A stretch of 64,000 nucleotides of DNA from Lathyrus oleraceus (taxonomy: Eukaryota > Streptophyta > Magnoliopsida > Fabales > Fabaceae): assembly GCF_024323335.1 (NCBI RefSeq), contig NC_066585.1, positions 180,376,294 through 180,440,293 of the forward strand, in the 5' to 3' direction. Position 1 is the first letter of the stretch, and the number at the start of each line of letters is the position of its first letter. Below the pieces are notes generated by a model, which was given only the letters and a program-made list of their open reading frames with translations, was not told the DNA's origin and did no database searches. Shown piece after piece: positions 1-64,000 of this stretch. The position numbers and the translations under genes are program-made.

Positions 1-1
1 A

Positions 2-418
2 GAACAGACTCTCCTGGTTAGCCATTTGTCTTCCTTCTCTTATATAGATGTTGAGGATGAAGTTGGAACGCCGTTCCAAGCTTTATCTATTGTTGAACCT
101 GTTGAGAAGAGAACTTCTTCATTTACTTCCTATAAAGATGCAAAGTTGGCCATTAAGCATGGTGCAACTGCTGGATTGGGGCAAATGATTAAGTTAGAAG
201 ACAACAAATCCCGAGCTGGCATAGGCTATTCTTCTGGGGTCTTCAACAAGCAAGGGATATTCAAGAGTAGTGGATTCATCCACACCGGTCAAGATGAAGA
301 GGTTGCTACCATTCTGGAAGAAGACGAAGAGGATTCTGGCAATTTCATCATCCCTGGAGGGATCTGCAATAATTGGGTCACTGTTGATATTCCAACAGTT
401 ATCCATAAGTCAAAGTAA
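2..418 (+). pseudogene. Element A: C-terminal end of Gag-protease ORF with G-patch-like tail
   Basis: The frame is open from the window edge (position 2) to TAA at 416-418, so this is the 3' end of a longer ORF. The protein matches, as I know the family, the segment after the aspartic protease in Ogre-type polyproteins: a short strand-rich piece (EQTLLVSHLSSFSYIDVEDE), a segment with GLGQMIK...GIGYSSG spacing that resembles a G-patch, and a very acidic tail (EEDEEDSG). The protease active site lies outside the window. In Ogre elements this ORF is separated from RT by a stop or spliced spacer, which fits the stop at 416. The first ATG-like start in frame is irrelevant because the ORF is cut by the window edge. 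Confidence 0.7.
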
Positions 419-674
419 TGTTCATTGTGTTTAAAAACCCTTCTCCCATGCCAAAAGGAGAAGTGATGACATTGTTGGCGCGTAAATACAATGATATTTT
501 CATTCAATAAATTCATGTTAAATGTTTATTTTTCCAATTATTTTCCCTTTTCGCTTTTGCATGAAATTGGTGATCACATAAAACCCTAAAAATAGAATAA
601 AATCAATCTTTTCATCTGCATAATGATTTGCCTTGCTTGAATTCTAAAATCTTTTATATCCAAAATAATTATGC
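419..674 (+). other. Element A: spacer between protease and RT ORFs, possible Ogre intron
   Basis: An AT-rich stretch with stops in all forward frames lies between the Gag-protease ORF and the RT ORF. Ogre elements are known to carry a partly spliced intron here. I cannot fix the donor or acceptor by eye, so the intron is an inference from family and position. Confidence 0.45.
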
Positions 675-771
675 ATGTTGATCAAACCCATTGAACATAA
701 TGATCCAACACCATCTCCCAACTTTGAATTCCCTGTATTTGAGGCGGAAGAAGATGATGTTGAAGGGATTC
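675..771 (+). pseudogene. Element A: start of the RT-RNase H-integrase ORF
   Basis: The frame opens after a TAA at 666-668, with the first ATG at 675. It encodes a Pro- and acid-rich leader (PTPSPNFEFPVFEAEEDD) and is cut inside an Ile-Pro pair by the Athila insertion after 771. The same frame resumes at 25995, so this is the N-terminus of the pol ORF that continues at 25994. Confidence 0.75.
767..771. repeat. TSD GATTC of the Athila insertion (partner 25994-25998)
   Basis: GATTC directly precedes the TGATAACAC terminus at 772 and directly follows the terminal ...GCATCA at 25993. Confidence 0.95.
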
Positions 772-1136
772 TGATAACACTGAAATTTACCCTATTTTCG
801 ACTCCGATTTCACATGCATTCTAGTTGTTTTATTGTTATTTTGTTGTGTTATTGCTATGTTTTCCTTTGATTTCAAGTTTTTACTTTAATCGGAGCCCCG
901 ATCGAGAAAAGGAGTGAAAAAGAGCTAAAAACCCTAAAATTCAGCATTTTGTACTTGTGGCCTACCCCATGGCTGGCGCCATAGACCCTTCCATGACGTG
1001 TCCAAGCTCAACTTCCCTCAACTGCCACGTTTCCCACTACTTCCACTAAGGTGCCTCAGATTGGCCTTGTGGCGGGCGCCATGGCCTTGTGGCGGGCGCC
1101 ACAAGAGGAAAAGTTTTCCCTCCCATTTTCAAGTTG

Positions 1137-1141
1137 AAGGG
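1137..1141. repeat. TSD AAGGG of element B (partner 15905-15909)
   Basis: AAGGG flanks both ends of element B. The uninterrupted target is visible in the Athila 3' LTR at 24675-24679, giving a built-in empty site. Confidence 0.96.
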
Positions 1142-1787
1142 TGTCATACCCCAATTTTGACCCTGAATCGCTGATTTAACACATTAATCATAGCTATTGC
1201 ATGTCTACATATCATACCATGCATTACATACCGCATAGTGCCTAAAATATCAGTCGAAATAATTTTTTCGGATCTACAGACAAACCAGTTGAATTAATCA
1301 ACGGATGTGCGTCAAATCAGTGGACGAGAAATTTCAAAATCAAGCTTCTAGACATCAATTTTATTAATCTACGTTTCGCGTAGTTTATTCTGGTGCGCTC
1401 GATTTATTTTTTAACTAATTTTTCGGCCACTTTTTGATCAGCTCGAGCCTGTTTAACCGGTCAAAATTTATTTCAAAATTAAAAGAAACGTTGTATTTTT
1501 TCGATAAGTTTATTTCACACTGATCATTTTGGTGCATTCATTTTAATTTTTCGAGCACTTTTGCGCCCGACCTTTACTCATTTTGAGACATTTTATTTTT
1601 ATCTCTTTGTCAAAATATTCGAAATAAATAAATAGAATTTTCTATTTTTTTGTTTCGAATTAATTTTGATTATTTAAACTAATATGATTTTATTTAATTT
1701 AACTTATTTCAAATTTATTTTACACTTTAAGAATATCAAAAAGGCATTGTTGGCATTTTAAAAATTAGAAAAACCCTACTAGTCACC

Positions 1788-1797
1788 ATATATATAA
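1788..1797 (+). promoter_or_regulatory. Likely TATA box of element B 5' LTR
   Basis: ATATATATAA follows an AT-rich U3 and precedes a CT-rich leader. The same position in the 3' LTR (12655-12663) reads TATATATAG. Assignment is by sequence and position only. Confidence 0.5.
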
Positions 1798-2392
1798 CTA
1801 CACTTGGCATTGGAGAGGAACCTAGACCAATTGCTCACCAAGAAGCGGCGCCTCTACTACTTATACCTTTTGACTCTCATTTCAAAGTTTCAGCAAAAAA
1901 AATATATAATTGAAAAAAATGATACACGTTGAGGTTCTCCTATTTTTTCACTGAACAACCATTTTCTTCATTTGAAGCTCTCTTCATATCTACAAATCCA
2001 TCTCCAAATCTCTTTATAGCTACAAACTTACATCCATCTCCAAATCCCTTTCATTATTCCTCATACACTAACACCTTCATCTTTTTCTACACAAACCACA
2101 TTTCATTCTATATCTCTACTGCTACTACACACAAAACCCTCTCTTTTATCTACCACTTCATATCTCTCACATTGCCATCAACAATATATCCTTCTCTCCA
2201 TACACAAAACATGACTCACTTTTTCTCCACATAATCATCATTTCACTCACTAAACTTCTTCTCCTTCACACCATACAACACTCTCCACAACAACCATACA
2301 TCACACTTACCATTAACCTTTCTCACCACAACAACCTTCAACCACCATGTAAAAAACTCTCTCCATAATCATTTTCTTTTATTCATTATATA

Positions 2393-2419
2393 TTTATTAT
2401 TATTATTACTATTATTATA

Positions 2420-2459
<40 letters not shown>

Positions 2460-2463
2460 TATT
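2393..2463. repeat. (ATT)n microsatellite in element B 5' LTR
   Basis: This is a trinucleotide ATT run with short interruptions. The sister run in the 3' LTR (13260-13345) has about six more units, accounting for nearly all of the LTR length difference. Confidence 0.9.
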
Positions 2464-3610
2464 TTGTTATTGTTGTTTTTGGTTTTTATTAATAGAATTA
2501 ATGTTTTCATTGTAGTTTTGTTTTTTATTATAAAAAATATATGAATTTGGATGAAAGAAAAGTGGAGCTTTAAGAGTACATGAGAGAGAGCTTGAGTTAA
2601 AAAAAAATGTTTGTTTCTGTTACAATTTAAAGTGCCTAAGTGAGGAAAAAGTTGGAGGTCTTCTTTTATTTATCATTATCTTTATGCCACATGTTGATGT
2701 ATAGGTGAGTGTTTTTTTTATTTTTAAAAAAATGATGCAAGAGAGTGAATCAAGAAAGGTTGTCATATAGTATCACTCATTTTCTTTGTTTTATTTTTTA
2801 AAAAAAAGGCCATGCCAAGTGTAAGTTGTTTAGTGGATAACTCTAATTTTTAGACAAGATGATGTATTACCACATGGGTGCTGCCACCTCTCTCACGAGA
2901 ATTTTTTGATTTTATTATTTATTTATTTATGTTGTTATTTTTCGTTTGTTTTCATTTGTCATTAGGGTTTGGTTTTGGGCTTTAGGCCCATTTTGCTCAT
3001 ATTCAATAGAACCTCAATATATGTATGTACTCCCTAGTTTTATTTAGTTTTTTTAGTGATAATTTCTAATTATTAATTATTTATTTAATTAATTTTTTTG
3101 TTTAATTAGTTGGTTAATTATTTAATTGTTTTTTAGTAGATATTTGATTTTTTTTATATGTTTAGTCATTTTAATTAGGTAATCTATATCCATGTTCAGA
3201 TCATGTTGTAAATAATTTCGTTAAATTTTGTAAATAGTTTGTGGTTGTGTTGCCAATTTTTTTATTTCGATTTTTTTAAGCTTTGATTTATAAATGAATT
3301 GTATGTGTGTGGCGATGTTGCATTTTTCTTTTCTTTCCATTGTGTTGCGATTTTGAAGCTTAAATCCTATTTAGCTTTTAGAAATCATCTTAGACGCACA
3401 TATTTGGTTGCTCGGCTTCTTATAGAGTGATTCCTACATGAATCCACTCTAAGTGAGTTTATAGCTAAATTCGGTTGGCTTTCGATTTTGGTCGGTTTCC
3501 GGTCCTATGGCTTACTCTTGGGCCTTCTTACAATGAGCTCTTAAGCAACATCAACTTAACTTTCAATAATTTCAAACCTCGGTACTTTAATTGTTTTAAT
3601 TTAATATTCA

Positions 3611-4148
3611 AATCATTTTCTAAATAAAAGTTGGAAGAAAAAGGTTACCTGGATGGAATGTCCAGTCGTAATCCCGAATATTAGGCTCAAGCTGTAAGAG
3701 CTTGCAAGCCGTTAATATTCGTCTTCTCTTTAATACTCCAATACTCAAAATCATTTTCTAAATAAAAGTTGGAAGAAAAAGGTTACCTGGATGGAATGTC
3801 CAGTCGTAATCCCGAATATTAGGCTCAAGCTGTAAGAGCTTGCAAGCCGTTAATATTCGTCTTCTCTTTAATACTCCAATACTCAAAATCATTTTCTAAA
3901 TAAAAGTTGGAAGAAAAAGGTTACCTGGATGGAATGTCCAGTCGTAATCCCAAATATTAGGCTCAAGCTGTAAGAGCTTGCAAGCCATAAATATTCGTCT
4001 TCCCTCCAAAACATTCATAAATATCCGAATCATTTTCTTAGCAATATTGGAAAGAAACAGACTGCCTGGGTGGAATGTCCAGACGTAGTCCCGAGTATTA
4101 GACCCAAGCTGTAAGAGCTTGTAAGTCACAAGTACTCGTCTTTCAAAC
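3611..4148 (+). repeat. Tandem array of four ~138-bp hairpin units in element B 5' LTR (U5)
   Basis: Units start near 3651, 3789, 3927 and 4068 (periods 138, 138, 141). Each holds two inverted repeats: CTGGA...TCCAG around a 7-nt loop, and a longer one with arms CGAATATTA / TAATATTCG, then GGCT / AGCC, then CAAGCT-gtaag-AGCTTG. The fourth unit has CGAGTA / TACTCG and GAC / GTC instead, so both sides of the stem changed together. The array lies downstream of the likely TATA box and would be in the 5' leader RNA. Confidence 0.85.
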
Positions 4149-5021
4149 TTCAAAATACCTAATTCCTACCTTAATACTTTTTCAATAAAGATGGAAATGG
4201 AACATGGTGTATACCGTGCACTCCTGAGGCTAGGATTCGAGATGTATATCTCGATCATCCAAGTTCTCGCCATCACTCAAAATACATCCAACCAATCAAA
4301 CTCTTTTCTCGCCGCCGTGCGACTAATCAAAAACCTTTTTCATAAATGGAAAATATATTGTCTTAAGTGATACAAAACAATGTTTCGGCCACGATTGTTG
4401 AGTAGAGATAAATGACGCTTTTCCGAATGTAGATTTATAAATCCGTTCGATGTGTGGTATGCGTCCACTCCTCATCTGTTTTGGGTAAAACAATGTTTTC
4501 GTCGATTAATACAGTATAGCTTTCGCTAAAATCGACCAACAAACAAACATTTTTCTACCCAGAACTACGTAAGCCTTGATTTCTCTTTTGAGATACGTAG
4601 GAGCAGGATTTATAAATCTTGTCAGGCCCACTAGTAAAAAACTTAGGTTTAGTCCTTCGTCAAAGAAATCCAAAAACATTTCTTCTCTCTTCTACTCTTT
4701 CTTTTCCCACCTAATAAACTGAAAAGCCTAACATTTCAAACTAATATTAATGCACACAACTGACCTAATGGTTCCCGTTGAGTACAACGGACGTGAGGGG
4801 TGCTAATACCTTCCCCTTGCGTAATCGACTCCCGAACCCTGATTTGGTTGCGACGACCAATAATCATTGTCGTTTTGTTTCTTGGGTTTTATCGATAATT
4901 CCCCTTTCCTTTTTAGGAATAAATAAAGTTCGGTGGCGACTCTGTTCAGTCCATCATTGCGAGCGTGCGATCGCGCTTCGCTTTGAAGTCGTATCCCCAC
5001 ATTTTTTCGAGGTGCGACAGA

Positions 5022-5039
5022 TGGCGACTCTGCTGGGGA
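5022..5039 (+). other. Element B primer binding site, tRNA-Arg type
   Basis: TGGCGACTCTGCTGGGGA begins two bases after the LTR end. This is the PBS sequence known for Ogre elements and assigned to tRNA-Arg. Confidence 0.88.
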
Positions 5040-5852
5040 AATACCTGATCCCTAAGTGAGTCAAGCCTAGTTAGGTCGTTTGTGTGCCTTTGTTTGTTTA
5101 CCTATGTGGCTTTTCTTTATTGTTTTTACTATCTCTATTGTCATATTGATATGAATCTGTTGTATTGGTTCGATTATGGTTTGGTACTTGGATACTCTGA
5201 TTGCAAACCTTGTGGGAAAGACTTTTTACCCGAGTCTCGAGTAAAAACATAAGATAGGACGAGGTTGAGTAGTGCGGGTCCGCGAGATGTATTTCTCGTT
5301 GGGTCGGTACGAGAACCTTACTTAGAGTAGATTCTTGAGAGGATGTTGTCGCTCGGCAAGTAAGTTGCCGTAAGCTTCGATATTTTCTTTAGGATCCATG
5401 ACTCTGAGAACCATTTGTAGAACCTTAGTTCTTTGTCCAACTAGGAAAGATGGTTGCGTAGTGTGGGTCTGCGAGATGTATTTATCGTTGGATCGATGCC
5501 AGAACCTCACTTAGAGTAGATTCTTTGGATGGAGTTGATGCCCGGCAAGTAAGTTGTCGCAGGTAGCAAACATTCTAATGGATTCATGACTCTAGGAACC
5601 TTTGTAACCCTAGATCATACCCGGTGAGAACCTATTCTTGGAGAGAAATCTGATTCATCAGTACCTCAGACTTTCGAACCCGTGTATGAAAAAAACAAAT
5701 GTGCATGGCTTGCATTGCATTCATTCGCATTCCATTGCATTTGCATCGCATCATAATGCATGTCATTTTCCAGACAAAATACCAAAAAAAACTCATCCAT
5801 CTTTTGTCTGTGAAGCAAAGTGATTCTCAACACGCGTTTAGAACAAAGAACC
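5040..5852 (+). other. Element B 5' leader between PBS and mini-Gag
   Basis: No coding signal is seen. It includes two diverged copies of a segment reading about TGCGAGATGTATTTCTCGTTGG near 5280 and 5475, and a GCATT-rich stretch at about 5702-5763. It is homologous to 53008-53840 of element C. Confidence 0.7.
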
Positions 5853-6860
5853 ATGTCTCAGGAGATGATGGACGAGCTAAGAAATAGCCAAGAAGCACCG
5901 AAGGAGGAACTTAATCTTTTGAAGAGCCAAATGAGATGGGTCTTAGAAACCCTGCAAATCTTGTTGAGAAAAGAGGGTCATCCAATATACACTGCTGCAA
6001 CAAAGAGAGCTACTACTCCACATCCATCTAGTGTTACCTCAAGTCAAAAGAAATTCCATGTCGAAGCTCCTCATCTACCGGCATATGGACCTCCCTCAAG
6101 ACGCCATCATCAACGTCCTCTGGCTATTCCTCCTCAAAATCACCAAAGTCAGGTTCAGAACAAAAATCAGAATCAGAACAAGAGGAACAAAAATCACAAT
6201 GACCTACTTCCGGTTCCATATAGCAAGCTCTACCCACAACTAATCCAGAATGCTTTGGTGACCCCTCGAGCTCTCACACCTGTGTCACCATACCTGTCAT
6301 GGTACAATCCAAATGCAACATGTGAATTCCATAAAGGGGCATTGGGACATGACTTGGATTCTTGCTTAGCGCTGAAAGCCTTGGTACGAGAACTGATTAA
6401 CAAAAAGAGCTTAATCTTTGAAGAAGATCACCCGAAGGTCAAGTGTGAATACCATACTGGAACAATGGGGCACTCCATCGAGGAATGCAAGAGTTTCAAG
6501 CTCAGGCTGCAAAGATTGATTGACATAAGATCACCAACACTCAAGGAGGAAGGCTCAGGCACATATACCTTGGTTTCTGGGCCAGGTAATGAGAAAGGGA
6601 AAAGACCCTTGAAACCCCTCAAGATTTTGTTCCACAAGGAAGATGTCAGGGATGTGGCTAATGAGCTATTATTGTTTCCTGGTAAGAGCATTGAGATACC
6701 GCATTGGATTTCCAATGTCACGACCCATACCAATGAAAGAAAAGCAGAAGTCAGTAGTGGATCCAAGAGGGTTGCGTTCAACGATGAGATTGAAGGAAAG
6801 GAATTTGAAGATCATCATGCCAATGTCAAAAAGTTTGTTGATCCCAACCTTCAAGTTTGA
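5853..6860 (+). CDS. Element B mini-Gag: capsid-less Gag-like protein with two Zn-knuckle-like motifs
   Basis: 335 codons from the ATG at 5853; the frame is open a further 11 codons upstream but without an ATG. The N-terminus (MSQEMMDELRNSQEAPKEEL) looks like a short coiled coil. A Pro/Gln/Asn-rich basic linker follows at about residues 50-115. Then come two motifs with C-x2-H-x5-H-x4-C spacing, CEFHKGALGHDLDSC near residue 155 and CEYHTGTMGHSIEEC near 200. These resemble the atypical zinc knuckles in Ogre Gag. The central capsid region expected of Gag (Trp- and Tyr-rich, about 200 residues) is absent, so this looks like an internal deletion joining Gag N- and C-termini. The equivalent ORF in element C (333 codons) is also intact, with about 15% of residues changed. 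RNA packaging is the natural guess. Confidence 0.75.
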   Translation: MSQEMMDELRNSQEAPKEELNLLKSQMRWVLETLQILLRKEGHPIYTAATKRATTPHPSSVTSSQKKFHVEAPHLPAYGPPSRRHHQRPLAIPPQNHQSQVQNKNQNQNKRNKNHNDLLPVPYSKLYPQLIQNALVTPRALTPVSPYLSWYNPNATCEFHKGALGHDLDSCLALKALVRELINKKSLIFEEDHPKVKCEYHTGTMGHSIEECKSFKLRLQRLIDIRSPTLKEEGSGTYTLVSGPGNEKGKRPLKPLKILFHKEDVRDVANELLLFPGKSIEIPHWISNVTTHTNERKAEVSSGSKRVAFNDEIEGKEFEDHHANVKKFVDPNLQV

Positions 6861-8989
6861 AGAAGTCAATTCTCTAAAGTTGGCAATCATTTGGTTGTTT
6901 CAACACTTCTTTTGTAGTTTCTTTGCATGTTGATTATTAATTGCTTTTAAGCATTGTTGTTTTCTTTGAATTGGTAAGATTAATGAAAAGTTTATGCATC
7001 TTTTGAATTAATCCATTCGTATTCACTCGTTTTTCATTTATGTTAAAAAACAAAAATACTCCTCTCATTCACTTTTGCTTATCAAACTGTTGTGTTAACA
7101 AAGATTGGGAGGAGGATGATGAAAATAAAACACCTGAAATTATTGTGGTATGCTTTTGAGTAAACCTTGTCGATGATGTAAGGCATTGTTTAAAATCCCC
7201 AAACACTGGAGTGATAAGGAGTTAATCCCTAGACAACCACTTTGAGCCTAGAAGTTGGTGTTTATTTCGGATCTAAAACCCTTAATCTTAACCTGGGGCA
7301 GGGTAGTTGTGTTCAGATAGTTTGATCATGCATTCGATCTTTCAAAAAATCGTCCATACGAACACCCTCCAATTAGGTTCAACCACATGTTATCCTTCGC
7401 GCACATGTTGGAGTGTCGAAGAAGTTAAGAAAAGCTAAAATTAGTGTTGGTTGATCCTTATCCACCAATAATGTGGCAGTCAATACCCTTAAAAAATAAA
7501 ATAAAAAGCCCGCTAAATCAAATACCACGAAGTGACTTAGGCAAAAGTTAGGGCATCCCCATGGACCGAAAGCTTCAAAAAAAGCGGTCCAGGCAAAATT
7601 AGGGATAAAATAAATCAATCAAAAGAGGTCATAAAATCCTCGACAAAAACAAAATAAGGTGACTGCCATTTCAAGAAAACTCGTCTTGAACCCTCATCAC
7701 ACCTTCGAACCATCTTGGAAGTCGGATGCGTGTATCGAAATAACTGAACGTAGGAACTGGAGATCATCAAGAAGAAGGGGTGGGTAAAAATAAATTTTGA
7801 GCCTTATGTCCTTTTGTTTCAAAAAAAAAAACGTGAACCAGACCACGTTACAACCCTTAAATGACCTAATTGAGGCAGGGTTTATTTTGAAAGCATACTA
7901 TAACAAGGTTACGTTAACCTGACTCCAAACGATTTTTGTTAATCATGTGATGGCACCAACTTGCATACTGTGAACGACTTGATCACCATTATGTTCTTAT
8001 CAATGACTCGTTCACTGTATTTCACCCATTCATATCAATAAACTTTGAGTTCAAATTTTTGCATAAGCATTGCATTAAAATTACCATTTTTTGAATGCAC
8101 AATCTTATTTGCGAGTCAACACTTAGCGTCAAAGAAATTCCAACAATATGCAGTTGGGGAAATTGATAAAGTGAAAGAAGTCCAAACAGGGGAAATCACT
8201 TTGAGCATCAGTTAATTCGAGCTAATCACCCTAAGGGTCATCTCGCCAAGAGTAATTTGCTTCAAGACTCAGACTGGGGCAAGCCACCTCAGAGCTCAAT
8301 GAGTCCAACTATCCAAAGGAAAGTCAACCAAGAGTCTACCATTCCAACATTTGGTTAGTCAAGTTCAGACCATTACAAGTTTCAAACACTTGGGGCAAGC
8401 CATCTCGAGGTAGTCTCATGGCAAGTTGTTTTCAAACTCACTTTCAAGGTGAACATTTCCAAAGTTCCAACAGACAGGGGAAAGATGAGCCACGGAGGGG
8501 CAGAACCTCTTTCTTCGTGCTTCCAAACTGCTCAAACAAATTCTGCCATACGTCAACAACTATTGAGTTTAAGACGAGTGCCCGAAAATTATGCTAGCAC
8601 GATTCATTAATCCTCCAAAAGGATCCCATTGGCTAAGTTGTGGCTGTCAAGCTTGATAAAATTCTCCTTTGATAACACCTATCATAAAATATTTGGTTGA
8701 GTTCTCGGTGTCAAGGAATCATGATCTCCATAAAAAAAAAACCTCTACAAACTCCCAATCTGCCTATTGTCAGCATTCTCATATCATGATCATTCATATA
8801 TCATGCATAAAAGAATTCAAATCATGCATGGTCGAAATGTACTTCGTGCTCATTTTGCATTGACCCAGGTCTTGTTGTTGATCCTATATCCTTTGACCTC
8901 TAATTCCAGTTTGTCTTTGGTGCCCTTAAACCATCATCCGGTTTTTGCAGTCATTTTCAAATCCAACCCAGTTGGCACCTATTAGAAAA
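6861..8989 (+). other. Element B 3' untranslated region, first part
   Basis: No ORF is supported. The stretch around 7500-7610 carries GGCAAAA(G)TTAG motifs with repeated gaaag/gccg contexts, like the region just after the integrase stop in element A (61828-61995). That fits derivation of B from an autonomous Ogre by loss of pol. It is homologous in reverse to 49850-52005 of element C. Confidence 0.65.
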
Positions 8990-9330
8990 TTTTCCATTAA
9001 GGTTCATTTTCTTTTTGGATTATCCGATGAACTTCCGGGTTACTCCTTGGTTTATTGATGTATTTCCACAACTTGTCTGATGTATTTCCAGATGTTTCCC
9101 CATCTATCTGAGGTGTTCTCTGATGTGTCTGTATTCTGATGTATTTCCAGAATTTCCTTGATGTATTACCAGATGTGTCTGTATTCTGTTGTATTTCCGG
9201 AATATCACTTGTAATTCTGATGCATTTCCAGAATTTGTTTCTTTTACTCTCTGATGAATTCCCAGACATGTCACTTTTGTTCTGACGAACTTCCAGAACC
9301 CCTATGCCATTCCCTGGAATTATTTCAAGA
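8990..9330 (+). repeat. Degenerate short tandem repeats in element B
   Basis: The core TGATGTATTTCCAGA recurs many times with variable spacing. Long frames on the opposite strand here are read through the repeat and are not genes. Confidence 0.7.
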
Positions 9331-9599
9331 CTCATTGGTGTCTCCTAAAAATCAGTTGTTACTAGGCATTATTCCAAGCTCAGTTGTTACTAGAACTCAT
9401 GTCAAAGTCCAATTGTTGTTGGCACCAATCTGTTAAAAGCCAGTTGTAATCCATTGCTTACAGTCAAAGTCCAATTGTTGTTGGCACGTACAGAGAGTTT
9501 AATTACCCTGTCTTTCCTGATGGTTCCGTGAGAGTCATGTATGACTCATCATTTTTGAGGAATTCCCAGAAGCTTGGAGGTTTTTTTGTTAGAAAACTC

Positions 9600-11640
9600 C
9601 AATGATGTTGCTTTGTATGTTTTCCAATATCAGCAGGTCATGTATGAATCTGTTGTTGAGGTTTTCTTTGGGTTTCTTCCAATATTCTCAAGTCATGTAT
9701 GAACCTATTGGTAAAACTCCCTTTTATTTTTTCCCAAGTGATGTCAGGTCATGTATGAACCCATTAATGGAACTTGCTTTGTATGTTTTCCAATATTTCT
9801 CAGGTCATGTATGAACCTATTGGTAAAACTCCCTTTGATTTTTTCCCAAGTGATGTCAGGTCATGTATGAACCCATTAATGAAACATGCTTTGTATGTTT
9901 TCCAATATTTCTCAGGTCATGTATGAACCTATTGGTAAAACTCCCTTTGATTTTTTCCCAAGTGATGTCAGGTCATGTATGAACCCATTAATGAAACTTG
10001 CTTTGTATGTTTTCCAATATTTCTCAGGTCATGTATGAACCTATTGGTAAAACTCCCTTTGATTTTTTCCCAAGTGATGTCAGGTCATGTATGAACCCAT
10101 TAATGAAACTTGCTTTGTATGTTTTCCAATATTTCTCAGGTCATGTATGAACCTATTGGTAAAACTCCCTTTGATTTTTTCCCAAGTGATGCCAGGTCAT
10201 GTATGAACCCATTAATGAAACTTGCTTTGTATGTTTTCCAATATTTCTCAGGTCATGTATGAACCTATTGGTAAAACTCCCTTTGATTTTTTCCCAAGTG
10301 ATGTCAGGTCATGTATGAACCTGTTGTTGAGCTTTTATTCCGGTGTCAGGTCATATATGAACCTGTTCTGAAGAGTTTTTTCCCTTTTTGTTCAATAATA
10401 TTCAGGTCATATATGAACCTATTGCTGAACCTTATTCCAGTGTCAGGTCATATATGAACCTGTTCTGAAGAGTTTTTCCCTTTTTGTTCAATAATATTCA
10501 GGTCATGTATGAACCTATTGTTGAACCTTATTCCAGTGTCAGGTCATATATGAACCTGTTCTGAAGAGTTTTTCCCTTTTGTTCAATACTATTCAGGTCA
10601 TATATGAACCTATTGTTGAACCTTATTCCAGTGTCAGGTCATATATGAACCTGTTCTGAAGAGTTTTTCCCTTTTTGTTCAATAATATTCAGGTCATATA
10701 TGAACCTGTTGTTGAACCTTATTCCAGTGTCAGGTCATATATGAACCTGTTCTGAAGAGTTTTTCCCTTTTGTTCAATACTATTCAGGTCATGTATGAAC
10801 CTGTTGTTGAGCTTTTATTCCAGTGTCAGGTCATATATGAACCTGTTCTAAAGAGTTTTTCCCTATTGTTCAATACTATTCAAGTCATGTATGAACCTGT
10901 TTTTGAGCTTTTATTCCAGTGTCAGGTCATACATGAACCTGTTCTGAAGATTTTTTTCTCTGTTTGTTCAATACTATTCAGGTCATATATGAACCTGTTG
11001 TAGAGCTTTATTCCAGTGTCAGGTCATACATGAACCTGTTCTGAAGATTTTTTTCTCTGTTTGTTCAATACTATTCAGGTCATATATGAACCTGTTGTTG
11101 AGCTTTATTCCAGTGTCAGGTCATACATGAACCTGTTCTGAAGATTTTTTCTCTGTTTGTTCAATACTATTCAGGTCATATGTGAACCTGTTGTTGAGCT
11201 TTATTCCGGTGTCAGGTCATATATGAACTTGTTCTGAAGATCTTTTCTATGTTTGTTCAATACCATTCAGGTCATATATGAACCTGTTGTTGAACCCTTG
11301 TTCCAGTGTCAGGTCATATATGAACCTATTCTGAAGAGTCTTTCTCTATGATTGTTTCAGTGTTGTCAAGTCATATATGAACCTGCTGATGAGCTTTCAT
11401 TCCAGTATTACCAGATCATATATGAACCTATTGATACACTCTTCTTGTTTTTTTCTGAGTTTGTTAGGTCATATCTGAACCTACTGTCAGAACTTCTTGA
11501 TATTCCCCAGCATTGTCAGGTCATATATGAACCTGTTGTTGTGTTTTATTCCAGTATTTCCAGGTCATATCTGAACCTGTTGTGACATTTTCTTTCTTAT
11601 TCGGGTCTAGTAAGTCATATGTGAACTTACTACCGAAATC
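9600..11640 (+). repeat. Element B minisatellite with dyad core CAGGTCATATATGAACCTG
   Basis: About 40 copies of a 19-bp near-palindrome lie 42-56 bp apart. The first half is organised as a 112-bp higher-order unit (copies starting 9801, 9913, 10025, 10137, 10249), the second as a unit of about 96 bp (10347, 10444, 10540, 10635, 10731). The spacers differ but the core is kept. Element C has the same core in about 13 copies at 49225-49830. Open frames across it are repeat artefacts. Confidence 0.92.
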
Positions 11641-11990
11641 TCTTGTACTCTGAATGTTGTTTATCAAATTTCACTTTGAGTACTCCCCAGTGTGTGTCTG
11701 ATTCTCCAGCAGGTTTGTTTTCCCCAGCAAAGTTGTTTTTTTACCATTTGTCTGTCTTCCTGTGGGTCATCAGCATTCCCCACAGATTGGTCTGTCTAGT
11801 GGCATCTCCTGTTAAGGGTCCACCATATCCCTAGCAAATCAAATAAAAAGAGTCATCCATTTAGGCATTCATCTTATATCATATCCTATCATTTGTATTT
11901 CAGGATCAAAATCCAGGTCTTCTTAGTATTTAACTATCTCCCACTATGATCATATGAAGAGTGTCCTGCTTCATATTCTCTAGTTGAAGA
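11641..11990 (+). other. Element B: tail between minisatellite and PPT
   Basis: No gene is seen. It is homologous to 48851-49190 of element C in reverse. Confidence 0.6.
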
Positions 11991-12008
11991 TACTTAAATA
12001 GGGGCAAC
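11991..12008 (+). other. Element B polypurine tract
   Basis: TACTTAAATAGGGGCAAC directly precedes the 3' LTR start. The same sequence is found in element C (48833-48850, opposite strand). Confidence 0.75.
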
Positions 12009-13259
12009 TGTCATACCCCAATTTTGACCCTGAATCGCTGATTCAACACATTAATCATAGCTATTGCATGTCTACATATCATACCATGCATTACATACCG
12101 CATAGTGCCTAAAATATCAGTCGAAATAATTTTTTCGGATCTACAGACAAACCGGTTGAATTAATCAACGGATGTGCGTCAAATCAGTGGACGAGAAATT
12201 TCAAAATCAAGCTTCTAGACATCAATTTTATTAATCTACGTTTCGCGTAGATTATTCTGGTGCGCTCGATTTATTTTTTAACTAATTTTTCGGCCACTTT
12301 TTGATCAGCTCGAGCCTGTTTAACCGGTCAAAATTTATTTCAAAATTAAAAGAAACGCTGTATTTTTTCGATAAGTTTATTTCGCACTGATCATTTTGGT
12401 GCATTCATTTTAATTTTTCGAGCACTTTTGCGCCCGACCTTTACTCATTTTGAGACATTTTATTTTTATCTCTTTGTCAAAATATTCGAAATAAATAAAT
12501 AGAATTTTCTATTTTTTTGTTTCGAATTAATTTTGATTATTTAAACTAATATGATTTTATTTAATTTAACTTATTTCAAATTTATTTTACACTTTAAGAA
12601 CATCAAAAGGGCATTGTTGGCATTTTAAAAATTAGAAAAACCCTACTAGTCACCATATATATAGCTACACTTGGCATTGGAGAGGAACCTAGACCAATTG
12701 CTCACCAAGAAGCGGCGCCTCTACTACTTATACCTTTTGACTCTGATTTCAAAGTTTCAGCAAAAAAAATATAAAATTGAAAAAAATGATACACGTTGAG
12801 GTTCTCCTATTTTTTCACTGAACAACCATTTTCTTCATTTGAAGCTCTCTTCATATCTACAAATCCATCTCCAAATCTCTTTATAGCTACAAACTTACAT
12901 CCATCTCCAAATCCCTTTCATTATTCCTCATACACTAACACCTTCATCTTTTTCTACACAAACCACATTTCATTCTATATCTCTACTGCTACTACACACA
13001 AAACCCTCTCTTTTATCTACCACTTCATATCTCTCACATTGCCATCAACAATATATCCTTCTCTCCATACACAAATAATGACTCACTTTTTCTCCACATA
13101 ATCATCATTTCACTCACTAGACTTCTTCTCCTTCACACCATACAACACTCTCCACAACAACCATACATCACACTTACCATTAACCTTTCTCACCACAACA
13201 ACCTTCAACCACCATGTAAAAAACTCTCTCCATAATCATTTTCTTTTATTCATTATATA

Positions 13260-13286
13260 TTTATTATTATTATTACTATTATTATA

Positions 13287-13344
<58 letters not shown>

Positions 13345-13345
13345 T
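13260..13345. repeat. (ATT)n microsatellite in element B 3' LTR
   Basis: Expanded counterpart of 2393-2463, by about six ATT units. Confidence 0.9.
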
Positions 13346-14494
13346 ATTTTGTTATTGTTGTTTTTGGTTTTTATTAATAGAATTAATGTTTTCATTGTAG
13401 TTTTGTTTTATATTATAAAAAATATATGAATTTGGATGAAAGAAAAGTGGAGCTTTAAGAGTACATGAGAGAGAGCTTGAGTTAAAAAAAAATGTTTGTT
13501 TCTGTTACAATTTAAAGTGCCTAAGTGAGGAAAGAGTTGGAGGTCTTCTTTTATTTATCATTATCTTTATGCCACATGTTGATGTATAGGTGAGTGTTTT
13601 TTTTATTTTTAAAAAAATGATGCAAGAGAGTGAATCAAGAAAGGTTGTCATACAGTATCACTCATTTTCTTTGTTTTATTTTTAAAAAAAAAGGCCATGC
13701 TAAGTGTAAGTTGTTTAGTGGATAATTCTAATTTTTAGACAAGATGATGTATTACCACATGGGTGCTGCCACCTCTCTCACGAGAATTTTTTGATTCTAT
13801 TATTTATTTATTTATGTTGTTATTTTTCGTTTGTTTTCATTTGTCATTAGGGTTTGGTTTTGGGCTTTAGGCCCATTTTGCTCATATTCAATAGAACCTC
13901 AATATATGTATGTACTCCCTAGTTTTATTTAGTTTTTTTAGCGATAATTTCTAATTATTAATTATTTATTTAATTGATTTTTTTGTTTAATTAGTTGGTT
14001 AATTATTTAATTGTTTTTTAGTAGATATTTGATTTTTTTTATATGTTTAGTCATTTTAATTAGGTAATCTATATCCATGTTCAGATCATGTTGTAAATAA
14101 TTTCGTTAAATTTTGTAAATAGTTTGTGGTTGTGTTGCCAATTTTTTTATTTCGATTTTTTTAAGCTTTGATTTATAAATGAATTGTATGTGTGTGGTGA
14201 TGTTGCATTTTTCTTTTCTTTCCATTGCGTTGCGATTTTGAAGCTTAAATCCTATTTAGCTTTTAGAAATCATCTTAGACGCACATATTTGGTTGCTCGG
14301 CTTCTTATAGAGTGATTCCTACATGAATCCACTCTAAGTGAGTTTATAGCTAAATTCGGTTGGCTTTCGATTTTGGTCGGTTTCCGGTCCTATGGCTTAC
14401 TCTTGGGCCTTCTTACAATGAGCTCTTAAGCAACATCAACTTAACTTTCAATAATTTCAAACCTCGGTACTTTAATTGTTTTAATTTAATATTC

Positions 14495-15033
14495 AAATCA
14501 TTTTCTAAATAAAAGTTGGAAGAAAAAGGTTACCTGGATGGAATGCCCAGTCGTAATCCCGAATATTAGGCTCAAGCTGTAAGAGCTTGCAAGCCGTTAA
14601 TATTCGTCTTCTCTTTAATACTCCAATATTCAAAATCATTTTCTAAATAAAAGTTGGAAGAAAAAGGTTACCTGGATGGAATGTCCAGTCGTAATCCCGA
14701 ATATTAGGCTCAAGCTGTAAGAGCTTGCAAGCCGTTAATATTCGTCTACTCTTTAATACTCCAATACTCAAAATCATTTTCTAAATAAAAGTTGGAAGAA
14801 AAAGGTTACCTGGATGGAATGTCCAGTCGTAATCCCGAATATTAGGCTCAAGCTGTAAGAGCTTGCAAGCCATAAATATTCGTCTTCCCTCCAAAACATT
14901 CATAAATATCCGAATCATTTTCTTAGCAATATTGGAAAGAAACAGACTGCCTGGGTGGAATGTCCAGACGTAGTCCCGAGTATTAGACCCAAGCTGTAAG
15001 AGCTTTTAAGTCACAAGTACTCGTCTTTCAAAC
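14495..15033 (+). repeat. Hairpin unit array in element B 3' LTR
   Basis: Second copy of the 3611-4148 array: four units with the same stem arms. The third unit here keeps CGAATATT / AATATTCG, where the 5' LTR copy has lost one pair. Confidence 0.85.
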
Positions 15034-15940
15034 TTCAAAATACCTAATTCCTACCTTAATACTTTTTCAATAAAGATGGAAATGGAACATGGTGTATACC
15101 GTGCACTCCTGAGGCTAGGATTCGAGATGTATATCTCGATCATCCAAGTTCTCGCCATCACTCAAAATACATCCAACCAATCAAACTCTTTTCTCGCCGC
15201 CGTGCGACTAATCAAAAACCTTTTTCATAAATGGAAAATATATTGTCTTAAGTGATACAAAACAATGTTTCGGCCACGATTGTTGAGTAGAGATAAATGA
15301 CGTTTTTCCGAATGTAGATTTATAAATCCGTTCGATGTGTGGTATGCGTCCACTCCTCATCTGTTTTGGGTAAAACAATGTTTTCGTCGATTAATACAGT
15401 ATAGCTTTCGCTAAAATCGACCAACAAACAAACATTTTTCTACCCAGAACTACGTAACCCTTGATTTCTCTTTTGAGATACGTAGGAGCAGGATTTATAA
15501 ATCTTGTCAGGCCCACTAGTAAAAAACTTAGGTTTAGTCCTACGTCAAAGAAATCCAAAAACATTTCTTCTCTCTTCTACTCTTTCTTTTCCCACCTAAT
15601 AAACTGAAAAGCCTAACATTTCAAACTAATATTAATGCACACAACTGACCTAATGGTTCCCGTTGAGTACAACGGACGTGAGGGGTGCTAATACCTTCCC
15701 CTTGCGTAATCGACTCCCGAACCCTGATTTGGTTGCGACGACCAATAATCATTGTCGTTTTGTTTCTTGGGTTTTATCGATATTTCCCCTTTCCTTTTTA
15801 GGAATAAATAAAGTTCGGTGGCGACTCTGTTCAGTCCATCATTGCGAGCGTGCGACCGCGCTTCGCTTTGAAGTCGTATCCCCACATTTTTTCGAGGTGC
15901 GACAAAGGGCATCCTTGTCATTTCCATCTTTTTACTTGCT

Positions 15941-15949
15941 TATAAATAG
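15941..15949 (+). promoter_or_regulatory. TATA box of the Athila 5' LTR
   Basis: TATAAATAG is conserved at 24711-24719 in the 3' LTR. It lies about 32 bp downstream of the element B insertion point. Confidence 0.65.
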
Positions 15950-17163
15950 AAACTCGAAATCACTTTTACAATCACCCAAACTTAGAGCAGAGGCAAACTC
16001 AGAGCAACTTTGTTTCACTTAGGCATATATTCAGTATTTTAACGTGGTAATCGCTTCGCATTGGAGTGTTACCACAATTGTGTAATCGAGTCTGTGATAG
16101 AGTCTGTAATCGAGTTTGGAGTACTTCGGAAGGAAGTTAATCCTGCCGCCATTTTCATTTCCGCTTTGCAATTTACTCAACCCTCCGATTGGAACAGGTT
16201 TTTATTACTTGTCTTTATCTTATTTATTTTCCCGCACTCGCTTTACTTTATTTATTTCCCGCACTCGCTTTACTTTATTTATTTTCCCGCACTCGCTTTA
16301 AATTATTTATTTCCTCGCACTCGCTTTAAATTATTTGTTTCCTCGCACTCGCTTTAAATTATTTATTTCCTCGCACTCGCACTACTTTTATTTATTTTCC
16401 GCACTCACACTACTTTTATTTAAATTAATGCACTTTTACTTTACCATGTCTGAACCGATAATCCGTACAATTGTTTGTAGAAACACTTAAGGGCTATTTT
16501 AACTTTCAACTTAAGTTTTCCCGCACTTCAATTCCGTTGGGTAAGATCGAAAGCCGTCCAACGTCTATCTAAACTTAATTGTTTTTAACTATTTCAAAAA
16601 CAGCGAAAGCACTTTGTTTAGTTCACTAGGAGTCTTAATTTAAGAAGAAAAGAGATTTTAAAACTATTTTCGGACGCGTTTATAAGTATAGAGTCTGGTT
16701 CGTGAGAACCTTTTTTGGTTAAGAAATCCAGGTTAAAATACTTTTCAACTTAGTCAAGATACAATATTTCTTAAAAATAGGTTTACTACTCTAACGCAAT
16801 GCACGCCTTTTTATAAGTGACAATAAGAGGGTTTGATTAGGGAGTACAACTCGGTTCTGAATATGCGAAAGCGACAGTTCCCGTTAAATTGGTTCTTTTC
16901 AAAGTAGGAAACACTGCCCATAAGTAGCTCTATTAGCAAGTACATGGATTATTAATTGATTACGTGAATTACATTTGACCCTGTCTTTATTAATTAAATA
17001 CGTTACTTTTCATTGCACACTCCAAAAACACCTATTTCGATTGCCTTTGGTAAACACCATAACAATAGATAACGATAGATTGACACTTGGTCTCTGTGGA
17101 TTCGACAATCTTTTATATTACTCTGACGCGTTCGTATACTTGCGAAACACCGCATCAAGTTTT

Positions 17164-17181
17164 TGGCGCCGTTGCCGGGGA
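17164..17181 (+). other. Athila primer binding site, tRNA-Asp type
   Basis: TGGCGCCGTTGCCGGGGA starts six bases after the LTR end at 17157 and is complementary to the 3' end of plant tRNA-Asp, as usual in Athila. Confidence 0.88.
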
Positions 17182-17353
17182 CCAATTTCGTCAAATTTCA
17201 TTTCCCTGTTGTTATATCATTTAGACTTAGGTTATTTCCCGCCGGTCAATGCAAAGAACTCGCAGCACCGGAAGTTTAAGCTTAGTATATCCTCTGGCGC
17301 AACCTGAACGTTACGCTCGCGCACGTTTATTCTTTCATAGAATTAAGTGAGCT

Positions 17354-20300
17354 ATGGCCGAAGATCAAAACCAAAGACCTCTTATAGATTTCGCTCAACC
17401 ATCAAATGAAGAACCTAGTTCTAGTATAGTAAACCCAACCATCCCAGCTAATAATTTCGAACTTAAACCATCCTTGTTGCAACTAGTGCAACAGAGACAA
17501 TTCGCAGGTCTCGCTACTGAGAACCCAAACCAACATTTAAAAATATTTCTTCAATTAGCAGACACTTTTAAAACCAATGGAGCTTCTCCTGCGGTAATAC
17601 GTTTAAGATTATTCCCTTTTTCCCTCAGAGATAAAGCCCTATCATGCTTAGATTCCCTTCCACCCAATTCCATTACGACTTGGGATAACCTTAGAAGAGT
17701 TTTTCTTGCTAGATATTTCCCCCCGAGTAAAATCGCCATTCTTCGAAACCATATAACTAGATTTACCCAAAACCAAGGAGAATCACTGTTCGAAGCTTGG
17801 GAGAGATATAAAGAGTTGTTACGAGCATGCCCACATCATGGTTTAGAAATTTGGTTAATCATTCAAACCTTCTATAATGGACTTCATTATAACACTAAGA
17901 TGACCATCGACGCTGCCGCAGGCGGTGCTCTGATGAACAAACCTTATCCTGAAGCTAGTGCCCTCATCGAAGATATGGCTCAAAACCATCAATCATGGGG
18001 AGTCGAACGAGCGACAGTAGAGAAGAAGGAAGCCCAAGGAGGAGTGCATGAACTAAGCTCTATAGACATGATGCAAGCTAAAATGGACGCATTAGCCCTT
18101 AAGGTCGAGCATATGTGCATAAACCCGAATATTGTAGCCGCATTTTTGTCGGATTGTGAGATATGTGGAACCAAAGGACACCAATCCGCAGAATGCAATC
18201 TATTAAACGAAACCCACTCTGAGCAAGTGAACTACACCCAAGGGAACCCATATTCGAATACCTATAACCGTGGATGGAGGAATCATCCGAACTTCTCCTA
18301 TAAAAACAATAACCCTATCCAAAATAATGCACCTCCGATACCTAGTTATCAAGCCCCTAGATCAAATCAACCTATGCAACCTGTACCACCAAAGCCGAAC
18401 CTTCAGAAAATTATGGAAAATTTTATCACCGCTTAAACCCAACAAAACAAGGAGTTCATGAACCAAAACATTCATGTTAACGAATTGATTACTCAGTTAG
18501 GAACCAAGGTTGACCAAATAGTTACTCATACTAAGATGCTTGAAACCCAGATCTCTCAGGTAGCTTTAAACCAAGCCCCTCAGACTACACCTGGAGGACA
18601 ATTCCCTGGACAACCTCAAGAAAATCCGAGAGGACAAGCCAATGCCATTACCCTACGAAGTGGGAACGCTTATGATGAGCCACCAAACCCTAGATTGAGT
18701 GAACCCAAAACTTCTAAGGAATGTACCAAACCCACGGACGAAGAAAAGGAACCAGAGGAACCTGAAAACCAGGAAGGCCGAGAAAAAGGAGAGGAACCTA
18801 AAGATAAAACTTACATACCATCCCCGCCATATAAACCACATATACCATACCCGTAAAGACTCAAACAAACCCAGATCAATAAACAATATCAAAAATTTAT
18901 TAAAGTTATAGAAAAACTTCATGTAGAAATCCCTTTCACAGAAGCCATCACCCAAATACCCTCTTATGCAAAGTTTCTCAAAGACATCCTTACCAACAAA
19001 CGTAGACTTGACGATCCGAAGCCTTTGGAATGTAATGCTATTTCCGAGGACAAATGAGCAAAGAAAGATAAAGATCCTGGAAATTTCTCCATTCCTTGCC
19101 TTTTGGGTAATCATGTCATCGAAAAAGCTTTTCTAGACTTAGGAGCTAGTGTGAGCCTAATGCCTTTAGCAGTTTGTGAGAGGTTAAACTTAGGAGAATT
19201 ACAGCCCACTAAGATGTCACTTCAGTTAGCCGATAGATCTGTTAAATATCCGATAGGCATTTTAGAAGATGTCCCTGTTAGGATAGGTCAGTTATTTATC
19301 CCTACTGATTTTGTTGTCATGGACATCAAAGAGGACAATGATATACCAATCCTTCTAGGTAGACCATTCTTATCGACTGCAGGAGCCATAATAGATGTCA
19401 AGAAAGGAAAGTTGACATTTGAGGTAGGTGACGAGAAAATAGAATTTATACTTTCGAAATTTCTTATGGCACCTGTGATGGGAGACTCGTGTTATGCCTT
19501 AGATATCATTGATGAATGTGTTAGAGAATTAGAACAAAAAGAAATTATAAAAATAATTAAGTTACCATCAACTCTCATAAGGGAAGATGATGACTTTAAG
19601 AAACCCTACATCGATGATAATCTTTACGAATGTTTATCCCTTACTCCAGATCCTATGCCATGCCCTAAGAAACCAACCTTAGAACTTAAGAAACTGCCTA
19701 AGAACCTGAGATATGAGTTCCTCAATGAAAAGATGAACCGTCCAGTTATAGCTAGTGCTACCTTGAGCCAAGAGGAAACGAACAAACTTTTAGACGTTTT
19801 ACGAAGATATCCCTCAGCCTTAGGATATAATATCTCTTACCTGAAAGGTATAAGCCCATCCGTATGCATGCATCAGATTTCGCTCGAAGAAGATCCAAAA
19901 CCCTCCAGGGAACATCAGAGAAGAATAAACCCTATAATGAGTGATGTTGTTAAAAAGGAAGTTCTTAAGTTACTTGAGGCAGGTATAATCTACCAGATCT
20001 CTGATAGTAAGTGGGTAAGCCCTGTGCATGTAGTACCTAAAAAGGGAGGCATCATAGTCGTGCAAAACGATAAAGGCGAACATGTAGCAAAACGTTTAGA
20101 AGGAGGATGGCGGATGTGTATAGATTATAGAAAATTAAATAAAGCAACTAGGAAGGATCATTTCCCTTTACCATTTATAGACCAGATGTTGGAGCGTCTA
20201 GCCAGACACTCTTACTTCTGCTATCTAGATGGATACTCTGGATTCTTCCAAATACATATCCACCCCGAAGATCAAGAAAAAACTACCTTTACATGCCCTT

Positions 20301-22649
20301 ATGGAACTTTTGCCTACAGACGAATGCCATTCGGCCTCTGTAATGCCCCAGCTACTTTCCAACGTTGCATGATGTCAATCTTTGCAGATTACATAGATGG
20401 TATCATGGAAGTGTTTATGGACGATTTCTCGGTTTGCGGATTTGATTTCCACAATTGTCTTGCTAACCTTGAGAAAATCCTAGAGAGATGCGTGGAGGTG
20501 AACCTCGTGCTAAACTGGGAAAAGTGTCATTTCATGGTGACCGAAGGAATAGTTTTAGGACATATAGTTTCTGAAAAAGGTATAGAGGTAGATAGAGCTA
20601 AAATAGAAGTTATAGAAAACGTGAAACCACCAAAAACCATCAAGGAAGTCCGAAGCTTTCTTGGACACGCTGGATTCTACCAGCGTTTTATTAAGGACTT
20701 CTCCAAAATAACCAAACCTTTAACTGGACTTTTAATGAAAGATGCTGAATTCATTTTCGATGAAAAATGTAATGACGCATTTAATCTTTTAAAGTAAGCA
20801 TTGATCTCAGCACCCATTATGAAACCGCCTGATTGGTCAGAACCTTTTGAGATAATGTGTGATGCTAGTGATTATGCAGTTGGAGCCGTTCTAGGACAAA
20901 GGAAAGATAAAAAATTACATGCCATTTATTATGCCAGTAGAACCCTAGACGCTGCCCAACTTAACTATGCAACAACTGAAAAAGAATTACTCGCTGTAGT
21001 TTTCGCTATAGACAAATTTAGATCTTATCTAGTAGGAGCAAAAATTATAGTTTACACCGATCATGCTGCCATTCTTACCTATTAAATAAAAAATATGCCA
21101 ATCCCAGGTTATCCGATGGATTCTATTACTACAAGAGTTTGATTTAGATATAAGAGATAAAAAAGGCACTGAAAATATAGTAGCCGATCACCTTTCTAGG
21201 CTAGAACATCTAAAACCTGAACTAGTACCCATAAATGATGATTTCGCCTATGATAGACTGATAGCTAGAGTAGAAACCCTTGAAGATAATAACCTAAGCC
21301 CTCATGAGCATCCCCAAAATTCCTTAGCAATAAGTAACGTACCCTGGTATGCAGACTTCGTTAATTACCTAGCTGCTGATATAGTACCCCCGGATCTTGA
21401 CTACCACCGCAAGAAGAAATTCTTCCACGATGTGAGAAACTTCTATTGGGACGAACCACTCCTTTTCAAAAGGGGTAAAGATGGCATTTTTCGCCGTTGC
21501 GTTCCGGAAGAAGAGGTAAATAGTATTATCAAGCATTGTCATTCTGCACCTTATGGTGGACATGCGAGCACCTCTAAGACATACGCCAAGATTCTTCAAG
21601 CTGGCCTATTCTGGCCTACCATGTGGCGTGATGTCTATGCTTGCATTGTCAAATGTGATAGATGCCAACGCACTGGAAACATTTCAAAGCGCGATGAAAT
21701 TCCTCTAAGAAACATTCAGGAAGTAGAACTCTTTGACGTATGGGGTATAGATTTCATGGGACCTTTCCCACCATCCTTAGGAAACAGGTATATCTTAGTA
21801 GTTGTAGACTATGTGTCTAAGTGGATTGAAGTTATAGATGCACCCACAGACGACACTAGGGTAGTAATCAAACTATTTAAAAACTATATATTCCCTAGAT
21901 TTGGAACACCACGTTTAGTCATAAGCGATGGAGGATCACACTTTATATCGAGAATATTTCACAAACTTTTAAGAAAATATGGAGTTAGGCATAAAGTAGC
22001 AACACCATACCATCCACAAACTAGTGGCCAAGTAGAAGTTTCCAATAGGGAGATAAAAAAAATCCTAAAGGAAACTGTTTCTATTTCTAGGAGAGACTGG
22101 TCTCAGAAGCTTCAAGAAGCATTATGGGCCTATAGAACCGCTTTCAAAACTCCTATAGGAACTACTCCTTACCAACTAGTTTACGGAAAATCATGTCACT
22201 TACCGTTCGAATTAGAGCACAAGGCCTATTGGTCCATTAAAACTTTGAATTTAGACTACCTAGCTGCTGGAGAAAAGTGTACCCTAGACATTCATAAACT
22301 AGAAGAACTTAGGCAATCGGCCTACGAGAATGCAAAAATATATAAAGAGAGGACAAAAGCCTATCACGACAAAAGAATAGTAAAGAAAAACTTCAACGTA
22401 GGCGATCATGTTCTCCTTTTCAACTCTAGGTTACGACTCTTCCCGGGAAAGCTACGTTCAAGATGGACTGGTCCTTTCGAAGTATCCAAGATTCTGAGAT
22501 CCGGAGCCGTAGAAATCAAGAATGAAACCTGTAGCCCATTCATTGTAAATGGACAAAGACTGAAGCTCTACGAAGGAGGAGACATTCCATCATACTACTC
22601 AAGCCACACCCTGATTGATCCACCAATCCCTACTACTACAGGTGTATAA
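17354..22649 (+). pseudogene. Athila gag-pol polyprotein, broken
   Basis: The ATG at 17354 starts an Athila Gag: capsid about 17440-18000 and one zinc knuckle (CEICGTKGHQSAEC) near 18154. In the same frame follow a protease with DLGAS near 19135, RT with FMDD near 20415, and RNase H (CDASDYAVGAVLG) near 20858. Integrase lies in another frame from about 21120: HHCC near 21530-21670, then [15 protein letters not shown] and the Glu of QVEVSN. In-frame stops are TAA 18434-18436, TAA 18854-18856, TGA near 19057 and TAA 20795-20797. Two single-base losses near 21083 and 21109 change frame inside RNase H. Several stops sit where the family has CAA, CAG or CGA, consistent with C-to-T change. It encodes no working polyprotein. 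Confidence 0.9.
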
Positions 22650-22833
22650 ATTCTAATCGTCAAGCTAATGACGTTAAACAAGTGCTGCGTGGGAGGCAAC
22701 CCATGGTTTTTCTTTCATTTTACTTTTTCACATTTATTTACTTTTATTTTTATTTTATTTTATAATATTTTGCATCGAGACTAAAAATTTGAATGGTTTG
22801 CATTTTCAGGATCACTTTCTTAACTTTTACAGG

Positions 22834-23163
22834 ATGCAGGATTTCGATGATATGCACGTGGCCTATAGAGATAATGCTCAGAGAGAGCGCTACATCGCTC
22901 TGTATCAGTGCCATATGGCACCCACACATTACCCTGATCAACACTATATGGAGGCATTGGGCATTGAGCCGAGTATCCGATTCCTTAGCCACCAGCGACA
23001 CATGGCACTCATCGAAGCCACTCAAGGTTCCATTTTGGGTAACCTTCGAGAGGTGAGGACCGCTCAGGATACCTTGCAGGCGAGGATGGATCAGAGAGAT
23101 CGTCGTCGTACCCGATCCCGTCGTCCACCTCAGGATGGCGAAGGCACCAGTGGTCAGCAATAG
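22834..23163 (+). CDS. Athila downstream small ORF of unknown function
   Basis: 109 codons from the ATG at 22834, after integrase, where many Athila elements have a third, envelope-like or transposon-specific ORF. The product is hydrophilic, has no membrane segment or signal peptide, and ends in a very basic stretch (RDRRRTRSRRPP). The ATG follows a pyrimidine-rich tract ending ACAG at 22829-22832, a good splice acceptor, so expression from a spliced RNA is possible. The lack of any transmembrane segment argues against an envelope. I do not recognise the family. The frame is open upstream to 22789 without ATG. Confidence 0.45.
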   Translation: MQDFDDMHVAYRDNAQRERYIALYQCHMAPTHYPDQHYMEALGIEPSIRFLSHQRHMALIEATQGSILGNLREVRTAQDTLQARMDQRDRRRTRSRRPPQDGEGTSGQQ

Positions 23164-24309
23164 GTTGTCAAGTAACTCTTCCCTTATCTTATTTCGAAAC
23201 ATTGGGGACAATGTTCGATTTAAGTGTGGGAGGAGACTCTATCGTCTTTTCTTTATTGTTTTTCTCGTCTTTCCTTTATCGCTTTTCTTTGCTGTTTTTA
23301 GATAGCTTGTTTATTTTTATTTTCCTTTTAGTTGTTAATTTTGCTTTTTAGTATAATGCATGAGTCTGACGAGTCACCAAATATAGTATATCTTTAGTAC
23401 AATCTAATCTCCCCATACCTTTAGCCCCACCGAAATTTTTTTTGCAAAAGAAAACAGTGTTATTCCGAAAGTTTTCAGGTTTTAAAGACATGTTATGAGT
23501 AAGGATGCGGTGACTTGGGAGAACTTTGCGAAACATCAGTATTATTTTAGCACCATAGACTTCGTAAATATAGGAACCACTCCCGAAACCCCATATACCA
23601 TGGCCTTAATCATCATTTTCGTATAAGTCCTCAGTAGTTTATCTCATCAGTCAGCTCCGGCCTACGTATCCTCTTGGTAGGGGACCGATGCAAATAAGTG
23701 AATGATCCAGCAAAACAAAAAAAAAAGCAAAAAGGAAACTCCGGTATAGGTGACCCTCACAAAGTCATTTAAACCAAAGAATTGTAAAAATTTGCTACAA
23801 AAAGAAAAAAAGAAAAAGAAAAAGAAAAAAGAAAAACTTACCCACTGTTAGTTGGTTCAGAGGTATCTAACACTGAACTCGGTAGGGCGGATTACGATCC
23901 GATCCCCCATAACTACAGTTGGGTCCAATAAAAGGGTTTACACATATCTATGTGCCAGAAACCCCATGCTCAGATCATAATCACTAACAGGCCACTCTAC
24001 TATGAAGCATGTACGGATAACGGGCTTAATGTGATTGCGCCTGAATGAAAAGGACACAAAAAGAGATGAAGAGGCAGGCCTAGGTATTGTGGGATAATAT
24101 GTGTTGGTTAATATAGGAATGAAGTTTATGTCCGTATTTGCGGATTAGTGTCATCATGATACCCTTAGTTCACTCAGTTAGTACCTATCATTGTACCCCG
24201 ACTTGAACTTAGAATTTTTACCTGAAGCACTCATTTACACAAAATTTTCTTTTATGACCTTTTTAATGTTTTGCTTGAGAACAAGCAAAGGTTTAAGTGT
24301 GGGAGAGTT
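23164..24309 (+). other. Athila 3' untranslated region
   Basis: No supported gene. It contains the TTGGGGACAATGTTCGATTT and AAGTGTGGGAGG motifs common in Athila 3' regions, an A/G-rich tract at about 23797-23838, and the PPT just before the 3' LTR (about 24294-24309, AAGTGTGGGAGAGT). Confidence 0.7.
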
Positions 24310-25993
24310 TGATAACACTGAATTTTACCGTATTTTCGACTCCGATTTCACATGCATTCTAGTTGTTTTATTGTTATTTTGTTGTGTTATTGCTATGTTT
24401 TCCTTTGATTTCAGGTTTTTACTTTAATCGGAGCCCCGATCGAGAAAAGGAGTTTAAAAGAGCTAAAAACCCTAAAATTCAGCATTTTGTACTTGTGGCC
24501 TACCCCATGGCTGGCGCCATAGACCCTGCCATGACGTGTCCAAGCTCAACTTCTCTCAACTGCCACGTTCCCCACTACTTCCACTAAGGCGCCTCAGATT
24601 GGCCTTGTGGCGGGCGCCATGGCCTTGTGGCGGGCGCCACAAGAGGAAACGTTTTCCCTCCCATTTTCAAATTGAAGGGCATCCTTGTCATTTCCATCTT
24701 TTTACTTGCTTATAAATAGAAACTCGAAATCACTTTTACAATCACCCAAACTTAGAGCAGAGGCAAACTCAGAGCAACTTTGTTTCACTTAGGCATATAT
24801 TCAGTATTTTAAAGTGGTAATCGCTTCGCATTGGAGTGTTACCACAATTATGTAATCGAGTCTGTGATAGAGTCTATAATCGAGTTTGGAGTACTTCGGA
24901 AGGAAGTTAATCCTGCCGCCATTTTCATTTCCGCTTTGCAATTTACTCAACCCTCCGATTGGAGCAGGTTTTTATTACTTGTCTTTATCTTATTTATTTT
25001 CCCGCACTAACTTTACTTTATTTATTTCCCGCACTCGCTTTACTTTATTTATTTTCCCGCACTCGCTTTAAATTATTTATTTCCTCGCACTCGCTTTAAA
25101 TTATTTATTTCCTCGCACTCGCTTTAAATTATTTATTTCCTCGCACTCGCTTTAAATTATTTATTTCCTCGCACTCACACTACTTTTATTTATTTTCCGC
25201 ACTCACACTACTTTTATTTAAATTAATGCACTTTTACTTTACCATGTCTAACTAAATTTATAAGGTTAGAATGTAAGGATCGTAATTGAACCGATAATCC
25301 ATACAATTGTTCGTAGAAACACTTAAGGGCTATTTTAACTTTCAACTTAAGTTTTCCCGCACTTCAATTCCGTTGGGTAAGAGCGAAAGCCGTCCAACGT
25401 CTATCTAAACTTAATTGTTTTTAACTATTTCAAAAACAGCGAAAGCACTTTGTTTAGTTCACTAGGAGTCTTAATTTAAGAAGAAAAGAGATTTTAAAAC
25501 TATTTTCGGACGCGTTTATAAGTATATAGTCTGGTTCGTGAGAACCTTTTTTGGTTAAGAAATCCAGGTTAAAATACTTTTCAACTTAGTCAAGATACAA
25601 TATTTCTTAAAAATAGGTTTACTACTCTAACGCAATGCACGCCTTTTTATAAGTGACAATAAGATGGTTTGATTAGGGAGTACAAATCGGTTCTGAATAT
25701 GCGAAAGCGACAGTTCCCGTTAAATTGGTTCTTTTCAAAGTAGGAAACACTGCCCATAAGTAGCTCTATTAGCAAGTACATGGATTATTAATTGATTACG
25801 TCAATTACATTCGACCCTGTCTTTATTAATTAAATACTTTACTTTTCATTGCACACTCCAAAAACACCTATATCGATTGCCTTTGATAAACACCATAACA
25901 ATAGATAACGATAGATTGACACTTGGTCTCTGTGGATTCGACAATCTTTTATATTACTCTGACGCGTTCGTATACTTGTGAAACACCGCATCA
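24310..25993 (+). repeat. Athila 3' LTR, intact
   Basis: 1684 bp, TGATAACAC...CGCATCA. It shows the empty site for element B (AAGGG at 24675-24679) and the TATA box at 24711. It has 38 bp at about 25249-25286 missing from the 5' LTR, and about eight copies of the 28-bp CGCACTCGCTTTA unit at about 24995-25210. Confidence 0.94.
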
Positions 25994-27010
25994 GATTCCT
26001 AATGAGATTACCCGTCTACTTGAGCATGAAGAGAAGGTCATTCAGCCGCATCTTGAGAATCTGGAAACAGTCAACTTGGGGTCTGAAGATTGTGTGCGAG
26101 AAGTGAAGATTGGGGCACTCCTGGAAGAGTCTGTCAAGAAGGGGTTGATTGAGTTACTACGAGAATACGTCGACGTCTTTGCCTGGTCATATGAAGACAT
26201 GCCTGGTCTAGATACTGATATTGTGCAACATTTCCTGCCTTTGAAGCCTGAGTGCGTGCCTGTGAAGCAGAAGCTCAGAAGAACTCATCCTGACATGGCA
26301 GTGAAGATTAAAGGGGAAGTTCAGAAGAAAATTGATGTGGGGTTTCTGGTGACTTCTACATATCCTCAATGGGTGGCCAATATTGTGCTCGTGCCTAAGA
26401 AATATGGAAAAGTCCGAATGTGTGTGGACTATAGAGACTTGAATAAAGCTAGTCCGAAAGATGATTTCCCTCTACCACATATTGATATGTTGGTAGATAA
26501 TACAACTAAATTCAATGTCTTCTCATTTATGGACGGATTTTCCGGATATAATCAGATTAAAATGGCACCCGAGGATATGAAGAAGACAACATTCATCACA
26601 CCTTGGGAAACATTCTATTATCGAGTGATGCCCTTCGGTTTGAAGAACGTCGGAGCCACGTATCAACGAGCTATGACTACCTTGTTTCATGATATGATGC
26701 ACAAGGAGATCGAGGTATATGTTGATGATATGATTGCAAAGTCAAGAACGGAAGTTGAACATGTAGAACACTTGTTGAAGCTTTTTCAGCGTCTGAGAAA
26801 GTATAAGCTTCGTCTGAATCCTAACAAGTGTACATTTGGAGTCCGTTCTGGAAAGTTATTGGGCTTTATTATTAGCGAAAGAGGTATTGAGGTTGATCCT
26901 GCAAAGGTCAAAGCAATACAAGAGATGCATGCGCCCAAAATTGGGAAGCAAGTCCGAGGTTTTCTTGGCCGCTTGAATTATATTTCCAGATTTATATCCC
27001 ACATGACTGC
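25994..27010 (+). pseudogene. Element A: reverse transcriptase segment
   Basis: The frame continues from 771. It contains the linker of the pol ORF, the RT fingers (GFLVTSTYPQWVANIVLVPK), VRMCVDYRDLNKASPKDDFPLPHID, DGFSGYNQIKM, MPFGLKN, and the active site YVDD near 26727, then the thumb FLGRLNYISRFISHMTA where the Tekay-type dimer inserted. There is no stop in this 1-kb piece. RT polymerises cDNA from element RNA primed by tRNA. A few consensus positions look altered (PWETF, KNVGATY), consistent with decay. Confidence 0.88.
27006..27010. repeat. TSD ACTGC of the Tekay-type dimer (partner 40990-40994)
   Basis: ACTGC precedes TGTAACACCC at 27011 and follows GGGTGTTACA at 40989. No such duplication flanks the middle LTR. 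Confidence 0.96.
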
Positions 27011-28651
27011 TGTAACACCCTTCAACCCAAACGACATATTTAAATAAATTATCAGAGTACAACATGTAGAAGAGTTTACATTTCTTACAACATAACACTT
27101 ATCGCATCACAACATAAAACATATCATTTATTTTATTAAAACTTCGCAGGGGACAACAACACAAATATTATCATTCATCATATAACAATTCATAATAATG
27201 TTTCAACATTATCTCAACAAAGCATCTCAACATATTAGTCATCATAAACAACGTAAATAATAACCAATTATCTATCGAATCCCATAACCCCGGTGTCACA
27301 TGACCAGAGCATTTGACTCGACTCCGTAGAATAACTCTACACTTATTCTTCAAACCTCAACAATAGCTACTCCTCTTTATCTGCACATTGCTCATCATAG
27401 ATGAACATAAACACATGCAGAAGGGGTGAGAATTACATTATTAAATAATAATATAACGACAGAATATAAACATAAATATATTTCACATATGCCAACACAG
27501 CTCATCATAATCATCATAATCAACATACTCATGAACATCAACAAAACAACATATCAAATGCAATGCACACACCCATGCATGACTCAACACGACTCGGTAT
27601 ACCCCTTTTGTGACCAACTACAGGATCACCACTCCCAGATTCATCACCATAGAATCCGAGTTCCCCGCAAGGAACCAAGCCTCTCCACAAGCCCGGAGTC
27701 AACAACATCATTGGAACTCAGTCCGTTCATCACTAGGCATCGGCCTTTCATGAATGCATGCACACCAAACATGCATCATAATCAACATAGCAACAACAAC
27801 ATCATATAGTCATGTTATCATCATCATTAATAGCATGACATACAACTCAACAAAACAACAACAACATTACAACGATATCACATTTGGGAGTTTAAAACGT
27901 GAAAGCTGTCCGTCAAACTGATATGGCGAACGCCATTAGGCTAATGGCGAACGCCATTAGCGTTAAACGCTCTTATTCTGGAAAAACTGTCCGTCAAATT
28001 GATATGGCGAACGCCATTAGGCTAATGGCGAACGCCATTAGCGTTAAACGCTCTTATTCTGGAAAAAAAAGCCCAAATGGCGAACGCCAAAGGCATAATG
28101 GCGAACGTCATTTGGATGTTATGTGCATAAATAAGATTTTAAGTGCGGAAACAGTGGACGCGCGGGCTTCTAAGCATATAACTCAACAAAACTCACAGAT
28201 CGGAGAATTTCCATCAAAACCCCAAACTTTCCCAATCTCCCTAAAATCCCCAAAATCCATCAACAATCCAACATATCATGAATTTGCTCGCATATTATCG
28301 TTTAATAAGGTTCAGACCCCTTACCTCTTTGGATTGAAGGAAGTTCTGAGCAATCTTTGGCCTTTTCCTCTTCCTTCTCTTTCTCTTCAGCGTTTCTCCC
28401 TTTCTCTGACTCTGAGGCAAAAAAATACATGAAAACACTCTGAGTTCTCACCTTGGCCTCTTTTATCCATTTCCACTTTTACCCTTCCACTCTTCATATT
28501 CCATTTATTTTATTTATTTAATTATTATTAAAATAAATAACATCTATAATAATAATAATAATTCCCAATATTATTTAATAATTCATTTTACCTTCAAATA
28601 ATCATATTAAAATAATATTTAAATTAATCTAACAATATTCTGGGTGTTACA
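27011..28651 (-). repeat. Tekay-type LTR 1 (left; 3' LTR of copy 1)
   Basis: 1641 bp with perfect 10-bp terminal inverted repeats TGTAACACCC / GGGTGTTACA. A TATA-like GGATAAAAGAG lies on the minus strand near 28458-28468. The cluster of ATGGCGAACGCCAT inverted motifs is at 27906-28115. Long forward frames in it are not genes. Confidence 0.95.
27906..28115 (-). repeat. Cluster of ATGGCG-AA-CGCCAT inverted repeats in Tekay-type LTR 1
   Basis: An 81-bp unit starts at 27906 and 27987, and a shorter third copy follows. Six copies of the small inverted repeat result. It occurs identically in the other LTRs at 34075-34284 and 40244-40453. It should fall in the 5' leader of the minus-strand transcript. 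Confidence 0.8.
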
Positions 28652-28672
28652 ACTCTCCCCCACTTTAGAAGT
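28652..28672 (-). other. Polypurine tract of Tekay-type copy 1
   Basis: Minus strand reads AAAGTGGGGGAGAGT immediately before the 3' LTR. Copy 2 has the same at 34821-34841. Confidence 0.75.
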
Positions 28673-28693
28673 TTTCGTCCTCGAAAACATACC

Positions 28694-31600
28694 TCAAGCA
28701 AATAGAGCCGGATACGACTCCTTCATCTGATCTTCACGCTCCCAAGTCAAGCTCTCACCAGCTGGACCTCCCCAAACAACTTTCATTAGAGCAATCTTCT
28801 TACCTCTCAGGGTCTTCTCTTCTCGGTCATCTATCCGAATTGGCAACACCTCAACGGTCAAATTATCCCTCACCTGGATATCATCCAACTGAACAACATG
28901 CGAAGGATCCGCAATATATTTTCTCAACTGAGATACATGAAACACATCATGCAGATTAGAAAGCGACGGCGGTAAAGCTATCCGATACGCCACTTCCCCA
29001 ACCCTCTTCAAAATCTGATACGGACCCACAAACCTCGGAGTAAGCTTTTTAGACTTTAAAGCTCTACCCACACCTGTCGTCGGAGTAACTCTCAAGAACA
29101 CATGATCTCCCTCTTGGAACTCAAGTGCCTTCCTCCTCTTATCATGATAACTCTTCTGGCGACTCTGAGAAATCTTCATTTTCTCCTGAATCATCTTAAC
29201 CCTTTCAGTCGTCTGCTGCACAATCTCAGGTCCGAGTACAACACTCTCACCTGATTCATACCAACACAATGGAGTTCTACACCTCCTACCATACAATGCT
29301 TCATATGGAGCCATACCGATACTAGCATGAAAACTATTATTATAAGTAAACTCCACCAACGGCAAATAACTATCCCAAGAACCACTCTGCTCCAACACAC
29401 AAGCTCTCAACAAATCCTCCAAGGATTGGATAGTTCTTTCAGTCTGACCATCAGTCTGAGGATGATAAGCTGAACTCAACCTCAACTTAGTCCCCAACGC
29501 TTTCTGCAAACTTTCCCAAAATCTAGAAGTAAATCTGGGATCTCTATCAGACACAATACTGGATGGAATACCATGCAGCCTCACTATCTCCTCAATATAC
29601 AACTCTGCCAACTTCTCTAAAGAGTGATTAATCTTCATCGGCAAGAAATGCGCCGACTTAGTCAATCGATCCACAATCACCCAAATAGAATCATTACCTT
29701 TCACCGTCCTCGGCAATCCCGTCACAAAATCCATGGAAATGCTATCCCACTTCCATTCAGGAATCTTCAAAGGTTGCATCATACCTGCCGGTTTCTGATG
29801 TTCAATCTTTGACTTCTGACAAGTCAAACAGGCATGCACAAACTTAGCAACATCTCTTTTCATACCAGCCCACCAAAACAACTTCTTCAAATCTTGATAC
29901 ATTTTAGTTGCACCTGGATGGATACTCAATCCACTCCTATGGCCCTCTTCAAGAATACTCTTTTTCAATTCAGACACCTCAGGAACACAAACTCTACCTT
30001 TAAATCGCAGGATGCCATTCTCATCAATCTCAAAATTACCACCATTACCCTGGTTAACCATAGTAATATGATCAACTAGAGCGACATCAACTTGCTGACC
30101 ATTCCGAATATCTTCCAGAATTTCACTAGTCAACTTCAGCATACCCAACTTTACACTATCAGCGGAAACTTCACAACCCAAACTCATATCACGGAACTGT
30201 TCAATTAACTCAAGCTCCCGAACCATCATCATAGACATATGTAGAGACTTTCTACTCAGCGCATCTGCAACTACATTAGCCTTACCGGGATGATAACTCA
30301 ATTCAAAGTCAAAATCCTTCAGTAATTCTAACCACCTTCTCTGCCTCATATTTAACTCTTTCTGATCAAACAGATACTTCAGACTCTTGTGATCACTGAA
30401 CACTTCGAATCTGGAACCATACAGATAATGCCTCCACATTTTCAACACAAATACAACAGCTGCAAGTTCTAGATCATGCGTAGGATAATTCCTCTCATGA
30501 ACTTTCAACTGTCTAGAAGCATAAGCTACAACTTTACCATTCTGCATCAAAACACCACCAAGACCCATCAAAGAAGCATCACAATAAACAACGAAGGACT
30601 CACCAGGATTAGGCAAGATCAACACTGGAGCACTGGTCAACCGCCTCTTCAACTCAACAAAACTCGCTTCACAAGCTGCATCCCACACATACACTTGACC
30701 CTTCTTAGTCAACTGCGTCAACGGCAATGCCAACTTAGAGAAGCCCTCAATAAATCTGCGATAATAACCAGCTAACCCCAGAAAACTGCGTATCTCAGTA
30801 GCAGACTTCGGAGTCTCCCACTGTAATACAGCATCAACTTTAGCAGGATCAACAGAAATCCCACCACTCGAAATCACATGGCCAAGGAAACTCACTTCCT
30901 TCAACCAGAACTCACATTTAGATAACTTTGCATATAATTTCTTTTCTCTTAACACCTGCAAAACAATTCTCAGATGTCCTGCATGCTCTTCTTCCGTCTT
31001 AGAATATATCAATATATCATCTATGAACACCACAACAAAATTATCAAGGTACGGATGAAATATACGATTCATATATTCCATAAACACACCTGGAGCATTA
31101 GACACACCGAACGGCATCACAGTGTATTCATAATGACCATACCTCGTACGGAAAGCAGTCTTCGCAATATCATCTGACTTCACTCGGATCTGATGATAAC
31201 CCGACCGCAAATCAATCTTACTGAAAACATGAGCTCCAACCAACTGGTCCATCAAATCATCAATCCTCGGCAATGGATACCGATTCTTGATAGTCACCTT
31301 ATTCAACTGCCGATAATCGACACACAACCTCATCGTACCTTCTTTCTTCTTCACTAACAATACTGGTGCACCCCAAGGAGAAACACTTGGACGCACAAAC
31401 TTCTTCTCAAGCAATTCTTCAAGTTGCTTCTTCAATTCAACTAATTCAGTTGCCGACATTCTATAAGGAGACATCGACACTGGACTCGTACCTGGTACTA
31501 AGTCAATGGCAAATTCGACTTCACGTTCTGGAGGTAAATCACTTACATCCTCCGGAAACACATCCTGAAATTCATAGACAACAGGCAAATCTACACTCAC

Positions 31601-33106
31601 CACTTTCTTATCCGCTTGCAGAGACGCAAATAAAGCGAATATCTGAGCTTCATCTTTCACAAAATCCCCCACCTGCCTAGCAGATAGAAATTTTGCCTCA
31701 TCATTCTCACCAACTTCAGAAAACCGCACCGTCTTCCTATAGCAGTTGATAAACACGCCATAGAATTCTAGCCAATTCATTCCCAGAATAATATCAATTT
31801 GGTGCAAGGGTAAGCACACCAAATCAATCACGAACTCTCTCTCAAAGATCGTCAAATGACAACCTCGACAGACAACAGAAGTCTTCACAGAACCATTAGC
31901 AGGAGTATCTATCACCATACTTCCGCCTAGGGACGACATAATCACACCAATCCTGGTCGCACACTCATACGAAATAAACGAATGAGTAGCACCAGTGTCA
32001 ACAATAGCAAGCAATTCAACATTATTAATCAAGCAAGTACCTTTAATCAGATTATCTTCTTTAGGAGCTTCAGCCCCACTCAGGGCAAACACCCTACCAG
32101 TAGTATGAGCTGCAGTAGCCGCCTTCTTCGGTTTCGAGCACTGCGAACTGATATGGCCTTTCTCGCCACAATTAAAACATGTCGGACCAGCATCCTTACA
32201 TTCAGTAACTCTATGACCAGCCTGACCGCATCGGAAACATCTCAGTACTTTCTTGGTACAGCTATCAGCACGGTGGCCTGGCTCGCCACACTTGAAACAT
32301 TTACCAGCTATGGGAGATCCTCCCCCACTTGGCTTCTTCTCATCTACTACTTTCTGCTTACCTTTACCATTCGGAGATGCATAAGGACTACCACGATCCT
32401 TATTCTTCTTCTCACTAAGACTCTTGTAATGAGCAGTCCTAGCCTTGCTATCTTCATCAAATATCCTGCACTTATTAACCAGTGTAGGAAACCTACGAAT
32501 CTCCTGGTAACCAATGCCTTGTTTGATCTCGGGACGCAACCCGTTCTCAAACTTGACACACTTGGATTCCTCAGCATCAGCATCATTATAATGAGGACAA
32601 TACTGCACCAGCTCCTCAAACTTCGAAGCGTAATCAGCAACAGACATGTTACCCTGCTTCAGTTCTAGAAATTCCATCTCCTTCTTACATCGCACATCAG
32701 CAGGAAAATATTTCTCCAGAAAGACCGTCTTGAACCTTTCCCAAGTCATCTCAGCACCTGGTACTTCAATTCTCTGGCGAGTGTTATCCCACCAGTTTTC
32801 AGCCTCTTCAGATAACATATGCGTACCAAACTGCACCTTCTGTGCTTCAGTACACGTCATCACCCGGAAAATCTTCTCAATTTCCCTCAGCCAAATCTGA
32901 GCACCATCTGGATCATAGCGCCCTTTGAATGTAGGAGGGTTATTCTTCAGAAACCTTCCCAAATTCTTAAACTCGTCGACCGGCGGATTCTGCTGCGCCT
33001 GCATAGCCTGCGCCATAGCAGCCAAAGCCTCAGCAATCGCACGGTCATTTTCTCCAGCCATACTCTGCACAACACAACCACCACCGTTAAATATCGACAG
33101 TGTCAT
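28694..33106 (-). CDS. Tekay-type copy 1 Gag-Pol polyprotein with chromodomain, uninterrupted
   Basis: 1470 codons without a stop from ATG 33106. The likelier start is Met16 (33061, [13 protein letters not shown]), the usual Gag start in this lineage. Domains by residue: capsid about 45-225; three CCHC knuckles at 270-283, 290-303 and 310-323; protease DTG at 370-372; RT with FIDD near 694; RNase H CDAS near 842; integrase HHCC about 1056-1097; catalytic Asp1126, Asp1187 and Glu1223 (exact D-x35-E); and a C-terminal chromodomain-like segment about 1418-1466 that in chromoviruses steers insertion to particular chromatin. PBS, PPT and LTRs are present, so this copy could be autonomous. Length and domain order are normal for Del/Tekay. 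Confidence 0.93.
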
Positions 33107-33162
33107 TTACACTAATCGACCAACAGGGAAAACATCACATTATGACTCGACTGAACTGACTA

Positions 33163-33175
33163 TGCTCTGATACCA
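33163..33175 (-). other. Primer binding site of Tekay-type copy 1, initiator tRNA-Met type
   Basis: Minus strand TGGTATCAGAGCA lies four bases inside the 5' LTR at 33180. Copy 2 has it at 39332-39344. Confidence 0.85.
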
Positions 33176-33179
33176 CTAA

Positions 33180-34820
33180 TGTAACACCCTTCTACCCAAA
33201 CGACATATTTAAATAAATTATCAGAGTACACCATGTAGAAGAGTTTACATTTCTTACAACATAACACTTATCGCATCACAACATAAAACATATTATTTAT
33301 TTTATTAAAACTTCGCAGCGGACAACAACACAAATATTATCATTCATCATATAACAATTCATAATAATGTTTCAACATTATCTCAACAAAGCATCTCAAC
33401 ATATTAGTCATCATAAACAACGTAAATAATAACCAATTATCTATCGAATCCCATAACCCCGGTGTCACATGACCAGAGCATTTGACTCGACTCCGTAGAA
33501 TAACTCTACACTTATTCTTCAAACCTCAACAATAGCTACTCCTCTTTATCTGCACATTGCTCATCATAGATGAACATAAACACATGCAGAAGGGGTGAGA
33601 ATTACATTATTAAATAATAATATAACGACAGAATATAAACATAAATATATTTCACATATGCCAACACAGCTCATCATAATCATCATAATCAACATACTCA
33701 TGAACATCAACAAAACAACATATCAAATGCAATGCACACACCCATGCATGACTCAACACGACTCGGTATACCCCTTTTGTGACCAACTACAGGATCATCA
33801 CTCCCAGATTCATCACCATAGAATCCGAGTTCCCCGCAAGGAACCAAGCCTCTCCACAAGCCCGGAGTCAACAACATCATTGGAACTCAGTCCGTTCATC
33901 ACTAGGCATCGGCCTTTCATGAATGCATGCACACCAAACATGCATCATAATCAACATAGCAACAACAGCATCATATAGTCATGTTATCATCATCATTAAT
34001 AGCATGACATACAACTCAACAAAACAACAACAACATTACAACGATATCACATTTGGGAGTTTAAAACGCGAAAGCTGTCCGTCAAACTGATATGGCGAAC
34101 GCCATTAGGCTAATGGCGAACGCCATTAGCGTTAAACGCTCTTATTCTGGAAAAACTGTCCGTCAAACTGATATGGCGAACGCCATTAGGCTAATGGCGA
34201 ACGCCATTAGCGTTAAACGCTCTTATTCTGGAAAAAAAAGCCCAAATGGCGAACGCCAAAGGCATAATGGCGAACGTCATTTGGCTGTTATGTGCATAAA
34301 TAAGATTTTAAGTGCGGAAACAGTGGACGCGCGGGCTTCTAAGCATATAACTCAACAAAACTCACAGATCGGAGAATTTCCATCAAAACCCCAAACTTTC
34401 CCAATCTCCCTAAAATCCCCAAAATCCATCAACAATCCAACATATCATGAATTTGCTCGCATATTATCGTTTAATAAGGTTCAGACCCCTTACCTCTTTG
34501 GATTGAAGGAAGTTCTGAGCAATCTTTGGCCTTTTCCTCTTCCTTCTCTTTCTCTTCAGCGTTTCTCCCTTTCTCTGACTCTGAGGCAAAAAAATACGTG
34601 AAAACACTCTGAGTTCTCACCTTGGCCTCTTTTATCCATTTCCACTTTTACCCTTCCACTCTTCATATTCCATTTATTTTATTTATTTAATTATTATTAA
34701 AATAAATAACATCTATAATAATAATAATAATTCCCAATATTATTTAATAATTCATTTTACCTTCAAATAATCATATTAAAATAATATTTAAATTAATCTA
34801 ACAATATTCTGGGTGTTACA
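33180..34820 (-). repeat. Tekay-type middle LTR, shared by both copies
   Basis: 1641 bp, serving as 5' LTR of copy 1 and 3' LTR of copy 2. It is nearly identical to LTR 3 and lacks the changes private to LTR 1. No TSD is present at its borders. Confidence 0.95.
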
Positions 34821-34862
34821 ACTCTCCCCCACTTTAGAAGTTTTCGTCCTCGAAAACATACC

Positions 34863-37800
34863 TCAAGCAAATAGAGCCGGATACGACTCCTTCATCTGAT
34901 CTTCACGCTCCCAAGTCAAGCTCTCACCAGCTGGACCTCCCCAAACAACTTTCATTAGAGCAATCTTCTTACCTCTCAGGGTCTTCTTTTCTCGGTCATC
35001 TATCCGAATTGGCAACACCTCAACGGTCAAATTATCCCTCACCTGGATATCATCCAACTGAACAACATGCGAAGGATCCGCAATATATTTTCTCAACTGA
35101 GATACATGAAACACATCATGCAGATTAGAAAGCGACGGCGGTAAAGCTATCCGATACGCCACTTCCCCAACCCTCTTCAAAATCTGATACGGACCCACAA
35201 ACCTCGGAGTAAGCTTTTTAGACTTTAAAGCTCTACCCACACCTGTCGTCGGAGTAACTCTCAAGAACACATGATCTCCCTCTTGGAACTCAAGTGCCTT
35301 CCTCCTCTTATCATGATAACTCTTCTGACGACTCTGAGAAATCTTCATTTTCTCCTGAATCATCTTAACCCTTTCAGTCGTCTGCTGCACAATCTCAGGT
35401 CCGAGTACAACACTCTCACCTGATTCATACCAACACAATGGAGTTCTACACCTCCTACCATACAATGCTTCATATGGAGCCATACCGATACTAGCATGAA
35501 AACTATTATTATAAGTAAACTCCACCAACGGCAAATAACTATCCCAAGAACCACTCTGCTCCAACACACAAGCTCTCAACAAATCCTCCAAGGATTGGAT
35601 AGTTCTTTCAGTCTGACCATCAGTCTGAGGATGATAAGCTGAACTCAACCTCAACTTAGTCCCCAACGCTTTCTGCAAACTTTCCCAAAATCTAGAAGTA
35701 AATCTGGGATCTCTATCAGACACAATACTGGATGGAATACCATGCAGCCTCACTATCTCCTCAATATACAACTCTGCCAACTTCTCTAAAGAGTGATTAA
35801 TCTTCATCGGCAAGAAATGCGCCGACTTAGTCAATCGATCCACAATCACCCAAATAGAATCATTACCTTTCACCGTCCTCGGCAATCCCGTCACAAAATC
35901 CATGGAAATGCTATCCCACTTCCATTCAGGAATCTTCAAAGGTTGCATCATACCTGCCGGTTTCTGATGTTCAATCTTTGACTTCTGACAAGTCAAACAG
36001 GCATACACAAACTTAGCAACATCTCTTTTCATACCAGCCCACCAAAACAACTTCTTCAAATCTTGATACATTTTAGTTGCACCTGGATGGATACTCAATC
36101 CACTCCTATGGCCCTCTTCAAGAATACTCTTTTTCAATTCAGACACCTCAGGAACACAAACTCTACCTTTAAATCGCAGGATGCCATTCTCATCAATCTC
36201 AAAATTACCACCATTACCCTGGTTAACCATAGTAATATGATCAACTAGAGCGACATCAACTTGCTGACCATTCCGAATATCTTCCAGAATTTCACTAGTC
36301 AACTTCAGCATACCCAACTTTACACTATCAGCGGAAACTTCACAACCCAAACTCATATCACGGAACTGTTCAATTAACTCAAGCTCCCGAACCATCATCA
36401 TAGACATATGTAGAGACTTTCTACTCAGCGCATCTGCAACTACATTAGCCTTACCGGGATGATAACTCAATTCAAAGTCAAAATCCTTCAGTAATTCTAA
36501 CCACCTTCTCTGCCTCATATTTAACTCTTTCTGATCAAACAGATACTTCAGACTCTTGTGATCACTGAACACTTCGAATCTGGAACCATACAGATAATGC
36601 CTCCACATTTTCAACACAAATACAACAGCTGCAAGTTCTAGATCATGCGTAGGATAATTCCTCTCATGAACTTTCAACTGTCTAGAAGCATAAGCTACAA
36701 CTTTACCATTCTGCATCAAAACACCACCAAGACCCATCAAAGAAGCATCACAATAAACAACGAAGGACTCACCAGGATTAGGCAAGATCAACACTGGAGC
36801 ACTGGTCAACCGCCTCTTCAACTCAACAAAACTCGCTTCACAAGCTGCATCCCACACATACACTTGACCCTTCTTAGTCAACTGCGTCAACGGCAATGCC
36901 AACTTAGAGAAGCCCTCAATAAATCTGCGATAATAACCAGCTAACCCCAGAAAACTGCGTATCTCAGTAGCAGACTTCGGAGTCTCCCACTGTAATACAG
37001 CATCAACTTTAGCAGGATCAACAGAAATCCCACCACTCGAAATCACATGGCCAAGGAAACTCACTTCCTTCAACCAGAACTCACATTTAGATAACTTTGC
37101 ATATAATTTCTTTTCTCTTAACACCTGCAAAACAATTCTCAGATGTCCTGCATGCTCTTCTTCCGTCTTAGAATATATCAATATATCATCTATGAACACC
37201 ACAACAAAATTATCAAGGTACGGATGAAATATACGATTCATATATTCCATAAACACACCTGGAGCATTAGACACACCGAACGGCATCACAGTGTATTCAT
37301 AATGACCATACCTCGTACGGAAAGCAGTCTTCGCAATATCATCTGACTTCACTCGGATCTGATGATAACCCGACCGCAAATCAATCTTACTAAAAACATG
37401 AGCTCCAACCAACTGGTCCATCAAATCATCAATCCTCGGCAATGGATACCGATTCTTGATAGTCACCTTATTCAACTGCCGATAATCGACACACAACCTC
37501 ATTGTACCTTCTTTCTTCTTCACTAACAATACTGGTGCACCCCAAGGAGAAACACTTGGACGCACAAACTTCTTCTCAAGCAATTCTTCAAGTTGCTTCT
37601 TCAATTCAACTAATTCAGTTGCCGACATTCTATAAGGAGACATCGACACTGGACTCGTACCTGGTACTAAGTCAATGGCAAATTCGACTTCACGTTCTGG
37701 AGGTAAATCACTTACATCCTCCGGAAACACATCCTGAAATTCATAGACAACAGGCAAATCTACACTCACCACTTTCTTATCCGCTTGCAGAGACGCAAAT

Positions 37801-39275
37801 AAAGCGAATATCTGAGCTTCATCTTTCACAAAATCCCCCACCTGCCTAGCAGATAGAAATCTTGCCTCATCATTCTCACCAACTTCAGAAAACCGCACCG
37901 TCTTCCTATAGCAGTTGATAAACACGCCATAGAATTCTAGCCAATTCATTCCCAGAATAATATCAATTTGGTGCAAGGGTAAGCACACCAAATCAATCAC
38001 GAACTCTCTCTCAAAGATCGTCAAATGACAACCTCGACAGACAACAGAAGTCTTCACAGAACCATTAGCAGGAGTATCTATCACCATACTTCCGCCTAGG
38101 GACGACATAATCACACCAATCCTGGTCGCACACTCATACGAAATAAACGAATGAGTAGCACCAGTGTCAACAATAGCAAGCAATTCAACATTATTAATCA
38201 AGCAAGTACCTTTAATCAGATTATCTTCTTTAGGAGCTTCAGCCCCACTCAGGGCAAACACCCTACCAGTAGTATGAGCTGCAGTAGCCGCCTTCTTCGG
38301 TTTCGAGCACTGCGAACTGATATGGCCTTTCTCGCCACAATTAAAACATGTCGGACCAGCATCCTTACATTCAGTAACTCTATGACCAGCCTGACCGCAT
38401 CGGAAACATCTCAGTACTTTCTTGGTACAGCTATCAGCACGGTGGCCTGGCTCGCCACACTTGAAACATTTACCAGCTATGGGAGATCCTCCCCCACTTG
38501 GCTTCTTCTCATCTACTACTTTCTGCTTACCTTTACCATTCGGAGATGCATAAGGACTACCACGATCCTTATTCTTCTTCTCACTAAGACTCTTGTAATG
38601 AGCAGTCCTAGCCTTGCTATCTTCATCAAATATCCTGCACTTATTAACCAGTGTAGGAAACCTACGAATCTCCTGGTAACCAATGCCTTGTTTGATCTCG
38701 GGACGCAACCCGTTCTCAAACTTGACACACTTGGATTCCTCAGCATCAGCATCATTATAATGAGGACAATACTGCACCAGCTCCTCAAACTTCGAAGCGT
38801 AATCAGCAACAGACATGTTACCCTGCTTCAGTTCTAGAAATTCCATCTCCTTCTTACATCGCACATCAGCAGGAAAATATTTCTCCAGAAAGACCGTCTT
38901 GAACCTTTCCCAAGTCATCTCAGCACCTGGTACTTCAATTCTCTGGCGAGTGTTATCCCACCAGTTTTCAGCCTCTTCAGATAACATATGCGTACCAAAC
39001 TGCACCTTCTGTGCTTCAGTACACGTCATCACCCGGAAAATCTTCTCAATTTCCCTCAGCCAAATCTAAGCACCATCTGGATCATAGCGCCCTTTGAATG
39101 TAGGAGGGTTATTCTTCAGAAACCTTCCCAAATTCTTAAACTCGTCGACCGGCGGATTCTGCTGCGCCTGCATAGCCTGCGCCATAGCAGCCAAAGCCTC
39201 AGCAATCGCACGGTCATTTTCTCCAGCCATACTCTGCACAACACAACCACCACCGTTAAATATCGACAGTGTCAT
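34863..39275 (-). pseudogene. Tekay-type copy 2 Gag-Pol, one nonsense codon in Gag
   Basis: Same length and domain content as copy 1 (frame position 39275 to 34863), but codon 70 is TAG (39066-39068, plus strand CTA) where copy 1 has CAG at 32897-32899. Downstream the frame is open for 1389 codons. Other coding differences are few: Glu to Lys near the chromodomain, His to Tyr in the integrase zinc region (HACLTC to YACLTC) and Lys to Arg between protease and RT. The change is a single C-to-T transition on the coding strand, so the copy is only recently disabled, though the His change might also harm it. Confidence 0.93.
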
Positions 39276-39348
39276 TTACACTAATCGACCAACAGGGAAA
39301 ACATCACATTATGACTCGACTGGACTGACTATGCTCTGATACCACTAA

Positions 39349-40989
39349 TGTAACACCCTTCTACCCAAACGACATATTTAAATAAATTATCAGAGTACAC
39401 CATGTAGAAGAGTTTACATTTCTTACAACATAACACTTATCGCATCACAACATAAAACATATTATTTATTTTATTAAAACTTCGCAGCGGACAACAACAC
39501 AAATATTATCATTCATCATATAACAATTCATAATAATGTTTCAACATTATCTCAACAAAGCATCTCAACATATTAGTCATCATAAACAACATAAATAATA
39601 ACCAATTATCTATCGAATCCCATAACCCCGGTGTCACATGACCAGAGCATTTGACTCGACTCCGTAGAATAACTCTACACTTATTCTTCAAACCTCAACA
39701 ATAGCTACTCCTCTTTATCTGCACATTGCTCATCATAGATGAACATAAACACATGCAGAAGGGGTGAGAATTACATTATTAAATAATAATATAACGACAG
39801 AATATAAACATAAATATATTTCACATATGCCAACACAGCTCATCATAATCATCATAATCAACATACTCATGAACATCAACAAAACAACATATCAAATGCA
39901 ATGCACACACCCATGCATGACTCAACACGACTCGGTATACCCCTTTTGTGACCAACTACAGGATCATCACTCCCAGATTCATCACCATAGAATCCGAGTT
40001 CCCCGCAAGGAACCAAGCCTCTCCACAAGCCCGGAGTCAACAACATCATTGGAACTCAGTCCGTTCATCACTAGGCATCGGCCTTTCATGAATGCATGCA
40101 CACCAAACATGCATCATAATCAACATAGCAACAACAGCATCATATAGTCATGTTATCATCATCATTAATAGCATGACATACAACTCAACAAAACAACAAC
40201 AACATTACAACGATATCACATTTGGGAGTTTAAAACGCGAAAGCTGTCCGTCAAACTGATATGGCGAACGCCATTAGGCTAATGGCGAACGCCATTAGCG
40301 TTAAACGCTCTTATTCTGGAAAAACTGTCCGTCAAACTGATATGGCGAACGCCATTAGGCTAATGGCGAACGCCATTAGCGTTAAACGCTCTTATTCTGG
40401 AAAAAAAAGCCCAAATGGCGAACGCCAAAGGCATAATGGCGAACGTCATTTGGCTGTTATGTGCATAAATAAGATTTTAAGTGCGGAAACAGTGGACGCG
40501 CGGGCTTCTAAGCATATAACTCAACAAAACTCATAGATCGGAGAATTTCCATCAAAACCCCAAACTTTCCCAATCTCCCTAAAATCCCCAAAATCCATCA
40601 ACAATCCAACATATCATGAATTTGCTCGCATATTATCGTTTAATAAGGTTCAGACCCCTTACCTCTTTGGATTGAAGGAAGTTCTGAGCAATCTTTGGCC
40701 TTTTCCTCTTCCTTCTCTTTCTCTTCAGCGTTTCTCCCTTTCTCTGACTCTGAGGCAAAAAAATACGTGAAAACACTCTGAGTTCTCACCTTGGCCTCTT
40801 TTATCCATTTCCACTTTTACCCTTCCACTCTTCATATTCCATTTATTTTATTTATTTAATTATTATTAAAATAAATAACATCTATAATAATAATAATAAT
40901 TCCCAATATTATTTAATAATTCATTTTACCTTCAAATAATCATATTAAAATAATATTTAAATTAATCTAACAATATTCTGGGTGTTACA
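39349..40989 (-). repeat. Tekay-type LTR 3 (right; 5' LTR of copy 2)
   Basis: 1641 bp, differing from the middle LTR at two sites seen by eye (near 39591 and 40533). It ends at the TSD. Confidence 0.95.
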
Positions 40990-42119
40990 ACTGCCACATG
41001 TGCGCCAATATTCAAGCTCCTCCAGAAAGATCAGTCTCATGATTGGACCGAGGATTGCCAAAAGGCCTTTGACAGTATTAAAGAATATTTGTCTGAGCCT
41101 TCGATTCTGTCCCCGCCTATGGAAGGGAGACCGTTGATTATGTACCTGACAGTTATTGAAGACCCGATGGGTTGCGTCCTTGGTCAGCAAGACGAATTGG
41201 GAAAGAAATAGTATGCTATCTACTACTTAAGTAAGAAGTTCACTGATTGTGAGTCTCGATACTCAATGCTTGAGAAGATGTGATGTGCTTTGGCTTGGGC
41301 TGCTAAGCGCTTACGCCAGTATATGTTGAATCATACGACTTGGTTGATATCCAAAATGGATCCAATCAAGTATATCTTTAAGAAGCTTGCTTTAACTGGG
41401 AGGATTGCCCATTGGCATATGTTGTTATCTGAGTATGATATTGAGTATCGAGCTCAAAAGGCTATTAAAGGTAGTATTTTGGCTGACCACTTGGCACATC
41501 AACCAATCGAGGATTATCAGTCAGTTCAGTATGAATTCCCAGACGAGGAGATTCTGTATTTGAAAATGAAAGATTACGATGAGCCTATGCTCGACGAAGG
41601 GCCAGAACCTGGTTCCAGATGGAGCATGGTGTTTGATGGCGCTGTAAATCAATATGGAAATGGTATTGGGGCAGTGATTATTACTCCTCAGGGCACACAT
41701 TTTCCTTTTACAGTAAGGCTAACTTTCAAATGCACGAATAATATGGCTGAGTATGAAGCTTGTATTATGGGATTGGAAGAATGTATTGATCTTAGGATCA
41801 AGCATCTTAATGTTTATGGTGATTCGGCCCTTGTTGTTAATCAGATTAAGGGTGAATGGGAAACGAATCAGCCTGTCCTCATCCCATATAGAGATTATGC
41901 GAGAAGGATTTCAACGTTCTTCACTGAGGTTGACTTCCATCATATTCCTCGAGATGAGAATCGGATGGCAGATGCTCTTGCTACACTTGCTTTGATGATT
42001 GTGGTCAGACTTTAGAATGATTTTCCTAATATCACTGTGATGCGCTTGGACAGACCAGCCCATGTATTTGCAGTAGAGGAGGTGCAAGATGATAAGCCAT
42101 GGTATTATGATATTAAGTG
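40990..42119 (+). pseudogene. Element A: RNase H and second (archaeal-type) RNase H segment
   Basis: The frame continues from 27010 (His-Met-Thr-Ala, then Cys-Ala-Pro). First comes the degraded Ty3-type RNase H (MGCVLGQQDE, YYLSKKFTDCESRYS). Then from about 41626 comes a second RNase H with FDGAVNQYGNGIGAVI, NNMAEYEACIMGLE, YGDSALVVNQIKGEW and HIPRDENRMADALA, i.e. Asp, Glu, Asp and a final Asp in the order of archaeal/plant-type RNase H. This extra domain marks the Tat lineage. In-frame stops are TAG 41209-41211, TGA 41281-41283 and TAG 42013-42015. It is cut at 42119 by element C. Confidence 0.88.
42115..42119. repeat. TSD AAGTG of element C (partner 60575-60579)
   Basis: AAGTG precedes TGTCGCACC at 42120 and follows GTATGACA at 60574. 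Confidence 0.96.
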
Positions 42120-42984
42120 TGTCGCACCTCGAAAAAAAATGGGGATACGACTTCAAAGCAAAGCGCGATCGCACACTCGCAATGATGGACTGAACAGAGT
42201 CGCCACCGAACTTTATTTATTCCTAAAAAGGAAAGGGAAAATATCGATAAAACCCAAGACAAAAGAAAGGATAAGATATGGTCATCGCAACCAATATCAG
42301 GGTTCGGGAGTCGATTACGCAAGGGGAAGGTATTAGCACCCCTCACGTCCGTTGTACTCAACGGGAACCATTAGGTCAGTTGTGTGCGTTAGTGTTAGTT
42401 GAAATATTAGGCTTTTCTAGTTATTAGGTGGGAAAGAAGGAATAAAAGAAAGGAAAATGTTTTTGGATTTTTTAACGAAGGACTAAACCTAAGTTTTTTA
42501 TTAGTGGGCCTGACAAGATTTACAAATCCTGCTCCTACGTATCTCAACAGAGAAATCAAGGCTTACGTAGTTCTGGGTAGAAAAATGTTTGTTTGTTGGT
42601 CGATTTTTTAGCGAAAGCTATATTGTATTAATCGACGAAAACATTGTTTTACCCAAAACAGATGAGGAGTGGACGCATACCACACATCGAACGGATTTAT
42701 AGATCTACATTCGGAAAAGCGTCACTTATCTCGACTCAACAATTATGGCCGAAACATTGTTTTGTATCACTTAAGACAAGATACCTTTCGTTTATGAAAA
42801 GGTTTTTTGATTAACCGCACAGCGGCGAGAAAAGAATTTGATTGGTTGGATGCATTTTGAGTGATGGCGAGAACTTGGATGAGCGAGATATACATCTCGA
42901 ATCCTAGTCTCAGGAGTGCATGGTATACACCATGTTCCATTTCCATCTTTATTGAAAAAGTATTAAGGTAGGAATTAGGTATTT

Positions 42985-43650
42985 TGAAGTTTGAAAGACG
43001 AGTACTTGTGACCTACAAGCTCTTACAACTTGGGTCTAATACTCGGGACTACGTCTGGACATTCCACCCAGGCAGTCTGTTTCTTTCCAATATTGCTAAG
43101 AAAATGATTCGAATATTTATGAATGTTTTGGAGGGAAGACGAATATTTATGGCTTGCAAGCTCTTACAGCTTGAGCCTAATATTCGGGATTACGAATGGA
43201 TATTACATCCACGCAATCTTTTTCTTCCAACTTTATTAAGAAGATGATTTGAGATATTTGCAGGTGTTTTGGAGAGAAGACAAATATTTATGGCTTACAA
43301 GCTCTTACAGCTTGAGCCTAACATTCGGGATTACGACTGGATATTACATCCAGGTAATCTTTTTCTTCCACGCTTTATTTAGAAGGTGATTTGAGGTACT
43401 TACGGATATTTTGGCGAGAAGACGAATATTTATGACTTGCAAGCTCTTACAGCTTGAGCCTAATATTCGGGATTACGACTGGACATTCCATCCAGGTAAC
43501 CTTTTTCTTCACGTTTTAATAAAATGATTTTTATTAAAGAGAAGACGAATATTAACGGCTTGCAAGCTCTTACAGCTTGAGCCTAATATTCGGGATTACG
43601 ACTGGACATTCCATCCAGGTAACCTTTTTCTTCACAATTTATTTAGAAAA
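42985..43650 (-). repeat. Hairpin unit array in element C left LTR
   Basis: Five units, each about 122-140 bp, with the same arms as in element B (CGAATATT / AATATTCG, GGCT / AGCC, CAAGCT / AGCTTG). The first unit, on the plus strand at about 42998-43060, has CGAGTA / TACTCG and GACC / GGTC instead. A small CTGGA / TCCAG-type hairpin follows each. Confidence 0.85.
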
Positions 43651-44896
43651 TGATTTGAATATTAAATTAAAAACAATTAAAGTACCGAGGTTTGAAATTA
43701 TTGAAAATTAAATTGATGTTGCTTTAAGAGCTCATTGTAAGAAGGCCCAAGAGTAAGCCATGAGAGGTTGATGGCGATGCTTAAAAGCAATCGACTTACA
43801 AGGGTATGGAAATGGGCTCGACGTTGAATCGAGAATTAAGTGACACTTATCATTATTACTTTTTTATGTTTTTTTTTTATCAATGAAATTGGGATGATTT
43901 ATCATGATCGGAGCATACTCCACACATAAAAATAAATGATTCACATAAATCCCAAAGAAAGAATAATCAGATAGTAATTAAATGTGAGGATTAAGGAAAA
44001 TATGAGAAAGTCACAAAAAGTGCTGAAAAACCAAAACAACATGCCCAAGTATCGAACCCCGGACCAAAGAGGCAAAGAGCTATCTCCATCTCCACCAAGC
44101 CACTAATGGTCATCTGTTATACTAATAGCAAAATAGACATATGGCCCAGAATAAACGAAATAACAAAAACTAAAAAAAGTGAAATGGGCCGTAGGAGCTT
44201 GGGCTAAGACAAAATCAAGTGCCCAACAGTCCTTTAGACTGACCGGGTCCGGGTTGAAGGAAACCCACTTATTATTATAGTTAGAAACAAATTAACATTT
44301 TAAGGACAAGAAATTTTTAATAAAAATAAAACCATCTTATCTAAACAATTTCTTTTTCTTTTAGGCTTAAAGACAAATTAGTTAGAAATAGGATATTAAA
44401 ACCCACCATGTGTCTGTTTTTTAGCAGTGAAAAAAAATATTAACTTTCAAAAACCTGTAACGCTTAATTACCACTTATTCAACAATATCTCAACAATATC
44501 TCAACCTAATTTCCACAGAAAGAAAAGCAATATTAAAAAAGAAAAAACGAGAGAGACATTCTTCAATCCTCTACAGTAAGAAAAACAAATCCAAGTTAAG
44601 ATTGATATACCGTGTTTCCAAATGATTTCCGGTGAAGAAGTAGCTACTGAAACCGAACGGCGTTTTGTACGTGGTGGTGTATTTTGAGGTCGTTTGGTGT
44701 TCAGTGGTACTGTAGACGGAGGGTAAACCGCGATGGTCGCCGACTGAAGGAAGACGAGAACAGAGGATGTGCGGCGGCGTGCCGAAGGTTCGAAGGGAGT
44801 TTGTGAAGGACCGACGGTTTTTGTGTGTGGCGTTTTTGGGATTAGGTTTTTTTTGAAAGTTTTCGCCGCTCCCCCCTTCCTCTGAATCGCTCCCTC

Positions 44897-44905
44897 CTAT
44901 TTATC
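44897..44905 (-). promoter_or_regulatory. Likely TATA box of element C left LTR
   Basis: Minus strand GATAAATAG is followed by a GC-richer leader. The same lies at 56637-56645 in the other LTR. It is unlike the element B promoter. Confidence 0.5.
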
Positions 44906-45185
44906 TCACGGATTAGGGTTACAAATTGATGCTCAATGGTCCAATGGAGAAAGTCCCAGGATTGCTTTTTGATGCTCAGAGATGATTGCCCTGTTTGATC
45001 ATTGGACTCGGAAAGGTAATCTGATCATAACCTTTTTTCTTGAACTTTGTCTTGATCCCATTTTGGGGAATTTCGGGAACTTACTGGCTTGGTAATTATT
45101 TTGTGTTTTTTTGGTTACTGCAGTGAAATGGTGAAAACCTGAGGAGCTCAATCACGGTTCTGTTGACGGTTCAAAGAGAAAAACG

Positions 45186-45549
45186 GGGTAATTCCTTCTT
45201 CAGAAATAAAGTTAGCATTGATATTTAGCAACTTAAATCCACGTTTCTGAACAACAGCTTCTGCCACCACTTTAGCTCCCGACCATGTGATCAAATTTAT
45301 ACTAAGATCAACTTCATTTAATTGGCCATGACCTTCTTCCAATGCCTTAGTGATTATAACTGCACCTTCATCCTTCAATTCATTCTCAGATAAATTTAAC
45401 TTGGTGAGGAACTGCTTTGAAGATATACGGGCAAGCCACAGAAACAGCAGCTTTTGCAGTAATGTCATTTCCTGCCATATCCAAAATTTCCAGTGACGGT
45501 GTAGATTCCTTCAGAGCATGCGACAACGAACAGAGAAGCAAGTCCATCG
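45186..45549 (-). pseudogene. Captured fragment of a RanGAP gene (left LTR)
   Basis: Translation on the minus strand gives SLEILDMAGNDITAKAA, then after a frameshift near 45430 LTKLNLSENELKDEGA, GQLNEVDLSINLITWSGAK and FKLLNINANFISEEGI. This is the end of the leucine-rich-repeat domain of plant Ran GTPase-activating protein, which stimulates GTP hydrolysis by Ran for nuclear transport. Only about 120 residues are present; the plant-specific N-terminal domain, most repeats and the acidic tail are missing. The frameshift means no functional product. It is flanked by an unrelated VDAC fragment on the opposite strand. Recognition is from remembered family sequence and is strong over the LNLSENELKDEG and LLNINANFISEEG blocks. 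Confidence 0.85.
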
Positions 45550-45699
45550 GTAAGACGGCATGTCAATCATCAATGCGTCAATCATCAATGCATTTTTCTT
45601 AAACTTGTTCTGTTTTTCGCAGGTTCGGTGGTTTCGTGCAGAGTAGCTCATAGTCAAAATTGTACGCTCACACCAAACTTCCTAACAACATCATCAACA

Positions 45700-46105
45700 A
45701 TGTCTTCCAAAGGCCCCCGGTATTTTTTCCGACATCGGAAGATTGTCCAGAGATATCCTTACCAAAGATTACAACTCCGATCAACGGTTCGCAATATCCT
45801 CCTCCACCAATTCCGGCATCGATTTGCATTCAACGTCATTGAAGAGTAGAGGACTTTCCTCCGGTGATGTTGCTGCTCAAATTAACCACAAAAAGAAAAT
45901 ACTCTTCTTTTCAAAGTTGATACCGAATCAAGTGTGTTGATAACATTTACTCTCACAAATTTTGTGTCTTCTGCGAAAGCCGTTGCTTCTATTTGATTAC
46001 CTGATTACAAATCCGGAAAGATTGAGGTTCAATATCTTCATGATCATGCTGGTTTTACTACTTCTGTTGTTTTAAATTGCAACCCTGCTATTTGATTTTT
46101 CTGCG
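45700..46105 (+). pseudogene. Captured fragment of a VDAC (mitochondrial porin) gene (left LTR)
   Basis: From ATG 45700 the plus strand encodes a VDAC-like N-terminus scattered over frames: MSSKGP, then RDILTKDYNSDQRFAISSS, GLSSGDVAAQ, KVDTESSV, and LPDYKSGKIEVQYLHDHAGFTTSV. VDAC forms the beta-barrel anion channel of the outer mitochondrial membrane. About 130 of roughly 276 residues are covered, with several frameshifts and two in-frame stops. The 5' flank (45623-45699) looks like a short untranslated leader. The coding part shows no intron by eye, although plant VDAC genes have several, so a processed-RNA origin is possible. It runs against the neighbouring fragments, all on the minus strand. 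Confidence 0.85.
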
Positions 46106-46289
46106 TTGACTTGTGGAAGTGCAGGTTATGGTTTGGAACTGGAAATTTGCATCTGCTGTAGAAGATTTTGCACAAACACAGTCATATCAGCGGTGCTTTG
46201 TTTTGGATCTTCTGAATCATGTCCATCCATGATTTGAACAACGCTTCAACTGGAATTCTTTCAACAAATTTCAAAATTGGAACTTGGTA

Positions 46290-46608
46290 CCAATGATGCT
46301 CTGTTATCACAATATCTTTAGGATTTTGACCATGAACCAAACTGCTATACCGCGGCCCAGGACCCTCCTTACCGTATCCACATGAAGGCAATGCCGGCAT
46401 CAATGGCCAATATTTTTCATCCTGAATTCCAAGAATGACAGCATCATGAGCAAGAAAAAGAGTCATATGACTAGTGAGATTAAACGGTGCAGTAAGCCAA
46501 AAACCAGGTGGCACATTCAACTGAGTACCACCCTTATCCCCAAACTTAGATATAACAGAAACAGCTCTTTCAAAAGCCTGAGTATTAACCGTAACCCCAT
46601 CGCCAATC
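46290..46608 (-). pseudogene. Captured fragment of a GH28 polygalacturonase gene (left LTR)
   Basis: Minus-strand frame reads GDGVTVNTQAFERAV, then VPPGFWLTAPFNLTSHMTLF, DAVILGIQDEKYWPLMPALP, GPRYSSLVHGQNPKDIVITEH, and loses similarity at a frameshift near 46293. This is the N-terminal part of the pectin-degrading glycoside hydrolase 28 family: the GDGV start of the right-handed beta-helix and the PPG-WLT / FNLTSH signature. The catalytic NTD and DD motifs, further downstream in the family, are absent. At its upstream end it abuts the HSP110 fragment within a few bases. No enzyme can result. Confidence 0.87.
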
Positions 46609-47047
46609 CAGTAGCAGTAGTTTGATGAAGCAACCGAAGCGGGTTCAAACCAGCAATAGTTGCAGCATCCGAAACAGCTCTTCTCTGAAAATCAGTGAAA
46701 TAAACCGGAGTCCCAATGCAACAATCATTAACCGCCGCATTAAGAATCTTCTCAGCTATCTCTTTCATATTCGACAGCATCATAGCAAACACTTGCGTAG
46801 GCGTAAATGCCTTCACTTCCCCCAAGTACCTAGCCTGAATCAAAGGATATCCGTTTGGTCCTTCAGTGACAGTATAAGGCAGAGACTTAAGATCACGCTG
46901 CAAATCAGGATCCGAAAACTGTTTCCCAATAAGCCTCTTAATCTGTGAGATCGAATTCTTAGGGTTCATCATAGTTGAAGCAGCACCGGCAATACCAATA
47001 AACCGTTGCTTTTCACCAAAACAAACAATAGCAGGGGTTTTATTGTT
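46596..47047 (-). pseudogene. Captured fragment of an HSP110/Hsp70-15-type chaperone gene (left LTR)
   Basis: About 150 residues of nucleotide-binding domain are encoded without a stop: TPAIVCFGEKQRFIGIAGAA, MMNPKNSISQIKRLIGKQFS, TVTEGPNGYPLI, FTPTQVFAMMLSNMKEIAEK, CCIGTPVYFTDFQRRAVSDA and TIAGLNPLRLLHQTTATGLA. This is the ATPase lobe of the plant HSP110-like branch of the Hsp70 family, cytosolic nucleotide-exchange chaperones. The first phosphate loop and everything after the TTAT motif are missing. The reading frame changes at the polygalacturonase junction at about 46600, where the two share TTGGCGATGGGG. The intact frame may reflect recent capture rather than function. Confidence 0.88.
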
Positions 47048-47377
47048 AGTGAACAAAAACAACTGTTATTGCTGTTGCTATTGTTATTATGTCTTGCACT
47101 TTTAAAATTCTTATGCGCATTTTTTTGGATCTTTTTGCAGATGCAGGTTTTAATGCTTCCCTCTGATACCTAGTGGGATTCCGGCTAGGTGTACATTACT
47201 CGGAACAAGGTAATTTTCAATATCCCAAAGGATAGAAGCCGAGCCATCTAAAGAGCTACGGTGTTGTTGGCTTGAAAAAACACTGAATTATGCTTGCATT
47301 TGATTCAGTAATATTTTGTCCCTTCTACTCCAAGGGATCCCCGGACATTGTCGGTGTAAATCTGCTATTTGAGTTAG

Positions 47378-47445
47378 CCATCAGTGTACTAGAAAACCAG
47401 AACTTCCTTACGTATAATAGATAAGGAAGTAGCAATAACTGATGG
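47378..47445. repeat. Nested inverted repeat in element C left LTR
   Basis: Outer arms CCATCAGT (47378-47385) / ACTGATGG (47438-47445) enclose inner arms ACTTCCTTA (47402-47410) / TAAGGAAGT (47422-47430). All are perfect. It lies between gene fragments; function unknown. It is repeated at 59118-59185. Confidence 0.75.
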
Positions 47446-47537
47446 AGAATCAAATACGACGTCCGATACGCATATGGATCCGTGATTGAGGTGTCGTCCT
47501 GGTGTTATTTTGTACCGTGGTAAATCATTGGACTTAC

Positions 47538-47693
47538 CGGTTTTGTTGTTGCATTTGCAGGAAAACGGAATCTTAATGACTTGGACGGTAACGCGGGCGG
47601 TTGATGCTTCAGCGATGAGTAATGGCGGCTACAGTTTGGATTTGTGAAAAATGAAGCAGGTATGAGTGACAGAAGCAGGAGGTAAAGGATCAT
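47538..47693 (-). pseudogene. Unidentified exon-like fragment ending at a splice donor (left LTR)
   Basis: Minus-strand ATG at 47693 opens a 52-codon frame, Leu- then Ser/Arg-rich, without acidic residues, up to a GTAAGT donor at 47537-47532. Composition (many Ser, Arg, Leu and Pro, no acid) is like an organelle-targeting N-terminus, but I do not recognise the gene. It could equally be chance, since the plus strand here also has an acceptor-like TTTGTTGTTGCATTTGCAG ending at 47560. Confidence 0.35.
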
Positions 47694-47750
47694 TAGTCAA
47701 ATGATCAGCTTGAATAAACCTGGGGCACTTCCCCTGAAGTCTTCTCGGTT

Positions 47751-48030
47751 TCAACATTCCAAGTAGTAATAAAGTTGGCTTTCTTCATGCATCACCATCT
47801 TCCGGCCTGAACTGACGCCACTTCCATCTTGGTCATCAAAATGCTCTGACGCATTCATTAGATCTTGGGAAACCATTCCATTTTGCACATTCAAGAGCAA
47901 CGTCACTTCCATTTTCTTCACTGTATTTAACATCCATCGAGGTTGAGTTTTGCATTGTATCCTGAAGTCCATTATTCTGAGCAACAGAATCTACAAAAAC
48001 ACCGATATCCAGGGGTTTTAAGTATTCCAT
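47751..48030 (-). pseudogene. Unidentified coding-like fragment in two frames (left LTR)
   Basis: Two overlapping minus-strand frames (48030-47836 and 47984-47751) are hydrophilic and acidic: MEYLKPLDIGVFVDSVAQNN in one, ASEHFDDQDGSGVSSGRK in the other. The switch suggests one captured exon with a frameshift. I do not recognise the source gene. Confidence 0.35.
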
Positions 48031-48832
48031 GATTCTTCATTAATATTCTCCAAAGGTCTTCCAAGAACTCTAATGCAAAGGTGGACTAGACTTTGAGGCT
48101 TTTTCTTCTTAGATAGAAATCCGGGAAATTGAGGATGGTTGATTACGGCAATGGAGGACTTGGATTTGGAATTAGATTGGAATAGGGATTAGATGTGAAT
48201 TATGGTTATATCTCGGTTGTGATTTTTTCTTTTTTCTTTCTGATGAAATTCGGGAATTGGTTGTAATGTAGAAGTTAACGGTAGGATATGGATGTGATGC
48301 ATTGTTATTGCCCGAATGTTAAATGAAAACGTATGTATGAAAATGAGTTTGGAAATGCTTGAAAGTTGAATGTTATTGAATGTTATTGAATGTTATGAAA
48401 TGAGTATGTACTATTTTGATTTGGGATGCATTATGGATACAAAATGGATTTTGGATTTTGGATTTTGATTATAAAAATGGATGTGGATTTTTAGGAATAA
48501 TCCAATATTAGTTTGAATGTCAATTTAATTACTAATAACAAATCAGCAAAAAAAACCAAATTAAAAACAAATTAATCTATAATTCATTTAAAATTACTTG
48601 GATATCAACTCTAACGTTCATTTGGAAATAAAAATCGATTAGAGTTTTAATCATTAGTAAAAATAAACAATTAAGATTAAATTGACAATTGGAATTAAAC
48701 TTAATTTGAAATCGAATTAAAAATAAAGAAGAGTCAAGATATTAAAATCCATTTTATACTGATGAATGTATGCAAATGCAAAAATAAAAGAAAAAAATGG
48801 AAAAATTTCAGGATCAAAATCGGGGTATGACA

Positions 48833-48850
48833 GTTGCCCCTATTTAAGTA
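48833..48850 (-). other. Element C polypurine tract
   Basis: Minus strand TACTTAAATAGGGGCAAC, identical to that of element B, immediately precedes the 3' LTR. Confidence 0.78.
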
Positions 48851-49224
48851 TCTTCAACTAGAGAATATGAAGCAGTACACTCTTCATATGATCATAGTGG
48901 AAGATGATTAAATACTAAGAAGACCCGGATTTTGATCCTGAATCCCCATGACATGATGTGATATGATATGATATGCCATGATATGCCATGATATGCATGG
49001 ATGCATGATTCTTTTTTTTAATTTCTTCCCTGCTAGGGATATGGTGGACCCTTGACAGGGGATGCTACTAGACATACCAATATGGGGAATACTGATGATC
49101 CAAAGGGAGACAGACAAATGGTAAGAAACAACTTGCTGGGGAAACAGTCCTGTTGGAGAATCAGGCACACACTGGGGAGTAATCAAAATGAGATTTGATT
49201 AATCGATACTTGGGATACAAGAGG
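48851..49224 (-). other. Element C: tail between PPT and minisatellite
   Basis: No gene. It contains ATGATATG/CCATGATATG short repeats at about 48950-49010 and is otherwise homologous to 11641-11990 of element B. Confidence 0.6.
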
Positions 49225-49830
49225 TTTCGGTAGTAAGTTCACACATGACTTACTAAACCCGAATAAAGGAAAAGATGCTACAACAGGTTCATACATGACC
49301 TGACAACGCTGGGGAATAATCAAGGAGAAAACTCTTCGGAACAGGTTCATGTATGACCTGACACCGGAATAAGGGGGTTCAACAACAGGTTCATACATGA
49401 CCTGAATGGTATTGAACAAACAGAGAAAAATCTTCAGAGCAGGTTCAAGTATGACCTGACACCGGAATAAAGCTCAATGACAGGTTCATACATGACCTGA
49501 ATGGGATTGAACAAAAAATCTTCAGAGCAGGTTCAAGTATGACCTGACACCGGAATAAAAAGGTTCAACAACAGGTTCAGACATGACCTGAATAGGATTG
49601 AACAAAGATCTTCAGAGCAGGTTCAAGTATGACCGGACCCCGGAATAAAAGGTTCAACAACAGGTTCATATATGACCTGAATAGGATTGAACAAAGAATC
49701 TTCAGAGCAGGTTCAAGTATGACCGGACCCCGGAATAAAAGCTCAATAACAGGTTCATACATGACCTGAATAGGATTGAACAAAGAATCTTCAGAGCAGG
49801 TTCAAGTATGACCTGACCCCGGAATAGCAA
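49225..49830 (-). repeat. Element C minisatellite with dyad core
   Basis: About 13 copies of CAGGTTCATACATGACCTG (the reverse of the element B core) lie roughly 40-55 bp apart, with alternating spacers. It has far fewer copies than in B, which explains most of the 2-kb difference in body length. Confidence 0.9.
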
Positions 49831-52005
49831 CAATTGGACTTTGACCGTAAGCAATGGACTACAACCAGCTTTTAACGGATTTTGCCAACAATAATTGGAC
49901 TTGAAAATGACTGCGAAAACCGGATGTTGGTTTAAGGGCACCAAATACAAACTGGAATCAAAGGTCAAAGGATCATAGGATCGACAACAAGACCTGGATC
50001 AATGCAAAATGAGCACGAAGTACATTTCGGCTATGCATGATTTGAAATTCCTTTTATGCATGATATATGAATGATCATGGTTATGAGAATGCTGACACTG
50101 GGCAGACTGGGAGTTTGTAAAGGCTTTTTATGGAAGCTCATGATTCCTCAACACCGAGAACTCAACCAAATACTTTATGATAGATGTTGTCAAAGGAGCA
50201 TTCTATCAAGCTTGATGGCCACACCTTAGCCAATGGGATCCTTTTGGAGGATTAATGAATCGTGCTAGCATAATTTTCGGGCACTCGTCTTAAACTCAAT
50301 AGTTGTTGACGTATGACAGAATTTGTTTGAGCAGTTCGAAAGCACGAAGAAAGAGGTTCTGCCCCTCTGTGGCTCATCTTGCCCCAGTTTGTTGGGACTT
50401 TGGAGATGTTCACTTTGAAAGTGAGTTTGGAAACAACTTGCCATGAAACTACCTCGAGATGGCTTGCCCCAAGCGTTTGTAACTTGCAGCAGTCCGAACT
50501 TGACTAACCAAATGCTGGAATGGCAGACTCTTGGTTGATTGTCCTTTGGATAGCTGGACTCATTGAGCTCTGAGGTGGCTTGCCCCGGTCTGATTCTTGA
50601 AGCAGATTACTCTTGGCTAGATGACCCTTAGGGTGATTAGCTCGAATTAACTGATGCTCAAAGTGATTTGCCCCTGAATAGACTTCTTTCACTCCATCAA
50701 GTTCCTCAACTGTATATTGTTGGAATTTCTTGATGCTAAGCGTTGACTTGCAAATAAGATTGTTCATTCAAAAATGGTAATTTTAATTCAATGCTTATGC
50801 AAAAATTTGAAATCAAAATTTATTGATATGAACGGGGGAAATACAGTGAATGAGTCGTTGATAAGAACACAATGGTGATCAAGTCATTCACAGTATGCAA
50901 GTTGGTGCCATCAAATGATTAACAAAAACGCTTGGAGTCAAGTTAACACAACCTTGTTATAGTATGCTTTCAAAATAAACCATGTCTCAATTAGGTCTTT
51001 TAAGGGTTGTAACGTGGTCTGGTTCGCGGTTTCTTGAAACAAAAGGATATAAGGCTCAAAATTTGTTTTTTTACCCACCCCTTCTCCTTGATGATCTCCA
51101 GTTCCTACGTTCAGTTAATTCGATACACGTATTCGACTTCCAAGAGGGTTCGAAGGTGTGATGAGGATTCAAGACGAATTTTCTTGAAATGGCAGTCATC
51201 TTATTTTGTTTTTGCTGAGGATTTTGGTGACCTCTTTTGATTGATTTTCTTTATCCCTAATTTTGCCTGGACCGCTTCTCTGAAGCTTTTGGTCCATCGG
51301 GATGCCCTAACTTTTGCCTAAGTCATTTCGTGGTATTTGATTTAGCGGGCTTTTTTTTAATTTTTAAAGGTGTTGACTGCCACATTATTGGTGGATGAGG
51401 ATCAACCGACACTAATTTTAGCTTTTCTCAACTTCTTCGACACTTCAACATGTGCGCGAAGGATAACATGTGGTTGAACCTAATTGGAGGGTGTACATAT
51501 GGACGATTTTTTTTTGAAAGATCGGATGCACGATCAAACTATCTGAACATAACTACCCTGCCCCAGGTTAAGATTAAGGGTTTTAGATCCGAAATAAACA
51601 CCAACTTCTAGGCTCAAAGTGGTCGTCTAGGGATTAACATCCTTATCACTCCAGTGTTTGGGGATTTGAAACAATGCCTTACATCATCGACAAGGTTTTA
51701 CTCAAAAGCATACCACAACAATTTCAGGTGTTTCGTTTTCATCATCCTCCCTCCAATCTTTGTTAGCACAACGGTTTGATAAACAAAAGTGAATGAGAGG
51801 AGTATTTTGTTTTTGTTTTTTAACATAAATGAAAAACGAGTGAATACGAATGGATCAATTCAAAAGATGCATAAACCTTTCATTAATCTTACCAATTCAA
51901 AGAAAACAACAATGCTTAAAAGCAATTAACAGTCAACATGCAAGGAAACTACAAAAGAAATGCTGAAACAGCCAAATGATTGCCAGCTTTAGGGAATTGA
52001 TTTCT
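49831..52005 (-). other. Element C 3' untranslated region
   Basis: No supported ORF. It is homologous to 6861-8990 of element B in reverse, including the GGCAAAA-TTAG motifs near 51240-51320. Confidence 0.65.
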
Positions 52006-53007
52006 TCAAACTTGAAGATTGGGATCAACCAGCTTTTTGACATGATGATCTTCAAATTCTTTTCTTTCAATCTCATCGTCGAACGCAACCCTCTTGGATC
52101 CACTACTCACTTCTCCTTTTCTTTCATTGGTATAGGTCGTGACATTGGAAATCCAAGGCGGTATCTCAATGCTCTTACCAGGAAACAATGATAGCTCACT
52201 AGCCACATCCCTGACATCTTCCTTGTGGTACAAAACCTTGAGGGGTGTCAAGGGTCCTTTCCCTTTCTCATTACCTGGCTCAGAAATCAGAGCATATGTG
52301 CCTGAGCCTTCCTCCTTGAGTGTTGGTGACCTTATGTCAATTAATCCTTGCAGCTTGAGCTTAAAACTCATGCATTCCTCGATGGAGTGCCCCATTGTTC
52401 CAGTATGGTATTCACACTTGATCTTTGGGTGATCTTCTTCAAAAACTAAGCTCTTTTTGTTAACCAGTCCTCGTACCAAGGCTTTTAGCGCGAAGCAAGA
52501 ATCTAGGTCATGTCCTAATGCCCCTTTATGGAATTCACATGTTGCATTTGGATTGTACCATGGCAGGTATGGTGACACAGGCGTGAGAGCTCGAGGTGTC
52601 ACCAAAGCATTTTGGATCAGTTGCGGGTAGAGCTTGCTATATGGCACCGGAATCGAGTCATTGTGATCCTTGTTCCCCTTGTTCTGATTCTGATTTTTGT
52701 TTTGAACCTGGTTTTGGTGACTTTGAGGAGCAATAACCGGAGGATGTTGATGATGACGTCTTGAGGGAGGTCCATATACTGGTAAATGAGGAGTTGCCTC
52801 ATAGAATTTCCCTTGACTTGGGGTAACACCAGATGGATGCGGGGTAGTAGCTCTCTTTGTTGCAGCAATGTATATTGGGTGACCCTCTTTTCTCAACAAG
52901 ACTTGCAGGGTTTCCAAGATCCATCTTATTTGGCTCTTCAAAAGATTAAGTTCCTCCTTCATTGCTTCTTGGCCATTTCTTAGCTCTTCCATCATTTCCT
53001 GAGACAT
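52006..53007 (-). CDS. Element C mini-Gag: capsid-less Gag-like protein
   Basis: 333 codons from ATG 53007; upstream codons to 53055 lack an ATG. The architecture is the same as in element B: coiled-coil-like start (MSQEMMEELRNGQEAMKEEL), basic Gln/Asn-rich linker, CEFHKGALGHDLDSC and CEYHTGTMGHSIEEC knuckles, then an acidic to basic tail ending VDPNLQV. About 50 residues differ from B, with one 2-3 residue length change near the C-terminus, and no stop in either. Both knuckles are unchanged. Keeping such an ORF in two diverged, pol-less elements suggests selection; a structural RNA-binding role during packaging is my inference. Confidence 0.75.
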   Translation of the reverse strand: MSQEMMEELRNGQEAMKEELNLLKSQIRWILETLQVLLRKEGHPIYIAATKRATTPHPSGVTPSQGKFYEATPHLPVYGPPSRRHHQHPPVIAPQSHQNQVQNKNQNQNKGNKDHNDSIPVPYSKLYPQLIQNALVTPRALTPVSPYLPWYNPNATCEFHKGALGHDLDSCFALKALVRGLVNKKSLVFEEDHPKIKCEYHTGTMGHSIEECMSFKLKLQGLIDIRSPTLKEEGSGTYALISEPGNEKGKGPLTPLKVLYHKEDVRDVASELSLFPGKSIEIPPWISNVTTYTNERKGEVSSGSKRVAFDDEIERKEFEDHHVKKLVDPNLQV

Positions 53008-53840
53008 GGTTCTTTGTTCTAACGCGTGTTGAGAATCACTTTGCTTCACGGACAAAAGATGGATGAGTTTTTTTTGGTATTTTGTCTAGAGAATGACATG
53101 CATTATGATGCGATGCAAATGCAATGGAATGCGAATGAATGCAATGCAAGCCATGCACATTTGTTTTTTCTTTTCATACACGGGTTCAAAAGTCTGAGGT
53201 ACTGATGAATCTGATTGTTTTCCAAGAATAGGTTCTCACCGGGTATGATCTAGGTTTTTTGAAAAAGTTCCTAGAGTCATGGATCCATTAGACTGTTTGC
53301 TACCTGCGGAAACATACTTGCCGGGCATCAACTCCATCTAAAGAATCTACTCTAAGTGAGGTTCTCGCATCGATCCAACGAGAAATACATCTCGCAGACC
53401 CACACTACGCAACCATCTTTCCTAGTTGGGCAAAGAACTAAGGTTCTACAAATGGTTCTCAGAGTCATGGATCCCAAAGAAAATATCGAAGCTTACGGCA
53501 ACTTACTTGCCGAGCGACAACATCCTCTCAAGAATCTATTCTAAGTAAGGTTCTCGTACCGACCCAACGAGAAATACATCTCGCGGACCCGCACTACTCA
53601 ACCTCGTCCTATCTTATGTTTTTTTTCACTCTAGACTCGGGTGTAGAGTCTTTCCCACATGGTTCGCAATCAAATACCCAAGTACCAACAATCACAATAG
53701 AACCAATATACAACAGATATATCAATATAATAATAAAGATAAATAAAAGCAATAAATAAGGAAAAGCCACATAATTAAACAAACAAAGGCACACAAACGT
53801 CCTAACTAGGCTTGACTCTCTTAGGGATTGACTGATTACA
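53008..53840 (-). other. Element C 5' leader between PBS and mini-Gag
   Basis: No gene. It is homologous to 5040-5852 of element B, including the GAGAAATACATCTCGC repeats near 53385 and 53568. Confidence 0.7.
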
Positions 53841-53857
53841 CCCCAGCAGAGTCTCCA
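53841..53857 (-). other. Element C primer binding site, tRNA-Arg type with one mismatch
   Basis: Minus strand TGGAGACTCTGCTGGGG differs from the element B PBS by one base (C to A at position 4). Confidence 0.82.
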
Positions 53858-54724
53858 TCTGTCGCACCTCGAAAAAAAATGGGGATACGACTTCAAAGCA
53901 AAGCGCGATCGCACACTCGCAATGATGGACTGAACAGAGTCGCCACCGAACTTTATTTATTCCTAAAAAGGAAAGGGAAAATATCGATAAAACCCAAGAC
54001 AAAAGAAAGGATAAGATATGGTCATCGCAACCAGTATCAGGGTTCGGGAGTCGATTACGCAAGGGGAAGGTATTAGCACCCCTCACGTCCGTTGTACTCA
54101 ACGGGAACCATTAGGTCAGTTGTGTGCGTTAGTGTTAGTTGAAATATTAGGCTTTTCTAGTTATTAGGTGGGAAAGAAGGAATAAAAGAAAGGAAAATGT
54201 TTTTGGATTTTTTAACGAAGGACTAAACCTAAGTTTTTTATTAGTGGGCCTGACAAGATTTACAAATCCTGCTCCTACGTATCTCAACAGAGAAATCAAG
54301 GCTTACGTAGTTCTGGGTAGAAAAATGTTTGTTTGTTGGTCGATTTTTTAGCGAAAGCTATATTGTATTAATCGACGAAAACATTGTTTTACCCAAAACA
54401 GATGAGGAGTGGACGCATAACACACATCGAACGGATTTATAGATCTACATTCGGAAAAGCGTCACTTATCTCGACTCAACAATTATGGCCGAAACATTGT
54501 TTTGTATCACTTAAGACAAGATACCTTTCGTTTATGAAAAGGTTTTTTGATTAACCGCACAGCGGCGAGAAAAGAATTTGATTGGTTGGATGCATTTTGA
54601 GTGATGGCGAGAACTTGGATGAGCGAGATATACATCTCGAATCCTAGTCTCAGGAGTGCATGGTATACACCATGTTCCATTTCCATCTTTATTGAAAAAG
54701 TATTAAGGTAGGAATTAGGTATTT

Positions 54725-55390
54725 TGAAGTTTGAAAGACGAGTACTTGTGACCTACAAGCTCTTACAACTTGGGTCTAATACTCGGGACTACGTCTGGAC
54801 ATTCCACCCAGGCAGTCTGTTTCTTTCCAATATTGCTAAGAAAATGATTCGAATATTTATGAATGTTTTGGAGGGAAGACGAATATTTATGGCTTACAAG
54901 CTCTTACAGCTTGAGCCTAATATTCGGGATTACGACTGGATATTACATCCAGGCAATCTTTTTCTTCCAACTTTATTAAGAAGATGATTTGAGATATTTG
55001 CAGGTGTTTTGGAGAGAAGACAAATATTTATGGCTTACAAGCTCTTACAGCTTGAGCCTAACATTCGGGATTACGACTGGATATTACATCCAGGTAATCT
55101 TTTTCTTCCACGCTTTATTTAGAAGGTGATTTGAGGTACTTACGGATATTTTGGCGAGAAGACGAATATTTATGACTTGCAAGCTCTTACAGCTTGAGCC
55201 TAATATTCGGGATTACGACTGGACATTCCATCCAGGTAACCTTTTTCTTCACGTTTTAATAAAATGATTTTTATTAAAGAGAAGACGAATATTAACGGCT
55301 TGCAAGCTCTTACAGCTTGAGCCTAATATTCGGGATTACGACTGGACATTCCATCCAGGTAACCTTTTTCTTCACAATTTATTTAGAAAA
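54725..55390 (-). repeat. Hairpin unit array in element C right LTR
   Basis: Five units as in 42985-43650. Here the second unit keeps the CTGGA / TCCAG arms that are damaged on both sides in the left LTR. Confidence 0.85.
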
Positions 55391-56925
55391 TGATTTGAAT
55401 ATTAAATTAAAAACAATTAAAGTACCGAGGTTTGAAATTATTGAAAATTAAATTGATGTTGCTTTAAGAGCTCATTGTAAGAAGGCCCAAGAGTAAGCCA
55501 TGAGAGGTTGATGGCGATGCTTAAAAGCAATCGACTTACAAGGGTATGGAAATGGGCTCGACGTTGAATCGAGAATTAAGTGACACTTATCATTATTACT
55601 TTTTTATGTTTTTTTTTTATCAATGAAATTGGGATGATTTATCATGATCGGAGCATACTCCACACATAAAAATAAATGATTCACATAAATCCCAAAGAAA
55701 GAATAATCACATAGTAATTAAATGTGAGGATTAAGGAAAATATGAGAAAGTCACAAAAAGTGCTGAAAAACCAAAACAACATGCCCAAGTATCAAACCCC
55801 GGACCAAAGAGGCAAAGAGCTATCTCCATCTCCACCAGGCCACTAATGGTCATCTGTTATACTAATAGCAAAATAGACATATGGCCCAGAATAAACGAAA
55901 TAACAAAAACTAAAAAAAGTGAAATGGGCCGTAGGAGCTTGGGCTAAGACAAAATCAAGTGCCCAACAGTCCTTTAGACTGACCGGGTCCGGGTTGAAGG
56001 AAACCCACTTATTATTATAGTTAGAAACAAATTAACATTTTAAGGACAAGAAATTTTTAATAAAAATAAAACCATCTTATCTAAACAATTTCTTTTTCTT
56101 TTAGGCTTAAAGACAAATTAGTTAGAAATAGGATATTAAAACCCACCATGTGTCTGTTTTTTAGCAGTGAAAAAAAATATTAACTTTCAAAAACCTGTAA
56201 CGCTTAATTACCACTTATTCAACAATATCTCAACAATATCTCAACCTAATTTCCACAGAAAGAAAAGCAATATTAAAAAAGAAAAAACGAGAGAGACATT
56301 CTTCAATCCTCTACAGTAAGAAAAACAAATCCAAGTTAAGATTGATATACCGTGTTTCCAAATGATTTCCGGTGAAGAAGTAGCTACTGAAACCGAACGG
56401 CGTTTTGTACGTGGTGGTGTATTTTGAGGTCGTTTGGTGTTCAGTGGTACTGTAGACGGAGGGTAAACCGCGATGGTCGCCGACTGAAGGAAGACGAGAA
56501 CAGAGGATGTGCGGCGGCGTGCCGAAGGTTCGAAGGGAGTTTGTGAAGGACCGACGGTTTTTGTGTGTGGCGTTTTTGGGATTAGGTTTTTTTTGAAAGT
56601 TTTCGCCGCTCCCCCCTTCCTCTGAATCGCTCCCTCCTATTTATCTCACGGATTAGGGTTACAAATTGATGCTCAATGGTCCAATGGAGAAAGTCCCAGG
56701 ATTGCTTTTTGATGCTCAGAGATGATTGCCCTGTTTGATCATTGGACTCGGAAAGGTAATCTGATCATAACCTTTTTTCTTGAACTTTGTCTTGATCCCA
56801 TTTTGGGGAATTTCGGGAACTTACTGGCTTGGTAATTATTTTGTGTTTTTTTGGTTACTGCAGTGAAATGGTGAAAACCTGAGGAGCTCAATCACGGTTC
56901 TGTTGACGGTTCAAAGAGAAAAACG

Positions 56926-57289
56926 GGGTAATTCCTTCTTCAGAAATAAAGTTAGCATTGATATTTAGCAACTTAAATCCACGTTTCTGAACAACAGCTT
57001 CTGCCACCACTTTAGCTCCCGACCATGTGATCAAATTTATACTAAGATCAACTTCATTTAATTGGCCATGACCTTCTTCCAATGCCTTAGTGATTATAAC
57101 TGCACCTTCATCCTTCAATTCATTCTCAGATAAATTTAACTTGGTGAGGAACTGCTTTGAAGATATACGGGCAAGCCACAGAAACAGCAGCTTTTGCAGT
57201 AATGTCATTTCCTGCCATATCCAAAATTTCCAGTGACGGTGTAGATTCCTTCAGAGCATGCGACAACGAACAGAGAAGCAAGTCCATCG
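56926..57289 (-). pseudogene. Captured RanGAP fragment (right LTR)
   Basis: Second copy of 45186-45549 with the same frameshift and same extent. Its presence in both LTRs shows the fragment was already in U3 before this copy of element C inserted. Confidence 0.85.
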
Positions 57290-57439
57290 GTAAGACGGCA
57301 TGTCAATCATCAATGCGTCAATCATCAATGCATTTTTCTTAAACTTGTTCTGTTTTTCGCAGGTTCGGTGGTTTCGTGCAGAGTAGCTCATAGTCAAAAT
57401 TGTACGCTCACACCAAACTTCCTAACAACATCATCAACA

Positions 57440-57845
57440 ATGTCTTCCAAAGGCCCCCGGTATTTTTTCCGACATCGGAAGATTGTCCAGAGATATCCTT
57501 ACCAAAGATTACAACTCCGATCAACGGTTCGCAATATCCTCCTCCACCAATTCCGGCATCGATTTGCATTCAACGTCATTGAAGAGTAGAGGACTTTCCT
57601 CCGGTGATGTTGCTGCTCAAATTAACCACAAAAAGAAAATACTCTTCTTTTCAAAGTTGATACCGAATCAAGTGTGTTGACAACATTTACTCTCACAAAT
57701 TTTGTGTCTTCTGCGAAAGCCGTTGCTTCTATTTGATTACCTGATTACAAATCCGGAAAGATTGAGGTTCAATATCTTCATGATCATGCTGGTTTTACTA
57801 CTTCTGTTGTTTTAAATTGCAACCCTGCTATTTGATTTTTCTGCG
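57440..57845 (+). pseudogene. Captured VDAC fragment (right LTR)
   Basis: Second copy of 45700-46105, with the same frameshifts and a T-to-C difference near 57681. Confidence 0.85.
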
Positions 57846-58029
57846 TTGACTTGTGGAAGTGCAGGTTATGGTTTGGAACTGGAAATTTGCATCTGCTGTA
57901 GAAGATTTTGCACAAACACAGTCATATCAGTGGTGCTTTGTTTTGGATCTTCTGAATCATGTCCATCCACGATTTGAACAACGCTTCAACTGGAATTCTT
58001 TCAACAAATTTCAAAATTGGAACTTGGTA

Positions 58030-58348
58030 CCAATGATGCTCTGTTATCACAATATCTTTAGGATTTTGACCATGAACCAAACTGCTATACCGCGGCCCAG
58101 GACCCTCCTTACCGTATCCACATGAAGGCAATGCCGGCATCAATGGCCAATATTTTTCATCCTGAATTCCAAGAATGACAGCATCATGAGCAAGAAAAAG
58201 AGTCATATGACTAGTGAGATTAAACGGTGCAGTAAGCCAAAAACCAGGTGGCACATTCAACTGAGTACCACCCTTATCCCCAAACTTAGATATAACAGAA
58301 ACAGCTCTTTCAAAAGCCTGAGTATTAACCGTAACCCCATCGCCAATC
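58030..58348 (-). pseudogene. Captured polygalacturonase fragment (right LTR)
   Basis: Second copy of 46290-46608. The same VPPGFWLTAPFNLTSH block and junction with the chaperone fragment are present. Confidence 0.87.
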
Positions 58349-58787
58349 CAGTAGCAGTAGTTTGATGAAGCAACCGAAGCGGGTTCAAACCAGCAATAGT
58401 TGCAGCATCCGAAACAGCTCTTCTCTGAAAATCAGTGAAATAAACCGGAGTCCCAATGCAACAATCATTAACCGCCGCATTAAGAATCTTCTCAGCTATC
58501 TCTTTCATATTCGACAGCATCATAGCAAACACTTGCGTAGGCGTAAATGCCTTCACTTCCCCCAAGTACCTAGCCTGAATCAAAGGATATCCGTTTGGTC
58601 CTTCAGTGACAGTATAAGGCAGAGACTTAAGATCACGCTGCAAATCAGGATCCGAAAACTGTTTCCCAATAAGCCTCTTAATCTGTGAGATCGAATTCTT
58701 AGGGTTCATCATAGTTGAAGCAGCACCGGCAATACCAATAAACCGTTGCTTTTCACCAAAACAAACAATAGCAGGGGTTTTATTGTT
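58336..58787 (-). pseudogene. Captured HSP110-type fragment (right LTR)
   Basis: Second copy of 46596-47047. The translated part is identical to the left copy. Confidence 0.88.
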
Positions 58788-59117
58788 AGTGAACAAAAAC
58801 AACTGTTATTGCTGTTGCTATTGTTATTATGTCTTGCACTTTTAAAATTCTTATGCGCATTTTTTTGGATCTTTTTGCAGATGCAGGTTTTAATGCTTCC
58901 CTCTGATACCTAGTGGGATTCCGGCTAGGTGTACATTACTCGGAACAGGGTAATTTTCAATATCCCAAAGGATAGAAGCCGAGCCATCTAAAGAGCTACG
59001 GTGTTGTTGGCTTGAAAAAACACTGAATTATGCTTGCATTTGATTCAGTAATATTTTGTCCCTTCTACTCCAAGGGATCCCCGGACATTGTCGGTGTAAA
59101 TCTGCTATTTGAGTTAG

Positions 59118-59185
59118 CCATCAGTGTACTAGAAAACCAGAACTTCCTTACGTATAATAGATAAGGAAGTAGCAATAACTGATGG
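59118..59185. repeat. Nested inverted repeat (right LTR)
   Basis: Second copy of 47378-47445 with all four arms intact. Confidence 0.75.
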
Positions 59186-59277
59186 AGAATCAAATACGAC
59201 GTCCGATACGCATATGGATCCGTGATTGAGGTGTCGTCCTGGTGTTATTTTGTACCGTGGTAAATCATTGGACTTAC

Positions 59278-59433
59278 CGGTTTTGTTGTTGCATTTGCAA
59301 GAAAACGGAATCTTAATGACTTGGACGGTAACGCGGGCGGTTGATGCTTCAGCGATGAGTAATGGCGGCTACAGTTTGGATTTGTGAAAAATGAAGCAGG
59401 TATGAGTGACAGAAGCAGGAGGTAAAGGATCAT
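59278..59433 (-). pseudogene. Unidentified exon-like fragment (right LTR)
   Basis: Second copy of 47538-47693 with one Pro-to-Leu change. The splice-donor-like GTAAGT is kept. Confidence 0.35.
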
Positions 59434-59490
59434 TAGTCAAATGATCAGCTTGAATAAACCTGGGGCACTTCCCCTGAAGTCTTCTCGGTT

Positions 59491-59770
59491 TCAACATTCC
59501 AAGTAGTAATAAAGTTGGCTTTCTTCATGCATCACCATCTTCCTGCCTGAACTGACGCCACTTCCATCTTGGTCATCAAAATGCTCTGACGCATTCATTA
59601 GATCTTGGGAAACCATTCCATTTTGCACATTCAAGAGCAACGTCACTTCCATTTTCTTCACTGTATTTAACATCCATCGAGGTTGAGTTTTGCATTGTAT
59701 CCTGAAGTCCATTATTCTGAGCAACAGAATCTACAAAAACACCGATATCCAGGGGTTTTAAGTATTCCAT
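59491..59770 (-). pseudogene. Unidentified coding-like fragment (right LTR)
   Basis: Second copy of 47751-48030. Confidence 0.35.
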
Positions 59771-60574
59771 GATTCTTCATTAATATTCTCCAAAGGTCTT
59801 CCAAGAACTCTAATGCAAAGGTGGACTAGACTTTGAGGCTTTTTCTTCTTAGATAGAAATCCGGGAAATTGAGGATGGTTGATTACGGCAATGGAGGACT
59901 TGGATTTGGAATTAGATTGGAATAGGGATTAGATGTGAATTATGGTTATATCTCGGTTGTGATTTTTTCTTTTTTCTTTCTGATGAAATTCGGGAATTGG
60001 TTGTAATGTAGAAGTTAACGGTAGGATATGGATGTGATGCATTGTTATTGCCCGAATGTTAAATGAAAATGTATGTATGAAAATGAGTTTGGAAATGCTT
60101 GAAAGTTGAATGTTATTGAATGTTATTGAATGTTATGAAATGAGTATGTACTATTTTGATTTGGGATGCATTATGGATACAAAATGGATTTTGGATTTTG
60201 GATTTTGATTATAAAAATGGATGTGGATTTTTAGGAATAATCCAATATTAGTTTGAATGTCAATTTAATTACTAATAACAAATCAGCAAAAAAAACCAAA
60301 TTAAAAACAAATTAATCTATAATTCATTTAAAATTACTTGGATATCAACTCTAACGTTCATTTGGAAATAAAAATCGATTAGAGTTTTAATCATTAGTAA
60401 AAATAAACAATTAAGATTAAATTGACAATTGGAATTAAACTTAATTTGAAATCGAATTAAAAATAAAGAAGAGTCAAGATATTAAAATCCATTTTATACT
60501 GATGAATGTATGCAAATGCAAAAATAAAAGAAAAAAATGGAAAAATTTCAGGATCAAAATCGGGGTGTATGACA

Positions 60575-61807
60575 AAGTGCTTTCTTCAGAGTCAGATTTA
60601 CCCACCTGGGGCATCTGTGAAAGATAGAAAGACTTTGAGGAGATTGTCAGGCAGTTTCTACCTCAATGGCAATGTGCTTTATAAGAGGAATTTTGACATG
60701 GTTCTACTCAGATGCGTGGATAGACACGAAGCAGACCTATTAATGACTGAGGTCCATGAGGGTTCATTTGGTACTCATTCCAATGGACATGCCATGGCTA
60801 GAAAGTTGTTGAGAGCAGGCTACTATTGGCTGACAATGGAGTCTGATTGCTGCAAATATGTGAAGAAATGCCATAAGTGTCAGATTTATACGGATAAGAT
60901 TCATATTCCCCCGACACTTCTGAATGTGATTTCATCACCATGGCCTTTCTCCATGTGGGGAATTGACATGATTGGCATGATAGAACTGAAAGCGTCCAAC
61001 GGTCACAGGTTTATTCTCGTAGCAATTGATTACTTCACCAAGTGGGTTGAAGCGGCATCGTATGCAAACGTGACCAGGCAAGTGGTGGTGAAGTTTATCA
61101 AGAATTAACTCATATGCCGTTATGGTGTGCCCGATAAGATCATTACTGATAATGGATCTAACTTGAACAACAAGATGATGAAAGAGCTGTGTAGCGAGTT
61201 CAAGATCGCACATTATAATTCTTCTCCTTACAGACCCAAGATGAATGGGGTTGTTGAAGCTGCTAATAAGAATATCAAGAAGATTATCCAGAAGATGGTT
61301 GTCACGTACAAGGATTGGCACGAGATGCTGCCATTTGCTTTGCATGGATATCGTACATCTGTCCGCACTTCAACAGGGGAAACCCCTTTCTCTCTTGTTT
61401 ACGGTATGGAGTCTATGCTCCCAATAGAGGTGGAGATCCCATCAATGAGAGTCTTGATGGAAGCCAAGTTGGCTGATGCTGAATGGGTTCAGAGTCGTTA
61501 TGACCAGTTGAATTTAATTGAAGAGAAGAGATTGACTGTCATGTGTCATGGTCAGTTATATCAGCAAAGGATGAAGAAAGCCTTTGATAAGAAGGTCAAG
61601 CCTCGTGTGTTCCGAGAGGGTGACCTTGTGCTCAAGAAAGTTTTGTCTTTCGCACCCGATTCCAGGGGCAAGTGGACTCCAAACTATGAAGGTTCATATG
61701 TTGTTAAGAGAGCCTTTTCAGGCGGTGCTTTGATACTTACAACTATGGATGGGGAGGATTCCACTCGTCCTGTGAATTCAGATGCAGTCAAGAAATACTT
61801 TGCCTAA
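60575..61807 (+). pseudogene. Element A: integrase and C-terminal segment
   Basis: The frame continues from 42119 (Tyr-Asp-Ile-Lys, then Cys-Phe-Leu). It shows the zinc-binding HHCC region (RHEADLLMTEVHEGSFGTHS ... CCKYVKKCHKCQ) and then the catalytic core with MWGIDMIG, IITDNGSNLNNK and the Glu of MNGVVEAANKNIKK, i.e. the D-D-E triad. A C-terminal KVKPRVFREGDLVLKK block follows (GPF/Y-like region, usual in Tat) and the ORF ends at TAA 61805-61807. A single in-frame TAA at 61106-61108 interrupts the core. Integrase inserts the cDNA into the genome. There is no chromodomain. Confidence 0.88.
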
Positions 61808-62330
61808 AAATAAAAACAGAATAGCTCGCTAAGTTGAAAACCCGAAAGGGCAGCTTAGGCAAAAATGAGCGTCTCGGTGGATTGAAAACCCGAAAGGGCG
61901 ATCCAGGCAAAAGTTAGAGACATAAAAAAAACGAATATGTATCCCACTAGATTGAGTACCTCACCCTGGGGCAATCTAGGCAAAAATTAGGTATTTGGCA
62001 AGTAACTGCATCCTGACAAGACTTTGTTCTACAAGTTGTCATCTATCAGAGATTCTCGCTCAGTCATCGTCAACTGAAGTTTCGAAGACATCGGATTCAG
62101 AGTTGGTGGAGAAATGGTCATTATGTTCAATGTAGCCCTTTTCCAATATATATCACCAATTTCAAATTTTTTAAAGATCTATGGAGTCTTGCCATTTGCA
62201 GACTACCATTCCATCAAATAAATTTGAGCCTTTATCCAATTATTTGCACTCTTATTTGTTTCTATTCAACAAATATTTTGCATGTTTTAATTGAGAAATA
62301 TCATTGTTTTTAAATAATTAAATTTTTGTA
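61808..62330 (+). other. Element A 3' region just after integrase
   Basis: Three diverged direct repeats at about 61828-61995 share AAAACCCGAAAGGGC and GGCAAAA(A/G)TTAG. The same motif is kept in elements B and C. No gene is seen. Confidence 0.65.
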
Positions 62331-64000
62331 TTTAAACAAAGTGAACATTCACAATGATAAAAGGATATTGGGATGTCTTCAGTGCTCTCCCAAAGATGGT
62401 ATGATTCTCAACAAGGTAAGACATTTGTTCATATTCCTGGCATGCTTGTGTCCTCTTCCTCCGGAGCCTTTTGTGGTTTTTCTCCCGAGCAGAGTGTTTG
62501 GTAAAGATATTCATCCCTTCTTCCTCCTCAGCAGATGTGATCTCTTTGGTAGGGCAATATTTGGCGATCTTTAGAAGTTTCTGATTGATGATTGTTCCCC
62601 AGAGATCCATCCCCTCCTCTGATAATTTCCCCGGTAGAGTTGCTGCTACGGAGGAGTTCATCTGTGCGATGATTTTGTCCCTAGTTGGAATGGCTGATAT
62701 GTATTCCCCTGCAGAGATCTTTGTTTCCTGGTATCACTTGCCCCTCATGATATTGGATATTTTCCACTTGGCCTGACTTTCTCTCTTGAGATGTAGTACC
62801 GGATGTTTGTTCATCGTTCGTTGAACCTGGTTGTGTTAGAAATGTCTGTTCGTCAGCATTCATCATACATAAACCACGCATATATGCATAATTTTAACAT
62901 TCAGATATTCATGTTGCATCCTTTGCCTTATATCTTTGATTGTTATCACCTGCTGGTTGGTAATGTTTCCCCAAAGTAGATGTTTATGTCTGATCTACCC
63001 ACATAGAGTCAGCCCCATAAGCAGAAAGTGTTTATCCTTTCTTCCATAGTCCCCACCGAGTTATATCCTCGTGGATGATGGTTGTTTCTGATTCCCCTAA
63101 CACATATATTGGGACAGAATTCCCCATTGAGTTATATCCTCATAGGGACAAGTCTTGTTTCATCGTGCCTCTCTAGTTTGATCCTAGATCGGCTTCTCGT
63201 GTCTTTTTCCTGCGATTCCCTGTAGTTCAGATGAATGATTGCTCAGTAACCAGTAATTATCCATCTTTTCCACGGCGGAGTCTGTGGTTTTCTACCTTTA
63301 TACCGGTAGTCGTAAACCCGATTTTTATCCCCTTTGCAGAGTTAACCTTTTTTGTTCATCCTAACCGATGACGGTTACTCTTCCGTGGTTTTCTATCCAG
63401 TATCTGGTAGATGTAATCCCCCTTGACGATTATCTTTATCCAATATTTGGTATTGATAGTCCTTCACCCTTTTTGAGTATATTTCCCGGTAACCGGTGAT
63501 ATATCTCTCGGATCATTGCCTTTGTCAATGTATCCCCAACGAGTCATCTTTCATTCGCCCTTGTCGGTAATGATTGTTTCTCCCTCGGATTTGGTAATCT
63601 TTATATACCTAGTTGTTGGTATCCCGATGCCCTTTCTTTTTGGTCGATTCATCCTTTATTAACCAGTAATCGGTTGTGGATAATCTTCCATGTGAGTATA
63701 TTATCTACGTTCGGACGGTAATAGATAATATATCTCATGCGCTCTTCAGTCGAAGTCTTTATTCTTCCCCAGTCGAGTGAGATTCGTATCCCCTTTGTGG
63801 AATCGAATGTCCATCCTGTAATCGAGTTTGCTTTTTAGCCCTCTTTTGGATGATGAGTGTCTTGGGAATATTCCCCAATTCACGCCTTGGTTGGTCACCT
63901 ATTATATGCCCAATAACCGGCATCCCTGATGTTCCTTCCTTCTGCTCCCTATTATGACTTTTGTCCCCTGTGGAGTCATATTTCCTGAGTCGAAATATAC
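62331..64000 (+). repeat. Element A 3' untranslated region with strongly diverged repeats
   Basis: T- and C-rich with recurring CCCC-GAGTTATATCCTC, ATCCCC and GGTAATCGGT/ACCGGTA phrases (e.g. 63055, 63121, 63300, 63480, 63660). I take it as an old minisatellite-like 3' UTR typical of Ogre. Short frames on both strands (such as 62332-62661 minus) show no recognisable protein. Confidence 0.5.

Follow-up and report, generated by a model that had tools for sequence, protein, structure and literature searches.

Structure, age, and surroundings of element C

The window, meaning the whole 64-kb stretch of pea (Lathyrus oleraceus) DNA that was analyzed, contains a complete gag-only LTR element, termed C, and a sister gag-only element, termed A (Table 1). 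Pieces of plant protein-coding genes lie in both LTRs of C. The LTRs, the edges of which were read off their alignment, are approximately 6.7 kb long and show the TG...CA ends and 5-bp TSD of an LTR retrotransposon. The gag ORF, the PBS-like side, and the PPT side all agree in placing C on the minus strand. C splits a plus-strand resident pol, presumably Ogre-like, and the flanking ORFs lie at 41284–42015 and 60506–61807 in the ORF list. The anatomy of C and of its gene block is regarded as nearly certain.

The two LTRs were 99.747% identical over 6715 bp (BLASTN). Their alignment contained 18 substitutions and one 2-nt indel, with 15 of the substitutions inside the LTR; the other three (42117, 42119, and 48833) fall outside it and were still counted in the K2P distance of 0.0027, the true value of which is slightly lower. 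Rates of 1.3e-8 and 7e-9 are used for dating LTRs, and at these assumed rates the divergence corresponds to 0.10 to 0.19 My. C is therefore a young element, and it is pol-less as far as found, as five pol queries from the 64-kb window gave no match in the internal region of C or A. Ogre/Tat elements have a tRNA-Arg-type PBS, and a tRNA match of the PBS-like site of C is assumed here. Because C has gag only, and not the gag-pol of the lineage, it was named a relative of Ogre/Tat elements and not a member. TR-GAG elements are defined by LTRs, PBS, PPT, and gag without pol. C resembles them in having LTRs and gag without pol and fits this definition, with the PBS-like sequence standing for the PBS, although gene pieces in the LTR are no part of it.

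It is almost certainly wrong to regard the LTR as a misread assembly artefact or ordinary host locus. The TG...CA ends, TSD, PBS-like and PPT sides, and gag are all present, only 15 substitutions separate the LTRs, and the sister element has the same frame; the TSD and LTR structure already contradict such a reading. Elsewhere in the window, 27006–39643 consists of three near-identical copies, spaced by 6169, around two near-identical gypsy regions with minus-strand ORFs at 28694–33106 and 34863–39065, and it resembles a tandem element whose middle LTR is shared.

Table 1. Positions of the elements and gene pieces in the window.
Feature	Position	Strand	Evidence or remark
Element C, gag-only LTR element, complete	42120..60574	-	LTR pair, TSD, gag ORF
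Left LTR of C (3' LTR in element sense)	42120..48832	-	LTR alignment
Right LTR of C (5' LTR in element sense)	53860..60574	-	LTR alignment
TSD AAGTG of C, left	42115..42119	.	Edges of LTR alignment
TSD AAGTG of C, right	60575..60579	.	Edges of LTR alignment
gag ORF of C	52006..53085	-	ORF list; 85% to gag of A
PBS-like site of C, adjoining 5' LTR	53841..53857	-	Sequence comparison with A
PPT side of C	48833..48845	-	Identical to PPT side of A
TATA-like box of C, taken as U3 end	44898..44904	-	Nine motifs of this kind in the LTR
WW-domain protein piece	47668..48021	-	Protein search; several frames; second copy 59408–59761
LysM/CEBiP-type piece	47416..47592	-	PDB sequence search; second copy 59156–59332
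OST-HTH/NYN protein piece, from Met1	47162..47381	-	Protein search; second copy 58902–59121
Hsp70-family piece	46601..47041	-	Pfam 3e-49; second copy 58341–58781
GH28 polygalacturonase piece	46293..46607	-	Protein search; second copy 58033–58347
Probable HSBP (heat shock factor binding protein), N-terminal piece	46147..46230	-	Pfam 0.0068, under cut-off
VDAC piece, antisense to element	45700..46110	+	Pfam Porin_3, protein search; breakpoint near 46107
RanGAP piece, one frameshift	45190..45529	-	PDB and protein searches; second copy 56930–57269
Sister gag-only element A	1142..15904	+	LTRs 1142–5019 and 12009–15904, TSD AAGGG

Gene pieces in the LTRs of C

The initial annotation had read pieces of at least four host genes in this LTR, namely, RanGAP, VDAC, GH28 polygalacturonase, and the Hsp70 family, together with two unrecognised coding-like pieces. 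The four families were borne out by matches in Pfam, PDB, or protein searches. The further pieces are indeed coding but no longer unrecognised, and since WW-domain, OST-HTH/NYN, and LysM (CEBiP-type) pieces were identified beyond the four, the gene origin stands whereas the number was too low. The LTRs of C thus carry coding pieces of at least seven unrelated plant genes, every one backed by a search, and an eighth piece is a probable HSBP. From the U3 start in element sense, the order is WW, LysM, NYN, Hsp70, GH28, probable HSBP, VDAC (antisense), and RanGAP. According to a hand-made segment list with HSBP included, identified coding sequence makes up approximately 2306 of the 2853 bp in 45190–48042. 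Apart from the antisense VDAC, all pieces run in element sense, giving six of seven or, with HSBP counted, seven of eight; the one-sided chance of this is 0.0625 (0.035 with HSBP), which is a weak orientation bias.

The searches differed in what they returned. Pfam gave a family for five of nine pieces and none for four, supporting VDAC, Hsp70, and an LRR; among ten pieces searched separately, WW (0.00083) and HSBP (0.0068) appeared, both below the cut-offs. In a protein search with twelve unassigned pieces, five of 2192 candidates reached E<=10, four of them WW-domain proteins and the fifth an OST-HTH/NYN protein. No convincing match in Pfam or the protein search was obtained for 44905–45189, 45530–45699, 47042–47161, and parts of 47382–47667, and Rfam gave no match at gathering score over 42000–60700. 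Among the matches listed, the nearest relatives of the pieces were Fabeae proteins.

The WW piece showed 79% identity over 42 aa to Vicia faba, and aa 42–151 fit within 327 bp with no intron-sized gap. The LysM piece matched a chitin elicitor-binding protein, which we take to be rice CEBiP, in the PDB sequence search (8.4e-7); the match covers 47488–47592 or less, the remainder being the same frame read on. Against a pea protein, the NYN piece reached 85% over 34 aa and 65% over 37 aa, with one frame change and one stop. The Hsp70-family piece presumably belongs to the Hsp110/Hsp70-15 subfamily. For the 105-aa GH28 piece, Pfam gave no match, and 381 of 554 candidates in the protein search reached E<=0.001; among the best 120 of these 381, a Lathyrus sativus protein with GH28 domains showed 86% over 105 aa. 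As four of these 120 models break near the piece end, the GH28 piece could be a single exon. The HSBP identity is probable only; this piece had no match in the PDB sequence search, and its peptide in the left LTR differs from that in the other LTR.

For VDAC and RanGAP together, the protein search gave 292 proteins among 870 candidates, of which the best 120 were listed. The VDAC piece matched Pfam Porin_3 at 8.6e-9, above the cut-off, with a second piece at 1e-5, under the cut-off. A query of two frames joined by X was 94% identical to a pea (L. oleraceus) porin-2-like model. More than one frame is needed to read the piece, which also has an in-frame stop, and aa 4–132 fit within 389 bp with no intron-sized gap. 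The adjoining 45625–45699 may be VDAC 5' UTR. The PDB matches of the RanGAP piece were ribonuclease-inhibitor-type LRR proteins, with RanGAP1 at 7.3e-9, and the piece was 94% identical over 81 aa to RAN GTPase-activating protein 1 of Vicia villosa.

The block recurs at exactly +11740 in the other LTR, as had been noted before, and its presence in both LTRs agrees with the earlier view that the pieces were part of the element before its last transposition. Host coding sequence thereby lies inside the replicating unit, as in a gene-transducing LTR element. The block had also been placed in U3; it is certainly inside the LTR, whereas its place in U3 depends on choosing the TATA-like motif at 44904, and the promoter of this LTR is presumed to lie there. 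Among 19 peptides located, 16 were identical in both LTRs and three (in NYN, HSBP, and VDAC) were found in the left LTR only. The GH28 and Hsp70 pieces have open reading as far as each extends, and the WW, NYN, VDAC, and RanGAP pieces have frameshifts or stops. Because these four are broken, the pieces look like passengers, probably without function, which speaks against the multi-gene shuttle, in a functional sense, of the initial annotation. Nearly all of the decay predates the last transposition, since no more than 15 substitutions and one indel separate the two LTR copies. It had further been suggested that each piece can make antisense RNA against its parent gene; within the element's own RNA, this idea would apply directly only to VDAC, because the other pieces are sense in that RNA.

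Intron evidence and the VDAC chimera in other pea gene models

None of the pieces showed an intron-sized gap in the protein alignments. The absence of introns was deduced from these alignments together with artefacts in gene models. In soybean, wild soybean, and Medicago, VDAC genes have 5–6 exons (PMC12300895). Among the porin proteins aligned, 10 of 40 were irregular, and two of these 10 (P0154 and P0157) lose sequence right after SGK. These two apparently represent one soybean paralogue, relatives of which read on aberrantly at SGK, and the position after SGK is a possible exon edge on the evidence of these proteins. Because C reads straight through this place, a spliced-RNA origin of the VDAC piece is suggested, indirectly.

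The VDAC piece was also compared with other gene models. P0126, a pea "porin 2-like" model in a cluster of three, has the peptide DFSALTCGSAGYG in common with C, and the intact pea VDAC P0128 reads DFSATIGTPGIAFG at this place. The start of P0126 is compatible with the shifted frame of C, and its tail was not found in the 64-kb window. As P0126 shares the VDAC breakpoint of C, the chimera is present elsewhere in pea and has a history beyond this insertion; as it continues into sequence absent from the window, the chimera may predate the LTR or exist outside it. P0127, in a cluster of seven, is another truncated VDAC model. P0147 and P0149 have one common foreign tail that differs from that of P0126, and VDAC pieces have therefore apparently been mobilized on more than one occasion. 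P0126, P0127, P0147, and P0149, all pea gene models with the look of truncated VDAC fused to foreign tails, are possibly TE-borne pseudogenes in the reference annotation.

Comparison with the sister element

A and C were 91.4% identical both in 3989 bp of internal sequence and in 1434 bp on the U5 side, and they share the initial 26 bp of U3 (92%). Between the 5.05 kb of C U3 and the 2.34 kb of A U3, no convincing similarity was found at word size 7, and Pfam gave no match on A's U3 in six frames at E<=0.1. Since A and C match everywhere but in most of U3, a whole U3 was exchanged or built in one lineage. Tandem repeats of approximately 140 bp lie on the U5 side (42949–43633 in C and 3507–4142 in A), several units of which contain TATA-like motifs. 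Repeats of approximately 90 bp lie near the PPT side (49328–49826 in C and 10304–11580 in A), the array being longer in A.

This comparison bears on the possibility that a genomic copy suffered a double-strand break in its LTR, that repair filled the break with a patchwork of DNA or cDNA pieces, and that the result was copied when the element transposed later. The abutting Hsp70 and GH28 pieces with their short overlap and the one piece in opposite sense would suit such an event. However, seven or eight separate, nearly all exonic pieces are much for a single repair, and the entire U3, not one patch, differs from A. Break repair was accordingly considered unlikely. At the Hsp70/GH28 join, the two readings overlap by approximately 7 nt (46601–46607).

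Search for DNA transposon ends

Another possibility is that a DNA transposon with collected gene pieces (Pack-MULE, Pack-CACTA, or Helitron) was inserted in an ancestral LTR and then copied along with it. Several genes in mixed orientation are the usual content of such elements, the LTR contains one CACTA and six TAGTG motifs, and in P0126 other sequence follows the VDAC chimera. The LTR of C contained 299 gapless inverted pairs at 15 of 20 or better, compared with 137–180 in five shuffles. The best score was 17 in the real LTR and 16 or 17 in the shuffles (17 in three of the five). None of the 299 pairs had an 8–10 bp TSD, and one TSD match occurred in one of the five shuffled LTRs. Pack-MULE ends, which are TIRs with a TSD of about 9 bp, were thus not found in a scan limited to gapless 20-bp TIRs with 8–10 bp TSDs. 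The best long inverted repeat (44505–44526 and 48232–48253, 86%) has no TSD. Pack-CACTA elements have CACTA...TAGTG termini with a 3-bp TSD; in a scan for the terminal motifs alone, no CACTACAA or TTGTAGTG accompanied the CACTA and TAGTG motifs. A Helitron scan of this LTR (CTRR 3' end with hairpin) was negative at the first threshold, and relaxing it yielded nothing beyond weak hairpins. Together with the lack of intron-sized gaps in any piece, the TIR and Helitron scans make a nested DNA transposon fairly unlikely, although it may have been a decayed Pack element. Several pieces are preceded on the plus strand by stretches with a GCAG end, which at first resembled introns; this idea was dropped, as part of the stretch at 47143 reads as NYN coding sequence in reverse complement.

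Proposed origin of the gene block

The preferred reading, given about an even chance of being right, is that an ancestor of C captured mRNA pieces by reverse-transcriptase template switching, or received such a U3 by an LTR swap, and was then amplified. C was probably moved by proteins of autonomous relatives. In this scheme, an ancestor of C would have acquired a U3 with pieces from at least seven host genes. While copying the element RNA at its 3' end, the enzyme would have switched to cellular mRNAs packaged alongside and then returned, once or over several rounds; as a close variant, it would have switched to another element RNA already bearing a gene-piece U3. Since U3 of both LTRs derives from the 3' end of a single RNA, the next transposition would have fixed the set of pieces in both. 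As decaying passengers, the pieces would now precede the presumed promoter and occupy the 3' untranslated portion of the element RNA. Capture at the RNA level and the number of steps are presumed in this account.

Several observations were counted for template switching: a complete element with TSD, seven unrelated genes supported by searches, the absence of intron-sized gaps, the reading of C through a possible VDAC exon edge, six of seven pieces in element sense, the overlap of approximately 7 nt at the Hsp70/GH28 join, and a sister element that is alike elsewhere but has an unrelated U3 without a Pfam match. Transduced genes are said to sit usually in element sense (PMC7264820), and an LTR change by template switch has been published for BARE-2/Wis-2 (PMC13317346). 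Counted against it were the antisense VDAC, which simple mRNA switching does not give, the weak orientation bias, the possibly single exon of GH28, the continuation of P0126 from the VDAC breakpoint into sequence outside the window, and the excess of inverted pairs over the shuffles, although none has an 8–10 bp TSD. A more far-reaching proposal is held only tentatively, as somewhat doubtful: the U3 of this gag-only lineage may be a capture site where reverse transcriptase repeatedly stitched many spliced host mRNA pieces, forming an LTR-borne library that would replicate with the family and be transcribed in sense and, for VDAC, in antisense.

Relation to known systems and significance

Pack-MULE, Helitron, and Tgm-Express elements carry several host gene pieces per mobile unit; C is alike in multi-gene content and differs in having no convincing transposon ends. 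In Bs1 of maize, three genes are reportedly fused in an internal ORF, whereas C has at least seven broken pieces in the LTR. Bs1 and Cassandra are the nearest precedents of C. Bs1, as cited in PMC13317346 and PMC7264820, is like C an LTR element carrying sequence from two or more host genes. Cassandra resembles C in having host-derived sequence in the LTR of a nonautonomous element, but there 5S rRNA gene sequence is retained as a promoter, whereas C has decayed protein-gene pieces (PMC10853983). In BARE-2/Wis-2 and Veju, new LTR or body sequence is credited to template switching, as proposed for C, but its source is another retroelement or unknown DNA and not many host genes (PMC13317346).

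In maize B73, a survey counted 425 LTR elements with gene fragments and at least 189 captures (PMC2774510), and in rice and sorghum 672 and 1343 captured genes were counted (PMC3726574). The maize elements captured host gene fragments as C did. Under the conditions of that survey, no element had fragments of more than one standard nuclear gene, compared with at least seven gene pieces in C, all in the LTR (PMC2774510). Among the literature matches listed, no title or abstract opening described an LTR with several host genes.

The finding also matters for annotation, as a pea gene model called "porin 2-like" has the breakpoint of the chimera in C. Should the family prove multi-copy, a comparison among its members would reveal in what order the pieces were captured and whether mRNA template switching builds plant LTRs.
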